From Phoenix dactylifera (taxonomy: Eukaryota; Streptophyta; Magnoliopsida; Arecales; Arecaceae), in assembly GCF_009389715.1 (NCBI RefSeq), contig NC_052400.1:1302001-1366000 (forward strand): 64,000 bases of DNA, written 5' to 3'. The notes below the pieces were generated by a model that did no database searches, was not told the origin of the DNA, and saw only the letters and a program-made list of their open reading frames with translations. The position numbers and the translations under genes were made by a program. Of this stretch, positions 1 through 64,000 are shown one piece after another (the stretch's first letter is position 1; the number at the start of each line of letters is the position of its first letter).

Positions 1-1534
1 TTAGAGAGAGAAAGAGATACACAATCTAAGGCTAGTTGAGCTTTTGGGCCTGATCCACTTAGTTTCGCGTCTAATCCACTTGGTTAGGTCCAATCTGAGG
101 CTTGGCCTATTCAGTACGGTTTGACCAAAATAGAAAAACGGAGATTTGGTCTGGGTCGACCTAGATCAATCAATGTATCTAATCCACGAGTCAAGTAGAG
201 AGAGAACAACAAAGTTTTCCTTGTTTTTGCCCAAAATGAATGGACTCGGCCCACGATGGATGAATAGGTCCCAAAATGAATGGACACGGCCCAAAATGAA
301 CACATTCCACAATGATCACAACCTAACAGGATGAATAGGGCCCAATTTGGCCCACAATGGATACGGCTCAATAGGATGAACAAGGCCTAAAAGAAATACG
401 ACTCTAATGGACATGACCCAACAGGATGAACAGGGCCCGAACTCGGCCCACAATGAGCACAACCGAACAGGGTGAACAGAGCATGAACTCGGCCCACAAT
501 GGGCACAGCCCAATAGGGTGACCAGGGCCCACAATGGATATGACCTCCATGGACATAGCCCGACAGGATGAAAAGGGTCCGAACTCGGTCCATAATGGGC
601 ACGGCCCAACAGGACCCAAATGACTGAATTAGGCCCAAATTTGGCCCACAATGGGCACGACCCAACAGGTCCCAAAATGATTAAATTGGGCCCAAATTTG
701 GCCCATAATGGGCACAACCCAATGGGGCCCAAAATGACTAAAATGGGCCCAACACAGCCCAATAAGAGCTCTTCATCCCAACAACTAAGAAACAAGGAGG
801 AAGGGGAAAGAGAAGGAAGAGGGAAGAGGGAAGAGAGAAGAGAGGAGAGGATCCGGCAACGGCCAACCTGGGTGGCAGGAGGTCGACGGCCAGCAGCAGC
901 CGGCGGCGGTTGCATGACCGGTGGGGAAGGGGAAAGCCATAGACTTGGCTCGGAACAGAGAAATGGCTTGGTTTAGCTAGGAGCAGAGGAACGGGAGCTC
1001 AGTTTGGAACAGGGGAATAGGAAGAAGGGAAGCTCACCAGGATAGCTGTAGTAGTGGTGGACGTTGAGGTGGCGGCGTGATGTTTTCGACGAAGAGAAGG
1101 AATCTTGGAATAGGGGAAGCAGGCTCACAAAGAAGGGAGCTTTGGACGGTGCTTGGCTAGGGTGGCATGCTAGCATCGGATAAGGAAGGAGGAGGAGAGA
1201 AGGTGCTTGGTGGAGGATCCATAGGAAGGAAAGAGGGGGCTTTATAGAGAGCTCACAAAGGGGATAAGGTCGAAGTCATTGCTCCGCCTACGATCCTTGT
1301 GGTGGTGAGCTCGACCGACCGAACGGTCGGTGGCTGTTCGAACGTCCCGCGGCCGTTCGAACGGCCGGTAGAGTTCTCCCCAATGGCGAGCGATCGAGTG
1401 CTCAATCTAAGGGGCAAAGAAGACACAGAGAATCGTGATCACGATCCTCTGTTTCAATCCATTCTCCCCTGCTGAAGTCGGTTGGGTTGCCGACTTCAGC
1501 CCAAAATGACCTATTTGAGCTGAATCTCATATTA
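1..1534 (-). mobile_element. Long-LTR retrotransposon fragment (family Z), truncated by the window edge
   Basis: Read on the minus strand, this stretch has the same ordered landmarks as the complete solo LTR at 40346-42691. These are a GCTGAAGTCGG hairpin (1471-1500), a second hairpin (1427-1450), a GC-rich promoter region with a TATA-like CTATAAAG (about 1230-1245) and a leader rich in GGGCCCA repeats (about 230-770). No gag or pol coding is visible, so I take it as LTR only. The 3' part runs off the left edge. Its junction with the miniature element at 1535 suggests it inserted into or beside that element. The superfamily (probably Ty3/gypsy) is inferred from LTR length and style only. Confidence 0.6.
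230..770. repeat. Degenerate tandem repeats rich in GGGCCCA/TGGCCCA
   Basis: About nine diverged units contain gggcccaaa, tttggccca, aatgggcac and cccaacagg in the same order. The period is roughly 57 bp in the best-kept part (620-760). The array lies inside the family Z LTR fragment; a looser version occurs at 41060-41360 in the complete solo LTR. Open frames through it are a by-product of the repeat and have no recognisable domain. Confidence 0.7.
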
Positions 1535-1969
1535 TGACAACCCAGAACTTCACCCAAAATGGCTAGTCGAAAGATATTATTTGGATTTTTTGATCCTGTA
1601 TAAGTACCCAAGATCTACCCAGCAAATAACCAATGTAGGAATAAACACACGCCCGTACGGGTCCTCACATACTTCCCCCATTCAAGCCCTAACGTCCTCG
1701 TCAGGCTAAGGGTTCAAATCCATTCAAATCTAATCGCAAACATGGTCGATCCATAGTCATCTCCAATAGATCTACGCTGCAGTATCCCTTTATTTCATAT
1801 AGGTTATGGGCTGGATTCACTCTGATACAATTTGTAACAATCCAAGATCTCTCCCAAAATAGCTAACCAGAAGGTATTATTTAGATTTATTGATCTTGTA
1901 TAAGTACCTAAGATCGACCTAGCGAATAACTTATATGGAACTAAACATACGCCCTCATGGATCCTCACA
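1535..1969 (-). mobile_element. TRIM (terminal-repeat retrotransposon in miniature), about 435 bp
   Basis: Two direct repeats in the same orientation (1833-1969, 137 bp, and 1535-1669, about 135 bp) flank only 163 bp. Read on the minus strand, the first begins TGTGAGGATCC and ends GTTACA. It is followed by TTGTATCAGAG (1832-1821), which resembles the tRNA-iMet primer site TGGTATCAGAG. A purine tract, ATGGGGGAAGTA (1681-1670), directly precedes the second repeat. This is the full LTR-PBS-PPT-LTR layout with no coding capacity, as expected for a TRIM. The outer end of the second LTR reads GTTGTCA rather than GTTACA and borders family Z sequence; I found no matching target-site duplication. Confidence 0.85.
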
Positions 1970-2639
1970 AGAGATATTAAGTAGAATCCACCACTAAATC
2001 CAAATAGATATAAGTAATCCAAGTAGAATATAGTTCTTTTATTCTTATTACATGGCTTTATATAGATACTACATAACCCTACAGATCTATTGTTTGAATA
2101 TATCATAATCTTCTAAAGCAAAAATAATATTTACTTTCATAAATTCTACAGACATATACATGAACATAATTACAAAAATCTAGAAACTCTCAAAGACATA
2201 TTCTTGAAAATTTATCAGCACAACTAAACCACAAAAACCACCAGCTATTAATTACAAATAATAACATTCAGCGAGCATTTGACTTAGACTAACATAAGGA
2301 CTCCTCCATAGTGGATTGAACCACCACTCTTACATTGCAATAATTCTTATTCATGTATATAAGTTACTAATGTTTGGTCGAGAATAAAAGGCCAACACAA
2401 GTGGGACTAAATGAAAATTGGAAGCCAATTTAGGTTGTGGTCCTTGAGTATCTTTTTCTTAACATAAGTGGAGGACCAGATACTAGGGCCCTTGGTGGGT
2501 AAAAATAATATCTGTGTAGATATGCTTACGGATATGGTTAAGATTCTCAGTCAAACAATATAAACGAGCATTGGCATCGCATCCAGTTATAGCACCCACT
2601 GAATAGTCGGTTCTTACCCTCAAATTCACCAAGCTTACA
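1970..2639. other. Intergenic, AT-rich; no gene recognised
   Basis: AT-rich sequence upstream of the B3 gene. I see no convincing exon, RNA gene or transposon terminus. It may hold promoter sequence of the gene that follows, but no clear TATA box with a matching start can be assigned. Confidence 0.5.
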
Positions 2640-2925
2640 CCCTTCTTTGTACTGAGCTTGTTCTCTTTCCCCTACACCTCTCCTATCCCTTCTCCGTCCT
2701 CACTCTCCTCCATACTTTTCCCCGCTTGCTTCCACCTCTCCTGTCTCTTCCTTCCATTGGCCTTGTTGATTCCTTCTTCTTCTTCTCTCTTCCTAATTTC
2801 TTATTCACGTCTTACCTCTCCCACCCATGTTCATCGCTTCCATTTACCTTAGTTGAGTCCTTCTTCTTCCTTCCTTTTTCTTGTTCTCCTTTCGTTATCC
2901 TTCTCCTTCCCCTCCTCTATTCCAA
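2640..2925 (+). promoter_or_regulatory. Pyrimidine-rich tract, probable 5' leader of the B3 gene
   Basis: Nearly 300 bases are dominated by C and T on the plus strand (runs such as ttcttcttcttctc and tctcctcc). Such tracts are common in plant 5' untranslated leaders and core promoters. It ends about 110 bases before the first plausible start codon of the B3 gene. Assignment as leader is an inference from position and composition. Confidence 0.4.
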
Positions 2926-3038
2926 CCTTGCCGATAATATCCTATATTTAAATTTCATGGCTACCTTCACCACGACCTTGCATGAAGGAAAGGTGTACCA
3001 TGTTGAGTTATTAAGCAACCACTGTTAGATTTCAGTAT

Positions 3039-6000
3039 ATGTTCTACTCCAACCTCTGCACCACTTATACCTACATCATATCATCTCATCACACTAATCA
3101 GTTTGATCCCTTTAAGTATTCCATTGCACCACCTCCACCTCCATTGGTATTAACATCATACGAATCTCAAATTCCAACCAATCAACTTATTTCTTCTTCT
3201 TCTTTGTCTCTCTCCTATGGCTCATCATCGTTCTTCTCCATGCCAAACGACGGATGGCTTAATTATAGATCCCATTATCCCTTGAATCTCTGGCCCAATC
3301 ATATTATGATTAGAGAACAAATGAATCAAGAAGTTGGCATGCCTATGCCAATAGATGCACCAACTCCTGTCGTAACAATGGAAGCAAGTGGACGTAGCAT
3401 CAACACTGGTATCACATATAGTGGTAATAGTACATTCTTGATCACTTTCCCTCTCACCATTGAAGTGAGTGGTTCCTGGACAGAGATTGAACCAAAAAAG
3501 AATGGGCAGCACTTGGGTCTAGCAAAGCCAACAAGAAATCAAAGGATACAGGAGGGGAGAGAGCGATTTGCTCGCCACTGCTACCTTCGGAAAAGCTCCT
3601 CTATTTACTCCTCAAGAGATATTGCTCCTTACTTTACATCTGATAAACCAATTCTTCCTCATATAAAGCAGGTAAATTTTTTTTTTCACTCTTATTCTTT
3701 TGAAACATCATTTAGTTCTTTCCTACATGTGAATGTATATATTTTATATATTTAAAAAAGATGGTGAAAGTAGAATTATTGTGTTGCAGAAGCTAAATAT
3801 TGTGCTTACGAAGAAGCTAAGCAGTACCGATGCGAATGTTGGCAGGATTGTTCTCCCTAAGGTATCGTTAATTAATGTTTTTCATTTTTATGAAATAGTT
3901 TTCTTCTTAATTACCTCATGTTCTCGATCAAAAGTATGTGTTTTCTTATTATTATTGTGTTTACTAGTCCCTACTAATTATATTTATAAAGTTACATGAA
4001 TGTTGACCATTCAATGAAAAAAAACAGTGGGCGGCAGAGGATCACCTACCATATCTACGTAATAAAGAGGGAATTCATCTTATTGTGAGAGATATCTTCT
4101 CTTCTGATTCTTGGGACATGACATTCAGGTTATAGATCTTTTTCCTTGTCTTGCATTTATTTTGTAATTTTTTTAGCTTAAAAAAAATTATTGATTTAAA
4201 TTTTTATTGGGTGCATATTTTTTAGATTTTGGTTGAATAACGGTGACCGAATGTATCACCTAGGTAATGCGGGTAAGTTATTATATATCTTTGCTTATAA
4301 GCATCCATGAATTATGTTCTCACATTAACAATCTCATGCATCTTTTAGTAGCTAAAGAAATTGCAATGTTGTTGAAAGTTTTTCTATGATAAAAATAAAA
4401 CAGCTACAAAATGGAGTGGCATAACTTGTGATTTAAAGTAATACTGGCAGAACAGTTTTGTGATCATAACATAAGAAGTTGTCATCAAAAAATGATCATA
4501 ACATAAGAAGCTCCTTTTCTCGAGCCATTTAGCAACTAATATAATAGTGCGGTTAACCTAGTATTAGTCATCAAACCTTGTTATCTAGCGGTTGTGTCTT
4601 GGGGTTTGGTTGGGACCTGCATCACCCATAAAATAGAATATATGTGAATATTATATCATTTTTGTGTTGTAAAAGGATCTACAATGAGAGTATATATAAG
4701 AATAAATGTACTATTATAGTCTACAATGAGACTTTTCTAGATTGTAGTTGCATGTTTAAAAATGTCAATCTATTTAATCGATTATAGCACATTCTGGGAG
4801 CTTTATGTTTATGCTCGAAGGTGCTAATAAAGCAAACTAACTAGTTGTATTTTTTGAGGCACAATTGTGAAATAAGTAGAACTAACATTTTATCTTAGTG
4901 TATTGTGATATATTATGGTTTTTGACTCAATTATTAACATTTTACAGCATTAAATGCTCCACTTGTCATTTGAAAAGACATAAATTCAAAATCTTAAGTT
5001 TGATGCACTTTAATACGTTCGAAACCACAAAACACTAAGTTTCCTAAATCTATAGCCTTAATTTTCTCTCTCTTATACCAAATTTTATAATTTATCATCT
5101 AAAAAAAAAATAAATGTATATTATTTGACTGAAATAGAATTTACCAAATTATTTGATAAAATAAATACTTTACTTTAGATCTTCATTTTTCCAAAATTGC
5201 CTAAAGATATTTTATCTTCCTTGCGAAATATTGTTTTTGTGCTAGAAGATGTCTCTGTTGGTTCAACAATATTATACTAGTAACGAATACATATTCTGTA
5301 GGCCATTTATTGGGATCTCACACTTACCGTTCAAGGATTTAATTAGTTATTTGAAAATAGCACACATTAAATTTAAGAACTAAGGAAAGATTACTTTTTC
5401 TAAAATGTAATAAAAATTAAGAAAAAAGGAAAATAAGCCTATATAATAAATTTAACAAAGAATGCAGAATCAAGTGTTGATACCTTTTCTTGCTATATGC
5501 AGGGAGTTTCATTAGAAAGTATAATCTTGAATGCGGAGACTTTATTGCCCTCTATCAAGATGAGAGCAAAAACTTTGTAAGTATATCATTCCTTTCTTAT
5601 TTCCCTCGTATTTATTGATACTTTCAAAAGAAAAATTGTTGGAAGAATTAGTTCTTGTTTCTCATATAGCTTTGACCCAACAATCACTTAAAAGTTCAAA
5701 AGGTGTGTTTTACACTAACAGAATATCCTTGTACTATTATATTAAAGTTGATATTAGGTAAAATATTTCCAAGGAAACATGCCTTAGAATTTATTTTATC
5801 ATTTATTCTACAAACCAAGCATCTTTAACAAATTAAAACTTTTGATACTTGAAAGCACAAAATCATGAATTTTGAAATGAAAATCTTTCAAACACAGAAA
5901 TATAGTGGCTTTTTATGTGCTTCTTGAATTTGATTTTCAGAAACTACGCATAAATGACTTGGCCCCTAATGCATGATGAGAAAGGGTTTAATATACTCAT

Positions 6001-7445
6001 CTTAGAGGATCAATAGCTGGCTGCAGATCGAGGAGTAGCTCAGTTTCTTGTGCTATTGAAGAGAACATTATAAGGATCCTTGTAACAATAGTTAGTTGTC
6101 ACTTTAAAAGACGCAAAATGTGTGCATCAAGTCAATTGAAAATAGAGTTAGAAAACTAATCCAAATTTGCTACTTGCATGCTTTGCATTTATTCCTTTTA
6201 GATCATCACACATTAGTAAGCTTCAACAGGTATACATACTCATTTTAATATTCCTTAAAAGATTTAAACTAACATATATTGGGAAAATGCTTTCTCAAAA
6301 TATGCTTTGGAAGCTTTGATGCAGCCTAATTTTCATCAACTATTTCTCTATATTATGAGAAATTGAAGCATTATCTTTTTCTCAGACTTTCATCTTTCTG
6401 AAGTTTATGCTTGTAAATTTGTTGTACATTCATGTGATGGGTGCAGCAGTACCTATGTTGTAGAAAAAGAAATGAACCACTTCCACCCAGCATGATTAGA
6501 GGGGAAGTGGTGCACAACAACCACCATATGGTAAGGCAGACCAATAAGCATCCAGAACAAGAGCAAAGCAGAGGAGGATCTTTCAGTGGAAATAACACCA
6601 CCAATTCTCCAACTATAACAGAGTGTTGTGATCCCATTGTGACAGAAATCAGAGAGTCATCAGCTACAAGAGAGAGTTTATACATGGATGCTCAAGTTAA
6701 CATCAATTATTGCAACTTCCCAGAATTTGATAAATTCCCAGACTTTAATAAGTATGGACTGTATGCTCCCATTGAAATGGAAAGCAGTGCTCCTACCATC
6801 ACCGAAATCGCAGAGTCATCATCCGCAAGAAATGGCTTATCCATTGACACTCAATTGGATAAAATCAATGATTGCAGCATCCCAGAATTTGAGGAATTCC
6901 CAGGTTTTGAAGAGCAGAGACTGTCTGCCCCCATTGTGATGGAAAGTAGTGCTACTGCCATGACTGAAATCACTGAGCCATCATCTGGAAGAAATGGTTT
7001 ATGCATCGATACTCAAGTGGAATTCAGCAACAGTTGCAACCTTTCGGAATTCAAGGAATTCTCAGAGTTTTTTGACGAGTATGGACTTTCTGCTCCCACC
7101 ATGACTGAAATCACAGAGCCGTCTTCTGCAAGAGGTGGCTTCCACATTGATACTCAAATGGAAGAAAACAATGACTGCAGCCTCCTAGAATTTAAAAAAC
7201 TCCCAGGCTTTGACGAATATGGACCGTCTGCTCCCTCTGTGATGGAAGGCAGTGACCCCTACATGACTAAAACCACAGAATCATCATCTGCAAGAGATGG
7301 CATAAACACTGATACTCAACTTGAAAATATTAAAGATTGCGATGTTCAAGAAACTGAGGAGTTCCCAGGTTTTGATGAGTATGGATTGTCTATCTACGAT
7401 CTAAGACCAGGAGACAAAGATGAAATTATGCTAATTAGAGTGTGA
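3039..7445 (+). CDS. B3-domain transcription factor, LEC2/FUS3/ABI3 (AFL)-like, with repeat-extended C-terminus
   Basis: Six exons with GT-AG borders give about 640 aa: 3039-3671, 3790-3861, 4028-4128, 4226-4272, 5503-5576 and 6450-7445. The last acceptor is a CAGCAG doublet, so its exon may start at 6447. Exons 2-5 build a B3 DNA-binding domain (residues 212 to about 318). Visible motifs are NVGRIVLPK, AAEDHLP, FRFWLNNGDRMYHLGNAG and LECGDFIALYQDESKNF, and the last exon opens YLCCRKR where AFL proteins have the closing B3 strand. Introns fall after RIVLPK and before the FW motif, as in AFL genes, which control seed maturation and embryogenesis. The basic KKEAE stretch of canonical AFL proteins is replaced by KWAAE, so DNA contacts may differ. 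The N-terminal exon lacks a recognised domain and the start codon is uncertain. An alternative acceptor at 5941 would end the protein after 11 residues (about 320 aa, close to FUS3 length) and drop the repeats. Confidence 0.75.
6625..7425 (+). repeat. Five tandem ~54-codon repeats in the last exon of the B3 gene
   Basis: Units begin near 6625, 6781, 6943, 7097 and 7246 (spacing 156, 162, about 154 and 149 bases). Each encodes a version of MTEITEPSSARNGL, then IDTQLE, NDCS, PEFEEFPGFDEYGLSAP and usually IVMES. Units differ at many positions but stay in frame, so the duplication is old and the reading frame has been kept. The peptides are acidic and rich in Ser, Thr and Glu with periodic Phe and Tyr. 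That composition resembles acidic activation regions; the function is inferred. Confidence 0.85.
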
Positions 7446-9459
7446 GGGTTGCTAACATCGTAGCAGAAGTGCCTCCATTTTTTGCTCTTTCAAATGGTAA
7501 CAGCAAATGCAACACCACAAGAACTACATGGGCGAGTGACAACATCTATGCTTGTGCACCAGTTGAAACAGTGTGGATTGGGTGTTCCCTGTGAGTGCCT
7601 TTTGTCATATTCAAGAATGTTAGTGGTATGAAACATCAGATACAGCGTTTGTCATGCAGGATATTAGTAATGCTCCATGTGGCTAGAGGTTGTTAGATAA
7701 TGGCCTTATCCTAATAATGCTATATGACAGTTCTACTGGCTATAGTGAATGGTTACAGAGTAGCATGGGTAGTATTAGTATAAAACATGGCATAGAATAA
7801 ATCTACTATCTTCAAATTAATGTTATTCTGATTGTTAGATTATGACTGTAACACAAATCATTTCCACAAATCACATATTGATACACAGACATGCAGTGCA
7901 GAAGGGAGATTTAGACTCTATTCAAAAAGTATCCCTCCATTTAGTAAACAATGACTAAATATGACATGTCAAATATAAAGGTAATTATGCTATTCCACAA
8001 GGAATTTTAAAGAATGTGCCCTTTTTTCAGAAGGATACTGACAATTCTACTCACTGTTCCTTATTTTTTGTACTAATATGACATGATTTAAAATTAGATG
8101 CATAAGTCTCTTGCATGCTAAAACTATTTTTGACTCTCAATTCAGTGTCCTTATCCCGAAGGTATTTCACTTCACATTGTTGAAAAGATATCAGATATAA
8201 ACCTTTCTTATAGTGCCATATGAGCTGGTTTATAGGCCTGCTCCATTGCATGCTCGTCAAGAATTACTGATCCCCCAAAATAGCTAGCAGTTCGATTGCT
8301 TAGCCAATTCAGTATGTGCCATTCTATTACCTTCAAACATCTCCACCATGATTGGAATCATATGAGCGGAATAACAACTTGAAGCAGTATTACATCACAA
8401 GAAGCATCCAACTCATAAATGAGCTAGATGCAATCTAACTGAAAAGAAAATATCTTTATCAAATGTTTCCTCATAAGCTATATAAATGAAGCCAGGTATC
8501 TGCGGCTTCACTGACATGAACTAACTCGTTAGTAGACATCCCTGCCTGTGTAAGTAGTTAGCTGGAATGAGATCACATTCATGGTCTCTCACAATCTCTC
8601 TGAAAAAAAGCATATAGTTCACTTACACTCATTCTAAAATTGTTTCAGACAGCGATGGTCCAGTTTCTGCCACCCATAATACCAACCAGTGTGAAGGTTT
8701 GACCTAGACGGCAACTCCAGTTTTTTTCTTTTTTTATTTTTTTCTGGTGATAACCACAACTCTAGTTCATGATCAGCTAATTGATACAGCCCTCATCCTT
8801 TTGAACAAAAAAGCCATGATGTTACAGACATTCTGCACAACTGGGTACTGCATCTACATAGATTATAACCCAGTTTTCAAATACACCACCATCTCTTTGA
8901 GCCCATATTTATAAACAACACCTGAATTAGCCACTGTCACCACATCGATCGAGCTGCAGCTACAATATCTTTTCTCGATTCATAAGTCTTTAGCAGCAAA
9001 GTGCAATTTCTGATAAAACCTCCGAGTTTAGCACCAAAAAGGCAAGGAGGTGAGACAAAAGAAATATAACTGGCACCTCACCTCATCCGAGTACACTAAA
9101 AGAACATCAGAAAAGGTCAGATAAGGCCCTCTGTCATCAATTTGCAAGTATTAAACAAACAACCAATAATTGCACATTCTGCTCATAATAAACAGTTCAT
9201 AATACAATTCGCCGTAATACAAAAGTTAGCAATTTAAGTGCAAATCCTCAGGCTGTTAGCGCTCAAGAACACAAAAAAGAAGGGGACATACTCACTCCGA
9301 GAGGGTGACTAACATTGGTCAATGCTGTCACCTCAACTATTTCATAAAGTCTTCCACCTTCCTAGTCGCATTTTTTTTTCTTTTTTAATTGTATGCACTC
9401 CCCAGTTGGCTTATTAAGCATATAGATCGAATACACAGTTTTTCTTTGAAAGGGAGAGA
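7446..9459. other. Intergenic; 3' flank of the B3 gene, no gene recognised
   Basis: The first few hundred bases may be 3' untranslated sequence. The remainder is AT-rich with scattered stops in every frame. I found no exon with a recognisable motif, no tRNA and no clear transposon termini. Confidence 0.5.
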
Positions 9460-10310
9460 ACTCAAAAAAAAGGAAGGGGGTCTAGGTATAAAGGACCTCC
9501 ACTAGATGAATTTGGCTTCGCTTCACAAATGGAAATGGAGACTTGTAGATGCCAAACCTACCCTATGGCAATTTATTGTTCTCCAAAAGTATTACAGAAG
9601 AAGGTCATTCTTCTCCAGCAACTTACAAGCCTCTGCATCTCCATTTTTGGAAGTTTGTCCTCCAATGAAAATTTCTCTGCAGATCTAGAACCTTTTCTGG
9701 AAGGACAATCTATTGGGCAGCTTCACACTTTTAGGTTCCTTCCCAACCCTTTTCTCAATCTCCACTGATCAAAATATCACAGTTAGGCAAGCTATATGGA
9801 CTCATTTTCCAACAGAACATCAAGCCTCCTTTGATGAATGACCATCACGTTCTCTAGATCCAGTTTTACCTTGAAGGGTCAACCAGACACTGAAGTGGAG
9901 ATGGACCTCTGACCTACTCTTTAATGTCAAATCCTAATATTGTTTCCTCAACACAGCTGGTCAAAAATTCATAGGCGAAACCTATTTTGAGCTCACCACT
10001 CCCTCGCAAAGTTCCGTTAAGAATGCCAAACATGAGGCAATCGATCATCTCCTCATTTTCTTCCCTTTCTCAGAGCAAATTTGGCAGAATGTATTGAATC
10101 TTAACGGAACACAAGGCATGATGCCTAGAGAAGTTCAACCCATATAAACTACTTGGAAAAACATTCTGCAATGAGTTCATCATGGTTGAGACTCTTGAGC
10201 ACAGACCACTATTTGGTTCCAGTGGAAGGAACATAACAAAAGAAATTTTAACCATGAATCTGCAAGCATCGATGGAGTAACTAGGACAATGATTAGGCTT
10301 TTCCTTGATT
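9460..10310 (+). pseudogene. L1-type LINE remnant (3' part of ORF2)
   Basis: A plus-strand frame reads GGLGIKDLH, a stop, then MNLASLHKWKWRLVDAKPTLWQFIVLQKY. This matches the GGLGI-DL, N-ALL-KW-WR and LW--VI--KY block that follows the reverse transcriptase in plant L1-type ORF2 proteins. Stops and frame changes interrupt it within the first 100 codons, so it is dead. The 5' part of ORF2, including the catalytic reverse transcriptase motifs, is absent. Confidence 0.75.
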
Positions 10311-10549
10311 GAACTAGCTGCCTCAATAATAAGCAAGAACAAAAACTTGCTCTCTGTTCTTCATCAAATTCCTGTTTTTTTTTTTCTATATTTCCATCTT
10401 TATTCTTTTCTAAATTTCTGTTTTTTATCTATTATTTTTCTACTACTTCTGTATTCTGATTTCATCTTCTTAATAAAATCTGAGTGGGTTCCTCAAAATC
10501 TACTTCACTAAAAAAAAAGGCACCATAAGAATAAATGCTTGGTTGTGCG

Positions 10550-10740
10550 GATTGAATGGTACAGTGCCATACAAGGTTCGTCGTCTCGGTACCAGACCCC
10601 GTACTGGTACCATCCTATTATAGTGTCGATACACAGTACGGTATGAGACAGTGAGGCATACCAAGTGTCAGCTGGTATGATACTGCGTACCAATTCAGCA
10701 CCGATATGGTACGTTACCAACCAGTACGAAAAACTTTGGT
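10550..10740. repeat. Decayed GGTACC-type repeat cluster
   Basis: Repeated short blocks such as cggtacc, ccgtactggtacc, gtacggta and ggtacgttacc occur on both strands. They look like a mutated relative of the cleaner GTACCGGT cluster at 11485-11690. I cannot define element ends. Confidence 0.5.
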
Positions 10741-11484
10741 GCCATGGATGATTAAGATAAAGCTAATTTTGAGCTCAATGGTGCAATCAAATGTGACAAA
10801 TTGACCGAGCAAATTGGTATCTCATTAATCAAGCTGAAGGTTAAGATCTAATTTTCTGGAGTCCAGAGGACTGGATATAGAAACATTATGATAAACAGAA
10901 AGTTGAAATTTTTCACCTTGTCCAAGTAATGAGGCAGTATTTAAGTGCTAAGACAACAACATAAGTCGCTTACAATAATAGATATTATATAACACAAAAC
11001 GTCAGGGGATATATGAATATATGGTTAAACAATTTGTGCAATATTTGATACATATAGTCAAACATAAATTGCAAAGGCGCTCTCTTGATATCTGTATTTC
11101 AAAACTAATAATACACAACTACCAATATATCAACATAAAGGAGAAGCTACGCTTCGCTCAGATATTTTGCGCGCTGAAGTTTTATGCCAGGAGATATTAT
11201 TATCTTAGTTTTGCATGGATTTTCAACAAGATATGGAACCTAATTGTTCGAATGATTAAAGATCCTCATGTGGATTATGGGCAGCATGGATCTTAGTGCT
11301 ACACATAAAGTTTCTAGAAGATTGAAGAAGTAATAAATTCAGTTTGAAAGCGGAAAGTAGCATTATATATATTATCTTATAAGAAGACATTCTACTAATT
11401 CCGACCAAGAGGTCGATACAAATAATAGTATCCTATTTTTATCTATAGGTCTCTCACAATTCTTTTATGTCTCTCCCACTCATG
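10741..11484. other. Intergenic between two repeat clusters; nothing recognised
   Basis: AT-rich sequence with one open frame of about 90 codons (11021-11296) that shows no recognisable domain or codon pattern. I do not call a gene here. Confidence 0.4.
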
Positions 11485-11690
11485 GTCTGCCGTACCGGTC
11501 CGTACCGGCCGGTACGGGCCGGTACGTACCGGTCCGGCCTGGGACCGGTACCGGATCAGCGTAAAATCCGGTACCGGTAATTTATTGTTGAAGAACCGGT
11601 ACGGGACCGGTACGCCACCGGTACTGGACCGGTACGGGACCGGTTTCGTACGGGACCGGTACGCCACCGGTACCGGTACGGCGGACCTTG
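11485..11690. repeat. Dense palindromic GTACCGGT cluster
   Basis: About 200 bases consist almost entirely of overlapping accggtac, ggtaccggt and cggtacggg words, most of them their own reverse complement. The cluster is strongly self-complementary, so single strands could fold into many alternative hairpins. All open frames here (Arg/Pro/Val/Tyr-rich) are by-products. The family is not identified. Confidence 0.8.
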
Positions 11691-11699
11691 CTCCCACTT

Positions 11700-13771
11700 C
11701 TCTTGGAAAGTATAGGATTTTGGCTTGAAGGCAACCATCTTGTCAAAGAGATCTAGAAACCAAGATTTGTAGGCTTCTAGTTGTTTTCAAGTTACATCCA
11801 ACATCAAAATTTCTCCTTGTTGTTGTGTTCCAACTCTATCTATTATTCTTTTGGGATTTGTATCTCTCAATGAATGTCGGTCAACTATGCCTCGAGGGAT
11901 GTGAGTTGGTCCTTCCAAGTACATAGCTTATCTTGGACTGATGCATATGCATCCATGGGAGGCATGAGTAGCCATGAGGAAGAAGAGGAATGAGCACTGA
12001 AGAGGAGGACACATGACCTATTTATAGAGAAGAGGCGTACCTCACTAGAAGATTAAGCTAAATCCCTGTTAATATGAAAGATGATACCGAATCTCTATGG
12101 ATGTGAGAGATCCTTCTAGCAATGGGCAAGCCATTCCAAGATGCAAGAGTATTCCGAGAAGAAAGAAATGTAGCAAAAGTAGAGAGTTCAGCTGAATCAT
12201 AAAAGATGCGGGCAGATCACCGAGAGCAGAAGTGATGTTTTAATAAAAGGGCAACACTTAGTTAATAAAAAGGCAGTACATGGACAGGCATCCCGTCAAC
12301 CTCTTGATCATTGACTAATAAGATGGGAGGGAGGGGGACATTGTTTACACCCCATCTCAACAACCTAGTTGGTTGATGTAAGCAAGTGCTATATGGGCAA
12401 ATATTAGATTAAGTCAAAATGGATGAAGATCACGTGAGCCTTCTTGGATTCAGTAGAGTTCAACCATGATAAATTTCACTGCGAGAAGGCGCGGACTAAA
12501 AGAAGAGGGTTCAGTCAATAAGTAGGCAGAAAGCTCATATCGCAGACATAAGGAATAGATTGAAACAACTGAAGCAGTCTTAAAGATAATTCTGAGTACA
12601 GAAATACTATATTATAGGCCATGGTAATATAAGCTATGATCGATAAGATAAGACTATGTATCTAATAGTTGACGCAAGGCGACCATGCTAATGAATGTGC
12701 GTAGTGGAGGATAACTGGCGTCAACTATCAGAATTGTTAAGAGTAGAACCAGACGTGGATGGCAACTATTAAAATGGGCAGTTATTTTTTTTTAGTATAA
12801 AAATAAATTTGTACTTTATAAATGATCCAATCCAAACCAATGCATTTCATCATATCTTAGTTCTTAATCTACCAGTAGAATCTATCTTAGAAGTAGTTAT
12901 AATTTAGAATTCCTACTACTATAGGCCAATGCTACATCCCTATCTGCCAAATCCATCTATTTCGAATGGAGGTGCGATGGTAGTGAAAATCCTTAAAGGT
13001 CAAGTCATCTGGACCTAGCTACTCTCTATCCTTTCTTCGATAACGGCTAATCCGACGTCGGTGGCAAGCTTGCACCCACATCTACCCTCTGCCGTCTAAC
13101 TTGTCACCCTTTCTCTCCACCAAAGAATTCTATGGTACATCCGAACAGGATGAGGAAAGGGAAAATAGTAGATCAACGGAGGATGATGCAGATAAGCATA
13201 TCCTTAATGATGCTCATGAAAAGATAGGGGTTACATGGTCATACATTAGTCATGACTAGTCTCATCCTAGAAATGAGATAGAAAACATGATTTCATATTC
13301 TCCGATGCCATTTCCTTTTAATGATAAAAATGAAGATACTAATATCACTGGAAGTTAAAGAGGTGAAGAGATAGAAAGAGTCCTAGTGCTGAAGAGCCGC
13401 TTCAATCGCACCTCGAAGCTCTCATCCATGGCACCTCTCTCTCGTTTCTTTTGAATGGCCATGCAAGGGCTTGCTACCCTTGTTCTACAACACGGGTGTC
13501 AAGTGGATGGAAGGTGGCTGTTCGGAATGTTGATGAACATCGATGGCTGCTTCAGTGGTATGCAAGAATGGAGGGACGACCGGCATCCAATGGAGGGGCG
13601 GATCTTCGATGATCACCAGATAATCGCTGGGAGAGGAAGGACGCAAGCGGAGGGTTCGGAGCGAACGATCGAAACTAGGGAGAGGGTTTGCAGAAACGTC
13701 ATTCGAAGTTACTTGAGAGAGAGAGAGAGAGAGAGAGGGTATTTTGGTTATTTGCAACTTTAGGCTATCGG
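11700..13771. other. Unresolved non-coding stretch, likely decayed repeats
   Basis: I see no conserved protein motif, tRNA or paired termini. A short GA microsatellite lies at about 13715-13738. The 102-codon open frame at 13455-13763 overlaps an equally long one on the other strand and has no family resemblance, so I leave it out. Confidence 0.4.
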
Positions 13772-14018
13772 GGTTCTATATACACCCCCCCTATTGCTAA
13801 GGACACCCCCAAAAACCAAAAAAAAAATACCCAAACTAACCTTTAGTGTAATTACCATATTGCCCTTGAAATTTTCTCAGTACATCCCCCCTTCCTCCTC
13901 CTCCGTTTCGTTTTGAAAAGAAAAAAAAAAAAAACACCCCTCAAACCCCCCTTAAACCCCTCGATCCATTTACATCGTTTAGGCGATCTTTGAAGGAGAT
14001 TTAAGCCCCATTCGAAGC

Positions 14019-14850
14019 ATGGACAAGCAACTAGTGATTTGGGACGAAGAATCGGCCGCAAAGGTACGTGTTCCACCTTGTTTCGAAATTTTTTTTTTTT
14101 TCACGGTTCGTGCTCCGTTCGGCACTGGATCGCCGAACAAAAGGCTTCTGTTCGGCTGAACAGTGCCGAACAGAAGCCTTCTGTTCGGCATCCCTCAACC
14201 GAACAGAAGCCTTCTGTTCGGCTGCACAGTGCCGAACAGAAGGGTTCTGTCCGGCTCTGTGCAGCCGAACAGAAGCCTTCTGTTCGGCACTGTGCAGCCG
14301 AACAGAAGGCTTCTGGTGCCAAATCGCGTGCCGTGCTGAATTTTGTGCCGAACAGTTCCTCTGATTCATTAATTCTTGGTGATAAATTATTTTATATGTA
14401 GGGCTATGCTACAACCGAATCGAGTATAATTGGATCAGAATTTGTACTGGATTACACAAGCGAATTTACAACTTACGAGGTATTATAATGTATTGTGCAA
14501 TTTTGTATTAGTTTAGCGAGCTATTTTTACAACTGTGTACTTACATAAATGGAAATCATTATACTTTGTTGTAAATGAAAATCATTTTGTTGAGGTACTA
14601 CGTTCACAACACTTGCGAATATTTAATTTTGCTTATTTATAATTTTGTAGCTATTAATATTTTCTTATTTCTAATTTTGAAGGTGTTCTTGTTGCCGGGA
14701 CATCCCGTTCCGCCAGTAGCGACCAACTGGCGAAAATATCATCTTCCTTGTGCTACCGGATGGGAAAATTCATATGAAGCCCGGATTCAACAGTTCAAAG
14801 AGAGCATCTCACCTAATGTTATAATTAGCGAGACAGTAGAGTTAGATTGA
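14019..14850 (+). CDS. Small three-exon gene model inside the TIR element, unknown product
   Basis: Exons 14019-14063, 14402-14479 and 14683-14850 join in phase with GT-AG borders into about 96 aa. The protein starts MDKQLVIWDEESAAK and ends with a Pro/Trp-containing part (LPGHPVPPVATNWRKY) and an acidic tail (ETVELD). The first intron contains the palindrome array. I do not recognise the family. It may be a captured host gene fragment or a remnant of a transposon-encoded protein. Expression and correctness of the model are unproven. Confidence 0.35.
14105..14330. repeat. Array of palindromes built on GCCGAACAGAAG-N-CTTCTGTTCGGC
   Basis: Seven or so copies of a 12-bp word and its exact complement face each other across one central base (C or G), separated by short spacers such as tgcacagt. 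Because the unit is palindromic, both strands give open frames with CSAEQKASVR-like repeats; these are artefacts. The array lies within the first intron of the small gene model and near the left end of the TIR element. Confidence 0.9.
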
Positions 14851-15134
14851 TTGTTTATATATGTACAATTTTTGAAAGTTGTAAATTTTTTTGGGCTCTT
14901 AGAGTCATGTACTGTGAAACTCCATCATCAATATAAATCAAAAAATATCTGTCTTCGCATTGTTAGATTGATTGTTATGTGCACTATTATATTTGTGTAA
15001 AATAGAACGGGCCAGGCTTTACAAAGATTACACGTAAATGTACCAAAAATATATATTTTTCATTAATATCAACAGTTTCAAATTACACAAAAAAAAAAAG
15101 TCGAAGCTACATAATCAAAATAAAGGCTCCATCA

Positions 15135-15488
15135 TCAATCCCTATGACGCCGTCGTCGACGCGTGTACTGCTGTACGTCCGAATGAGAGGGTGCTGGATC
15201 CGAATGAGAGGGTGCTGTACTCGGGCCAGGCTCATCACCCAGAAGTAACTGATGCATCTGACAAATAGCATGAAATAGATGCCCGGCACCTAGTGACGTA
15301 GCCTCTGAGGGACCCATCCGTACAATGTCGGTACTGATACCGAGTGCATCTGCAATACGCCGCCGGTGCATGTCAGCATCATCATGACCTCCCCTAGCTC
15401 CAGAATGAGTACTCGGGAGAAGCAATCCTAGCACGACGTCTCCTAGCTGACGCCGTAGGTCTAACTCTGGAGGGACCGGGATCCATGT
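15135..15488 (-). CDS. Partial minus-strand ORF inside the TIR element, unknown product
   Basis: After a plausible acceptor (CAG at 15491-15489) the frame stays open for 117 codons. It starts TWIPVPPELDLRRQLGDVVLG, contains GHDDADMHRRRIADALGI and SLGAGHLFHAICQMHQLLLG, and ends in a basic RRRRRHRD tail. The composition looks protein-like in its first two thirds. Upstream exons were not found. I do not recognise the family; it is probably part of the element's own or captured coding sequence. Confidence 0.4.
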   Translation of the reverse strand, partial: TWIPVPPELDLRRQLGDVVLGLLLPSTHSGARGGHDDADMHRRRIADALGISTDIVRMGPSEATSLGAGHLFHAICQMHQLLLGDEPGPSTAPSHSDPAPSHSDVQQYTRRRRRHRD

Positions 15489-16059
15489 CTGAAAATATAG
15501 AAATTCAATGTTAGGCTATATCAAAGAAAATAATTCAATTGCATACATAAATGATAAATGATAAAACAAGCCAAAAAAGAAACAAGTTACTTCTTGGAAT
15601 CTACATGATTGGGTTTTGTGATAAATAATTCAATGTTACTTCAATTGCATACATAAATGATAATTCAAAAGTATACGACTCGTAAACTCAAGACATAACT
15701 CAATAATAGACTTTACCTAAAACTATGCCGCAGTTCTTAGTTTTTGTTTTTAGTTTTTGTTCGTTAACTAATGTTGTGGTTTTATTATTTGATAGAGCAT
15801 TTGATATGAGATAATCATTCCAAGATCAAGAATGACATCGATGAAGGTAACAAGATCATCATATTTGGATGCACCATGTTAATGCTATATGATAATGATT
15901 CTAAATTATCCCTACTTCTCAAATTACTATCTAATCTAGTAATGAAAAACTTGTCCTTGATGTTGGGTATCCAATTCACCCTAAGGACGTGATCTAGGCT
16001 AAAATTTGGGAATAAAAATAATCCTTAGTCTAGCAACAGAAAAAAAAAAAAAAATTGGA

Positions 16060-16215
16060 TTCGGCCCCATGGGGACCAAGATACATTGGGTCGGCCCCAT
16101 GGGGCCGAACCAATGTATTTTGGTCGGCCCCATGGGGCCGACCCAATTGCAGCGGGTCGGCCCCATGGGGCCGAACCGAAGGCACTGGTTCAAAGAACCA
16201 GTGCCGAACGATTTG
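16060..16215. repeat. Array of palindromes built on TCGGCCCCATGGGGCCGA
   Basis: Four copies of an 18-bp perfect palindrome with an NcoI-like CCATGG core are separated by 15-20 bp spacers. They are followed by an inverted pair, gcactggttc / gaaccagtgc. The array mirrors the position of the left palindrome array relative to the other end of the element, but the word is different. Confidence 0.9.
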
Positions 16216-16698
16216 GGGAGGGGGGGGGGGAGCTACCTCGAGGTGGTCGTGGAGGCGCCGGCGAGGTGCTCGTTGCTCGGGAGATGGCCGGGGAGGTGGT
16301 TCCGGGAGAAGCCGGCGAGGTGGTCGGAGATCGGGAGAATGCCGGCGACGAGAGGGAGAAGGGAGAACGGGGGGGTTTTGGGCGTTGGCGAGGTGCTTTG
16401 GGCGGAACAGTTCAAAGGGAGACGGAGGGGGTTTGGCCGCCGGCGAGGTGCTTGAGGCGAGGTTTTTTGGGCGGAAGGGAGAAGCCAGCGGGTGTTTTAG
16501 AGGGGAAGAGCGGGGTGGAGGGGGGTTTGGGGGGTGTAGAGAGCAATTTAGGTGAGGGGGTGGGGAGGGTGGGGGGTAATTTAGGAATTTTTAATTTTTT
16601 AGGGGTGTCCTTAGCAAATGGGGGGGTGTAGAGAGTATTTAATTTTTTTTTAATTTTTGGGGGGTGTCCTGAGCAATAGGGGGGGTGTATATAGAACC

Positions 16699-17190
16699 AC
16701 CCCGGCCGGGGCCATTTTGGAATGTTCTGAAAAAGTGAACGATTTATCATGGTGTACTTTAGTTGCGGCGTTGGCTAGTTATGGAGCAATCAAGGTATAA
16801 CATTTGTCAAGACCACGGTGCGAGAGAGGACGACGGATTTTTGATGCGCCCGTAATTAGTATTTGGCCTCGGAGTTGTATAGAAGGACATCACCAATGCA
16901 AAACATGTGCTGTGCGCGGACCACATTCTTCTTCAGAAAAATCTGACCACGGCGATCGAATGATTTCGAGATCAAGGACGCGATGCTTGTTCTAAATCAC
17001 TGCTCATATCTATAGACTCTTAGATGAATGTAATTTCTACGGAACTATACATATCTATAGAGAGAGAATGACTAGATGGCCTCGCCACTTTGGACGCTTT
17101 ATTTGGAAGGACCACTCTTATTCTTTGTTTTTTTTTTCTAATTTTATTGGTTGCACTCGGGCCAATTACCTATAAATTATTGTTGTACAA
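16699..17190. other. Intergenic upstream of the beta-tubulin gene; nothing recognised
   Basis: No exon, RNA gene or transposon end is recognisable between the TIR element and the trinucleotide repeat. Confidence 0.4.

Positions 17191-17273
<83 letters not shown>
17191..17273. repeat. (TAA/ATA)n trinucleotide microsatellite, about 27 copies
   Basis: An uninterrupted run of aat/ata/taa triplets spans about 83 bases, 530 bases upstream of the beta-tubulin start codon. A perfect repeat of this length is likely polymorphic. Confidence 0.97.
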
Positions 17274-17490
17274 AAGCTGAGTTTCAAAATTTGTAAAGAT
17301 AAAAGAGATATTATTGTAATTTTACCAAAAATAAAAATATCCAAACGTCACAAGGCGAGGCGCTTTCTCCATAAAAGCGCATAGAATATTCTATACAGTA
17401 GAATGTACACCGCCCATAGATGCGTCGAAAGAGCGTCAACACCTCTAACAACCATTGACGGACGGGCTGATGATTATTCCGCATAGAGAT

Positions 17491-17497
17491 TATATAC
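17491..17497 (+). promoter_or_regulatory. Candidate TATA box of the beta-tubulin gene
   Basis: TATATAC lies about 300 bases before the start codon, which would leave a leader of about 270 bases. A telo-box-like AACCCTAG sits at 17770-17777 near the end of the leader; such motifs are common in plant genes active in dividing cells. Assignment rests on position only. Confidence 0.35.
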
Positions 17498-17799
17498 AAC
17501 TGTCCAGAAATGCGATATCATTCCAACGGGCGATCTCCCTTCTCAGGTAGAAAAGATCTTGCTTGTAGTCACCGCTACTTCCAAACAATGGGAGCACAAA
17601 ATAGAATATCTAACCGTTACATCCCTACAGAATCGATGGTGGTAAACGTACTGAGCATTACCAGACTCGACACAAAGGTCTTCCGTTCACGCCCCCGTTA
17701 GCTCCTCTCCACGCTTTCCTCTTTCTTGCTCCTATTTTCTGGTTCCGGCGATCGCTGAAACCTTAATCCTAACCCTAGAGAAGGGCATATCCGGCGAAG

Positions 17800-22972
<5,173 letters not shown>

Positions 22973-23926
22973 GTTACATTCTCTTTCTGATCCAGTTTTT
23001 TTTTTTTTCCTCTCACATTTCAGGTTGTTGCTATGACAGGGTTTTAATTACGTTTCCAATATCGGAGGACATGCTTTCTATATCTATGGTTGTATTACTC
23101 TTTGTATTGAAGTGATGTTTATGGTGTTCAGAGCAATGAGTTTGTTAGGTCAGGGCATTTTATGGAATTTGGGGATTTTGTCAGCTTCATCTGTACCTGA
23201 TTGTTTATAATCTCAACCAAGGATGATGGAATGTGTAATGGGTTATCCCTTTGTTGAGCGGATTTGGGTCTTTGTAGCTGTTTATCTTCTGGTGACTTTG
23301 TAGCATTTCTTTGCTTCACAGGGGTTCTCGTCAGCCCCAGCACGGGGGGCATAAGCGCACATAAATGTGCATCCTAGCTTCATGCAGGTGATCGCAAACT
23401 GAACCTTGTCTGATATTCTCAGCATTGAGCTTGTCAAATCTTCTCATTCTCTTGCCTATTATAATTTTGGAATTTATATGGGCATTTTCTTCTAGGAGTG
23501 AAACAACAAGAGAAAACTTTGTATGTGGACTAGTGTGCGATTGAAATGGACAGCAATAAAATCAAGGAGGGCAACCATAGCCAATTGTATGCTTGTGAAA
23601 TGTGAAGCATGAGCAGCTAGGTAGAAGATCAAACAAGCCATCGGGTAATGCTATTTTTGGGCACAAGCATTTTCTACGGCTAGGTTGTGTATGTGCTGCC
23701 AATATCCCCCTTAAAAGCCATTCTGGTGATGGCAGATGCAGCTGGTACTTGTTTCGTTAGACAGTAAATTTTTCTTGTATTTTCTTCTTGGTTCTTAGAC
23801 CTTCCTTGAACCAACCAAAAAAAAAAAAGCATTCATCTGTAAATGTTATAGGAAAATTTCTGTTTGTCATGCTACATCGTTGGCTATAGAATAAATACGT
23901 ATATTCAATCCATGTTGCCAATTCAT
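22973..23926. other. 3' flank of beta-tubulin; no further gene seen
   Basis: It begins with a T-rich 3' untranslated region. No alternative exon or transposon terminus is recognisable before the tRNA gene. Confidence 0.5.
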
Positions 23927-23998
23927 GTCGTTGTAGTATAGTGGTGAGTATTCCCGCCTGTCACGCGGGTGACCCGGGTTCGATCCCCGGCAACGGCG
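23927..23998 (+). tRNA. trnD-GUC: tRNA-Asp (anticodon GTC)
   Basis: The 72 bases fold as a standard cloverleaf. The acceptor stem pairs GTCGTTG with CAACGGC, the D-arm contains AGTGGTGAGTA, the anticodon loop is CTGTCAC with GTC at 23960-23962, and the T-arm is CCCGGGTTCGATCCCCGG. The discriminator base is G. Internal A and B boxes are intact and a T run beginning at about 24004 supplies a polymerase III terminator. It looks functional and nuclear; the 3' CCA is not encoded. Confidence 0.97.
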
Positions 23999-24005
23999 AA
24001 TTAGT

Positions 24006-25249
24006 TTTTTTTTTTAACATCTCTTCTGAATAAAATACCATCCTTAGCACTGTTTTCTGTGAAAAGGTCACTATTTATACTACTTTCTCCCTTTAAAACA
24101 GCAATATATATATATATATTGGCACTATTTATGTTCATTTTCTTCTTGAGCAAGAATAGTCGATAAATGATTCATCCCATGAACCCTGCAATATAAAGGA
24201 TCTCATATGCTTTGCATTATAGTCTTTAGAGGCAATATGATGAATGGATATTGAGCATGTAACAATGGCTTTGATTTTATTGAAACGTTCGATGCTGGGC
24301 TCATTGTGGGATTGGATATCATGCAATCTTATTCATTTTCATAACAAGAGCACATGATAAAATTTGCATTTAATTCCTTATCCCCCCCATCCATGCACAA
24401 AAAAATGAAAAAGAAAAAACTGCTTTAGATTAACTAAAACAGGCATGGAAATAAATGTCCACCATTATCTAATCCATATTCAATCAGATCTCAATCCTCC
24501 CTAGAGGGTCTCAAGTCATGATTAAAAATTAAAGTATCTTATTCCATTTTTAGCCTAAGTGTAGATTTCGAACCAACAAGCTCGCTTCTAAAATACCTAG
24601 CATATTCTTTTATAAGAAGTAGATTAATTAGGATCAAATTCTATTTACAACCAGTTGACTCTAATTAAAGCATGTACTGACCTATGAAATTCATCAAACG
24701 TTACTTTCAGGGCCGGTAACTTGTATTGAGAATAATATTCTCTTGAGTATCCATACGAGTAGTAAAGCTATGAGGGTACTCATATAGTTCTAGATATTTA
24801 TATGGGTGTATATACAGAAAGAAAATTTGATAAGAGGATACATGCAAATAGTAAATTTGTGAGGCTATTCATCTAATTTTACACGCAAAAAACCCTTTTA
24901 ATTATGTTACAATCATTTGGATATATGAAAAGACAACAATTGATATAGATTATATCTCAAAAACACACCTTAGGAATCAAGTTATAAAGCTAGCGTTATT
25001 GCTACAATTGTGGATAATAATGAATTTTAAGTCCTCAAAATAAAGCAAATCGAAGAACCTGTCGGATTTCTAACCGTTGATCACTCAACTAGCGATAATC
25101 AGTCCCAGGTGATAGAAAGCCAATCTGGTAAAAAAAAATGCTAATCACCAGTAGCACACAGAGCCATTGGTGACAAAATGCCAATCACTGGTGACAACTA
25201 ATTATTAGGGACAAACTGCTGATCACCGGTGCAAGCTGTTAGACATTAA
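24006..25249. other. Intergenic; nothing recognised
   Basis: AT-rich sequence with a short TA run at about 24106-24119. Near 25080-25230 a loose short repeat (atcaccggtg / atcactggtg) occurs four times with no clear element boundaries. No gene is supported. Confidence 0.4.
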
Positions 25250-25730
25250 GGGCTCGTTTGGTTCGCGGGAAGCATTTTTCTTCCTAGAAATATGATTCCT
25301 GGGAAACAAATTCCTAGGAAAAGGATGCCTAGGAAAGTACTTTTGGCATGTTTGGTTGATGATGGGAAAGTGACAAATTTTCAAGATGCTTATGTTTGGT
25401 TGGCCATCCACTTTCCTAGGAAAGTTATATATAATTCCTATTATGCCCTTAATAAAAATTAGGTTTTTAATGCCTCTTTAATGCTTCTTTAATTCTGAAG
25501 GGACTTTTTGGGAAAAAGTAAAAATGGAGTGATTTCCGCCTCATGGGAAAGTAACTTTCCCATGTTTCTCATGGGAAAGACTTTTCCATGAAATGTGGGA
25601 ATCACATTCCCATGGGAATACAACTTTTCCTTCTCTCTCCTTTGAAAACTCCAACCAAACAAGAGGCATCTCATTACTTTCCCGTTGACCACACTTTCCC
25701 CCCTTCTTTTCCCGCGAACCAAACGAGCCC
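25250..25730. mobile_element. PIF/Harbinger (Tourist-like) MITE, 481 bp
   Basis: Perfect terminal inverted repeats of at least 22 bp (GGGCTCGTTTGGTTCGC... at 25250, its complement ending at 25730) are flanked by TAA on both sides (25247-25249 and 25731-25733), the trinucleotide duplication typical of this superfamily. The interior is highly self-complementary with many copies of cctaggaaa and catgggaaa and their complements. There is no coding capacity. Confidence 0.9.
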
Positions 25731-26949
25731 TAAGGAAATTAAAGTTGGGAAAATTGGGTTAACTGATTACCAAGCAAATATGGTATCAAAACCGAGGTTA
25801 TTGGAGGTCATGAGTTCGAATCTCAAACGAGAGGGATGAATCTGGCCTGAATCTACTCAATCTTTTGAGCTACTTTTTTTGGGATCAATTGGTTCATAAA
25901 TTGAAGAATATCTGAGTAGCTGATAATGCTAAAAAACAAGGCTACCGTCTGGTAGGAAAATTCTTGGTCAAGAATGCATGCCTGCAAGGCATTGGACTAG
26001 TCTTTGAAAACACAATGCCAGGGAGGCCATTGCTGTCACATTTCCACCCCCATTGCTTGGTCAAGATAAGCAACATTGACTTGGCCCAGGACGCCACCAG
26101 AAGTCATGTACACTACCCCTGAGCTTTCCTTATCTGCATCAACCCATGAATTCGAGTCTGGCTGAAACTGGCTCCCTGCTGCGCCACATATCATCCCTCC
26201 ATTGGCTGGTCTAATTTGGGCCATATCAAATATGATGGATTAATTATGCAAGATAATGAACTGAAATAAATCAACTAAAGAGCTAACTATCAAACTACTG
26301 TATTAATATACGATTTAATATCTTTTGATTAGATCAGATTCATGCTTTTTCTTATTATTGTTTCCACTAGGATGTGTTTGGATGTAACTAGTTCCCATGG
26401 TACTCCAAAGTCCAGAGTGAGCATTCCATAGAAATTTGAAACTATGCAGGAAAGGCTGAAAGAAGCGAAACTTAAAAGTATTTGCAGAGAATGCCAATGG
26501 CACGTGCGAGGATGTCAGATATGTAAAAGAAGTGGTGGTGTGTTCAGTCTGGTGAAGTAGTGGAGAACTTGGGGACACCATTGGCATAGCTCAAGATCAT
26601 CTTATATGGCATCAAGCTCAAATCTAAACATATTCTTTTCAGGTCCGATTGCTCTCAAGTATTTTTGTAGAGCATGGATCCTAAATCACCTTGAGCTTTT
26701 GATTTTTTTTTAGAATTCAGAGGCTATTTGGTACTCAGTATTAACTCCATGATGATGGATGGATGATTTGCATGAATTACTAAAGCTAATTTCATGCGTG
26801 CAGGAGTTTGGTTGACACATCAATTTACCGATGTTTATCTCTTTCCTGTTCATTTTTTTCAATTTAATTTTCTAATGGCTAATCTTAAGTATAGATGATT
26901 ATGTTCTAACTGCCTATTGTCAAAATGTGAGACTTTGGGATAGTGTTTG
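25731..26949. other. Intergenic; one short protein-like ORF, otherwise nothing
   Basis: A minus-strand 62-codon frame at 26036-26224 (MAQIRPANGGMICGAAG at its start, GVLGQVNVAYLDQAMGVEM at its end) has a composition unlike random AT-rich DNA and could be a fragment of an old exon. I do not recognise it and no flanking exons are visible. The remainder shows no feature. Confidence 0.35.
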
Positions 26950-27084
26950 TGTGACGATCTGTGCGGGCGTGTGTTTAGTACATTGATTATTCGCCAAGAT
27001 CTTGGGTATACTTATACAGAACAAAGAAATCCAAAAAAAGAACCTTTAAGCTAGTTTTTTTGAATGAGGTTCTGAGTTATTACA
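26950..27084 (+). mobile_element. TRIM LTR (same family as 1535-1969) with primer-binding site
   Basis: 135 bases begin TGTGACGATCTGTGCGGGCG and end GAGTTATTACA. They align along their length with the TRIM LTRs at 1833-1969 and 40249-42736. They are followed by GTATTAGAGCTAG (about 27088-27100), a diverged tRNA-iMet primer site. No second LTR in this orientation was found, so the element is broken or partial. Confidence 0.7.
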
Positions 27085-28990
27085 AGCAGTATTAGAGCTA
27101 GAAAAAGAAGATCTATGCCAAAATATTTTAGGTCTGAGCCTAACCAAAGAATCACAATATTCTCCTTCTATCATAATACCTTTTGGATCAAAGCAGTATT
27201 ATTTCTAACAAGTTTCAAAATAACTCAAACCACTACATTTCTACTACGCACTCTGATATAACCCAGCAAATTGATTCGATCGAGGAGAAAGAAGATTTAG
27301 AGAGCTATGCATGTCAAAGTCTTATCTGAAAAGAAAACTTTCGGTTTGACGAGTCTGTTTTGGAGTCTAAACGATGGAATTTTGTCACGATTTAACCTCC
27401 TAAGAGGTTGACCCAAAGTTATAGATAACAGAAAGATACCCAATTACGAAAAAAAATCATCTCAATCGAGCATCGTATGACCAAGTATGGCCTCTGAAAG
27501 TTTAGCATGCGACTCGGCTTAACAATATGATGGATCTCGCTTCTAAACCCTGTCTGTAGTGGCCAAAATATTCCACATCGAGTCTAGAGATCCTCCTGGA
27601 TATTCATAGTGGCCAAAGTGTTCCACATCGAGTTTGGTGATCCCTTGGATAATCATAGTCGCCAAAGTGATCCATATCGAGTTTGGTGATCCTCCTAAAT
27701 ATTCGTAATGGTCAAAGTGGTCCACATCGAGTCCGGTGATCTTTATGGATCATAGCTCCCCTTGTTTAGATGATTTAACTCCGGGTAAATCAGAACTGAA
27801 GATGAAAAAATGCTTGTACCTCATGGCTGAACCACTTAGTTTTGCTCGATGATAGAATTGTTGGTACTCGTGTTGAAGACATTGCTAAACGAGACACAAT
27901 CTCAGTGAGTTGGGCTATCTTCTTCTCTAATTGTGTGAGACGTTCCATCATCTCATCATCCATTGAGGTAGAAGTAGCAGCCATACTCGTCTTTGTCCTT
28001 CAATATATGTCAAGCATGGATAGCCTTTCTCTTGATTGCTTGTACCGCTAGCATATCTAAACCATGCACTAAGGCTCCCATAGATGTAGAGAACCAAAGC
28101 TCTGGTACTAACTTGATATGATCAAATCAAATTGGAATTCCACCAGGTAAGAGCATGGCTCTAACACCAACTTGATCTGATCGGAGAGAAGGAATATTTT
28201 CTTCAACCCGCTCAACTTGAATCTCTTAGAAGAAAACTAGAAGAAGATGGAGAAATCTCGATAGTAGGGCTTTAAGCCTCCTTTTCTTTTATTAATGATT
28301 CTTCACCTCTTAAACTGAGGTATATAGCCCCTATTTATATTACTAGTGAGGCCCTTCTTTTCACCATTTAGGTTGGATTCCTCTTCTAATTTGAATAGAA
28401 CTAGATATCCTAAAATAAATATGATTAATAAAAGATCTTCTAGAAAAAACTAGAATTTTTTGAAGAGGTAGATTTCGATTTCTACATCAACTCTGCTTTC
28501 TGTCACTCCACCTGATTCTTCTCAGATAAAGATCTATGCTCGATCAAAGTCTTACTAGAAAAGAAAACTTTAGTTTAACGAATCCATTTTGAGGCCTAAA
28601 TAATGAAATTTTGGCCCGATTCAATGTCCTAGAAGGTTGGCCCAAAGTTGTAGATCTCGCAAAAATACCCAATTTCGAAACAAAGATCATCTCAATTGGG
28701 CATCGTATGACTAAGTTATGGCCACTGAAATTTTGGCATACGACTCGGCTTTCTAATATGGTGGATCTCACTTCTAAAGCCTGTTCAGCCTTATTCATAG
28801 TGGTCAAAGTATTTCACATCGAGTTCAGTAATCCTCCTAGATATCCGTAGTGGCTAAAGTATTCTATATCGAGATTGGTAATCCTCTTGTATACTCATAA
28901 TAGACAAGGTGATCCTCTTGTATACTTATAGTAGACAAAGTGATCCACATCAAATTTGGCAATCCTCATGAAAATTAAAGAAGGGAAGGA
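27085..28990. mobile_element. Decayed LTR-type element with a large direct repeat, probably minus strand
   Basis: A block at about 27290-27757 is repeated at about 28530-28970 in the same orientation. Shared stretches include caaagtctta, gaaaagaaaact and gcatcgtatgac. Each copy ends in tandem ~50-bp units containing ggccaaagtgttccacatcgag (four units at 27558-27757). Complements of a tRNA-iMet primer site (agctctggtac) occur near 28088. A minus-strand frame at 27790-27984 begins MAATSTSMDDEMMERLTQLEKK, which resembles the N-terminal coiled part of a retroelement Gag. I read this as a degenerate retrotransposon. Exact LTR ends are unclear. Confidence 0.45.
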
Positions 28991-29960
28991 ACAGAGAGGA
29001 TCATTTATCTAGCCTGCAACTATGCACTGTTCTGAAATTTGAAAAATTATAAAAGCCTGTTCATGCTCCAAGCTGGCTACAATAGAACTAACTAGCACTG
29101 ACAGGCATCGCTTTATTGAGCATCATCCTTCCTTTTCCGCAGGTCCAACGACTCTGATCATAAATATATAAGATCGTATCCCACAAGGAATCCTCCTTTG
29201 GGTTCCTTTGGTGCCAGAAGCTTGTTGAGATCATGGTCAGTATTCTCCCGGCTAGACCTGGGGCTTATATTTATTTGAACATCTATACTTTATCTTCATA
29301 AAAAAAAAATAGCAATTCTTACATAACCTTTCACACAAGAGTCTTCTATAAGGAGCTTTGAATTATATTGTATTAGGCTTCCACTGATTCTGAGCACGGG
29401 ATTTAATCAAAAGAGGAAGGAGGAAGCTTCACTGTGGATGCCCTCCTTTATACTAGTCACCCGAGAAATTACTGGTTGGACCAGTCCAATTAGAAAGCAA
29501 CATGCACAAATACAGACAAAGAAGAAAGAGAGGGACGAAGGGAGCAGGAGGGCAAATTATATCCTACACTTCGTGCACCAACATATGCACCATACCAATC
29601 AGCTCGTTTTCTTTCTATAGGCCAATTACTGGCGGTGCATGATGGAGCCGGAGGGTGTGCTTATGCATATTGCTTTCTGATTGGACTGGTCTATCGTTAG
29701 GCTGAAAATTAAGGCATGAAAAAGGGTCTCTCTCGTTCATCAGCACGCGGGGTAGCATAAGTGTGACCTTTCTGATGCAAAGAGGCGTAGGGCAGTCAAG
29801 ATTTTGTTCCTTACATATTAATCAAAGTACATCAACCATACCCAGACCAGACGCAATGTCCTTTGAAACCTTAAGGCGAAAAAGATGCCGAGCTCTTAGA
29901 TAGCCGCCCCCTATTTAGACCCGAAGCCCGGTTACGTCCGAAACCCAACCTTCCACTCCA
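28991..29960. other. Intergenic upstream of BBE-like gene 1; nothing recognised
   Basis: No exon, RNA gene or transposon terminus is recognised. The last part is presumably promoter sequence. Confidence 0.45.
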
Positions 29961-29970
29961 TTTATATAAT
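29961..29970 (+). promoter_or_regulatory. TATA box of BBE-like gene 1
   Basis: TTTATATAAT lies 98 bases before the start codon at 30068. A start site about 30 bases downstream would give a leader of about 70 bases, which is typical. Confidence 0.6.
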
Positions 29971-30067
29971 CCAAAACCCCAACTTGGTTGCGAGATGAGC
30001 TCCATACGTTCTCGCAGGCCAATAACCAAAACGCAAGCTCGTCCCAACCCATCAGAAGGACAGAGAG

Positions 30068-31681
30068 ATGAACTCTCCAGTGTCGCCTTGCCTTATAGCT
30101 CTCTTCTCAGTGATCTTGTTCTCGACTTCTTCATATGCCATCACACCAATCTCCAACATCACCCATGAGTCCATTCTCCGGTGCCTTTTCCACCACTCCG
30201 TTCCACACAATCTCCTCTACACCAAAAGCACCGCCTCCTACACCACCCTCCTCCAATCCTCCATCCAAAACCAAAGGTTCAACACCCCCACCACCCCAAA
30301 GCCATTCCTCATCGTCTCGCCGACCCTCGAATCCCACGTCCAAGCCACCGTCAACTGTTCCCGCAACCATGGCCTTCAAATTAGAGTTCGGAGCGGCGGC
30401 CATGACTATGAAGGCCTCTCCTACGTATCCCATGATCCACCATTCCTCGTTTTGGACCTACACAGCCTTAGTTCTATCAGAGTAGACACTAACCATGGCA
30501 CTGCATGGGTCCAAGCTGGTGCAACGATAGGAGAGTTATACTACAGAATTGCTGAGAAGAATAAGACTGCTGGATTCCCGGCAGGGCTCTGCCCGACCCT
30601 TGGAATCGGTGGTCACTTGAGCGGCGGCGGGTTCGGGACCATGCTGAGGATGTATGGGCTTGCAGCTGATAACATTATCGATGCTCGGCTGGTGAACGCT
30701 AATGGTGAGATCCTGGATAGGGAGTCTATGGGTGAAGACTTCTTTTGGGCCGTGAGGGGAGGAGGAGGAGCAAGTTTTGGGGTCATTCTAGCATATAAGA
30801 TCGAGTTGGTGTATGTCCCACCTAAGGTCACAGTGTTCACCAAGAGCATAAACCTTAGCCAGGGTGCAACAAGGGTTACCAGCAAGTGGCAACGAATAGC
30901 TTACAAGTTAGATGACAGGCTCTTCATCAGAGCAGTCATGCAAGTTGTGAGTGATGAAAAGTCAAGCAGAACAATCCAAGTTGGTTTTGAATCCCTGTTC
31001 CTTGGTGAGAAAGAAGAGCTCCTGGCTCTAATAGGAAAGAGCTTTCCTGAGTTGGGCTTGAAGGCTGAGGATTGTCAAGAGATGAGTTGGATAGAGTCTG
31101 TTCCATACTTTGCTGGTTACAAGAATGGAGAATCTCCAAGTATTCTCCTTGATAGGAAACCTCAATTCAATTTGTCCTACAAGGCTAAGTCGGACTTCTT
31201 GACCGAACCCATCACTGAATTGGGGTGGGAGAGGATTTGGCAGGAGCTACTCAGAGGCGAGGAGCAAGCGACGATTGTAGTCGATCCTTATGGTGGGAGG
31301 ATGGATGAGATCTCTGAGTCTGAGACTCCCTTCCCTCATAGGAAAGGGAGTTTGTATAACATACAGTACTTGGTGGGCTTGGGAGAGGGAGGGGCCAAAG
31401 GGATGAAGAAGCATTTGGATTGGATTAGGAGTTTCTATCAGTTCATGGCTTCTTATGTTTCGAAGAATCCAAGAGCTGCCTATTTGAACTACAGGGACCT
31501 TGATTTGGGAAGTGATAGGGTGGGCAGCACAACTTACACAAAGGCTAGGGTGTGGGGAAGGAGATATTTCAAGAGCAACTTTGAGAGGCTGGCAATGGTA
31601 AAGGGCAAGGTTGATCCTGGGAATTTCTTTAGAAATGAGCAGAGCGTCCCACCTCTCTTTCCTGCTTACAGGAGCTTGTAG
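30068..31681 (+). CDS. Berberine bridge enzyme-like FAD-linked oxidoreductase 1 (537 aa)
   Basis: This single-exon gene encodes a secreted flavoprotein of the BBE-like family, whose known members oxidise monolignols, oligosaccharides, alkaloids or cannabinoids. A signal peptide covers residues 1 to about 24 (cut after SSYA). The FAD-binding PCMH domain follows, with RSGGHDYEG giving His112 and GLCPTLGIGGHLSGGGFG giving Cys175, the two residues that covalently hold FAD. The BBE domain closes the protein with AAYLNYRDLDLG, containing the family's active-site Tyr, and WGRRYFKSNFERLAMVKGKVDPGNFFRNEQSVPPL. Several N-glycosylation sequons are present. The residue three after Cys175 is Leu178; bulky residues there block oxygen in family members studied, so this is probably a dehydrogenase. 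Substrate cannot be told. Length and the intronless coding region are normal for the family. A paralogue of identical length lies at 57070-58683. Confidence 0.95.
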   Translation: MNSPVSPCLIALFSVILFSTSSYAITPISNITHESILRCLFHHSVPHNLLYTKSTASYTTLLQSSIQNQRFNTPTTPKPFLIVSPTLESHVQATVNCSRNHGLQIRVRSGGHDYEGLSYVSHDPPFLVLDLHSLSSIRVDTNHGTAWVQAGATIGELYYRIAEKNKTAGFPAGLCPTLGIGGHLSGGGFGTMLRMYGLAADNIIDARLVNANGEILDRESMGEDFFWAVRGGGGASFGVILAYKIELVYVPPKVTVFTKSINLSQGATRVTSKWQRIAYKLDDRLFIRAVMQVVSDEKSSRTIQVGFESLFLGEKEELLALIGKSFPELGLKAEDCQEMSWIESVPYFAGYKNGESPSILLDRKPQFNLSYKAKSDFLTEPITELGWERIWQELLRGEEQATIVVDPYGGRMDEISESETPFPHRKGSLYNIQYLVGLGEGGAKGMKKHLDWIRSFYQFMASYVSKNPRAAYLNYRDLDLGSDRVGSTTYTKARVWGRRYFKSNFERLAMVKGKVDPGNFFRNEQSVPPLFPAYRSL

Positions 31682-32845
31682 AGCAACAAGGATCCTTAAG
31701 CCAATATGTGTGATGTAGACCAAATGCATTGATCCCTACAGGAAAAATGCGCGATATGGCTTTCTCTATGTATTATTTCTACCTTGTTTCCAAGTAATAG
31801 CACGATAGGTTCAATGCTTGGCCCTGTTCAAAACGCCAAAGGGTCGAGTTTCTACTAGTCAAATAAGAACAGAAGAAGAGAAGTTAATATATCGTAATTT
31901 GTCTACTCTGTCGCCTTTTATTTATATATTGTTTCATATGATGCATCACAGCTCCTGCTTCGGGAGCGTTGTCCATTAAAAATTTGTTGACTGTGTTTTG
32001 TAGTTAAGCTAAAGAACAGTAATCAGCTGAAACATGACAACAATCTCAATAAATCTTATACAGAGATTCTGTAGCGAAACCAGAGAGAACTGATTGGGGA
32101 ATGTGAGGTGAAAATAAGAATCCTTTACACCCTTTCCAATCCCTTTGACAAGCAATCTGTGTGGATAGCTCATGTGTGGCTCGAAACTTAAATTGAGAAG
32201 AAAAAATCTATGGAGCTCTTGTCAGTCATCCTATCAGTTCCTTGGCTGCTGAAATGACATGTCATGCTTCGAGCACCCCCGCCCGCCGCCCTGCCCCCGG
32301 TGCATGAATTGTAAAGATTCCCTTGTGACACAGAAGCATGAAGAACTGAGTGGATCGCTAAGCAAAGTCCCGAAGCATTACTACTTAGAATTAAATGAGC
32401 TGAATTCGAGATCAAATCGAGCACTTTGCTCGCATACATGGGAGAATTATTGTTGGATGGAAACTTTAACACCAGAAAGAAAAGATCAACATCTCATATC
32501 CTATATTGATTGAATATGTTTAACCCGATTACAGTGTAATTCTTTAATCTTCCTGGTTTCCTTGTACAATGTCAAGAAGGCAATTTTCTTGACTTCAAAC
32601 AAAATCACAAGTTGCTCTTCCCTGCTTCCACTTAAACAAATATTCACACCAATCACAGATTTGGGAAGCTGCACAAAAACAAGAGAGAGGCTGAAGTAAG
32701 GCTAGCTGGGCTACAATCGACCAAAAAAATTGTTAACAATATCACAATCTTAAGCCCAAACATTTTCACATTAGCCAGACTGATTAGGAAGGAAAAGGAA
32801 AATACCTTAATAAATTGCATCCACTCTAAACAGCAGGTAATAAGG
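31682..32845. other. Region between BBE-like gene 1 and the 3' end of the fatty acid 2-hydroxylase gene
   Basis: It should hold the facing 3' untranslated regions of two convergent genes. No additional coding exon is recognised. Confidence 0.5.
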
Positions 32846-35391
32846 TCAGCTGCTTTTCCTACAGGGCATTGGAGGGGGTAATGTGGCAAAGACAATGTCC
32901 CAAAGTGAAGAAGTTATCCCAAAGCCTCTGGTTTGCATTCTGTAGTGATGATTCAAATGATATTTCTGAAACAAAAACAAGGGTAATAAGCACTATGATA
33001 TAAAGGTCCAGAGTTCTTATTAAGGTTCTGATTAACTCAATCGCTTCTCACCTTCAAATTTCGAGCTGGACTTTGGGATGGCTGTCCATGGTGCAGATAA
33101 TAGTGGGTGCAATCGTACATCACATAACCCAACAAGCCGCCTCCAAAAATGGCAGGTGCACTACTAGGAGTTGTTAAAAGCCTAATCAAACTCCAGATCT
33201 ACAAGAAAGTCCACAAAGAATGAGCAAAAGCAGCTCCAGGAGCCAAAACTGACATGTTAGACAAAGAAAGATGGCAAGTTCTGAACAACTAATTCCCTTT
33301 TAAATTTGACCCTATGATTAGAAAATCATAGATTAGGAAACTAGGTAAGAATTATGTAATAACCTGCTAGACTAGAAAATCTCACTCTATAGAGTAACAA
33401 TATGTGGCACGCTTATTAAATCATGAATGATAAAGATAGCCATAACTTGGTTGGTAAACCAGCTCTTAATATGATGCAGAAAGGAAATGATAAGGAAAAG
33501 CCATACTGGCACACATAGAATTGCTGTCGCAGCTGGAGGAAAAACAAGGCGCAGTCCATCCATAGGGTGCTTATGATGGCACCCATGAAGAAGATAATGT
33601 AATGTGTTTGCCCTGAGTGTAATTTCAAAAGTTTTTAATTAATTTTAGTTGTTCAAAAGGAAACAAGCATACTGCTTCAGAATAGAAACCTTGATATAAG
33701 TAACAAAAGAAAAACATACCAGTAACTTGATGTTTTAATATGGAAAAGGAAGCGGTGCAATGTATACTCTATCAGCGTCCACAAAAGAACACCACCCACC
33801 ACCATTAGAGCTACCTGAGAAACTGTATGTCCCATATGGACAGACTTGGTCACAAGCCAACAGACAACTGGGATCCATACAACTGGAATCACCCACCATT
33901 TAGTACGGGTGAACATCTGATAAATGTGAACCAAAATATGAATCAAAAGTGAATCAGATAAACATTTGATAGACTCTGTATTGGAACACAGATATGGCAA
34001 ATTACCTCCAAGAAGTCATTTTCAAAAAAGCGTGGACCTTCCTTGCTCACGATGGGCTGGTGAACCCATTCTTCATAGTCTTTCCCCAGATGGCCAACCT
34101 AAAAGAATTTTCATCGGTCATCTTATATAACAGAAGAGAAAATCTAAGTGATTAATAACAAAATATTAGTAACAAACTTAAAAAGTTGGGAACTAGAAAT
34201 CAGAATTGAAGATAAAGAATATAGACTCAGAAAAGAGAGATCACGAACATAAACATGAAAGAACCTGATGTTTAATCTTAAATGATAAAGAAGAATACAG
34301 ACATGGTTTAATTTAGGCATATGATTTTTCTCTCTTTTTTTAATGTTTTCTTTGATGACATGGTAAAAACTAGAGTTGCTTGATCATGCCACAAGATTGA
34401 TTTTCCATTTTATCTTTTTTTATCTTTTCACTCCCTTCTCTATGTAGGCTGCACGAGAAATTGGGGATATATACCTATAACAAGGTTGGGAAAATGTTAT
34501 TATCCAGTTGTCACTTCCATCCAGGGAAATCATCATACATGCACTACATGCACATATTAAAATGCACAAGTTGGGAATCTTTGGGCTTGTCATTTTTGGT
34601 GATGATGACAAAAAGAATTAGTCGACAGTCAGCATGCCAACACTTAAACATATGTCCATTACTTTCATAGGTAAAACTGCAATGACACGGTCCATGATTT
34701 TTTCATGTCAATAAGATCTCTCTCTCAATCCAGTCTTGTTTCTGAATTATCTTTCTCCACTCGCTTCCTTTTAAGTTTTAACAAACCCAACTAGACCCTA
34801 GTACTTCTTCCATCAGAAAGCATATCATATTCTTTTTTCTCCCATATTTAATGCATGTATTTGACAGCCATTATAACATTTAGCTATAATATTTCTTTAT
34901 AATGAGAACAGTGACATTATAAACTAATCATAAAAGCTTTCATAATGGTATTGGGGGACCATTCTGATTATAAACTAAAGTTGATCATCAAGGGACATCC
35001 ACTATCCATGCTGTCTCTATGGAGCATTTGGAGATCAAAGCGAATTAAAAAGGGCTTTAGAAAAGGTTCGGATCAACTTGTGCTGGCTATTTCCTGGAGA
35101 GTTTGGCAGGAAAGAAACTCTAGAATTTCCCTCCAAAAGATGGGCTCCATGTTCTCAAACCTAGCTAAAACATGGCATGAATTCTTAGAGTGGGGCTCAC
35201 TTTCTTCTGCTAAGAACCTGAAGGAGTTTAACGAGGTGGCATCATCGCTGGCTAAGCTCCTTTTACCCTCCTCTTAATCCCTTTGTTGGTTTCTGTTTTC
35301 TTCCATGTCTATCTTCTTTTAATGCTGGAAATTCTATAATCTTTAATAATGTTCTCTTGTAGGAGTGGTTTTGACAATCTTCTCACATTTT

Positions 35392-35463
<72 letters not shown>

Positions 35464-36430
35464 AATCATTTGTTGAAACCAGGCTCCAGCCATGGATAAA
35501 CATTACATTTCTTCAGAGCATAAATACGTATATATCTTGTCACTTATTAATAATGAACATTCTTTTGATTATAATGTTCATCCTCGAGTGACTTCTTGTC
35601 AGTGGGAACAAATTGATTATACTCATTGATTACAGAAATTAGGGAAAAACAAAACATTTATAGACATGGATATCAACAAACATCAGAGGCAACAAAACTC
35701 ATATTTACATATATCATGTACTAAAAGGCTTTAGAAAGTTAAAAGTTAAATAATTAATATAAGTGAAAATGTTGCATGGAAATCTAAATTGGAGTTAAGG
35801 TTTTACTCCCCTTTATTCTCAAAATAAGCCCTACTCAACCAGTTTCTATGTTTGCTCATCGATGTCATCTAATGTGGGATCAAGGGCGATCAACAGGAAA
35901 GAAATGAACGACTTGAGAAGGAAAAAGAAAGTAGAGATAACTTGTTTAGAGATTACTCATTAAAAAATTACATAATGCGCTTCGCAAGTCACATATGAAT
36001 GCTTTTTTGAATAGTTGTTTTTTCTTTGTTCTCTCATAAATAAATTTACAGGTACATCTTGAAAAGGAAATGCAATATGAAGGTATTTGAATAACTTGGA
36101 GCTGTCAGTGCAACTAAAGGTTGAAATAAACTTATCTAAATTGGATGCAAATATATTATGGTAATCTATAACTAATATATATAAATATATATATATACTG
36201 TGGTTACATATAACTATAATATATGTTGATTGATTTAACAATATCTGATACTTTGCCATTTCCTACCCCCTTTTACTATTTAATGATATCAATTAATGGT
36301 AAACATTTGATGTTGCATCTCGTTAGTACAGCAACTCAAATGTCAGCATTCAGAAGCTTGCTCGACCATGAAATCTTACTTGGAAAACAAGAGGCTTGTT
36401 CAAGTCCACGGTGATCTTTTCTGCAACCAT
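32846..36430 (-). CDS. FAH1: Dihydroceramide fatty acid 2-hydroxylase (FAH1/FAH2 type, 237 aa)
   Basis: This di-iron ER-membrane enzyme adds a hydroxyl group to C2 of the fatty acyl chain of ceramides, making the 2-hydroxy sphingolipids of plant membranes. Six coding exons on the minus strand (36430-36380, 34098-34006, 33916-33720, 33612-33507, 33198-33052, 32965-32846) join in phase with GT-AG borders into 237 aa, the same length as Arabidopsis FAH1. It starts MVAEKITVDLNKPLVFQ. The histidine clusters are HRFLFH (102-107), HYLLHGCHH (119-127), HYYLHH (181-186) and HLNHH (201-205), which match the metal ligands of the fatty acid hydroxylase superfamily. Hydrophobic segments at about 55-71, 80-97 and 140-180 suit a membrane protein. 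As in other plants, no cytochrome b5 domain is fused. A further intron lies in the 5' leader. No defect is seen. Confidence 0.93.
34945..35277 (+). pseudogene. LINE ORF2 tail in an intron of the fatty acid 2-hydroxylase gene
   Basis: A 110-codon frame opposite to the gene contains LVLAISWRVWQERNSRIS, the WxIWxERNxRIF block found at the extreme C-terminus of plant L1-type ORF2 proteins. It ends with a normal stop and is followed by a TA microsatellite, consistent with a 5'-truncated LINE insertion. Only the tail remains. Confidence 0.65.
35395..35460. repeat. (TA)n microsatellite, about 33 copies
   Basis: A perfect TA run about 115 bases after the stop of the LINE tail, inside the first coding intron of the hydroxylase gene. 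It may have grown from the 3' end of the LINE insertion. Confidence 0.95.
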
Positions 36431-38688
36431 CTTAGGATTCTTATGAACTGCACTTACGTAAAGCAAAATGTGAATAACATGAAAATGTATAGCAAGATGA
36501 TGAAAACTAATATGAAGAAACCAACTTATGAACCAAAGAACTAATTACAATTATTAGTATAAAAGGTTCCGATATATCATGTTTCAGCAATTAGCTTTTC
36601 TTTAATAAATCTCAAAAATAGGATGAACTAGCAATAGTGATGGTCACTGATTCTGATACAAACAGCGCATACTCAAAATTCTTGGCACCATTTAAACATG
36701 CTAGCTTTCCTTTAATATGGTCCAACCACCCATCTTCCATCAATGGTCTGTAAAATGTTTGTTACACATATCAACCACGAAGCAAAAAGCAATTGGCAGG
36801 GTGATAAGACTTGAATAACAAATACTGATGTCTCCTAATTTCATGAATCTCTCTCAAAAAAAAAAAAATCCCCAAAACCATCTATATCATTTTTCAAACA
36901 GAGGATTGGCTAAAAGGTAGCTCTATGGACATGGGCCTTTCAATCAGGACCATTCAAAGCAAACATCAAAGATACCACAAGAAAGACAAACCATAAAAAA
37001 ATTCCATGCTGCACTCTAAATTCATAAGAGGAGGAAAATCCTTTAATCATAAAGTAACACATGTGAATCACCACCATCCAAGCTACTCCTTGCCATGTGA
37101 AAAAAATATCATATTACCTACATTGCAGCCAACATTAATTCTACATCATTATCTTTAAATCAACTCAATCAAAACAATGCATGAGCACAGTAAGCACGTA
37201 TAGCATCAAATTAACAATCATCCTCATTTATATAAATTCAAACCAGAACCTTAATTATTTCTGGCACTAGTTCTCCAGATTTAAAAATCAGCACAAATCT
37301 CCCCCAGATCTCATATCATTTGACATTTCTGATAATAAATTCTTAAACTTGGAATTTTGTAGAAATCTCAGAGACAAGGACAGTAGCATAAGGACTTGCA
37401 AGCCAGCCAACCTGATATATGCAGTAAGTAATGTTGTAGAATACATCTAACTGTGAATACATTGGGTGGGGGCCAGAAACCCCCTCCCATTGTGTCAGAA
37501 AGGAAAAGAAAGAACTGTGAAAGAACTTAATTTCACAACTAACCCATTTCATGTCATACACATCACAGATTTGTTTGTCTATTCTTAATTAAAAAGAAAG
37601 AAATTCAACAGAAAAAGGTATGAGGAAAAAAAGGAATTACACAAATGACCTGATTCAAAGATAGATCAAGGTTGCAGAATGAATATCTAAGCATTAGATA
37701 TGATCTCCAAGGTCTAAAACACCTATAAAAAAAAATACTATGCGACTCAAAGGCCCCATGCCTATGGCATCAAGTTTTTCTAAATTAATATTTTTAATGG
37801 CACAATGTGACATTCTAATTTTGGGACAGCTTGATGAATGCACAATGAATCTTCAAAATCATTTGGTTTCTTTTTGCATATGGCTCCATGTTGCAGATCG
37901 TAGACAATGGTTAAGACCTTCATTATTGCAATCATCATTAACTGAACTTGGTACAGCGTGTTTCTTTTCCACCTTGTGTGTATTGATTTCAATGTACCAA
38001 ATTTATACAGGAAGTGTTCCTTTCATTTCCTCATGAAAAGTTTGGTAGGCTGTCCAGCATTTGCTCAAAATTTATACAGAAAGTTGCTGAAACAATCTAT
38101 ATTTCATTGTAAATTCACTACAAAATACATTAAAAAAAGATAATTTTGCTCCAGAATGCAAAGAAAACTAAAATATCCGCCATGAAACCCAAGTCTTACG
38201 TTGAGATCCAATTTAGAGCGACAAGAAAAGAGACATTACTAATCTAAGAGCTTAACAATGCCAATAAGAAACGTCTAGCAAAACATAAAAATGCTCAAAA
38301 ATCCAATAAATAGTTCTCCAGACATCCATCTATATTTCAAATAAAATGAAAATTAAAACAACAATCCACATGTATTAAAAAAATACATAATCAACCAAGT
38401 AGTACAATATTATCAAACGAAAACAAAACCATTGGTACAATAAAAGAAAGGATTCGATAAGCTTAAGATTGAGAAAGAAAAAAAAACTCCTCAAAATCCA
38501 ATCTTTACGTGAAGGACCAACATAAATCAACAAGAAACGAATCATTTTGGCGTAATTCTAGCCTAGTCACATCAAAACCCCAAGAAATTCCACAATGCCG
38601 GACCAAAAACCAAATAAGCTCATGAAGTCAAACAAGAATGATAGATCTCCACCCTTTAAGCACCCCACCCCCGCCCCCGACACCACCC

Positions 38689-38689
<1 letters not shown>

Positions 38690-38723
<34 letters not shown>
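38690..38723. repeat. Poly-C run of 34 bases, in the 5' leader intron of the hydroxylase gene
   Basis: Thirty-four consecutive C are followed by gcggcgccccccgg and then an A run. On the coding (minus) strand this is poly-G, 130 bases inside the leader intron. Homopolymers of this length are error-prone to sequence, so the exact count is doubtful. Confidence 0.85.
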
Positions 38724-38724
<1 letters not shown>

Positions 38725-38856
38725 CGGCGCCCCCCGGAAAAAAAAAAAACCACTTCAAGCCCCAAATCTATCAATCCAGACCTCGGAATCATGCCCCAAA
38801 AAAAAGCAGAAGAAAAATGCACAAAATTCAGAAACCGGCGCCAACAGTTCGCTCAC

Positions 38857-39045
38857 CTGAAGAGCTCCCCTGCGATTGGTATGGCCCCCTCGAAGTCCTG
38901 AGATCGAACTCGGAAGGGGTTCTTCTCCTCTCCGGGGGCGGACGGCACGGGGAGAGGAGAAGAGAGAGAGACAGGGGAGGTTTTTTTTTTAAACTATTAT
39001 TCTTTCTTTTTTTTTTTTCCGCCAGTATCCGTGGGATTTAAATAC
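38857..39045 (-). promoter_or_regulatory. Probable 5' untranslated exon and TATA box of the fatty acid 2-hydroxylase gene
   Basis: On the minus strand TATTTAAAT (about 39044-39036) is followed by a GA-rich leader and a strong donor site (CAG/GTGAGC, exon end 38857). A matching acceptor lies near 36451, 20 bases before the start codon, giving a 2.4-kb leader intron. This explains the long non-coding distance upstream of the start codon. It is inferred from splice signals only. Confidence 0.5.
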
Positions 39046-39049
39046 TGGT

Positions 39050-40248
39050 CGGGGAATGGAATCGTTGTCGTCAACGTGTGCCAGCTGGGCCCCTCGTGGG
39101 GACAAACTGCTGCCACGTCGAAGAGGATCTAAGGCGAGATCGAGCGTGCCCAAAAGAAGGGCGGTTATAACGTTTTCAACGGCTCCCAATGGATAATAAT
39201 AAATTATCGGTTTTGAGGACGTCTGTTTTGGGATCAATGCGAGATAAGTCACCTGTCCATTCATTTACTGCCACGTAATGCTCCACTAATTACCAATTTC
39301 GATATAAAATTCGTAAGTATTAGCATTTTTAGGCGATTATTTCTGTACTTCTTCTTGGTGCAGAACATGTACATGAAACAAGGTAAAAGATACATGTATT
39401 CTATGTAGAAAATAGAGATGCAACTTAGGCTAGGTTAATGTGAATATAATCCGATCCAGCCTATAAATTAGGTATTTTAGTTTTTTGTGAAGTGTGGGTT
39501 GATGTTCATAGAATTCAAACCTTGCCTCTTGTGATAAAGCATACATTCCAGCCATCCGAACCAAGGGTTAGTGATTGGATCAACAAATATGAAATTTCAT
39601 TTGAGTTTGGATTAAAAAATGTCAACCTAACCTTAAGATTTGAAAGTGCATGGGATATGTGGTATCTCAAATACTCAAATTCAGACGAATTCCAATTAAG
39701 ATTTTTTTGTGTCATACTCCAGTAGTACTAGCCGATGATATCTTAGTATAGAATTCTTTGATTCATGTGTTGCGATAAGTACATGATGCATGTAGATTGT
39801 TTGATGAAATCCTTTAATGATTCATAATTCCACCCTCAAAGCTTCCATCTCAACTTGTACCTCTGGTGCAGCCTATGCTTTGTTTTAGAAAATCTTCTTT
39901 TGCATAATAGCATTGAGGGCAATGAGATTGATTGGGGATAAGAACCGTACCACCTAACCGCATTGTCATACTCAAGTTTCACAACATCAGCCGAAATCCA
40001 CCATGCAAGAGGGAAGCATGATATGCATACTCATGAAGAGAGAAGCTTTATTTAACTTTCCAAAATCAACACCGGTTATAAGAGGAACTTTAACAGGCTT
40101 TGAGATCTCTTACAAAGCTAAGAACGTCTAGGCGTCCTTTGAATTCTAAAAGAATCCTCTGTTCACTAGGTTCGGAACCCATAAATTCTTTGCTTCTAAA
40201 AGCTTTGTATGGATTTAACAAACAATTTGAAGAAATAAAAGGGGCTTC
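39050..40248. other. Intergenic; nothing recognised
   Basis: No conserved motif, RNA gene or paired termini are seen. Open frames here are short and overlap on opposite strands. Confidence 0.4.
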
Positions 40249-42736
40249 TGTGAGGATCCGTGCAGGCGTGTGTTTAGTCCCACATCGGTTATTCGCTAGG
40301 TAGATCTTGGGTACTTATACAGAATCAAAAAATCAAAATAATACCTGTGAGATACGGGCTGAAGTCGGCAGCCCCAGCCGACTTCAGCCGCGTCTTCTTT
40401 TGGGAAGAGCCGGAACAGAGGATCGCGATGGCGATCCTCTCCGGCTCCTCTGGGGACAAACGAGGCAAGGGCGCCGCGGGGATCCCGCGGCACCCCCCTC
40501 CGATCAATCCGCGGCCAATCCCGGCCGCGGATTTCGCTCGGCTGCCGCGATTCACGCGGCGGAGAGCCGATACAAGGGGGTGATAAAACCCCCCAAGCCC
40601 TCCTCCCTAGGGCACCTCCGAGCTCCTCCTCCTCTTCCCTCCTCCTCCTCTCCTTGGTGACCGGCGTCCTCTTCCCGACTGAGCGCCATCCGGATTCCCC
40701 TCGCAGCCATCCCCTGCTCCGAGATTCATTCTTTCGGTTTCGAGCATCGCCGCCGCCGCTTGACCGCCGGATCGAACAGCCACGGCCGAGATCTTCCTCC
40801 CGCCGCCTCTGTCGACCGCCGGTAAGCCTTCTCTTGCCCTTTATTCCATGCCAAATAGCTTGAAATTCTTCTTTTGTTTGGGCCACAAACCGAGATCATC
40901 TCGGTTGCTTCTCCTCCCCGTTAGCCGCCGCAGCGGCCGGCTGGCCGTCGACCGAGGGGTGGCCTCCGGCCACCCAGCCAGCCCTCTCCCCTCTCCCCTC
41001 TCCCTTCTTTTGGTATCCATCTCCCCTGTCCATGGGGAGTTTGGGGAAGATGAAGGCCCATCGTGGGCCAAACTGGGCCAACTTGGGCCTGGTTCACTGT
41101 GGGCCCAGTTCAATAGTGTTGGGCCTAGATGGGCCATAAACTTTTGTGGGCCCAATTCGGGCCCAGTTCAACCTAGTTCGGGCCCTATTTGGGTCGTACC
41201 CTTTTGTGGGCCCAGTCCAAATCTGAAACTCAGTCCAAACCCGAAACCCGTTCCGAACCTGAACCCGGGACCCAAAATCCGAAATCCAGTTCAGACCCGA
41301 GCCCGGAACTTGAACCCGAACCCTAAACCCGGAACCCGAAACCCGAACCCATTTGGCCACTAAATGGAGTTTTGCAGTTAAGCCCTTGGCAGTATACTAT
41401 TTCAAAAAAAAAGGGCCTTCTGTAATTTGTATTTGATCCCTATAGGAAAGATTTATTACATAAAGGTCCCCAGCTATATTTATTTAGTCCACTCAAGCTT
41501 TATAGAATAGTACCCTGTAATTAAGTATTAGTCCCTGCAATAAATTTTATTGCATAAATGAACCAATTAGAATCCAACCTTGGGGGCCCTATTTAGCTTG
41601 GTCTATGCGGGCCCATTGGACCGTGTCCGATATGGGCCCTATCGGGCCATGCGCATTATGGGCCAAATCTGGGCCCTATTAGGCCATGTCCAATAGTATT
41701 ATTTTTGGATTTTGCTTAGTTCTGAAATTAACAAGGAATTAATTAAATTTAAACAGGTGAACCTGATCCGTCTATCTGAAGTAGGGATTAAGCGAGAAGA
41801 AGTAAGTAACTTAATGCTTCAAAGTGTATTTTTCTAAAATAATTATTAGTAGATTAAATTTCGAAGTATATTTTGTATTTAGTAAAATGGGTCTGGCATG
41901 TTAAATTTTATTTGAAAATTACATTATATGCTCTGAAATCCATAAACTATGACTGGGCAATTTATGAAATCTATTTTTATATATATGCATTCTCAGCATG
42001 GCTATGATCTGATCTGTTCTGTTCTGGCCCCGCTAATGGGGATTATACATTGGACCTGTCGACTTGTAATCTGTGAGGAATCGGTTTCGACACCGGCTGC
42101 CATCGATGGGTAAATATAGTGGATTTGGCACTTTTGTGCAACACCGGCTGCCATCGGTGGATAAAAATAGTAGATTTGGCACCTTGTGCAACCCATGCCA
42201 CTGAGTTACGTGGCCGTAGCCTATTATGTTGAGATTCTGGTATCAGAGTTTTTGGAAAAATGATAATAAGTTTTGAAAATAGTAAAACGATGTTATTTAT
42301 GATTTATTCCAGTCATTATCCTGTATTTTGACCTGATATGCTCCGACCTCACTTTGGGGTATTTTGTTGCTTACTGGGCTAGTGTAGCTCATTATTTTAT
42401 TTTCTCTATTTTTCAGATCCAGAGGCTTGATCGCACGAGATTGGGGAGTGCATTAAATGTTCCGATAATTCTATCATTTATTGGCATTTCAGTTAGATTA
42501 GTTTGGACATTTGAATTATGTTAGCAAATGTTATTTTGAAATTTTGTAAGACTGTTTTTGAATAAATTTAAATAATTATGTCAGTTTTGAACATCTATAT
42601 TTGCTTTGATATGATCCGATGCCTTGCACGCATGTGCGGCCCACCGTGTCGGCGTGCGGCGTCTGCCGCGCCTCGGGCTCGGGGCATGACAATACCTTCC
42701 GGCTAGCCATTTTGGGTGAGATCCTGAGTTGTTACA
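40249..42736 (+). mobile_element. Solo TRIM LTR (137 bp) split by an inserted solo LTR
   Basis: The two parts (40249-40345 and 42697-42736) join into a 137-bp LTR that starts TGTGAGGATCCGTGCAGG, ends GAGTTGTTACA and matches the LTRs at 1833-1969 and 26950-27084. GCTTC occurs on both sides (40244-40248 and 42737-42741), a clean 5-bp target-site duplication. There is no internal region or second LTR, so this is a solo LTR left by recombination. Confidence 0.93.
40346..42691 (+). mobile_element. Solo LTR of family Z, 2346 bp, inserted inside the TRIM LTR
   Basis: It starts TGTGAGATACGG and ends GGGGCATGACA, with ATACC immediately outside both ends (40341-40345 and 42692-42696). It carries two hairpins near its start (40358-40388 and 40417-40440), a TATA-like gataaaac (about 40581), a GGGCCCA-rich segment (41060-41360) and a short tandem duplication (about 42080-42190). 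It has no coding sequence. It is the same family as the minus-strand fragment at 1-1534. Confidence 0.9.
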
Positions 42737-43102
42737 GCTTCATCATATATGTTGTTCTGTCCAGGTCATTTTTCTTCTTAAATTTTTGAAAACAAAAATA
42801 GAAAATAAAAGCAATACTTAGTCTCCAAGAACAATTACTGCTGGATACTAAATGAGATTTTTCTTCTGTAATGAACGCAAGGGAAGCAACTTGACTTTTG
42901 TATAGCATATTATTATAACAAAGAAATGCATGATGCAGTGCCTAACTGTCAAAACCTTATCCATGATCTCTGCGTACGTTTCGTAGAGATCCATCACCAT
43001 TACTCAAGATAGACCCATCACCCAGACGGCAAATACCTTAGTGTTCAATCTACGCTGATGGACATCTGAGGATATTATGAAAACTAAATTTATTATAGAT
43101 AT
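42737..43102. other. Short unique spacer; nothing recognised
   Basis: AT-rich sequence between the nested solo LTRs and the Tat element. It ends with GATAT, the target-site duplication of that element. Confidence 0.5.
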
Positions 43103-44103
43103 TGTTGGGGAGAATAAGATTTTTCCCCCAAATGACATAAATGCCCCTAAGAAGACGTACAACCTCCGACCCCGGACGACCGAAGTCGGCGTCCGACCTC
43201 GGAACGTCCGACCTCGGAACGCCCGACCTCACGACGACCAACCTCGAGACCTCCGACCTAAGAAAAACCCTGATGTTCGAGGTCTACTCTTGTCAACCAC
43301 CTGCTACGGCCGTGCACCTCTGAGGTCCGGCCAAGGACCATACCCTGACGCCCCTCTGGCATTTATTGCGCATGACCACTGTAACCCTCCGGCTTACTCC
43401 ACAATAAATGCGGATCTCCGGCTTACTCCACAATAAATGCGGATCTCCGGCTTACTCCACAATAAATGCGGATCTCCGGCTTACTCCATAATTAATACGC
43501 ATGGCTCCTGCCATCTACGGACTCTCAGCTCTCCACGGCAGATCAACCCAGCAGGGTCTAATCGACTATGATAAGTCTCTGATCTCGGCCATACCTCCGA
43601 CACCAATGCAATAATTCGCCTGATAGCGTGCTAGTTCGGGCTGTACGACGCCCTCACCGCCGACATCTGTGCAATAATTCGCCTGACCGTGCGCCGACCT
43701 GAACAAACACGCCGAGCCGTACTACGGCCTCGCCCTGTTACATCGCAGGTAAACCGACCCCCGCCTATAAAAGGGAGCCTTGGCCTCTCAGGAGGGGGTG
43801 GGAACATTCATACACTCTAAAAACACTGTTTATCTCCCTTCTCTACACTATTTGCCCCCTTCCTGACTTGAGCGTCGGAGGGCCGGCGCCGGAAAACCCG
43901 GCCACCGGTTCGTGTGCAGGCACCCAGACGGAGGACGCCGCAAGCCGACGGATCGCCGCCCCGCTGCGAGGACCTGCTGCTCCTTCTCTCCGACCGCCCC
44001 AGGCGGAGGACGCCGCCTGCTGACGGATCTTCGCCCCGCCGTGAGAAACCGCCGCTCCCTCTCCTCGACCGAAGATTGCCCCCGGGTCCAATTTCCAGCA
44101 ACA
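43103..44103 (+). repeat. 5' LTR of the Tat element
   Basis: It begins TGTTGGGG and ends CCAGCAACA. It holds a TATA box, TATAAAAG, at 43766-43773 and three and a half copies of a 28-bp unit (cggcttactccacaataaat...) at about 43390-43490. The primer-binding site follows directly, with TGGCGC at 44106-44111; I do not assign the tRNA. Confidence 0.97.
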
Positions 44104-44136
44104 GTTGGCGCTAGAGGAAGGGCCCGAGTAGCAGTC

Positions 44137-45598
44137 ATGAAGTTGAGAAGTAAGGGAGCCTCTAACACCTCCCGGCGTCCCCCGCAAAGTCCTGGACACT
44201 CTGTCCAGAATTCTCCAACTCCGGCGGACCCAGTTCCTCAGGTCCAGCCGGAACAGTTCGACGCCTTGGTACAGCAAGTCCAGGCCCTGGCCGCCGCCGT
44301 TCAAGGCCTACGGCGCGAGGAGGCTTTACCCACGCTTCCCCCGCAGGCCCAGGTCCTGCCGGAGTGTCTCCCCAACGGCCCGGTTCTCCCAAGCCAAAAC
44401 TTGCATGGCTCCTCCAGAGCCAACAACGAAGAACGAGCTTCTCCCCGGAGGGAGTTACCGGGAGAAGGTTTCGACCGGAGACCCCAACTTTCTGAGGCAG
44501 AATCAGCCCCAGACCACCGCGAGCCGGCGCAAACCACAGCAACAATCCCACGGATGGGGGAGCTCGACCGAAAAGTTGAGCATTTGGAGCACCAGATTGC
44601 GGCGCTCCACAGCAAGAAGGCAAGACAGGAGGGAGACTTTGAGTTCACTACCAAGTCCCCCTTCCCCCGCCAGATCGAGGATGAGCCGGTTCCCGCGAGG
44701 TTCAAAATGCCTCAAGTGGAACCCTACAGCGGGACGACCGACCCTCTCGACCACCTGGAGAGCTATCGGGCCCTCATGGCCCTGCAAGGGTCCTCGGAGG
44801 CCATACTCTGCAAGGCCTTCCCAGCGACCCTCCGAGGGACCGCTCGGCTTTGGTTTTCTGGACTGAAGCCGAACACGGTGTCCTCTTTTGAGCAGCTCGG
44901 CAGGCAGTTCGCCACCAACTTCGCTGCCAGCCGGCGTCAACGACGAAACGTCAGACTCCCTCCTCGACATCAAACAGAAAGAGGGGGAGTCCCTCAAGGA
45001 GTACCTGGACCGCTTCACTGCCGCTACATGGGAGGTTCGCGAGCTAGACCAGTCGATAGCTATGTCGGCCCTGAAGACGGGGGTTCGCTCATACCGATTC
45101 CTTTTCTCCATCGAGAAGAGCTTTCCGGCCGACTTCACCGAAATGTTGGCCCGAGCTCGGAAGTATGCCAAGGCCGAGGAGGCAGTCGCCTCCAGGCGGG
45201 GAGCAATTGAGCCCGCCTCGAAGAAGCAGAAGAAACGCCGCGAAGAGCGCGGCCGACGAAGGAGCCGATCCCCCCGCCGAGAGAAGAACCTCCCCAGACT
45301 GAGAAGTCCGCCCCGACAGCAGAGGCGATCTCAGCAGAGGACCCCTCCTCGACCGAGGTCCCCACCACGGCCTCGGACGTACCCGGGGAAGTACGAGAAC
45401 TACACACCCGTCAACGCTCCCCGGGCCGAGATCCTGATGGAGATCGAGGGTCGGGACTTCTTCCGACCCCCGCCTCCTATGCGAGACACGGGATTCCCCC
45501 GGAATCCCAGAAAATATTGCCGCTTCCACCGGGATCGTGGGCACGACACGGAGGACTGCATCCAGCTCCGGGATGAGATAGAAGCACTCATCCGATGA
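44137..45598 (+). pseudogene. gag: gag of the Tat element, broken by a frameshift
   Basis: Gag builds the retroelement particle. The frame opens at ATG 44137 (MKLRSKGASN) with a Pro/Gln-rich N-terminus, then a capsid-like part containing PYSGTTDPLDHLESY and LPATLRGTARLWFSGLKP. Around 44940-44955 the homology moves to the next frame (TSDSLLDIKQKEGESLKEYL onward), so one base was gained or two lost there. The second half ends with an Arg/Ser-rich tract and a zinc-knuckle-like CRFHRDRGHDTEDC. The frame stops at TGA 45596-45598, directly upstream of and in frame with pol. The element therefore cannot make full-length Gag without a frameshift. Confidence 0.88.
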
Positions 45599-48500
45599 GG
45601 AGTACTCAACCGGTTCGTGAGGAACCGACATGAGGAAACGAGGCCGGCAGAGAATGTCGCACCAACTGAAAATCCGGGCGACAACAGGCCTGTCGCCGGC
45701 ACCATTAACATGATCGGGCGGGCCTCGGCAGGAACGGCCGCCCAAGGAGCACCCCCGAAGCGCCCACGCACTGATGAAGTCATCTCGTTCTCGGACGAGG
45801 ACTTAGAAGGGGTCGAAACCCCTCATGATGACGCTGTGGTCATCTCTATGATTGTAAATAGGTTTGATGTAAAGCGTGTCCTAGTTGACAATGGAAGCTC
45901 AGCCAACGTTTTGTATTATCATGCTTACCAAAAGATGGGGTTGACAGAAGGGCATCTCCGGAGAGTCAATGCCCCGCTGGTTGGATTTACCGGAAATGCG
46001 GTCCCGGTTGAAGGTGAGGCCAGCTTCCTTGTCACAGTCGGCCTCGCCCCCCGGGAGAGCACGGTGAGGATGGACTTCCTGGTGGTCCGTCTGCCCTCGG
46101 TCTACAACGCCATCCTTGGGCGCCCAGGGCTAAATACCCTTCGAGCCGTGGTTTCAACTCGCCATTTGCTCATGCGGTTCCCCACCGGCCAAGGAGTAGG
46201 CGAGGTCCGCGGAGACCAGCTGGTCGCCAAGCAATGCTACATGGCGGCCCACACAGTAAAGCAACCAGCCGAGGCGCCGGACCACCCGATGGGCCCTTTG
46301 CTGCCCATAGAAACCCTCGATGCGAGGGATACCCTCTGGAAGAAGCAAGTAGAGCCCGGTGAGCTCCTTATTCAAATCCCACTACAAGAAAATTTTCCCG
46401 AGCTAACTGTGCAGGTCGGCTCCGGCCTCGGCGCCCGCGAGAGGGATTGCCTTGTCAGCTTCCTGCGGGACAACGCTGACGTCTTCGCCTGGTCGCCTGC
46501 GGACGTGCCGGGAATTGACCCTGGAGTCATGATCCACCGACTCCAGGTAAGGCCAACCAGCAGGCCTGTGAAGCAGAAGAAAAGAGGCTCTGCTCCGGAG
46601 CAACAACGGGCTGCGGCTGAAGAGGTGGACAAGCTCCCTGGAGCCGGTTTCATCCGGGAGGTCTCCTACCCGGACTGGCTCGCCAACATAGTCCTCGTGA
46701 AGAAGGCCAACGGAAAATGGCGTATGTGCGTGGACTACACCGACTTGAACAAGGCCTGCCCAAAAGACAGCTTCTCCCTTCCGAGCATCGACCAGCTCGT
46801 CGACTCCACTTCAGGACACCAACTGCTAACTTTTATGGACGCCTTTTCAGGATACAACCAAATCCGAATGGCGCCAGAAGACGAGGAGAAGACGGCCTTC
46901 ATCACCGACAAGGGCACCTACTGCTACAAGGTGATGCCCTTTGGCCTGAAAAATGCTGGGGCCACCTATCAGAGACTGGTCAGCCAAATTTTTAAAGACC
47001 AGATCGGCCGGAACATGGAAGTCTATGTGGACGACATGCTGGTAAAGAGCCAAGCGGCGGAACACCACATAGCCGATCTCAACGAGACATTCGCCAAGCT
47101 CAGAAGATATCAAATGAAACTCAATCCGGCGAAGTGCGCGTTCGGGGTCACCTCGGGCAAGTTCCTGGGTTTCATAGTGACCCAGCGCGGAATTGAAGCC
47201 AACCCGGAGAAAATCCGGGCACTGCAAGAAATGTCGCCTCCAAAGACTGTTAAGGAGGTGCAACGGCTCGCGGGGCGGGTTGCCGCCCTGGGAAGGTTCG
47301 TCTCTCGGTCAGCCGAGCGATGCCTCCCCTTCTTCAAGAGCCTCAAACGGCCGAAAGACTTCCGGTGGACGGAAGAATGCCAGCAGGCCTTTGAGGAGCT
47401 TCGGAGCCTTCTGGCCTCTCCCCCGCTGCTCACCAAGCCCCAGAAAGGCGAGATTCTTTACTTATATTTGGCCGTCTCCCCAGCTGCAGTGAGCTCAGTT
47501 CTCGTCCGGGAAGAGGACAAGCTCCAAAAGCCGGTCTATTACACCAGCCGGGTTCTCAGGGATGCTGAGACCCGATATTCTAAACTTGAGAAGACCATCT
47601 TCGCTCTCATCATCTCGGCTCGGAGACTCAGGCCTTACTTCCAAGCCCACACGATAGCAGTATTGACCGACCAGCCTATGAAGCAGATATTGCAAAGGTC
47701 AGATCGTGCGGGGAGAATCGCCAAATGGGCGGTCGAGCTCGGAGAATTCGACCTCGAATATCGGCCTAGGCCGGCAATCAAAGCTCAGATACTCGCCGAC
47801 TTCATCGTGGAGTGCACCCTTCCGGACGATCCCGAGCTGCCATCCGAATCCGTGGAAGAGGCCCCGAGGCAGCCATGGGTCCTGCACTCGGACGGGTCTT
47901 CGACCTCGGGGGGTAGCGGGGCCGGACTTATCCTCACCAGCCCAGACGGAGTGGTGGCCGAGCAAGCTTTGCGCCTCGAATTCCCGGCCTCGAACAATGA
48001 GGCCGAGTATGAGGCTCTCATCGCCGGGCTCAAGCTGGCGAAAGAACTAAAAGTGGAAGACCTGACGGCCTTCAGCGACTCCCAGCTAGTGGTGAACCAG
48101 GTCCAAGGAGATTTTGAAGCTAAAGAGCCATCCATGCAAAAGTATCTCCAAAAGGTGCGGGAACTCACATCTGCCCTGAATTCTTTCAATATTCAGTATA
48201 TTCCCAGAGCGGAAAACCTCAGGGCAGACCAGCTATCCAAACTGGCCACCTCCCGCATGAGCGAGCTTCCCAAGGGAACAGCGCTCGAGTATCTTCGGGT
48301 CCCCAGCACGGAGGAACCCGAGCCCACTATGTGCATCGACTCCGAGCCAAGCTGGATCGATGGGCTCGTCTGCTATCTTCAGGACGGAACTCTACCTCAT
48401 GACGAGACGGAGGCTCGCCGAATCAAGCGCCAGGCTCCCCGGTATGTCTTGTACGAGAATAAACTCTATCGACGATCATTTACTTCTCCCCTTCTCAGAT

Positions 48501-49585
48501 GCCTCCGCCCCTCCGAGGCGGACTATGCCCTCCGAGAGGTCCATGAAGGGATCTGCGGAAATCACCTGGGGGGTCGGGCATTAGCCCATAAGGTCCTGCG
48601 ACAAGGATATTATTGGCCCACACTCCAGAAGGATGCAACAGATTTCGTCCGGAAGTGCGATCGGTGCCAGCGAAACGCCAATATCCAGCGCCGACCTTCA
48701 GCCCTGCTGACCTCCATCATCGCCCCCTGGCCGTTTGCCCAATGGGGGATCGACATCCTGGGGCCCTTTCCCCTGGCCACCGGACAGAGAAAGTTTCTGG
48801 TCGTCTCCATTGACTACTTCACCAAGTGGGTCGAGGTCGAGCCCGTCGCCCGGATCACCGAGCAAAAGATGCGGGACTTCGTGTGGAAGTCCATAATCTG
48901 CAGATTCGGACTACCCCGTATCCTTATATCTGACAATGGTCGACAATTTGACAATGTTCATTTCAGGGAATTTTGCTCTGAGCTTGGCATTGATCACCGT
49001 TTTACCTCAGTCGCTCACCCCCAGACAAACGAGGAAACTGAGGTAACTAACCGCACTATTTTGCAGGGGCTCAAGGCTAGGCTTGATCGGTCCAAAGGAC
49101 AGTGGGTCGAGGACTTGTACAATGTCCTTTGGGCGTACCGGACCACGTTCCGACTGCCCACGGGAGAGACCCCCTTCAACCTAGCATACGGCACTGAAGC
49201 CGTCATCCCGTTGGAGATCGGCCTGCCTTCTCCAAGGGTGGAACATTACGACCCCGACACCAATCCTTCCTAGCTCAGGAGCAACTTGGACCTCGTCGAA
49301 GAGACAAGAGAGGTCGCCCGGGTCCGCATGGCGAGGTACCAACAGCGAACGGCCCAATACTACAACTCCAGGGTCAAGCCCAAGCTCTTCAAAGTGGGGG
49401 ACCTCGTCCTCAGGAGAGCCGAGGCTTCTCAACCGACCGAGCAAGGAAAGCTCGCCCCAAATTGGGAAGGGCCGTATCAGATCGCCCGGGTGCAACGACC
49501 AGGGGCGTACAAATTAAAGTCCCTAGAGGAGACCCTGATCCCGCGAAGCTGGAACTCCGAGAATCTACGAATGTACTACCAGTAA
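45599..49585 (+). pseudogene. pol: pol polyprotein of the Tat element (PR-RT-RH-aRH-IN), one internal stop
   Basis: In the frame of the second half of gag. Protease is marked by LVDNGSSANVLYY (about 45880). Reverse transcriptase runs about 46640-47060 with KMCVDY-like RMCVDYTDLNKACPKD and the catalytic YVDD at 47024-47035. RNase H follows at about 47445-47790. A second RNase H begins near 47885 with LHSDGSS and includes NNEAEYEALIAGL and SDSQLVV, the dual-RNase-H mark of Tat elements. Integrase (about 48490-49260) shows the CDRCQ zinc end, GIDILGP, SDNGRQF and a Glu in EETEVTNRT, i.e. the D-D-E residues. A TAG at 49271-49273 cuts the frame, which otherwise continues to 49585 with the integrase C-terminus (KVGDLVLRRAE). 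It is otherwise intact. Confidence 0.93.
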
Positions 49586-49689
49586 AACCCCTAGGGGTTC
49601 AAAACAATCAGGACAATGGACTCAGTTTCTTTTTTGCAAATACTTCCCTCATCTGGATAGCTGTAACTCTCTTCTAACGTTGGGTCGTC

Positions 49690-50880
49690 TGTGATCCTCA
49701 GATTCCCCGGCCAAAATCGGGATGCCTCGAGGCTCGACCGTAGAGTCCCAAACTCCCTCGATCTCGAGAAGTATCGCAGGACGATGGAACATCGACTTGG
49801 CGCAAAATTCCCTTGACTAAGGTCAGGATGCCCCGGTTCGTCGGGATGCCCCGAGACGTCGGGATGCCCCGGCCGTAGGGATGCTCGAGACGTCGAGATA
49901 TGAGCACGGTCCTCTCTGACCAGACGAGCTCGGCTCGTTCTCCATCAACTCCCACCTATGAGCACGGTCCTCTCTGACCAGACAAGCTTGGCTCGTTCTC
50001 CTACCCCGACCAAGGTCGGGATGCCCCGAGGGTCGACCGTAGAGAACCAGACTCCCTCGACCTCGGGAAGCGTCGCAGGTCGACAGTGCGTACCCAGACC
50101 CCTCGACCTGACGAACGATTCCTCGACTAAGGTCGGGATGCCCCGAGGGTCGACCGTAGAGAACCAGACTCCCTCGACCTCGGGAAGGCGCCGTGAGGGG
50201 TGGAAAGGGTGGCTCCACCCGGGGCGCCACAAAGTGGACCCCCGGGAGCGGTCGACGATCCCCGATCCCCGAAGCGAGCGATCCTCCGACTAAGGTTGGG
50301 ATGCCCCGAGGGTCGACCGTAGAGAACCAGACTCCCTCGACCTCGGAAAGCGTCGCAGGTCGACAGCGCGTACCCAGACCCCTCGACCTGACGAACGATT
50401 CCTCGACTAAGGTCGGGATGCCCCGAGGGTCGACCGTAGAGAACCAGACTCCCTCGACCTCGGGAAGGCGCCGTGAGGGGTGGAAAGGGTGGCTCCACCC
50501 GGGGCGCCACAAAGTGGACCCCCGGGAGCGGTCGACGATCCCCGATCCCCGAAGCGAGCGATCCCCCGACTAAGGTTGGGATGCCCCGAGGGTCGACCGT
50601 AGAGAACCAGACTCCCTCGACCTCGGGAAGCGTCGCAGGTCGGTAGAGCGTACCCAAACCCGCCGACCCGACGAGAGATTCTTCGACTAAGATCGGGATG
50701 CCCCGAGGGTCGACCGTAGAGAACCAGACTCCCTCGACCTCGGGAGGCACCACAGGTCGGCAAAGCGTCCACGGACTCGCCAACCTGACGAAAGATCCCT
50801 CGACCAAGGTTGAGGCGCCCCGAGGTCCGACCATAGGGTCTCAAGCTCCCTTGACCTCGCAAAGAGCTACAATTCAATAA
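49690..50880. repeat. Tandem array of alternating 117-bp and 163-bp units between pol and the antisense gene
   Basis: Copies of aaggtcgggatgccccgagg begin near 50012, 50129, 50292, 50409, 50572 and 50691, giving spacings 117, 163, 117, 163 and 119. Two unit types therefore alternate as a 280-bp higher-order repeat, with more diverged copies on both sides. All long frames here are by-products of the repeat. Confidence 0.92.
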
Positions 50881-51910
50881 AGCCTCACCAAATCCTCTCA
50901 ACCTCGGCGGGCGCCGTTGGGTCTGTGAGAAGGCCGAGCCCCCTTTTAGTCAAGAATGACTCCGGAGGTCGACGAGGAAGAGAGTTAATCTACTCCACCA
51001 TGCAAAGCATAACTCTAAGAATGCAAGAGGTACGTCGAACTAGACGCCCTCCTTGTCAAATTTTATCTACATACTGCTAAGCGGAATCTCGACGTTGGAG
51101 TCTTATTTCGCCCCAAAGCCGGGCTTCTCCAATAGGTCGGCTTAAGACCGACCCCCTAACTACATTATGCATGCTCCGTTCGTCAAGTCTCCGCAATTTG
51201 TACGAAGGCTTCATAAATTAGGGCCCAACTTGGCTCTTCTGCGTAAACTTCGACGTCCAGCTGAGAAAGTGGTCCCGGCCACGAGTATACCAGCCAAACA
51301 CGGGTGCCAAGACAGCCTGTGGAAATCCCAGCCTTGCTTACCGAAATCTCGGCAGAGTCCGAGAACAATAACTACGAAAACCTTCGGCAATAACTTGCTT
51401 ATTAGCCCGCGCCCCCTATGAGAGGTTCGAAGTTAAGTTCGGAAACCCGACTAAACTCCCCGAATAGCGGCACGCACAGACCTAGTTCGGTCTTACTTGA
51501 AGGGCTAAGGCCCGACCTCGATGCCTTGGGATTTCCCTGAAGGCTAAACGTGGTGACTTCCACGACTCTCAGATCCGGGCTATAGGACTTAGAGAAATTT
51601 TCTAAAAAACCTAAGACTCGGAGCTCCTTTGGTCGGAATGACTGGAACCCGAGAAGGCTAAGACATAGCTCGAGAAAAAGGAGCAATTTCGTTAAGCAAC
51701 CCGAAAACTAAAATGTGAAGTTAGAGGTCGACGAGGCGGTTAGCTAAGGCTCTAGCCTCGTTCGCAACAAAAAAGAAAGGCAAGCACAGAATGACAAAAA
51801 TATCTTTTTTCATTAACGAAGGGCCGGAAGACCAATTACAAAATTGGAAGTCGGCCACTCAAGGGCCGACCCCGGATACAACGAAAAAGAAAAGAAAAAT
51901 ATGCTAAGCC
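50881..51910. other. Tat element internal spacer; no coding recognised
   Basis: About 1 kb between the tandem array and the stop of the antisense gene. It has no recognised domain on either strand. It probably includes the 3' untranslated region of the antisense transcript. Confidence 0.5.
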
Positions 51911-54058
51911 CTAAGCGGCAGGAGCAACATCCGGGGGGTCGTCCGGCACATTGATGACTTCGTGATCTTCATCCGGAACGGGCTCGGGGTCGGGGGCAGG
52001 AGGTTCGGGCACCACCTCCGGGACGGCGTCCATCTCGGCCGCTGGAGCCGCCTCCATGACGCCGTCCGCCTCGGCCACCCCCGCCGAAGGTTCGGCGGGG
52101 TCTTGTTCGTATATCCCCGCCTCGGATGTCAAAATGGCGGGGAGGGCTTCCACGTCGGACCCCCAGCCAGGTCCTCCCTTGGACGAACCGTCGAGAGGTC
52201 ATACTGAGGGCAATACCGGAGCATCTGCACCCGGAAGTTCTCGAAGCCTCGGAGGAAACCGTCCACCGTCTCCTCCTCCAACATGTCGCGGAACTCTTGC
52301 GACTCTTTGAAGAGCTCCACAGCATGATCGGCTCGGTCGAGTGCCCTCCTCTCCCAGGCCTCAAGTTGCTCGATTCGGAGGCGGGAGACCCTGTCCTCAT
52401 GCCTGAGGGCCGCGACCTCGGCCTGGACCTCCCCTAAGCGCGCCTCCGTGCCGCGCAAGGCCGACCTGGTTAGGGCATGGGCGGCCTTCTCCTCCCCGAG
52501 CCCCTCCGCCATAGCGAGGCGCTCAGCCTCGGTGGCCGCCCACCGAGCCTCGGCCGCCGCCCACCGAGCCTCGGCCGCGGCCAACGCCGCCTCCAACTCG
52601 GCGACTCTTTTCTTGGCCGGCTCCAGCTGTTCGCCGAGCTGTCGGACTTCTTCCCGACACCCGTGGGCGATGAACGCCAAGGTGTCGAGCTCGAGAATAT
52701 GCTGAGAAGAAAGAAACGAGGGTATTGTGAGTTGAGAAGCACACGAGTACGCTAGTAACACAAGGAAATTAAGAAGGAAGCTTACCCGGGCGGTGTTGCA
52801 GTAAGCGCTGCCAACGACCTCCTCCAGCGAAACATTTCGGAACACGGCCCGGTCCGCTGGAAGTACCGCACGCCGCAACATGGAGCGCGCGACCTCGGCA
52901 TCCTGAAAGGCCGAACTCCCCTCGGGAATAGGGGAGTCCGGCTCGACCGACTCTTCTCGGAAAGCCCGGGAAGAACTCGGCACGACCGGGCCCGAGATCC
53001 CAGAGCCGCTCGCTTCGGAGCCTCGAGCAAGCCCGGGTTCTGGCTGCTGCGGGGCCATGGACGACTCCCCCCGCTGGGCAAGGGGGGCAGGGCAAGGAGG
53101 GGCCGACGGGCCCACATCACTAACGACCCACTCCCGCCTCGGGTCGGCTGCAGGGGCCTCCACCTCGGGGCCACTCCTCCCGGCCGACGTAGAAGCGTCG
53201 TCTGTCCTCGCCCTCTTCCGAGGCTGGGGCGCAGCACCCCCGACCTCGGCCTCTCGCCTCCTTAGGCGAGAGAAAAGTGATGTGTTGCTGGTCGGCATGC
53301 GGGGAATATCTGAAATCAAGAATTTTGTTAAGAGTCAGACCAGTGACAGTAAAGACAGAGAACAAAAAATAAATAAATAGAATAATGCGACCGCCCTTAC
53401 CCTCGGGGCGCGCCGAGCTCAGACCCACGCTTGCTAGGGCGTCCTCCCGCAGGAGCTCGGTCAGGTCATTGCCCCTCCCGAGGGCTTGCACTGAGTCCAG
53501 AGTCCTCAGCTCCCTCCTTGAGGGTTCGGAGAGCTTATTGAGGGCCTTCAACCGAGGGTACCCCCATATCGGGTCAAACCCCCAAGGCGCCTCGGACGCC
53601 AGAAAGAAAAACTTCCCCTTCCACTCGTGAATCGAGGAAGGGGCACCCTGAAAGAGTGACATACCGCCCCGAAAGGCAAAGTATAGCCACCCTGCGTCCG
53701 CCGGGTTTTTCTTTAACAGAAAACACCGGCGGAAAAGGCCTACCGAAATCGGGATCCCGTGCCCGAGGCACAGGGATAAAAACTCGATTATGGTCCTCCA
53801 TGAGTTCGGAGCCAACTGCGCCGGGACGAGCTGGTACTCGGCCAGCAAGTTGCTCACGAACTCATGGGCGGGAAAACGCAGGCCCGCCCAAAGTGTCTCG
53901 CGGTAAACCGCGATCCGACTTGGGGGCGGCTGCGTCACCCTATCCTCCGGCCCTGCAGTTTCAAGGCGAAACCCGGGCTGGAAGAAGAAACGGGAGCGGA
54001 TCAACTCCAGCTCCTCCTCCGACAGACTCGACCCAACTTCTTCGGGACCCAAACCCAT
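51911..54058 (-). CDS. Antisense spliced gene of the Tat element (putative gypsy-type transposon protein, PF04195-like)
   Basis: Three exons on the strand opposite gag-pol join in phase with GT-AG borders: 54058-53401, 53309-52786 and 52701 onward. The first exon encodes SLSEEELELIRSRFFFQPGF, ETLWAGLRFPAHEFVSNLLAEY and QLAPNSWRTIIEFLSLC, the pattern of the Pfam family known as putative gypsy-type transposon. The second is Pro/Ser-rich with a basic RKRAR stretch. The third is a long Ala/Glu/Arg-rich coiled coil (AELEAALAAAEARWAAAEARW) ending REDLAGG. Near 52160 the likely frame shifts, and the continuation ALPAILTSEAGIYEQDPAE runs to a stop at 51911, so this copy probably carries a one-base lesion. 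The biochemical role of this protein is unknown. It has its own TATA box upstream. Confidence 0.75.
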
Positions 54059-54277
54059 TCTCACAGAAGAGTGGAGTAAAAGTTAAAAGCAGAAAATGGA
54101 AGTTGACGAGGAGAAGAAAAGAGGAAACCCTAGTGAAAACAGAAAGAAAACCTACTGGACATTGCCGGAAATCACTCCGGGCACCACCGGCAAGATTCGG
54201 TTGAGGAAGAAAGCAAGGGGAAAAGACGACGAAAATAAGAGGCAGCCAAACAAGACCTTTAGGGCAGACTCGTGGGG

Positions 54278-54285
54278 TTTATATA
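54278..54285 (-). promoter_or_regulatory. TATA box for the antisense gene of the Tat element
   Basis: On the minus strand TATATAAA lies 220 bases upstream of the antisense start codon at 54058, in a GC-rich context. A start about 30 bases downstream would give a leader of about 190 bases. It is separate from the LTR TATA boxes. Confidence 0.6.
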
Positions 54286-54930
54286 GACCCCCCTGACGGC
54301 CCAGATCGACGGGGTCGGTCCCCATCCCCCCGATCGGGTTGCGCCACGTGTCGACCTCGGAAGCCGAAGCACTGTATTCACTCCGGTTTAATAAATCGGA
54401 TACGAAATCGAAGCGTTGTCCCATCGGATCTCGGGGCCTCATCATGGGTCCGCAAAATCAAATCGTCTTGAGGAACAAGCGGGCGCCGCCCCCGCTCCCC
54501 TCATTTAATAAGACCTGGGACACGTGGAGCCTCGATGCGGCCTCCACCTCTCCAGAATTATGATCCAGTAACACGAAATCGGAAGCGTCCGACCTTGGGT
54601 CACGCCGCGTGTCCGTTTTAAACCCCGTAACGGCACGATCATTGATGAGCGAGAGGTCTCGATTACAGGATCGAGGCACCGCCTCGACGAGCTCGAGGAC
54701 CCGCATTATTAATCCGCCGTAAAGCTATCCTGACGACTCAAAAGACGCCACCACCGCTTCAAGAAGCGTAGTGATACGAGCTCACTGAATAAAGCAGCCT
54801 CGAGACGCCAAAGGGCGCAGGTCTCACCATGAAAGCTCCGACAAGCGCAAGGGGGCGGACGAGACTCGCCCCCCAACCTTAGTGACAGACTTTACTTCCC
54901 ACGTCCGAGCCCACAAGTCGCTCGAACTCG

Positions 54931-54944
54931 GAAGTCGGGGGTAG
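54931..54944 (+). other. Polypurine tract of the Tat element
   Basis: GAAGTCGGGGGTAG lies directly against the first base of the 3' LTR, where plus-strand DNA synthesis is primed. The same sequence, as its complement, borders the reverse-oriented LTR at 63428. Confidence 0.75.
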
Positions 54945-55945
54945 TGTTGGGGGGAATAAGATTTTTCCCCCAAATGACATAAATGCCCCTAAGAAGATGT
55001 ACAACCTCCGACCCCGGACGACCGAAGTCGGCGTCCGACCTCGGAACGTCCGACCTCGGAACGCCCGACCTCACGACGACCAACCTCGAGACCTCCGACC
55101 TAAGAAAAACCTTGATGTTCGAGGTCTACTCTTGTCAACCACCTGCTACGGCCGTGCACCTCTGAGGTCCGGCCAAGGACCATACCCTGACGCCCCTCTG
55201 GCATTTATTGCGCATGGCCACTGTAACCCTCCGGCTTACTCCACAATAAATGCGGATCTCCGGCTTACTCCACAATAAATGCGGATCTCCGGCTTACTCC
55301 ACAATAAATGCGGATCTCCGGCTTACTCCATAATTAATACGCATGGCTCCTGCCATCTACGGACTCTCAGCTCTCCACGGCAGATCAACCCAGCAGGGTC
55401 TAATCGACTATGATAAGTCTCTGATCTCGGCCATACCTCCGACACCAATGCAATAATTCGCCTGATAGCGTGCTAGTTCGGGCTGTACGACGCCCTCACC
55501 GCCGACATCTGTGCAATAATTCGCCTGACCGTGCGCCGACCTGAACAAACACGCCGAGCCGTACTACGGCCTCGCCCTGTTACATCGCAGGTAAACCGAC
55601 CTCCGCCTATAAAAGGGAGCCTTGGCCTCTCAGGAGGGGGTGGGAACATTCATACACTCTAAAAACACTGTTTATCTCCCTTCTCTACACTATTTGCCCC
55701 CTTCCTGACTTGAGCGTCGGAGGGCCGGCGCCGGAAAACCCGGCCACCGGTTCGTGTGCAGGCACCCAGACGGAGGACGCCGCCAGCCGACGGATCGCCG
55801 CCCCGCTGCGAGGACCTGCTGCTCCTTCTCTCCGACCGCCCCAGGCGGAGGACGCCGCCTGCTTACGGATCTTCGCCCCGCCGTGAGAAACCGCCGCTCC
55901 CTCTCCTCGACCGAAGATTGCCCCCGGGTCCAATTTCCAGCAACA
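54945..55945 (+). repeat. 3' LTR of the Tat element
   Basis: 1001 bp, same length and ends as the 5' LTR, with TATAAAAG at 55608-55615. By eye it differs from the 5' LTR at about seven single bases and has no length change. The 28-bp tandem units have the same copy number. Confidence 0.97.
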
Positions 55946-56067
55946 GATATTTATTTGATTACACATTGTAATATGCATAGGAGACAATGAACTCTAGCAT
56001 AAATTTTTTATTCCATACATCAATACAAGGTAATGTAACATGGTACACCATATGTTCTTAATATACA

Positions 56068-56140
56068 CAGGGCCGGCCCGAGCCTTAGGCGACCGAGGCG
56101 GTCGCCTAAGGCCCCGGGCCAATGGAAGGCCCCCGGGAGG

Positions 56141-56176
<36 letters not shown>

Positions 56177-57053
56177 CTGACCGTGACCAAAAGGAAGCAA
56201 AGGCCCCATATCGAGTCTTCCCCCTTGATGGAAGGGAGGTGGAGAGTTTCTTGGCCTGCAGAGGGGAAATTTAGGAAGTTGGGGATGGTAGTTTTGTTTT
56301 GGATGGAGAGAGAGAGAGAGAGAGGAGGGATTTGGTTGGCTTGATACACGCCTGAAGCCACTCTTATCTTTCATCCCTTCTCTTGTTTGGTTTTGGTCTT
56401 GGTTTTCCTTCCCTCACATTACTCCTGATCCAGCTGGGCCATCAGGAAGAAAGGGGGATTGGAAATGGACTTCTTGGAGGGTGGAGATTCTTTTAATTTT
56501 CTCCTCTCGGTTTCTTCTCTCCCCTTGGGTGGTAGAGAGAGGAGGGAGGGGATTGAATGGCTGCTGTGCTGTGATGTTGCGGTTGCTGCTTGGGTACTCA
56601 CTTGAAGGGGAGATGGAGGGATGGGACTTTTATTAATTAGATGGAGTCAATTTTCCATAGTGCCCCTACTTTCTTTTATAGAGAAGCTTCTTTCTAGACA
56701 AATTCTTTTCTTTACCTTGACCATGAAGTGCCATGGAATGACCTTTTCCTATTCCGCTCGACATGATAAACAATATTGCCAAGCATTATCTCAGTTATTT
56801 AATCAGTTTTATGGTCTTTTTTTAGGATAATTACTTTTCTGCACTTCCATTCAAAAATAATATTAAATTAAAAAGATTTCTTGCCTATCTTTATTAGATT
56901 CATGTATCTTTGTTGAAATAGTGTACTTGATAGCTATCCATTTTCATATCATTTTTTTAAATATTTTATATTTGTTAAAAAAATTTATTATTAAAAAAAA
57001 GGCCTTACTCATTGGATTCGCCTTAGGCCCCCAAGTGTATTGGGCCGCCCCTG
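56068..57053. mobile_element. hAT-type non-autonomous element, 986 bp, in the 3' flank of BBE-like gene 2
   Basis: The left end reads CAGGGCCGGCCC and the right end GGGCCGCCCCTG, which inverts to CAGGGGCGGCCC. Just inside, ccttaggcg and cgccttagg are also inverted. Flanking octamers AATATACA (56060-56067) and AGTATACA (57054-57061) match at seven of eight bases, as expected for an aged hAT duplication. It contains two GA microsatellites (about 56141-56174 and 56304-56323) and no transposase. Confidence 0.85.
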
Positions 57054-57069
57054 AGTATACAATATTGGT

Positions 57070-58683
57070 TTACAGAGAAAGAAGGGGTGGGATGCTCTGT
57101 TCATTTCTGAAGAAGTTGTCTGGATCAACCTTAGCCTTCACAAATGCCAGTCGTTTGAAGTTATCCTTGAAATACTTGATACCCCAAACCCTTGCATCTT
57201 CGTAAGTTGTATGTTTGTCAGTTCTACCCAAGTCAATATCCTTATAGTTTAGATAAGCAGCCCTTGGATGGCTAGAGACGTATGGAGTCATGAAGCCATA
57301 CAACTTCCTCATCCAATCTAGATGCCTCTTTGTCACTGCAGGATCCATCTGAAACCACCTCATGAAGTACTGAATCATATATAGATTCCCCTTCCTGTGA
57401 GGGAAGGGAATTGCTGATTCTGAAATCTCACTCAGCCTTCCACCAAAGGAATCCATTATCATCACCAAAGGCTCATCTTCCGCTTCCAGAAGAAATTTCC
57501 ATATCTTTTCCCACTCGGTCTCAGGAATTGGCTCTCTAACAAAGTCCGACTTGGCTTTAAAAGAGCTATTGTATTCAGGTCTCCTGTCCAATAAGATGTT
57601 TGCACTTTCATTGCTGTAGCCTGCAAAGAATAGAACGGACTCCAACCAACTCATCTCCGAACCTGAGCAGTCCTTGGCCTCAAAACCCAGTTCAGGAAAG
57701 CTCGTCTCCATCAAGGTGACGAGTTCTTTGCATGTTCCGAGGAAAAGGGAGTTGAACACAGCTTGAATGGTTCTATTTCCTGTTGTTGAGTCATCCACAG
57801 CTAGTGCTATAACTCTCATGTAAAGATTCTCATCGAACTTTGCCGCAATTTGCTGCCACCTGCTTACAAGGTACGTAGCATTTTGCCCCAGATTTCTGTT
57901 TATATTAAACGCAGTGACTGTAGGTGGAACATACGCCAACTTGAGTTTATAGGAGAGGACAATGCCAAAGCTTGCTGCACCACCTCCTTTTATGGCCCAA
58001 AACAGGTCCTCACCCATGGATTCTCGATTCAGGAGGTTGCCATCGGCATCCACCAACTGCGCATCGATGACATTATCCGCAGCCGTGCCATACTTGCTTG
58101 ATATCATCCCGATCCCGCCGCCACTGATGTGGCCGCCAACTCCGATGGTAGGGCATACCCCTGCAGAGAAAGCAGCGGTCTTGTTCTTCACTCCGATCGT
58201 GTAATAAAGTTCTCCGAGTGTTGCACCAGCCTGAACCCAAGCGTTGCTATGCTCCGCATCGACTGTGATCGATCGGAGGTTAGCAAGGTCGACGATGATG
58301 AAGACCTCGTGGTCTGAAACATAAGACATGCCCTCATAATCGTGGCCACCGCTCCGGACCCGGATATTAAGACCATACTTCCTGCTGCAGATGACGGAGG
58401 CTTGAACGTGGGATTCATTTGTTGGCGTGACAATGAGGACAGGCTTCTTTGTAGCGGAGGAGTAGAGGAAGCGGATGTTTTGGATGGATGATCGAAGGAC
58501 AGTGTTGTAGGCAGTGGTATCTGGGGCATACACTAGATGGGAGGAGGCATTGGTGGATTGGGTGTGGCTGAGGAAGCATTGGAGGAAGTCTTCGTGGGCT
58601 GTATTAGAAGCTGTGATGGCAGATGTAGCTGTTAGAAGCAAGAGAGCAATAATTGCAAGATTTCCAAAGGCTGATATTGCCAT
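57070..58683 (-). CDS. Berberine bridge enzyme-like FAD-linked oxidoreductase 2 (537 aa)
   Basis: Intronless gene for a secreted flavoprotein of the BBE-like family. I chose ATG 58683 (MAISAFGNLAIIALLLL) because it gives a clean signal peptide (residues 1 to about 25) and exactly the length of gene 1. An in-frame ATG at 58740 lies upstream of a TATA box and would bury the signal peptide. RSGGHDYEG provides His114 and GVCPTIGVGGHISGGG provides Cys177, the two covalent FAD anchors. The BBE domain ends AAYLNYKDIDLG and VDPDNFFRNEQSIPPLLSL. The residue three after Cys177 is Ile180, a bulky oxygen gate, so dehydrogenase activity is more likely than oxidase. Substrate is unknown. Its stop codon lies 16 bases from a hAT element, which must contribute to or displace its 3' untranslated region. 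Confidence 0.95.
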   Translation of the reverse strand: MAISAFGNLAIIALLLLTATSAITASNTAHEDFLQCFLSHTQSTNASSHLVYAPDTTAYNTVLRSSIQNIRFLYSSATKKPVLIVTPTNESHVQASVICSRKYGLNIRVRSGGHDYEGMSYVSDHEVFIIVDLANLRSITVDAEHSNAWVQAGATLGELYYTIGVKNKTAAFSAGVCPTIGVGGHISGGGIGMISSKYGTAADNVIDAQLVDADGNLLNRESMGEDLFWAIKGGGAASFGIVLSYKLKLAYVPPTVTAFNINRNLGQNATYLVSRWQQIAAKFDENLYMRVIALAVDDSTTGNRTIQAVFNSLFLGTCKELVTLMETSFPELGFEAKDCSGSEMSWLESVLFFAGYSNESANILLDRRPEYNSSFKAKSDFVREPIPETEWEKIWKFLLEAEDEPLVMIMDSFGGRLSEISESAIPFPHRKGNLYMIQYFMRWFQMDPAVTKRHLDWMRKLYGFMTPYVSSHPRAAYLNYKDIDLGRTDKHTTYEDARVWGIKYFKDNFKRLAFVKAKVDPDNFFRNEQSIPPLLSL

Positions 58684-58720
58684 TGTTATATGATGGTTCT
58701 TGTTCTGGGATGTGGCTAGG

Positions 58721-58730
58721 TATATATAGA
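58721..58730 (-). promoter_or_regulatory. TATA box of BBE-like gene 2
   Basis: TATATATA (complement of 58721-58728) lies about 40 bases before the chosen start codon at 58683. The implied leader would be very short (about 10 bases), so an additional upstream start site is possible. Confidence 0.5.
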
Positions 58731-59569
58731 GAAAATCCATGGAGTTCTGAACGTGTGGGAAGAGGTGAGAAGGATGAATTAAAATTCAGCCAAGACCATC
58801 CGCCACGATTGAACGTAGACTTTTGGGAAGCAATTGGTACAAGTTTTTGCAGTAAGAAATGAATGCAGTTATAAATTATTACGTGATTTACGCACAAGCT
58901 AACGCACCTCCGGCTGTTTGTTTTTTTTTTTTTTTTAAGGGAAACTAATGGCAGGTCCATTTATTGACGGCTCTTTAACGTTTAGCCGGTCTTTAACATT
59001 TAACCCTTGTTGATCGATTGTTTAACAACCGGTCTAGATGTATTTCAATATTGCAATATAGGACGAAAATGCCCCCGCTTCTCTCATTCCCACCAAAGAA
59101 GGGGAAGAAAGAAGCCGCCGCCGGCCACGGCCAGCCCCCTTCCGCGCCTGCCATCGGCCACATTCCGCCCCCTCCTGTGCCCGCCGCCGGCCCCGCCTCC
59201 TTGTGCGCCGCCGGGAATGCCCTCGCCCCCACGGTGGGAAGGTGCCGAAGAAGAGGAACCGCTGGCCCACCGTGGCCCACCCCCTCCCGAACCCCCTTCC
59301 GCGCCGCCGGAAACGCTCCACGGTGGGGAGGTGCCGAAGAAGAGGAACCGATGGGCAGCCGCGGCTGCCGCAGGAGCCGCCGGCTGTAACTTGGCCCCCT
59401 CCTGCGGCCGCCACCGTCCGGCCCCCTTCCAGCGTCGCGGGCCCCGCGGGAGGAGAAGAAAGAAGAAAAAAGAAGAATGGAAGAAGAGAAGAAAAAAGAA
59501 AAGAAAAAGAAAAGAAAAAAAAAGAAGAAAAGGAAAGAAAAAGAAGAAAAGAAAAATAAAGTTAAATCA

Positions 59570-60370
59570 TCTTGGAACACAGTTAAATAAGTTTGGAACA
59601 CAGTTAAATAAGTTTGGAACACACTTAATCTACCCTGACATACAGTTAAATCATCCCGGCATACAGTTAAATAAGCTTAGAATACACTTAATCTATCCTG
59701 ACACACAGTTAAATCATCTCGGCATAGTTAAATAATCTTAGGATATACTTAATCTATCATGGCACACAGTTAAATCATCCTGGCACACAGTTAAATAAGC
59801 TTGGAGCACACTTAATCTAGCCTGGTATACAGTTAAATCATCTCGGCACGCCATTAAATAAGCTTGGAACACACTTAATCTAGCCTAGCATAGAGTTAAA
59901 TTATCTCGGAACACAGTTAAATCATCCCGGCATACTGTTAAATAAGCTTGGAACATACTAAATCTAGCCTGGCATAGAGTTAAATTATCTCGGAACACAG
60001 TTAAATCATCCCGGTACACAGTTAAATAAGCTTGGAATACACTTAATCTAGCTTGGTACATAGTTAAATTATTCAGGCACATAGTTAAATAAGCTTGGAA
60101 CACACTTAATTTACCCTGGCACACAGTTAAATCGTCCCAGCACACAGTTAAATAAGCTTGGAACACACTTAATCTACCCTGGCACACAGTTAAATCATCC
60201 TGAGACATAACTAAATAAGCTTTGAACACACTTAATCTACCCTGGCACACAATTAAATCATCTCGGCACACAGTTAAATAAGCTTGGAGCACACTTAATC
60301 TAGCTTGACATACGGTTAAATCATCTCGAAACATAGTTAAATTTTTTTCGCACACAATTAAATCTTCTCT
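59570..60370. repeat. Left arm array: 21-bp repeats in a fixed three-variant order (63-bp higher-order unit)
   Basis: Successive 21-bp units share caca-gTTAAAT----C-gg. Three variants follow one another in order: one with AGTTAAATCATCccgg, one with AGTTAAATAAGCttgg, one with ACTTAATCTAccctgg. About 13 such triplets are present. Because 21 and 63 are multiples of three, the minus strand stays open over 150 codons (LTVCRDDLTVCQGRLSVFQAY-like), which I regard as incidental. Confidence 0.92.
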
Positions 60371-60379
60371 GTATACAAT

Positions 60380-60990
60380 TTAACTGTGTGCCAAGCCAGA
60401 TTAATTGTGTTCCAAACTTATTTAACTATGCCGAGAAGACTTAATTATGTACAGAGAAGACTTAACTGTGTGCAGAAAAAATTTAACTGTGTTTCAAGAC
60501 GATTTAACTATATGCCGGGCTAGATTAAGTGTGTTCCAAGATTATTTAACTGTGTGCCAAGTTAGATTAAGTATGTTCCAAGCTTATTTAACTGTATGCC
60601 GAAATGATTTAACTATGTGCCATAATAGATTAAGTGTGTTCCAAGCTTATTTAACTGTATGCCGAGATGATTTAATTGTGTGCCGGGGTAGATAAAGTGT
60701 GTTCCAAGCTTATTTAACTGTGTGCCGAGATGATTTAACTGTATGCCAGGATAGATTAAGTGTGTTCCAAGCTTATTTAACTATGCGCCAGAGTTGATTA
60801 AGTGTGTTCCAAGCTTATTTAACTGTGTGCTAGGGTTGATTAGATGTGTTCCAAGCTTATTTAACTGTGTGCTACAGTAGATTAAGTATGTTCCAAGCTT
60901 ATTTAACTGAGTGCCGAGATAATTTAACTGTATGCCAGGGTAGATTAAGTGTGTTCCAAACTTATTTAACTATGTTCCAAGATAATTTAA
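60380..60990. repeat. Right arm array: inverted copy of the 63-bp higher-order repeat
   Basis: The same three 21-bp variants occur as complements (ttccaagcttatttaactg, tgccgagatgatttaactg, tgccagggtagattaagtg), in about ten triplets. Single-base differences from the left arm are scattered, so the arms have diverged but would still pair extensively. Confidence 0.92.
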
Positions 60991-62206
60991 CTTTATTTTT
61001 CTTTTCTTTTTTTCTTTCTTTTTCCTTTCTTTCTTTTTTCTTTTTTCTTTTCTTCTTTCTTTTCTTCTTTTCTTTTCTATTTTCTTTTCTTTTCTTCTTT
61101 TTTTTCCTTTTCTTTGCTTTTTTTTTCTTTTCTTCTATTTTCTCCTCCTATGAAGCCGGTGGCGCCAGAAGGGGCCGGGCCGTGGTAGCCGCGGCAGCTT
61201 TATTTATTTATTTATTTATAATTATTTTATTTTTAATTATAATATATTATTTATTTATTTATTTATTAGTTCATTCATATAAATATAAATATTTATTTAT
61301 GCATTTATTTATTTATTTTTCTTTTTTTTCTTTTTTTCTTTTTTTTCTTCTTTTTCTTTTCTTTTCTTCTTTTTTTTTCTTTTCTTTTTCTTTTTTTTTT
61401 TGCTTCTCTTCTTCCCTTCTTCTTCTTTCTTCTCCTTCCGCGAGTCGGCGGCGCTGGAAGAGGGCCAGGCTGTGGCGGTTGCAGGAGGGGGCCGGGCAGC
61501 TGGCCAGCGTCAGCCGTGGCTAGCCAGCGGAGAACTCCTCTCCTCCCGCGAGGCCAGCGGCGCCGAAAAGGGGTCGGGCAGTAGCGGATGTGGGAGGAGG
61601 GCGGGTCGTGGCCGGCGACAGCCGCAGGACGCGGGAGGGCACCCTTCTTCCTCTTCTTCGGCACCTCCCCACCGTGGGGGCGGAGGCGGAGGCATTCCCA
61701 GTGGCACGACCATGGGAGGGGGCGGGCCGAGGCTGGTGGCGGCCGCGGGAGGGGGCTCGAGGGGGCGGGCCGCGGTCGGCGGCGGCCGTGGCTGGCCGTT
61801 TTCTTCTTCTTCTTCTTCTTGGGGGGGATGGGAGATCAGGAGGGGCGTGGTATTTTCATTATCTTCTTTTAAAATAAAAGGGGCTTAGGGACCGAAAATT
61901 ACAGTTTGGAAAGTTTTTGAACCGGTTGTTTTAGATTCAGTCAACAAAAACTTTTTGTTACTGAGGAGTCTCCGGAAGGGTGAGAAATTAATTTTTCATT
62001 TTTTTTATCTGTACAGCTTACATTTCTTGTATAGCGCATAATTTTATATTGCTTGTACAGCTTTTTTCTATTTAATATGAGAAAGTATCCTTCTCTACTC
62101 AACGTGTGATATTCCCTTTTCTATCATAAATGCTTCGAGGCGTGCATTTATGTTAATCCATTTTTAAGCTAGTTTTGACCAACTTAACATGCACAAACTT
62201 TGTAGC

Positions 62207-63428
62207 TGTTGCTGGAAATTGGACCCGGGGGCCGCCGCGAAGCCGGGGAAGGAGGAGCTCCGCTGCTACAGGGGGCGGACGGCGGTGCACCGGCCGGCTG
62301 CGTCCTCCACCGTGGGGCGTGGGAGCGTCCGAAGAGGGGTGGCCGGGCTCCCCGGCGCCGGCCCTCCGATGCCTAAGTCAGAGGGGGCCAGTATGTGGAG
62401 AGAGCAGGGAAGAGAGTATGTGGAGAAGACAGAGAATATTGTGTTCAATTGTGTCTGTGCTGTTTTCTTCCTTTTTTCCCCGGTCTAGGAGGGTTCTCTC
62501 CAGCTCCGGGTTTTTCCTCTTGTTTTTGGTCCTCTCTCCCTTTTCCCCCCAGGTTTTCTTTTATAGGAGGATTTTTGTTACCTGGGAGGTGACAGGAGGT
62601 TTGTCCTGTTTTGTAATAATTGGGCACGATTTGGCCCATTAATGGCGTAATGGAGAACGGGACCGGATCAGACCGGAATTAGGGAGTTGTCACGGTCGAT
62701 CGGACCTGTTGGAGTGGTTGAACCGCCGGCTGTGGTGGGCCTGGGGTCCGTGGATGGTAAGTGCATTTATTACCGAATGAACCGGCGGTCAGGGAGAGCC
62801 ATACGTTCTGATGGTTCAGTGATCCGGAGATCGTCTTGGGCCGTGTTCATTAAATGACTGAGTGCATCGGAGACTTGAGAGAGTCTCGTGCATTAATGGC
62901 AGGTCGTGCCGAATACCTGCGAAGATCTTATGTCTTGATGGCTTGGAGATAGTGGCAGGTTATAGTGGAGTTGTCAGGTCCCTTAGAGGGTTAGGTGGAA
63001 ATGGGATATTTGGCTAAGGCATGGGCTCGGCCTGCTGTGCTCGGCCTTCTGGTCTCGGCCTTCTGGTCTCGGCTCTCTGGTCTCGGCCTTCTGGTCTCGG
63101 CCTTCTGGTCTCGGCCCTCTGGTCTCGGCTCTCTGGTCTCGGCCTTCTGGTCTCGGCTCTCTGGTCTCGGCTCTCTGGTCTATGAGCTCGAGAGCGGAAG
63201 AGCCCGATCACTTAGGATGAGCTTGAGAGCGGAAGAGCCCGATCACTTAGGATGAGCTCGAGAGCGGAAGAGCCCGATCACTTAGGATGAGCTCGAGAGA
63301 GGAAGAGCCCGATCACTTAGGATGAGCTCGAGAGCGGAAGAGCTCGATCACTTAGGATGAGCTCGAGCTTGCTGATGGATTTAGGTGCTATAATTACATT
63401 TGTGGGGTGGTCCATTTTTCCACCAACA
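62207..63428 (-). mobile_element. LTR (1222 bp) of a second Tat-like retrotransposon, reverse orientation
   Basis: On the minus strand it begins TGTTGGTGGAAAAATGG and ends GGGTCCAATTTCCAGCAACA, the same last 20 bases as the LTRs of the element at 43103-55945. A TATA box, CCTATAAAA, is the complement of 62559-62567. Most of the LTR differs from the other element, so it is a related but distinct family. The next bases inward (63429-63460) complement the polypurine tract GAAGTCGGGGGGTAG, which identifies this as the 3' LTR of an element continuing past the window. GTAGC (62202-62206) would be its target-site duplication. Confidence 0.88.
63040..63370. repeat. Two short tandem arrays inside the second LTR
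   Basis: A 14-bp unit (ggtctcggccttct or ggtctcggctctct) is repeated about ten times at 63050-63180. It is followed by five copies of a ~36-bp unit (gatgagctcgagagcgg...aagagcccgatcacttag) at 63185-63365. They lie in the upstream (U3) half of the LTR, where such repeats often modulate promoter strength. Confidence 0.9.
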
Positions 63429-64000
63429 CTACCCCCCGACTTCCGAGTCTGAGCTGCTTTTTGGCTCGGGCGAAGGAAGTAGTTCAGTCATCGATCGTCC
63501 TGGTGCTGTGAGCGTTCTTACACCAAGGCGACTGAAGACGCTTTTTCTGCTCGGAGTCCGTTCTTTGGGAACGTCGGCAGAGAAGAATCCAAGTAAAGAT
63601 AAATGAGAATGTAAAGACATTAAATAAATGGGTACCTTGTACCGTGTGCGTCCTTGCGCCGAGGCGACCGAAGACGCTTCTCTGCTCGGACTCCGTTCTT
63701 TGGGGACGTCGGCAGAGAAAAGTCCAAGAATAAAATAATGTAAAACATTAAATGAATGGGTACCTTGTACCGTGTGCGTCCTTGCGCCGAGGCGACTGAA
63801 GACGCTTCTCTGCTCGGACTCCATTCTTTGGGGACGTCGGCAGAGAAAAGTCCAAGTAAAGATAAATGAGAATGTAAAGACATTAAATGAATGGGTACCT
63901 TGTACCGTGTGCGTCCTTGCGCCGAGGCGACTGAAGACGCTTCTCTGCTCGGACTCCGTTCTTTGGGGACGTCGGCAAAGAAATCCAAAAATAGACAATA
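63429..64000 (-). mobile_element. Internal 3' region of the second Tat-like element with ~130-bp tandem repeats
   Basis: Four copies of a ~127-136-bp unit begin near 63510, 63646, 63773 and 63908. Each contains gaggcgactgaagacgcttct, ctcggactccgttctttgggg, cgtcggcagagaa and gggtaccttgtacc. The last copy is cut by the window edge. No coding domain is visible. In the other Tat element this position holds the antisense gene's upstream region. Confidence 0.8.

Follow-up and report, generated by a model that had tools for sequence, protein, structure and literature searches.

Introduction

Fold-back transposons have long inverted, internally repetitive arms; FARE, Tnr8, SoFT and Hairpin of plants and FB of Drosophila are families of this kind, to which the element reported here is likened by description only. 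Muta1 of Aedes aegypti, an active Mutator-type element (MULE), is a type 2 fold-back element according to its authors (PMC5225508), and the authors of the Tetris report placed this fold-back element of Drosophila virilis in Mutator on the strength of the size of its target-site duplications (TSDs) and of earlier suggestions (PMC4079207). The tandem repeats within the terminal inverted repeats (TIRs) of Galileo supply extra transposase-binding sites (PMC3688188), and their number differs between the two arms of one copy (PMC3573991). Tandem duplication of TIR sequence in plant MULEs, with its possible benefit, has been discussed (PMC3310237), and a barley MULE has also been reported (PMC9168764).

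The element compared here with these systems lies in a window of 64,000 nucleotides (the whole stretch of DNA that was analysed) from the date palm. It very probably belongs to a MULE family of the host plant, as an old, non-autonomous copy of fold-back type inserted upstream of a berberine-bridge-like gene. Like Muta1, its family combines an 8-9-bp TSD with TIRs made of a short terminal motif and subterminal tandem repeats, and has many non-autonomous copies in which repeat number varies; Muta1 has a known transposase and a 145-bp TIR containing nine repeats of 12 bp, whereas the arms of the date palm element are ~1.5 kb long in the window copy and are built from 21-bp higher-order units (PMC5225508). 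With Tetris it shares flanking, tandem-repeat (outer), inner and middle domains and an apparently non-autonomous state. Tetris TSDs are 8-10 bp, but its units measure ~220 bp, against 21-bp units with a 63- or 84-bp higher order in the window family (PMC4079207). The Tm1 Mutator/Foldback elements of root-knot nematodes likewise have a 9-bp TSD and a composite, multi-domain TIR, but differ in host and in repeat unit (~14 bp) and include a copy with a Phantom-type transposase (PMC3169594). MuTAnT of Medicago is, like the present element, a plant MULE of fold-back form with GGGG ends, a 9-bp TSD and TA targets, often near genes; it differs in its 144-bp TIRs and its known autonomous copy, and the available part of the report mentions no 21-bp array (PMC4486113).

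The initial annotation had likened the locus to fold-back transposons, and this likeness is borne out. It had also called the layered architecture unusual and could name no family of this structure. As far as the available parts of the reports go, the layered build is of a known FB/MULE kind (Tetris, PMC4079207; Tm1, PMC3169594), and layered long TIRs with tandem repeats are a mark of FB elements (these two and Muta1, PMC5225508). None of the literature matches listed describes a palm or plant family built like the window element; one may still be in print. Three features were not seen in the parts of the literature compared: a 21-bp unit with higher order in a plant MULE-like element, a one-way sister subfamily with common ends, and differential conservation of one unit.

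Results and discussion

Mirrored arms were recovered both by self-BLAST against the reverse strand and by a search for inverted pairs, which confirms the proposed fold-back. Positions 59451-61108 align to their own reverse strand over 1,761 columns at 72.3% identity, and the repeat search returned 105 inverted pairs in 58000-63000. The arms are ~28% diverged and unequal in length. Alignment with copies elsewhere in the genome set the limits of the element at 58938-61998, in place of the 58990-61950 given at first.

The left terminal region (58938-59064, + strand), which begins AGGGAAACT..., was delimited by alignment with the left ends of eight subfamily-2 copies and further copies. It is followed by the left GC-rich block (59065-59450, +; GC 0.74 for 59080-59450), a purine tract recognised from sequence and composition (59450-59556, +) and, by unit parse, a left array of 39 21-bp units with an ABC higher-order repeat (59562-60378, +). 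The right array (60384-60990, −) has 29 units, including three that lie in the loop. Beyond it the right arm carries an extra, duplicated module (60996-61438) made of pyrimidine tract 1, a short GC block, a TTTA microsatellite and pyrimidine tract 2, with a direct repeat of 75% identity between 61007-61185 and 61304-61475. The right GC-rich block (61438-61857, −) and the right terminal region (61858-61998, −; ending ...AATTTTTCA in the window copy), both placed by alignment, the latter with genome copies, complete the element. The two GC-rich blocks (GC content 0.71-0.76) are inverted copies, 59065-59438 aligning with 61448-61857.

The window copy therefore has the long arms of a fold-back element, with mirrored GC blocks, tracts, arrays and inner units around a 66-bp loop. 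Four mirrored layers had been claimed. The GC-rich blocks, the purine/pyrimidine tracts and the 21-bp array are indeed mirrored, but the terminal regions are weakly alike: when the outermost ~120 bp of the two arms were compared in the window alone, the local score was reached by 9 of 300 shuffles and the anchored score by 14 of 150. Outside GGGGAA and the GC blocks, the left and right ends show weak inverted likeness. The long TIRs of a MULE are thus represented by the GC-block inverted repeats, in the window copy and in subfamily 2, with the outermost 120 bp weakly inverted. The centre had been placed at about 60372. The strand of the units does switch close by (60378/60379), but the innermost special units pair as mutual best matches (60337/60486 and 60358/60465), which puts the mirror axis at ~60411, within a loop at 60379-60444 that holds three units in right-arm sense.

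No Pfam match was found in the four frames scanned of nine open frames of at least 150 aa inside the element, and on these frames the window element appears to be without recognised coding capacity. Rfam gave no match across 56000-64000. A 26-base unit pattern was absent from prokaryote and viral collections, as expected for a plant sequence.

The 773-Mb assembly, in which the window is C9:1302001-1366000, was searched for relatives. At least 235 pieces matching the left arm are present (40 of 758 candidates scored), and 20 and then 3 + 3 + 3 genome stretches were retrieved. They belong to a dispersed family with common ends, 9-bp A/T-rich TSDs and, in several copies, arms built from 21-bp arrays that have a higher-order repeat; the further copies, duplications and common outer ends that the initial annotation had proposed to look for are thus all present. 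The aligned family ends are GGGGAACTTGCTCAGCGGTCCATTTATTGAC... and ...GGGATGGGAAAGTAAATTCCCC. A partner among the 48 right ends listed was assigned to 38 of 45 left ends (a count that excludes two partial rows), leaving seven unpaired; 37 pairs are 2.7-6.1 kb long and one, C522, is 13.9 kb.

TSDs were sought in the 20 copies with both ends (the window, C522, L011, L012, L013, L015, L021-L028 and L032-L037), the left flank of one copy against the right flank of another serving as the mismatched control. When a one-base shift of the end was allowed, an exact 9-bp TSD was found in 16 of the 20 copies and in 8 of 380 mismatched pairs; without the shift the figures were 11 of 20 and 5 of 380. At least 8 of the 9 bases agreed, with the shift, in all 20 copies, compared with 42 of 380 mismatched pairs. 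The duplications are A/T-rich, and their 9-bp length is that of MULEs (8-10 bp). The window copy is flanked on both sides by TTTTTTTTA (58929-58937 and 61999-62007). Since the left one lies inside a T run, this pair is weak by itself and convincing only with the family TSDs behind it. A different candidate, AACGTGTG (58750-58757 and 62101-62108), had P ~0.025 from the window alone and was rejected as contradicted by the genome copies.

The array units are of three types, A (21 bp), B (20 bp) and C (22 bp), which sum to 63 bp. The order A>B>C>A is followed by 33 of 38 neighbours in the left arm (20,000 shuffles: mean 12.8, maximum 25) and by 20 of 28 in the right arm (20,000 shuffles: mean 9.6, maximum 20), where the count equals the best of its shuffles. 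The fixed order first described accordingly stands as A-B-C in both arms, but it is not unbroken, as AABC, BC-only and AAA stretches occur. Diverged monomers amplified jointly and in order, as in satellites, are present in the window arrays, and the order differs in other copies: it is an 84-bp AABC type in L011 and C522 and a different 63-bp order in C410 and C1532, and the left arrays of L012 and L013 have mainly a 21-bp period.

The proposal that the monomer types had diverged before the trimers were amplified is supported, but by the unit distances the amplification was not local to the window insertion. Distances between units of the same type are the same within arms as between the window arms, the observed difference being reached by 864, 612 and 555 of 2,000 label permutations. 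The ranges also overlap whether the units compared lie in one arm, in the two arms or in copies at distant loci (A 0.16-0.23, B 0.06-0.15, C 0.15-0.24). This overlap across distant loci places the A-B-C order in the family's past, before the window insertion. The element is an example of a minisatellite with a higher-order arrangement borne inside a transposon.

The copies fall into two subfamilies. Besides the window, subfamily 1 comprises 11 loci, C522 (L009/L010) and L011-L020. Arrays lie on both strands in seven of these (C522, L011-L016) and on one strand in the remaining four (L017-L020). Among them L017-L019 are near-identical segments on three contigs, L014 and L016-L020 yielded a single end each, and L013 and L014, whose flanks are alike at 96-97%, may be one insertion and so perhaps are not independent.

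Subfamily 2 (L021-L028) has the ends of the window family and a long array on one strand in all eight copies. Unlike the window copy, these sisters do not have tandem arrays mirrored in both arms. Their 21-bp unit, TTCCTAGACAACTTAACTGTG or close variants, occurs 79 to 168 times with higher orders of 58, 79 and 100 bp, accompanied by an opposite-sense stretch of 2.6 units (TRF consensus) and, close to the right tract, by a few units of window type. The GC-block inverted repeats are kept in all eight (290-314 columns, 69.7-71.8%). Six further copies, L032-L037, carry the subfamily-2 unit on the same strand (TRF, that sense alone being looked at). The one array folded, 1,200 nt of L021, gave -247.8 against -247.5 ± 9.2 for eight mononucleotide shuffles, that is, no hairpin. 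Right-end identity is 97-100% in subfamily 2 (best 40 of 241 candidates); in subfamily 1, the right ends of C522, L012 and L014 match that of L013 at 86-95%. From this higher right-end identity subfamily 2 looks younger than subfamily 1. Mirrored arrays look dispensable for mobility, given the one-way array of the sister subfamily and the lack of a hairpin in the folded copy. One family thus supplies natural mirrored and one-way arrays with the same ends, the one-way form looking the younger, and this makes testable the question of whether the long repetitive arms of fold-back elements serve hairpin and RNA biology or transposase binding.

Of the three unit types, B has diverged least. In the 15 strict trimers of the window, differences from the consensus number 16 for B, against 39 for A and 41 for C, or 6 against 20 and 19 when C>T and G>A are left out (P 0.00035 and 0.0024, respectively, with labels swapped within trimers). 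The same deficit was seen in 58 trimers at four other loci: 69 for B against 134 for A and 150 for C, or 17 against 68 and 96 without C>T and G>A. These trimers come from five arrays or array pairs, each of which alone gave P ~0.03 or less. A bias is conceivable, as a diverged B scored as A would drop out of the strict trimers. B precedes C in 21 of the 21 C units of the window, so such miscalling is absent there; C follows A in some other copies (three times in the right array of L011, twice in C926), where the unit parse was lenient outside arrays and some bias remains.

The 21-bp register extends to repeats of unlike sequence. These measure 125 bp, with GTCGACC motifs, in L012-L015 and 271 bp in L016 and L020, the latter being one-end copies in which the repeats may lie outside the element. 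Lag 21 was the strongest among lags 8-69 in all six further repeat stretches. Subfamily 2 also has 16-bp units, so that the register is not absolute, and common ancestry of the unlike modules may account for lag 21. Twenty-one base pairs correspond to about two helical turns. We infer that the arrays are phased protein-binding sites, probably for a transposase. Precedents exist in Galileo (PMC3688188) and in Muta1 with its subterminal tandem repeats (PMC5225508). A broader reading, which we hold tentatively and at rather less than an even chance, is that the subterminal DNA of this MULE family, in 21-bp register across unlike modules and with purifying selection acting on unit B at the element level, forms a phased, many-site transposase-binding enhancer, for which mirrored and one-way arrays would be interchangeable and the hairpin irrelevant.

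A search for an autonomous partner sharing the outer ends had been suggested. Other copies do have those ends, but no autonomous copy was found among the matches listed. The genome is rich in MULE transposase domains (at least 150 matches listed of 452 candidates), and none of the 150 listed lies between family ends. A single one is within 30 kb of any of the 81 end or arm positions used; it sits beyond the element's limits, in another MULE, whose ends are GGGGTGGTTCTATATACACCCC. The abundant MULE that has a 394-aa frame was rejected as the partner, since its ends differ. The 13.9-kb C522 copy was rejected because its interior has same-direction repeated frames ~8.7 kb from each other and a frame that looks gag-like by eye; we read the insertion as a probable nested LTR element with direct repeats. 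L032-L037, whose right ends are unpaired or intermediate, were also discarded, all six being array copies.

As no transposase was found, the assignment to Mutator depends on the length of the TSD, the sequence of the ends and the build. A fold-back derivative of some other superfamily would fit that result among the listed matches, and long internally repetitive TIRs have arisen in several superfamilies, Galileo being a P element (PMC3573991, PMC3688188). We nevertheless consider such an origin improbable, since MULEs typically have G-rich ends and a 9-bp TSD (MuTAnT, PMC4486113) and the abundant coding MULE of the host genome likewise begins GGGG. That many loci have these ends and 9-bp TSDs in common also makes it barely conceivable that the locus is a plain satellite or a segmental inverted duplication with no transposon, readings that the ordered 63-bp higher-order repeat and the ~28% divergence of the arms would by themselves allow. 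Equally far-fetched is an assembly or read artefact. Long reads can contain fold-back artefacts (PMC12870357), but one arm would then be duplicated nearly exactly, whereas the two arms here have diverged and differ in length, and other copies show the same architecture.

A slightly better case, still an unlikely one, can be made for a long-hairpin small-RNA locus that is kept for regulation of the adjacent gene, with double-stranded RNA processed by Dicer-like enzymes to 21-24-nt siRNAs and methylation or looping tuning the promoter. The predicted hairpin is very stable: 59400-61150 folds as RNA at -874.5 kcal/mol, compared with -370 ± 5.8 for 12 dinucleotide shuffles, and a second fold of the window centre gave -680.6 against -268.8 ± 7.4 for eight mononucleotide shuffles. 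The element starts ~255 bp upstream of the ATG (chosen within the frame) of an open berberine-bridge-like gene (57070-58683, − strand; FAD_binding_4 and BBE, 537 aa), and inverted repeats near plant genes often give 24-nt siRNA (PMC12595863). C>T plus G>A changes make up 86 of the 150 unit changes from the consensus in the window, as expected for methylated, silent DNA. The build recurs elsewhere in the genome, however, so this gene cannot be the sole reason for its retention, and the array of the sister subfamily is one-way, with no hairpin in the copy folded.

For a non-autonomous MULE, the preferred reading, the following course of events may be suggested. A transposase of MULE type supplied in trans would cut at the GGGGAA ends, with the subterminal arrays acting as phased multi-site binding or enhancer DNA, a role suggested by the two-turn spacing and the conservation of unit B. 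The arrays would grow and shrink by unequal exchange or slippage, each arm independently, and transposition would not need them to be mirrored. The local hairpin may in addition feed siRNA production and methylation.

By its genes the window is plant DNA: it contains two berberine-bridge-like genes and an element of Ty3/gypsy type. The insertion lies directly upstream of a gene of specialised-metabolism type. A TATATA stretch is present at 58721-58728, between this gene and the element.

Most of the 150 MULE-domain matches listed from 452 candidates in the genome had near-identical scores, and the frames of these near-identically scoring matches were mostly 394 aa; this uniformity was judged by eye, from about the 34th listed match onward. 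Two loci linked to this abundant MULE, L029 and L030, are 98% identical across 5.7 kb. The family represented by L029–L031 may be recently active and autonomous.

A second MULE-like copy was observed in the window at 13772–16703. Its left end matches the left end of the abundant MULE with the 394-aa transposase frame, GGGGTGGTTCTATATACACCCC, and its right end, when inverted, also matches this same left end. Inside the copy, at 14132–14315, are palindromic repeats (GCCGAACAGAAG...CTTCTGTTCGGC) that are present in L031 too.

Among the fold-back copies elsewhere, the middle domain of four window-type loci (L012, L013, L014 and L015) is composed of 125-bp repeats containing GTCGACC motifs spaced approximately 21 bp apart. 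Subfamily 2 contains units 21 bp long (GGGGTCGACCCC). The copy at C522:173605–187481 (L009/L010) is split by an insertion with direct repeats approximately 8.7 kb apart, which looks like a nested LTR retrotransposon. Segments on three contigs (L017 on C926, L018 on C19 and L019 on C453) are 98–99% alike and have one incomplete fold-back copy in common; they represent either a segmental duplication or haplotype contigs.

The window also contains a young Ty3/gypsy-type element (43100–55946), with LTRs of 1,005 bp that are 99.2% identical. It includes pol (45599–49270), a 280-bp tandem array (50004–50745) and, on the minus strand, a frame with Transposase_28. Three neighbouring tandem arrays, unlike one another and with units of 14, 35 and 135 bp, lie at 63022–63983.
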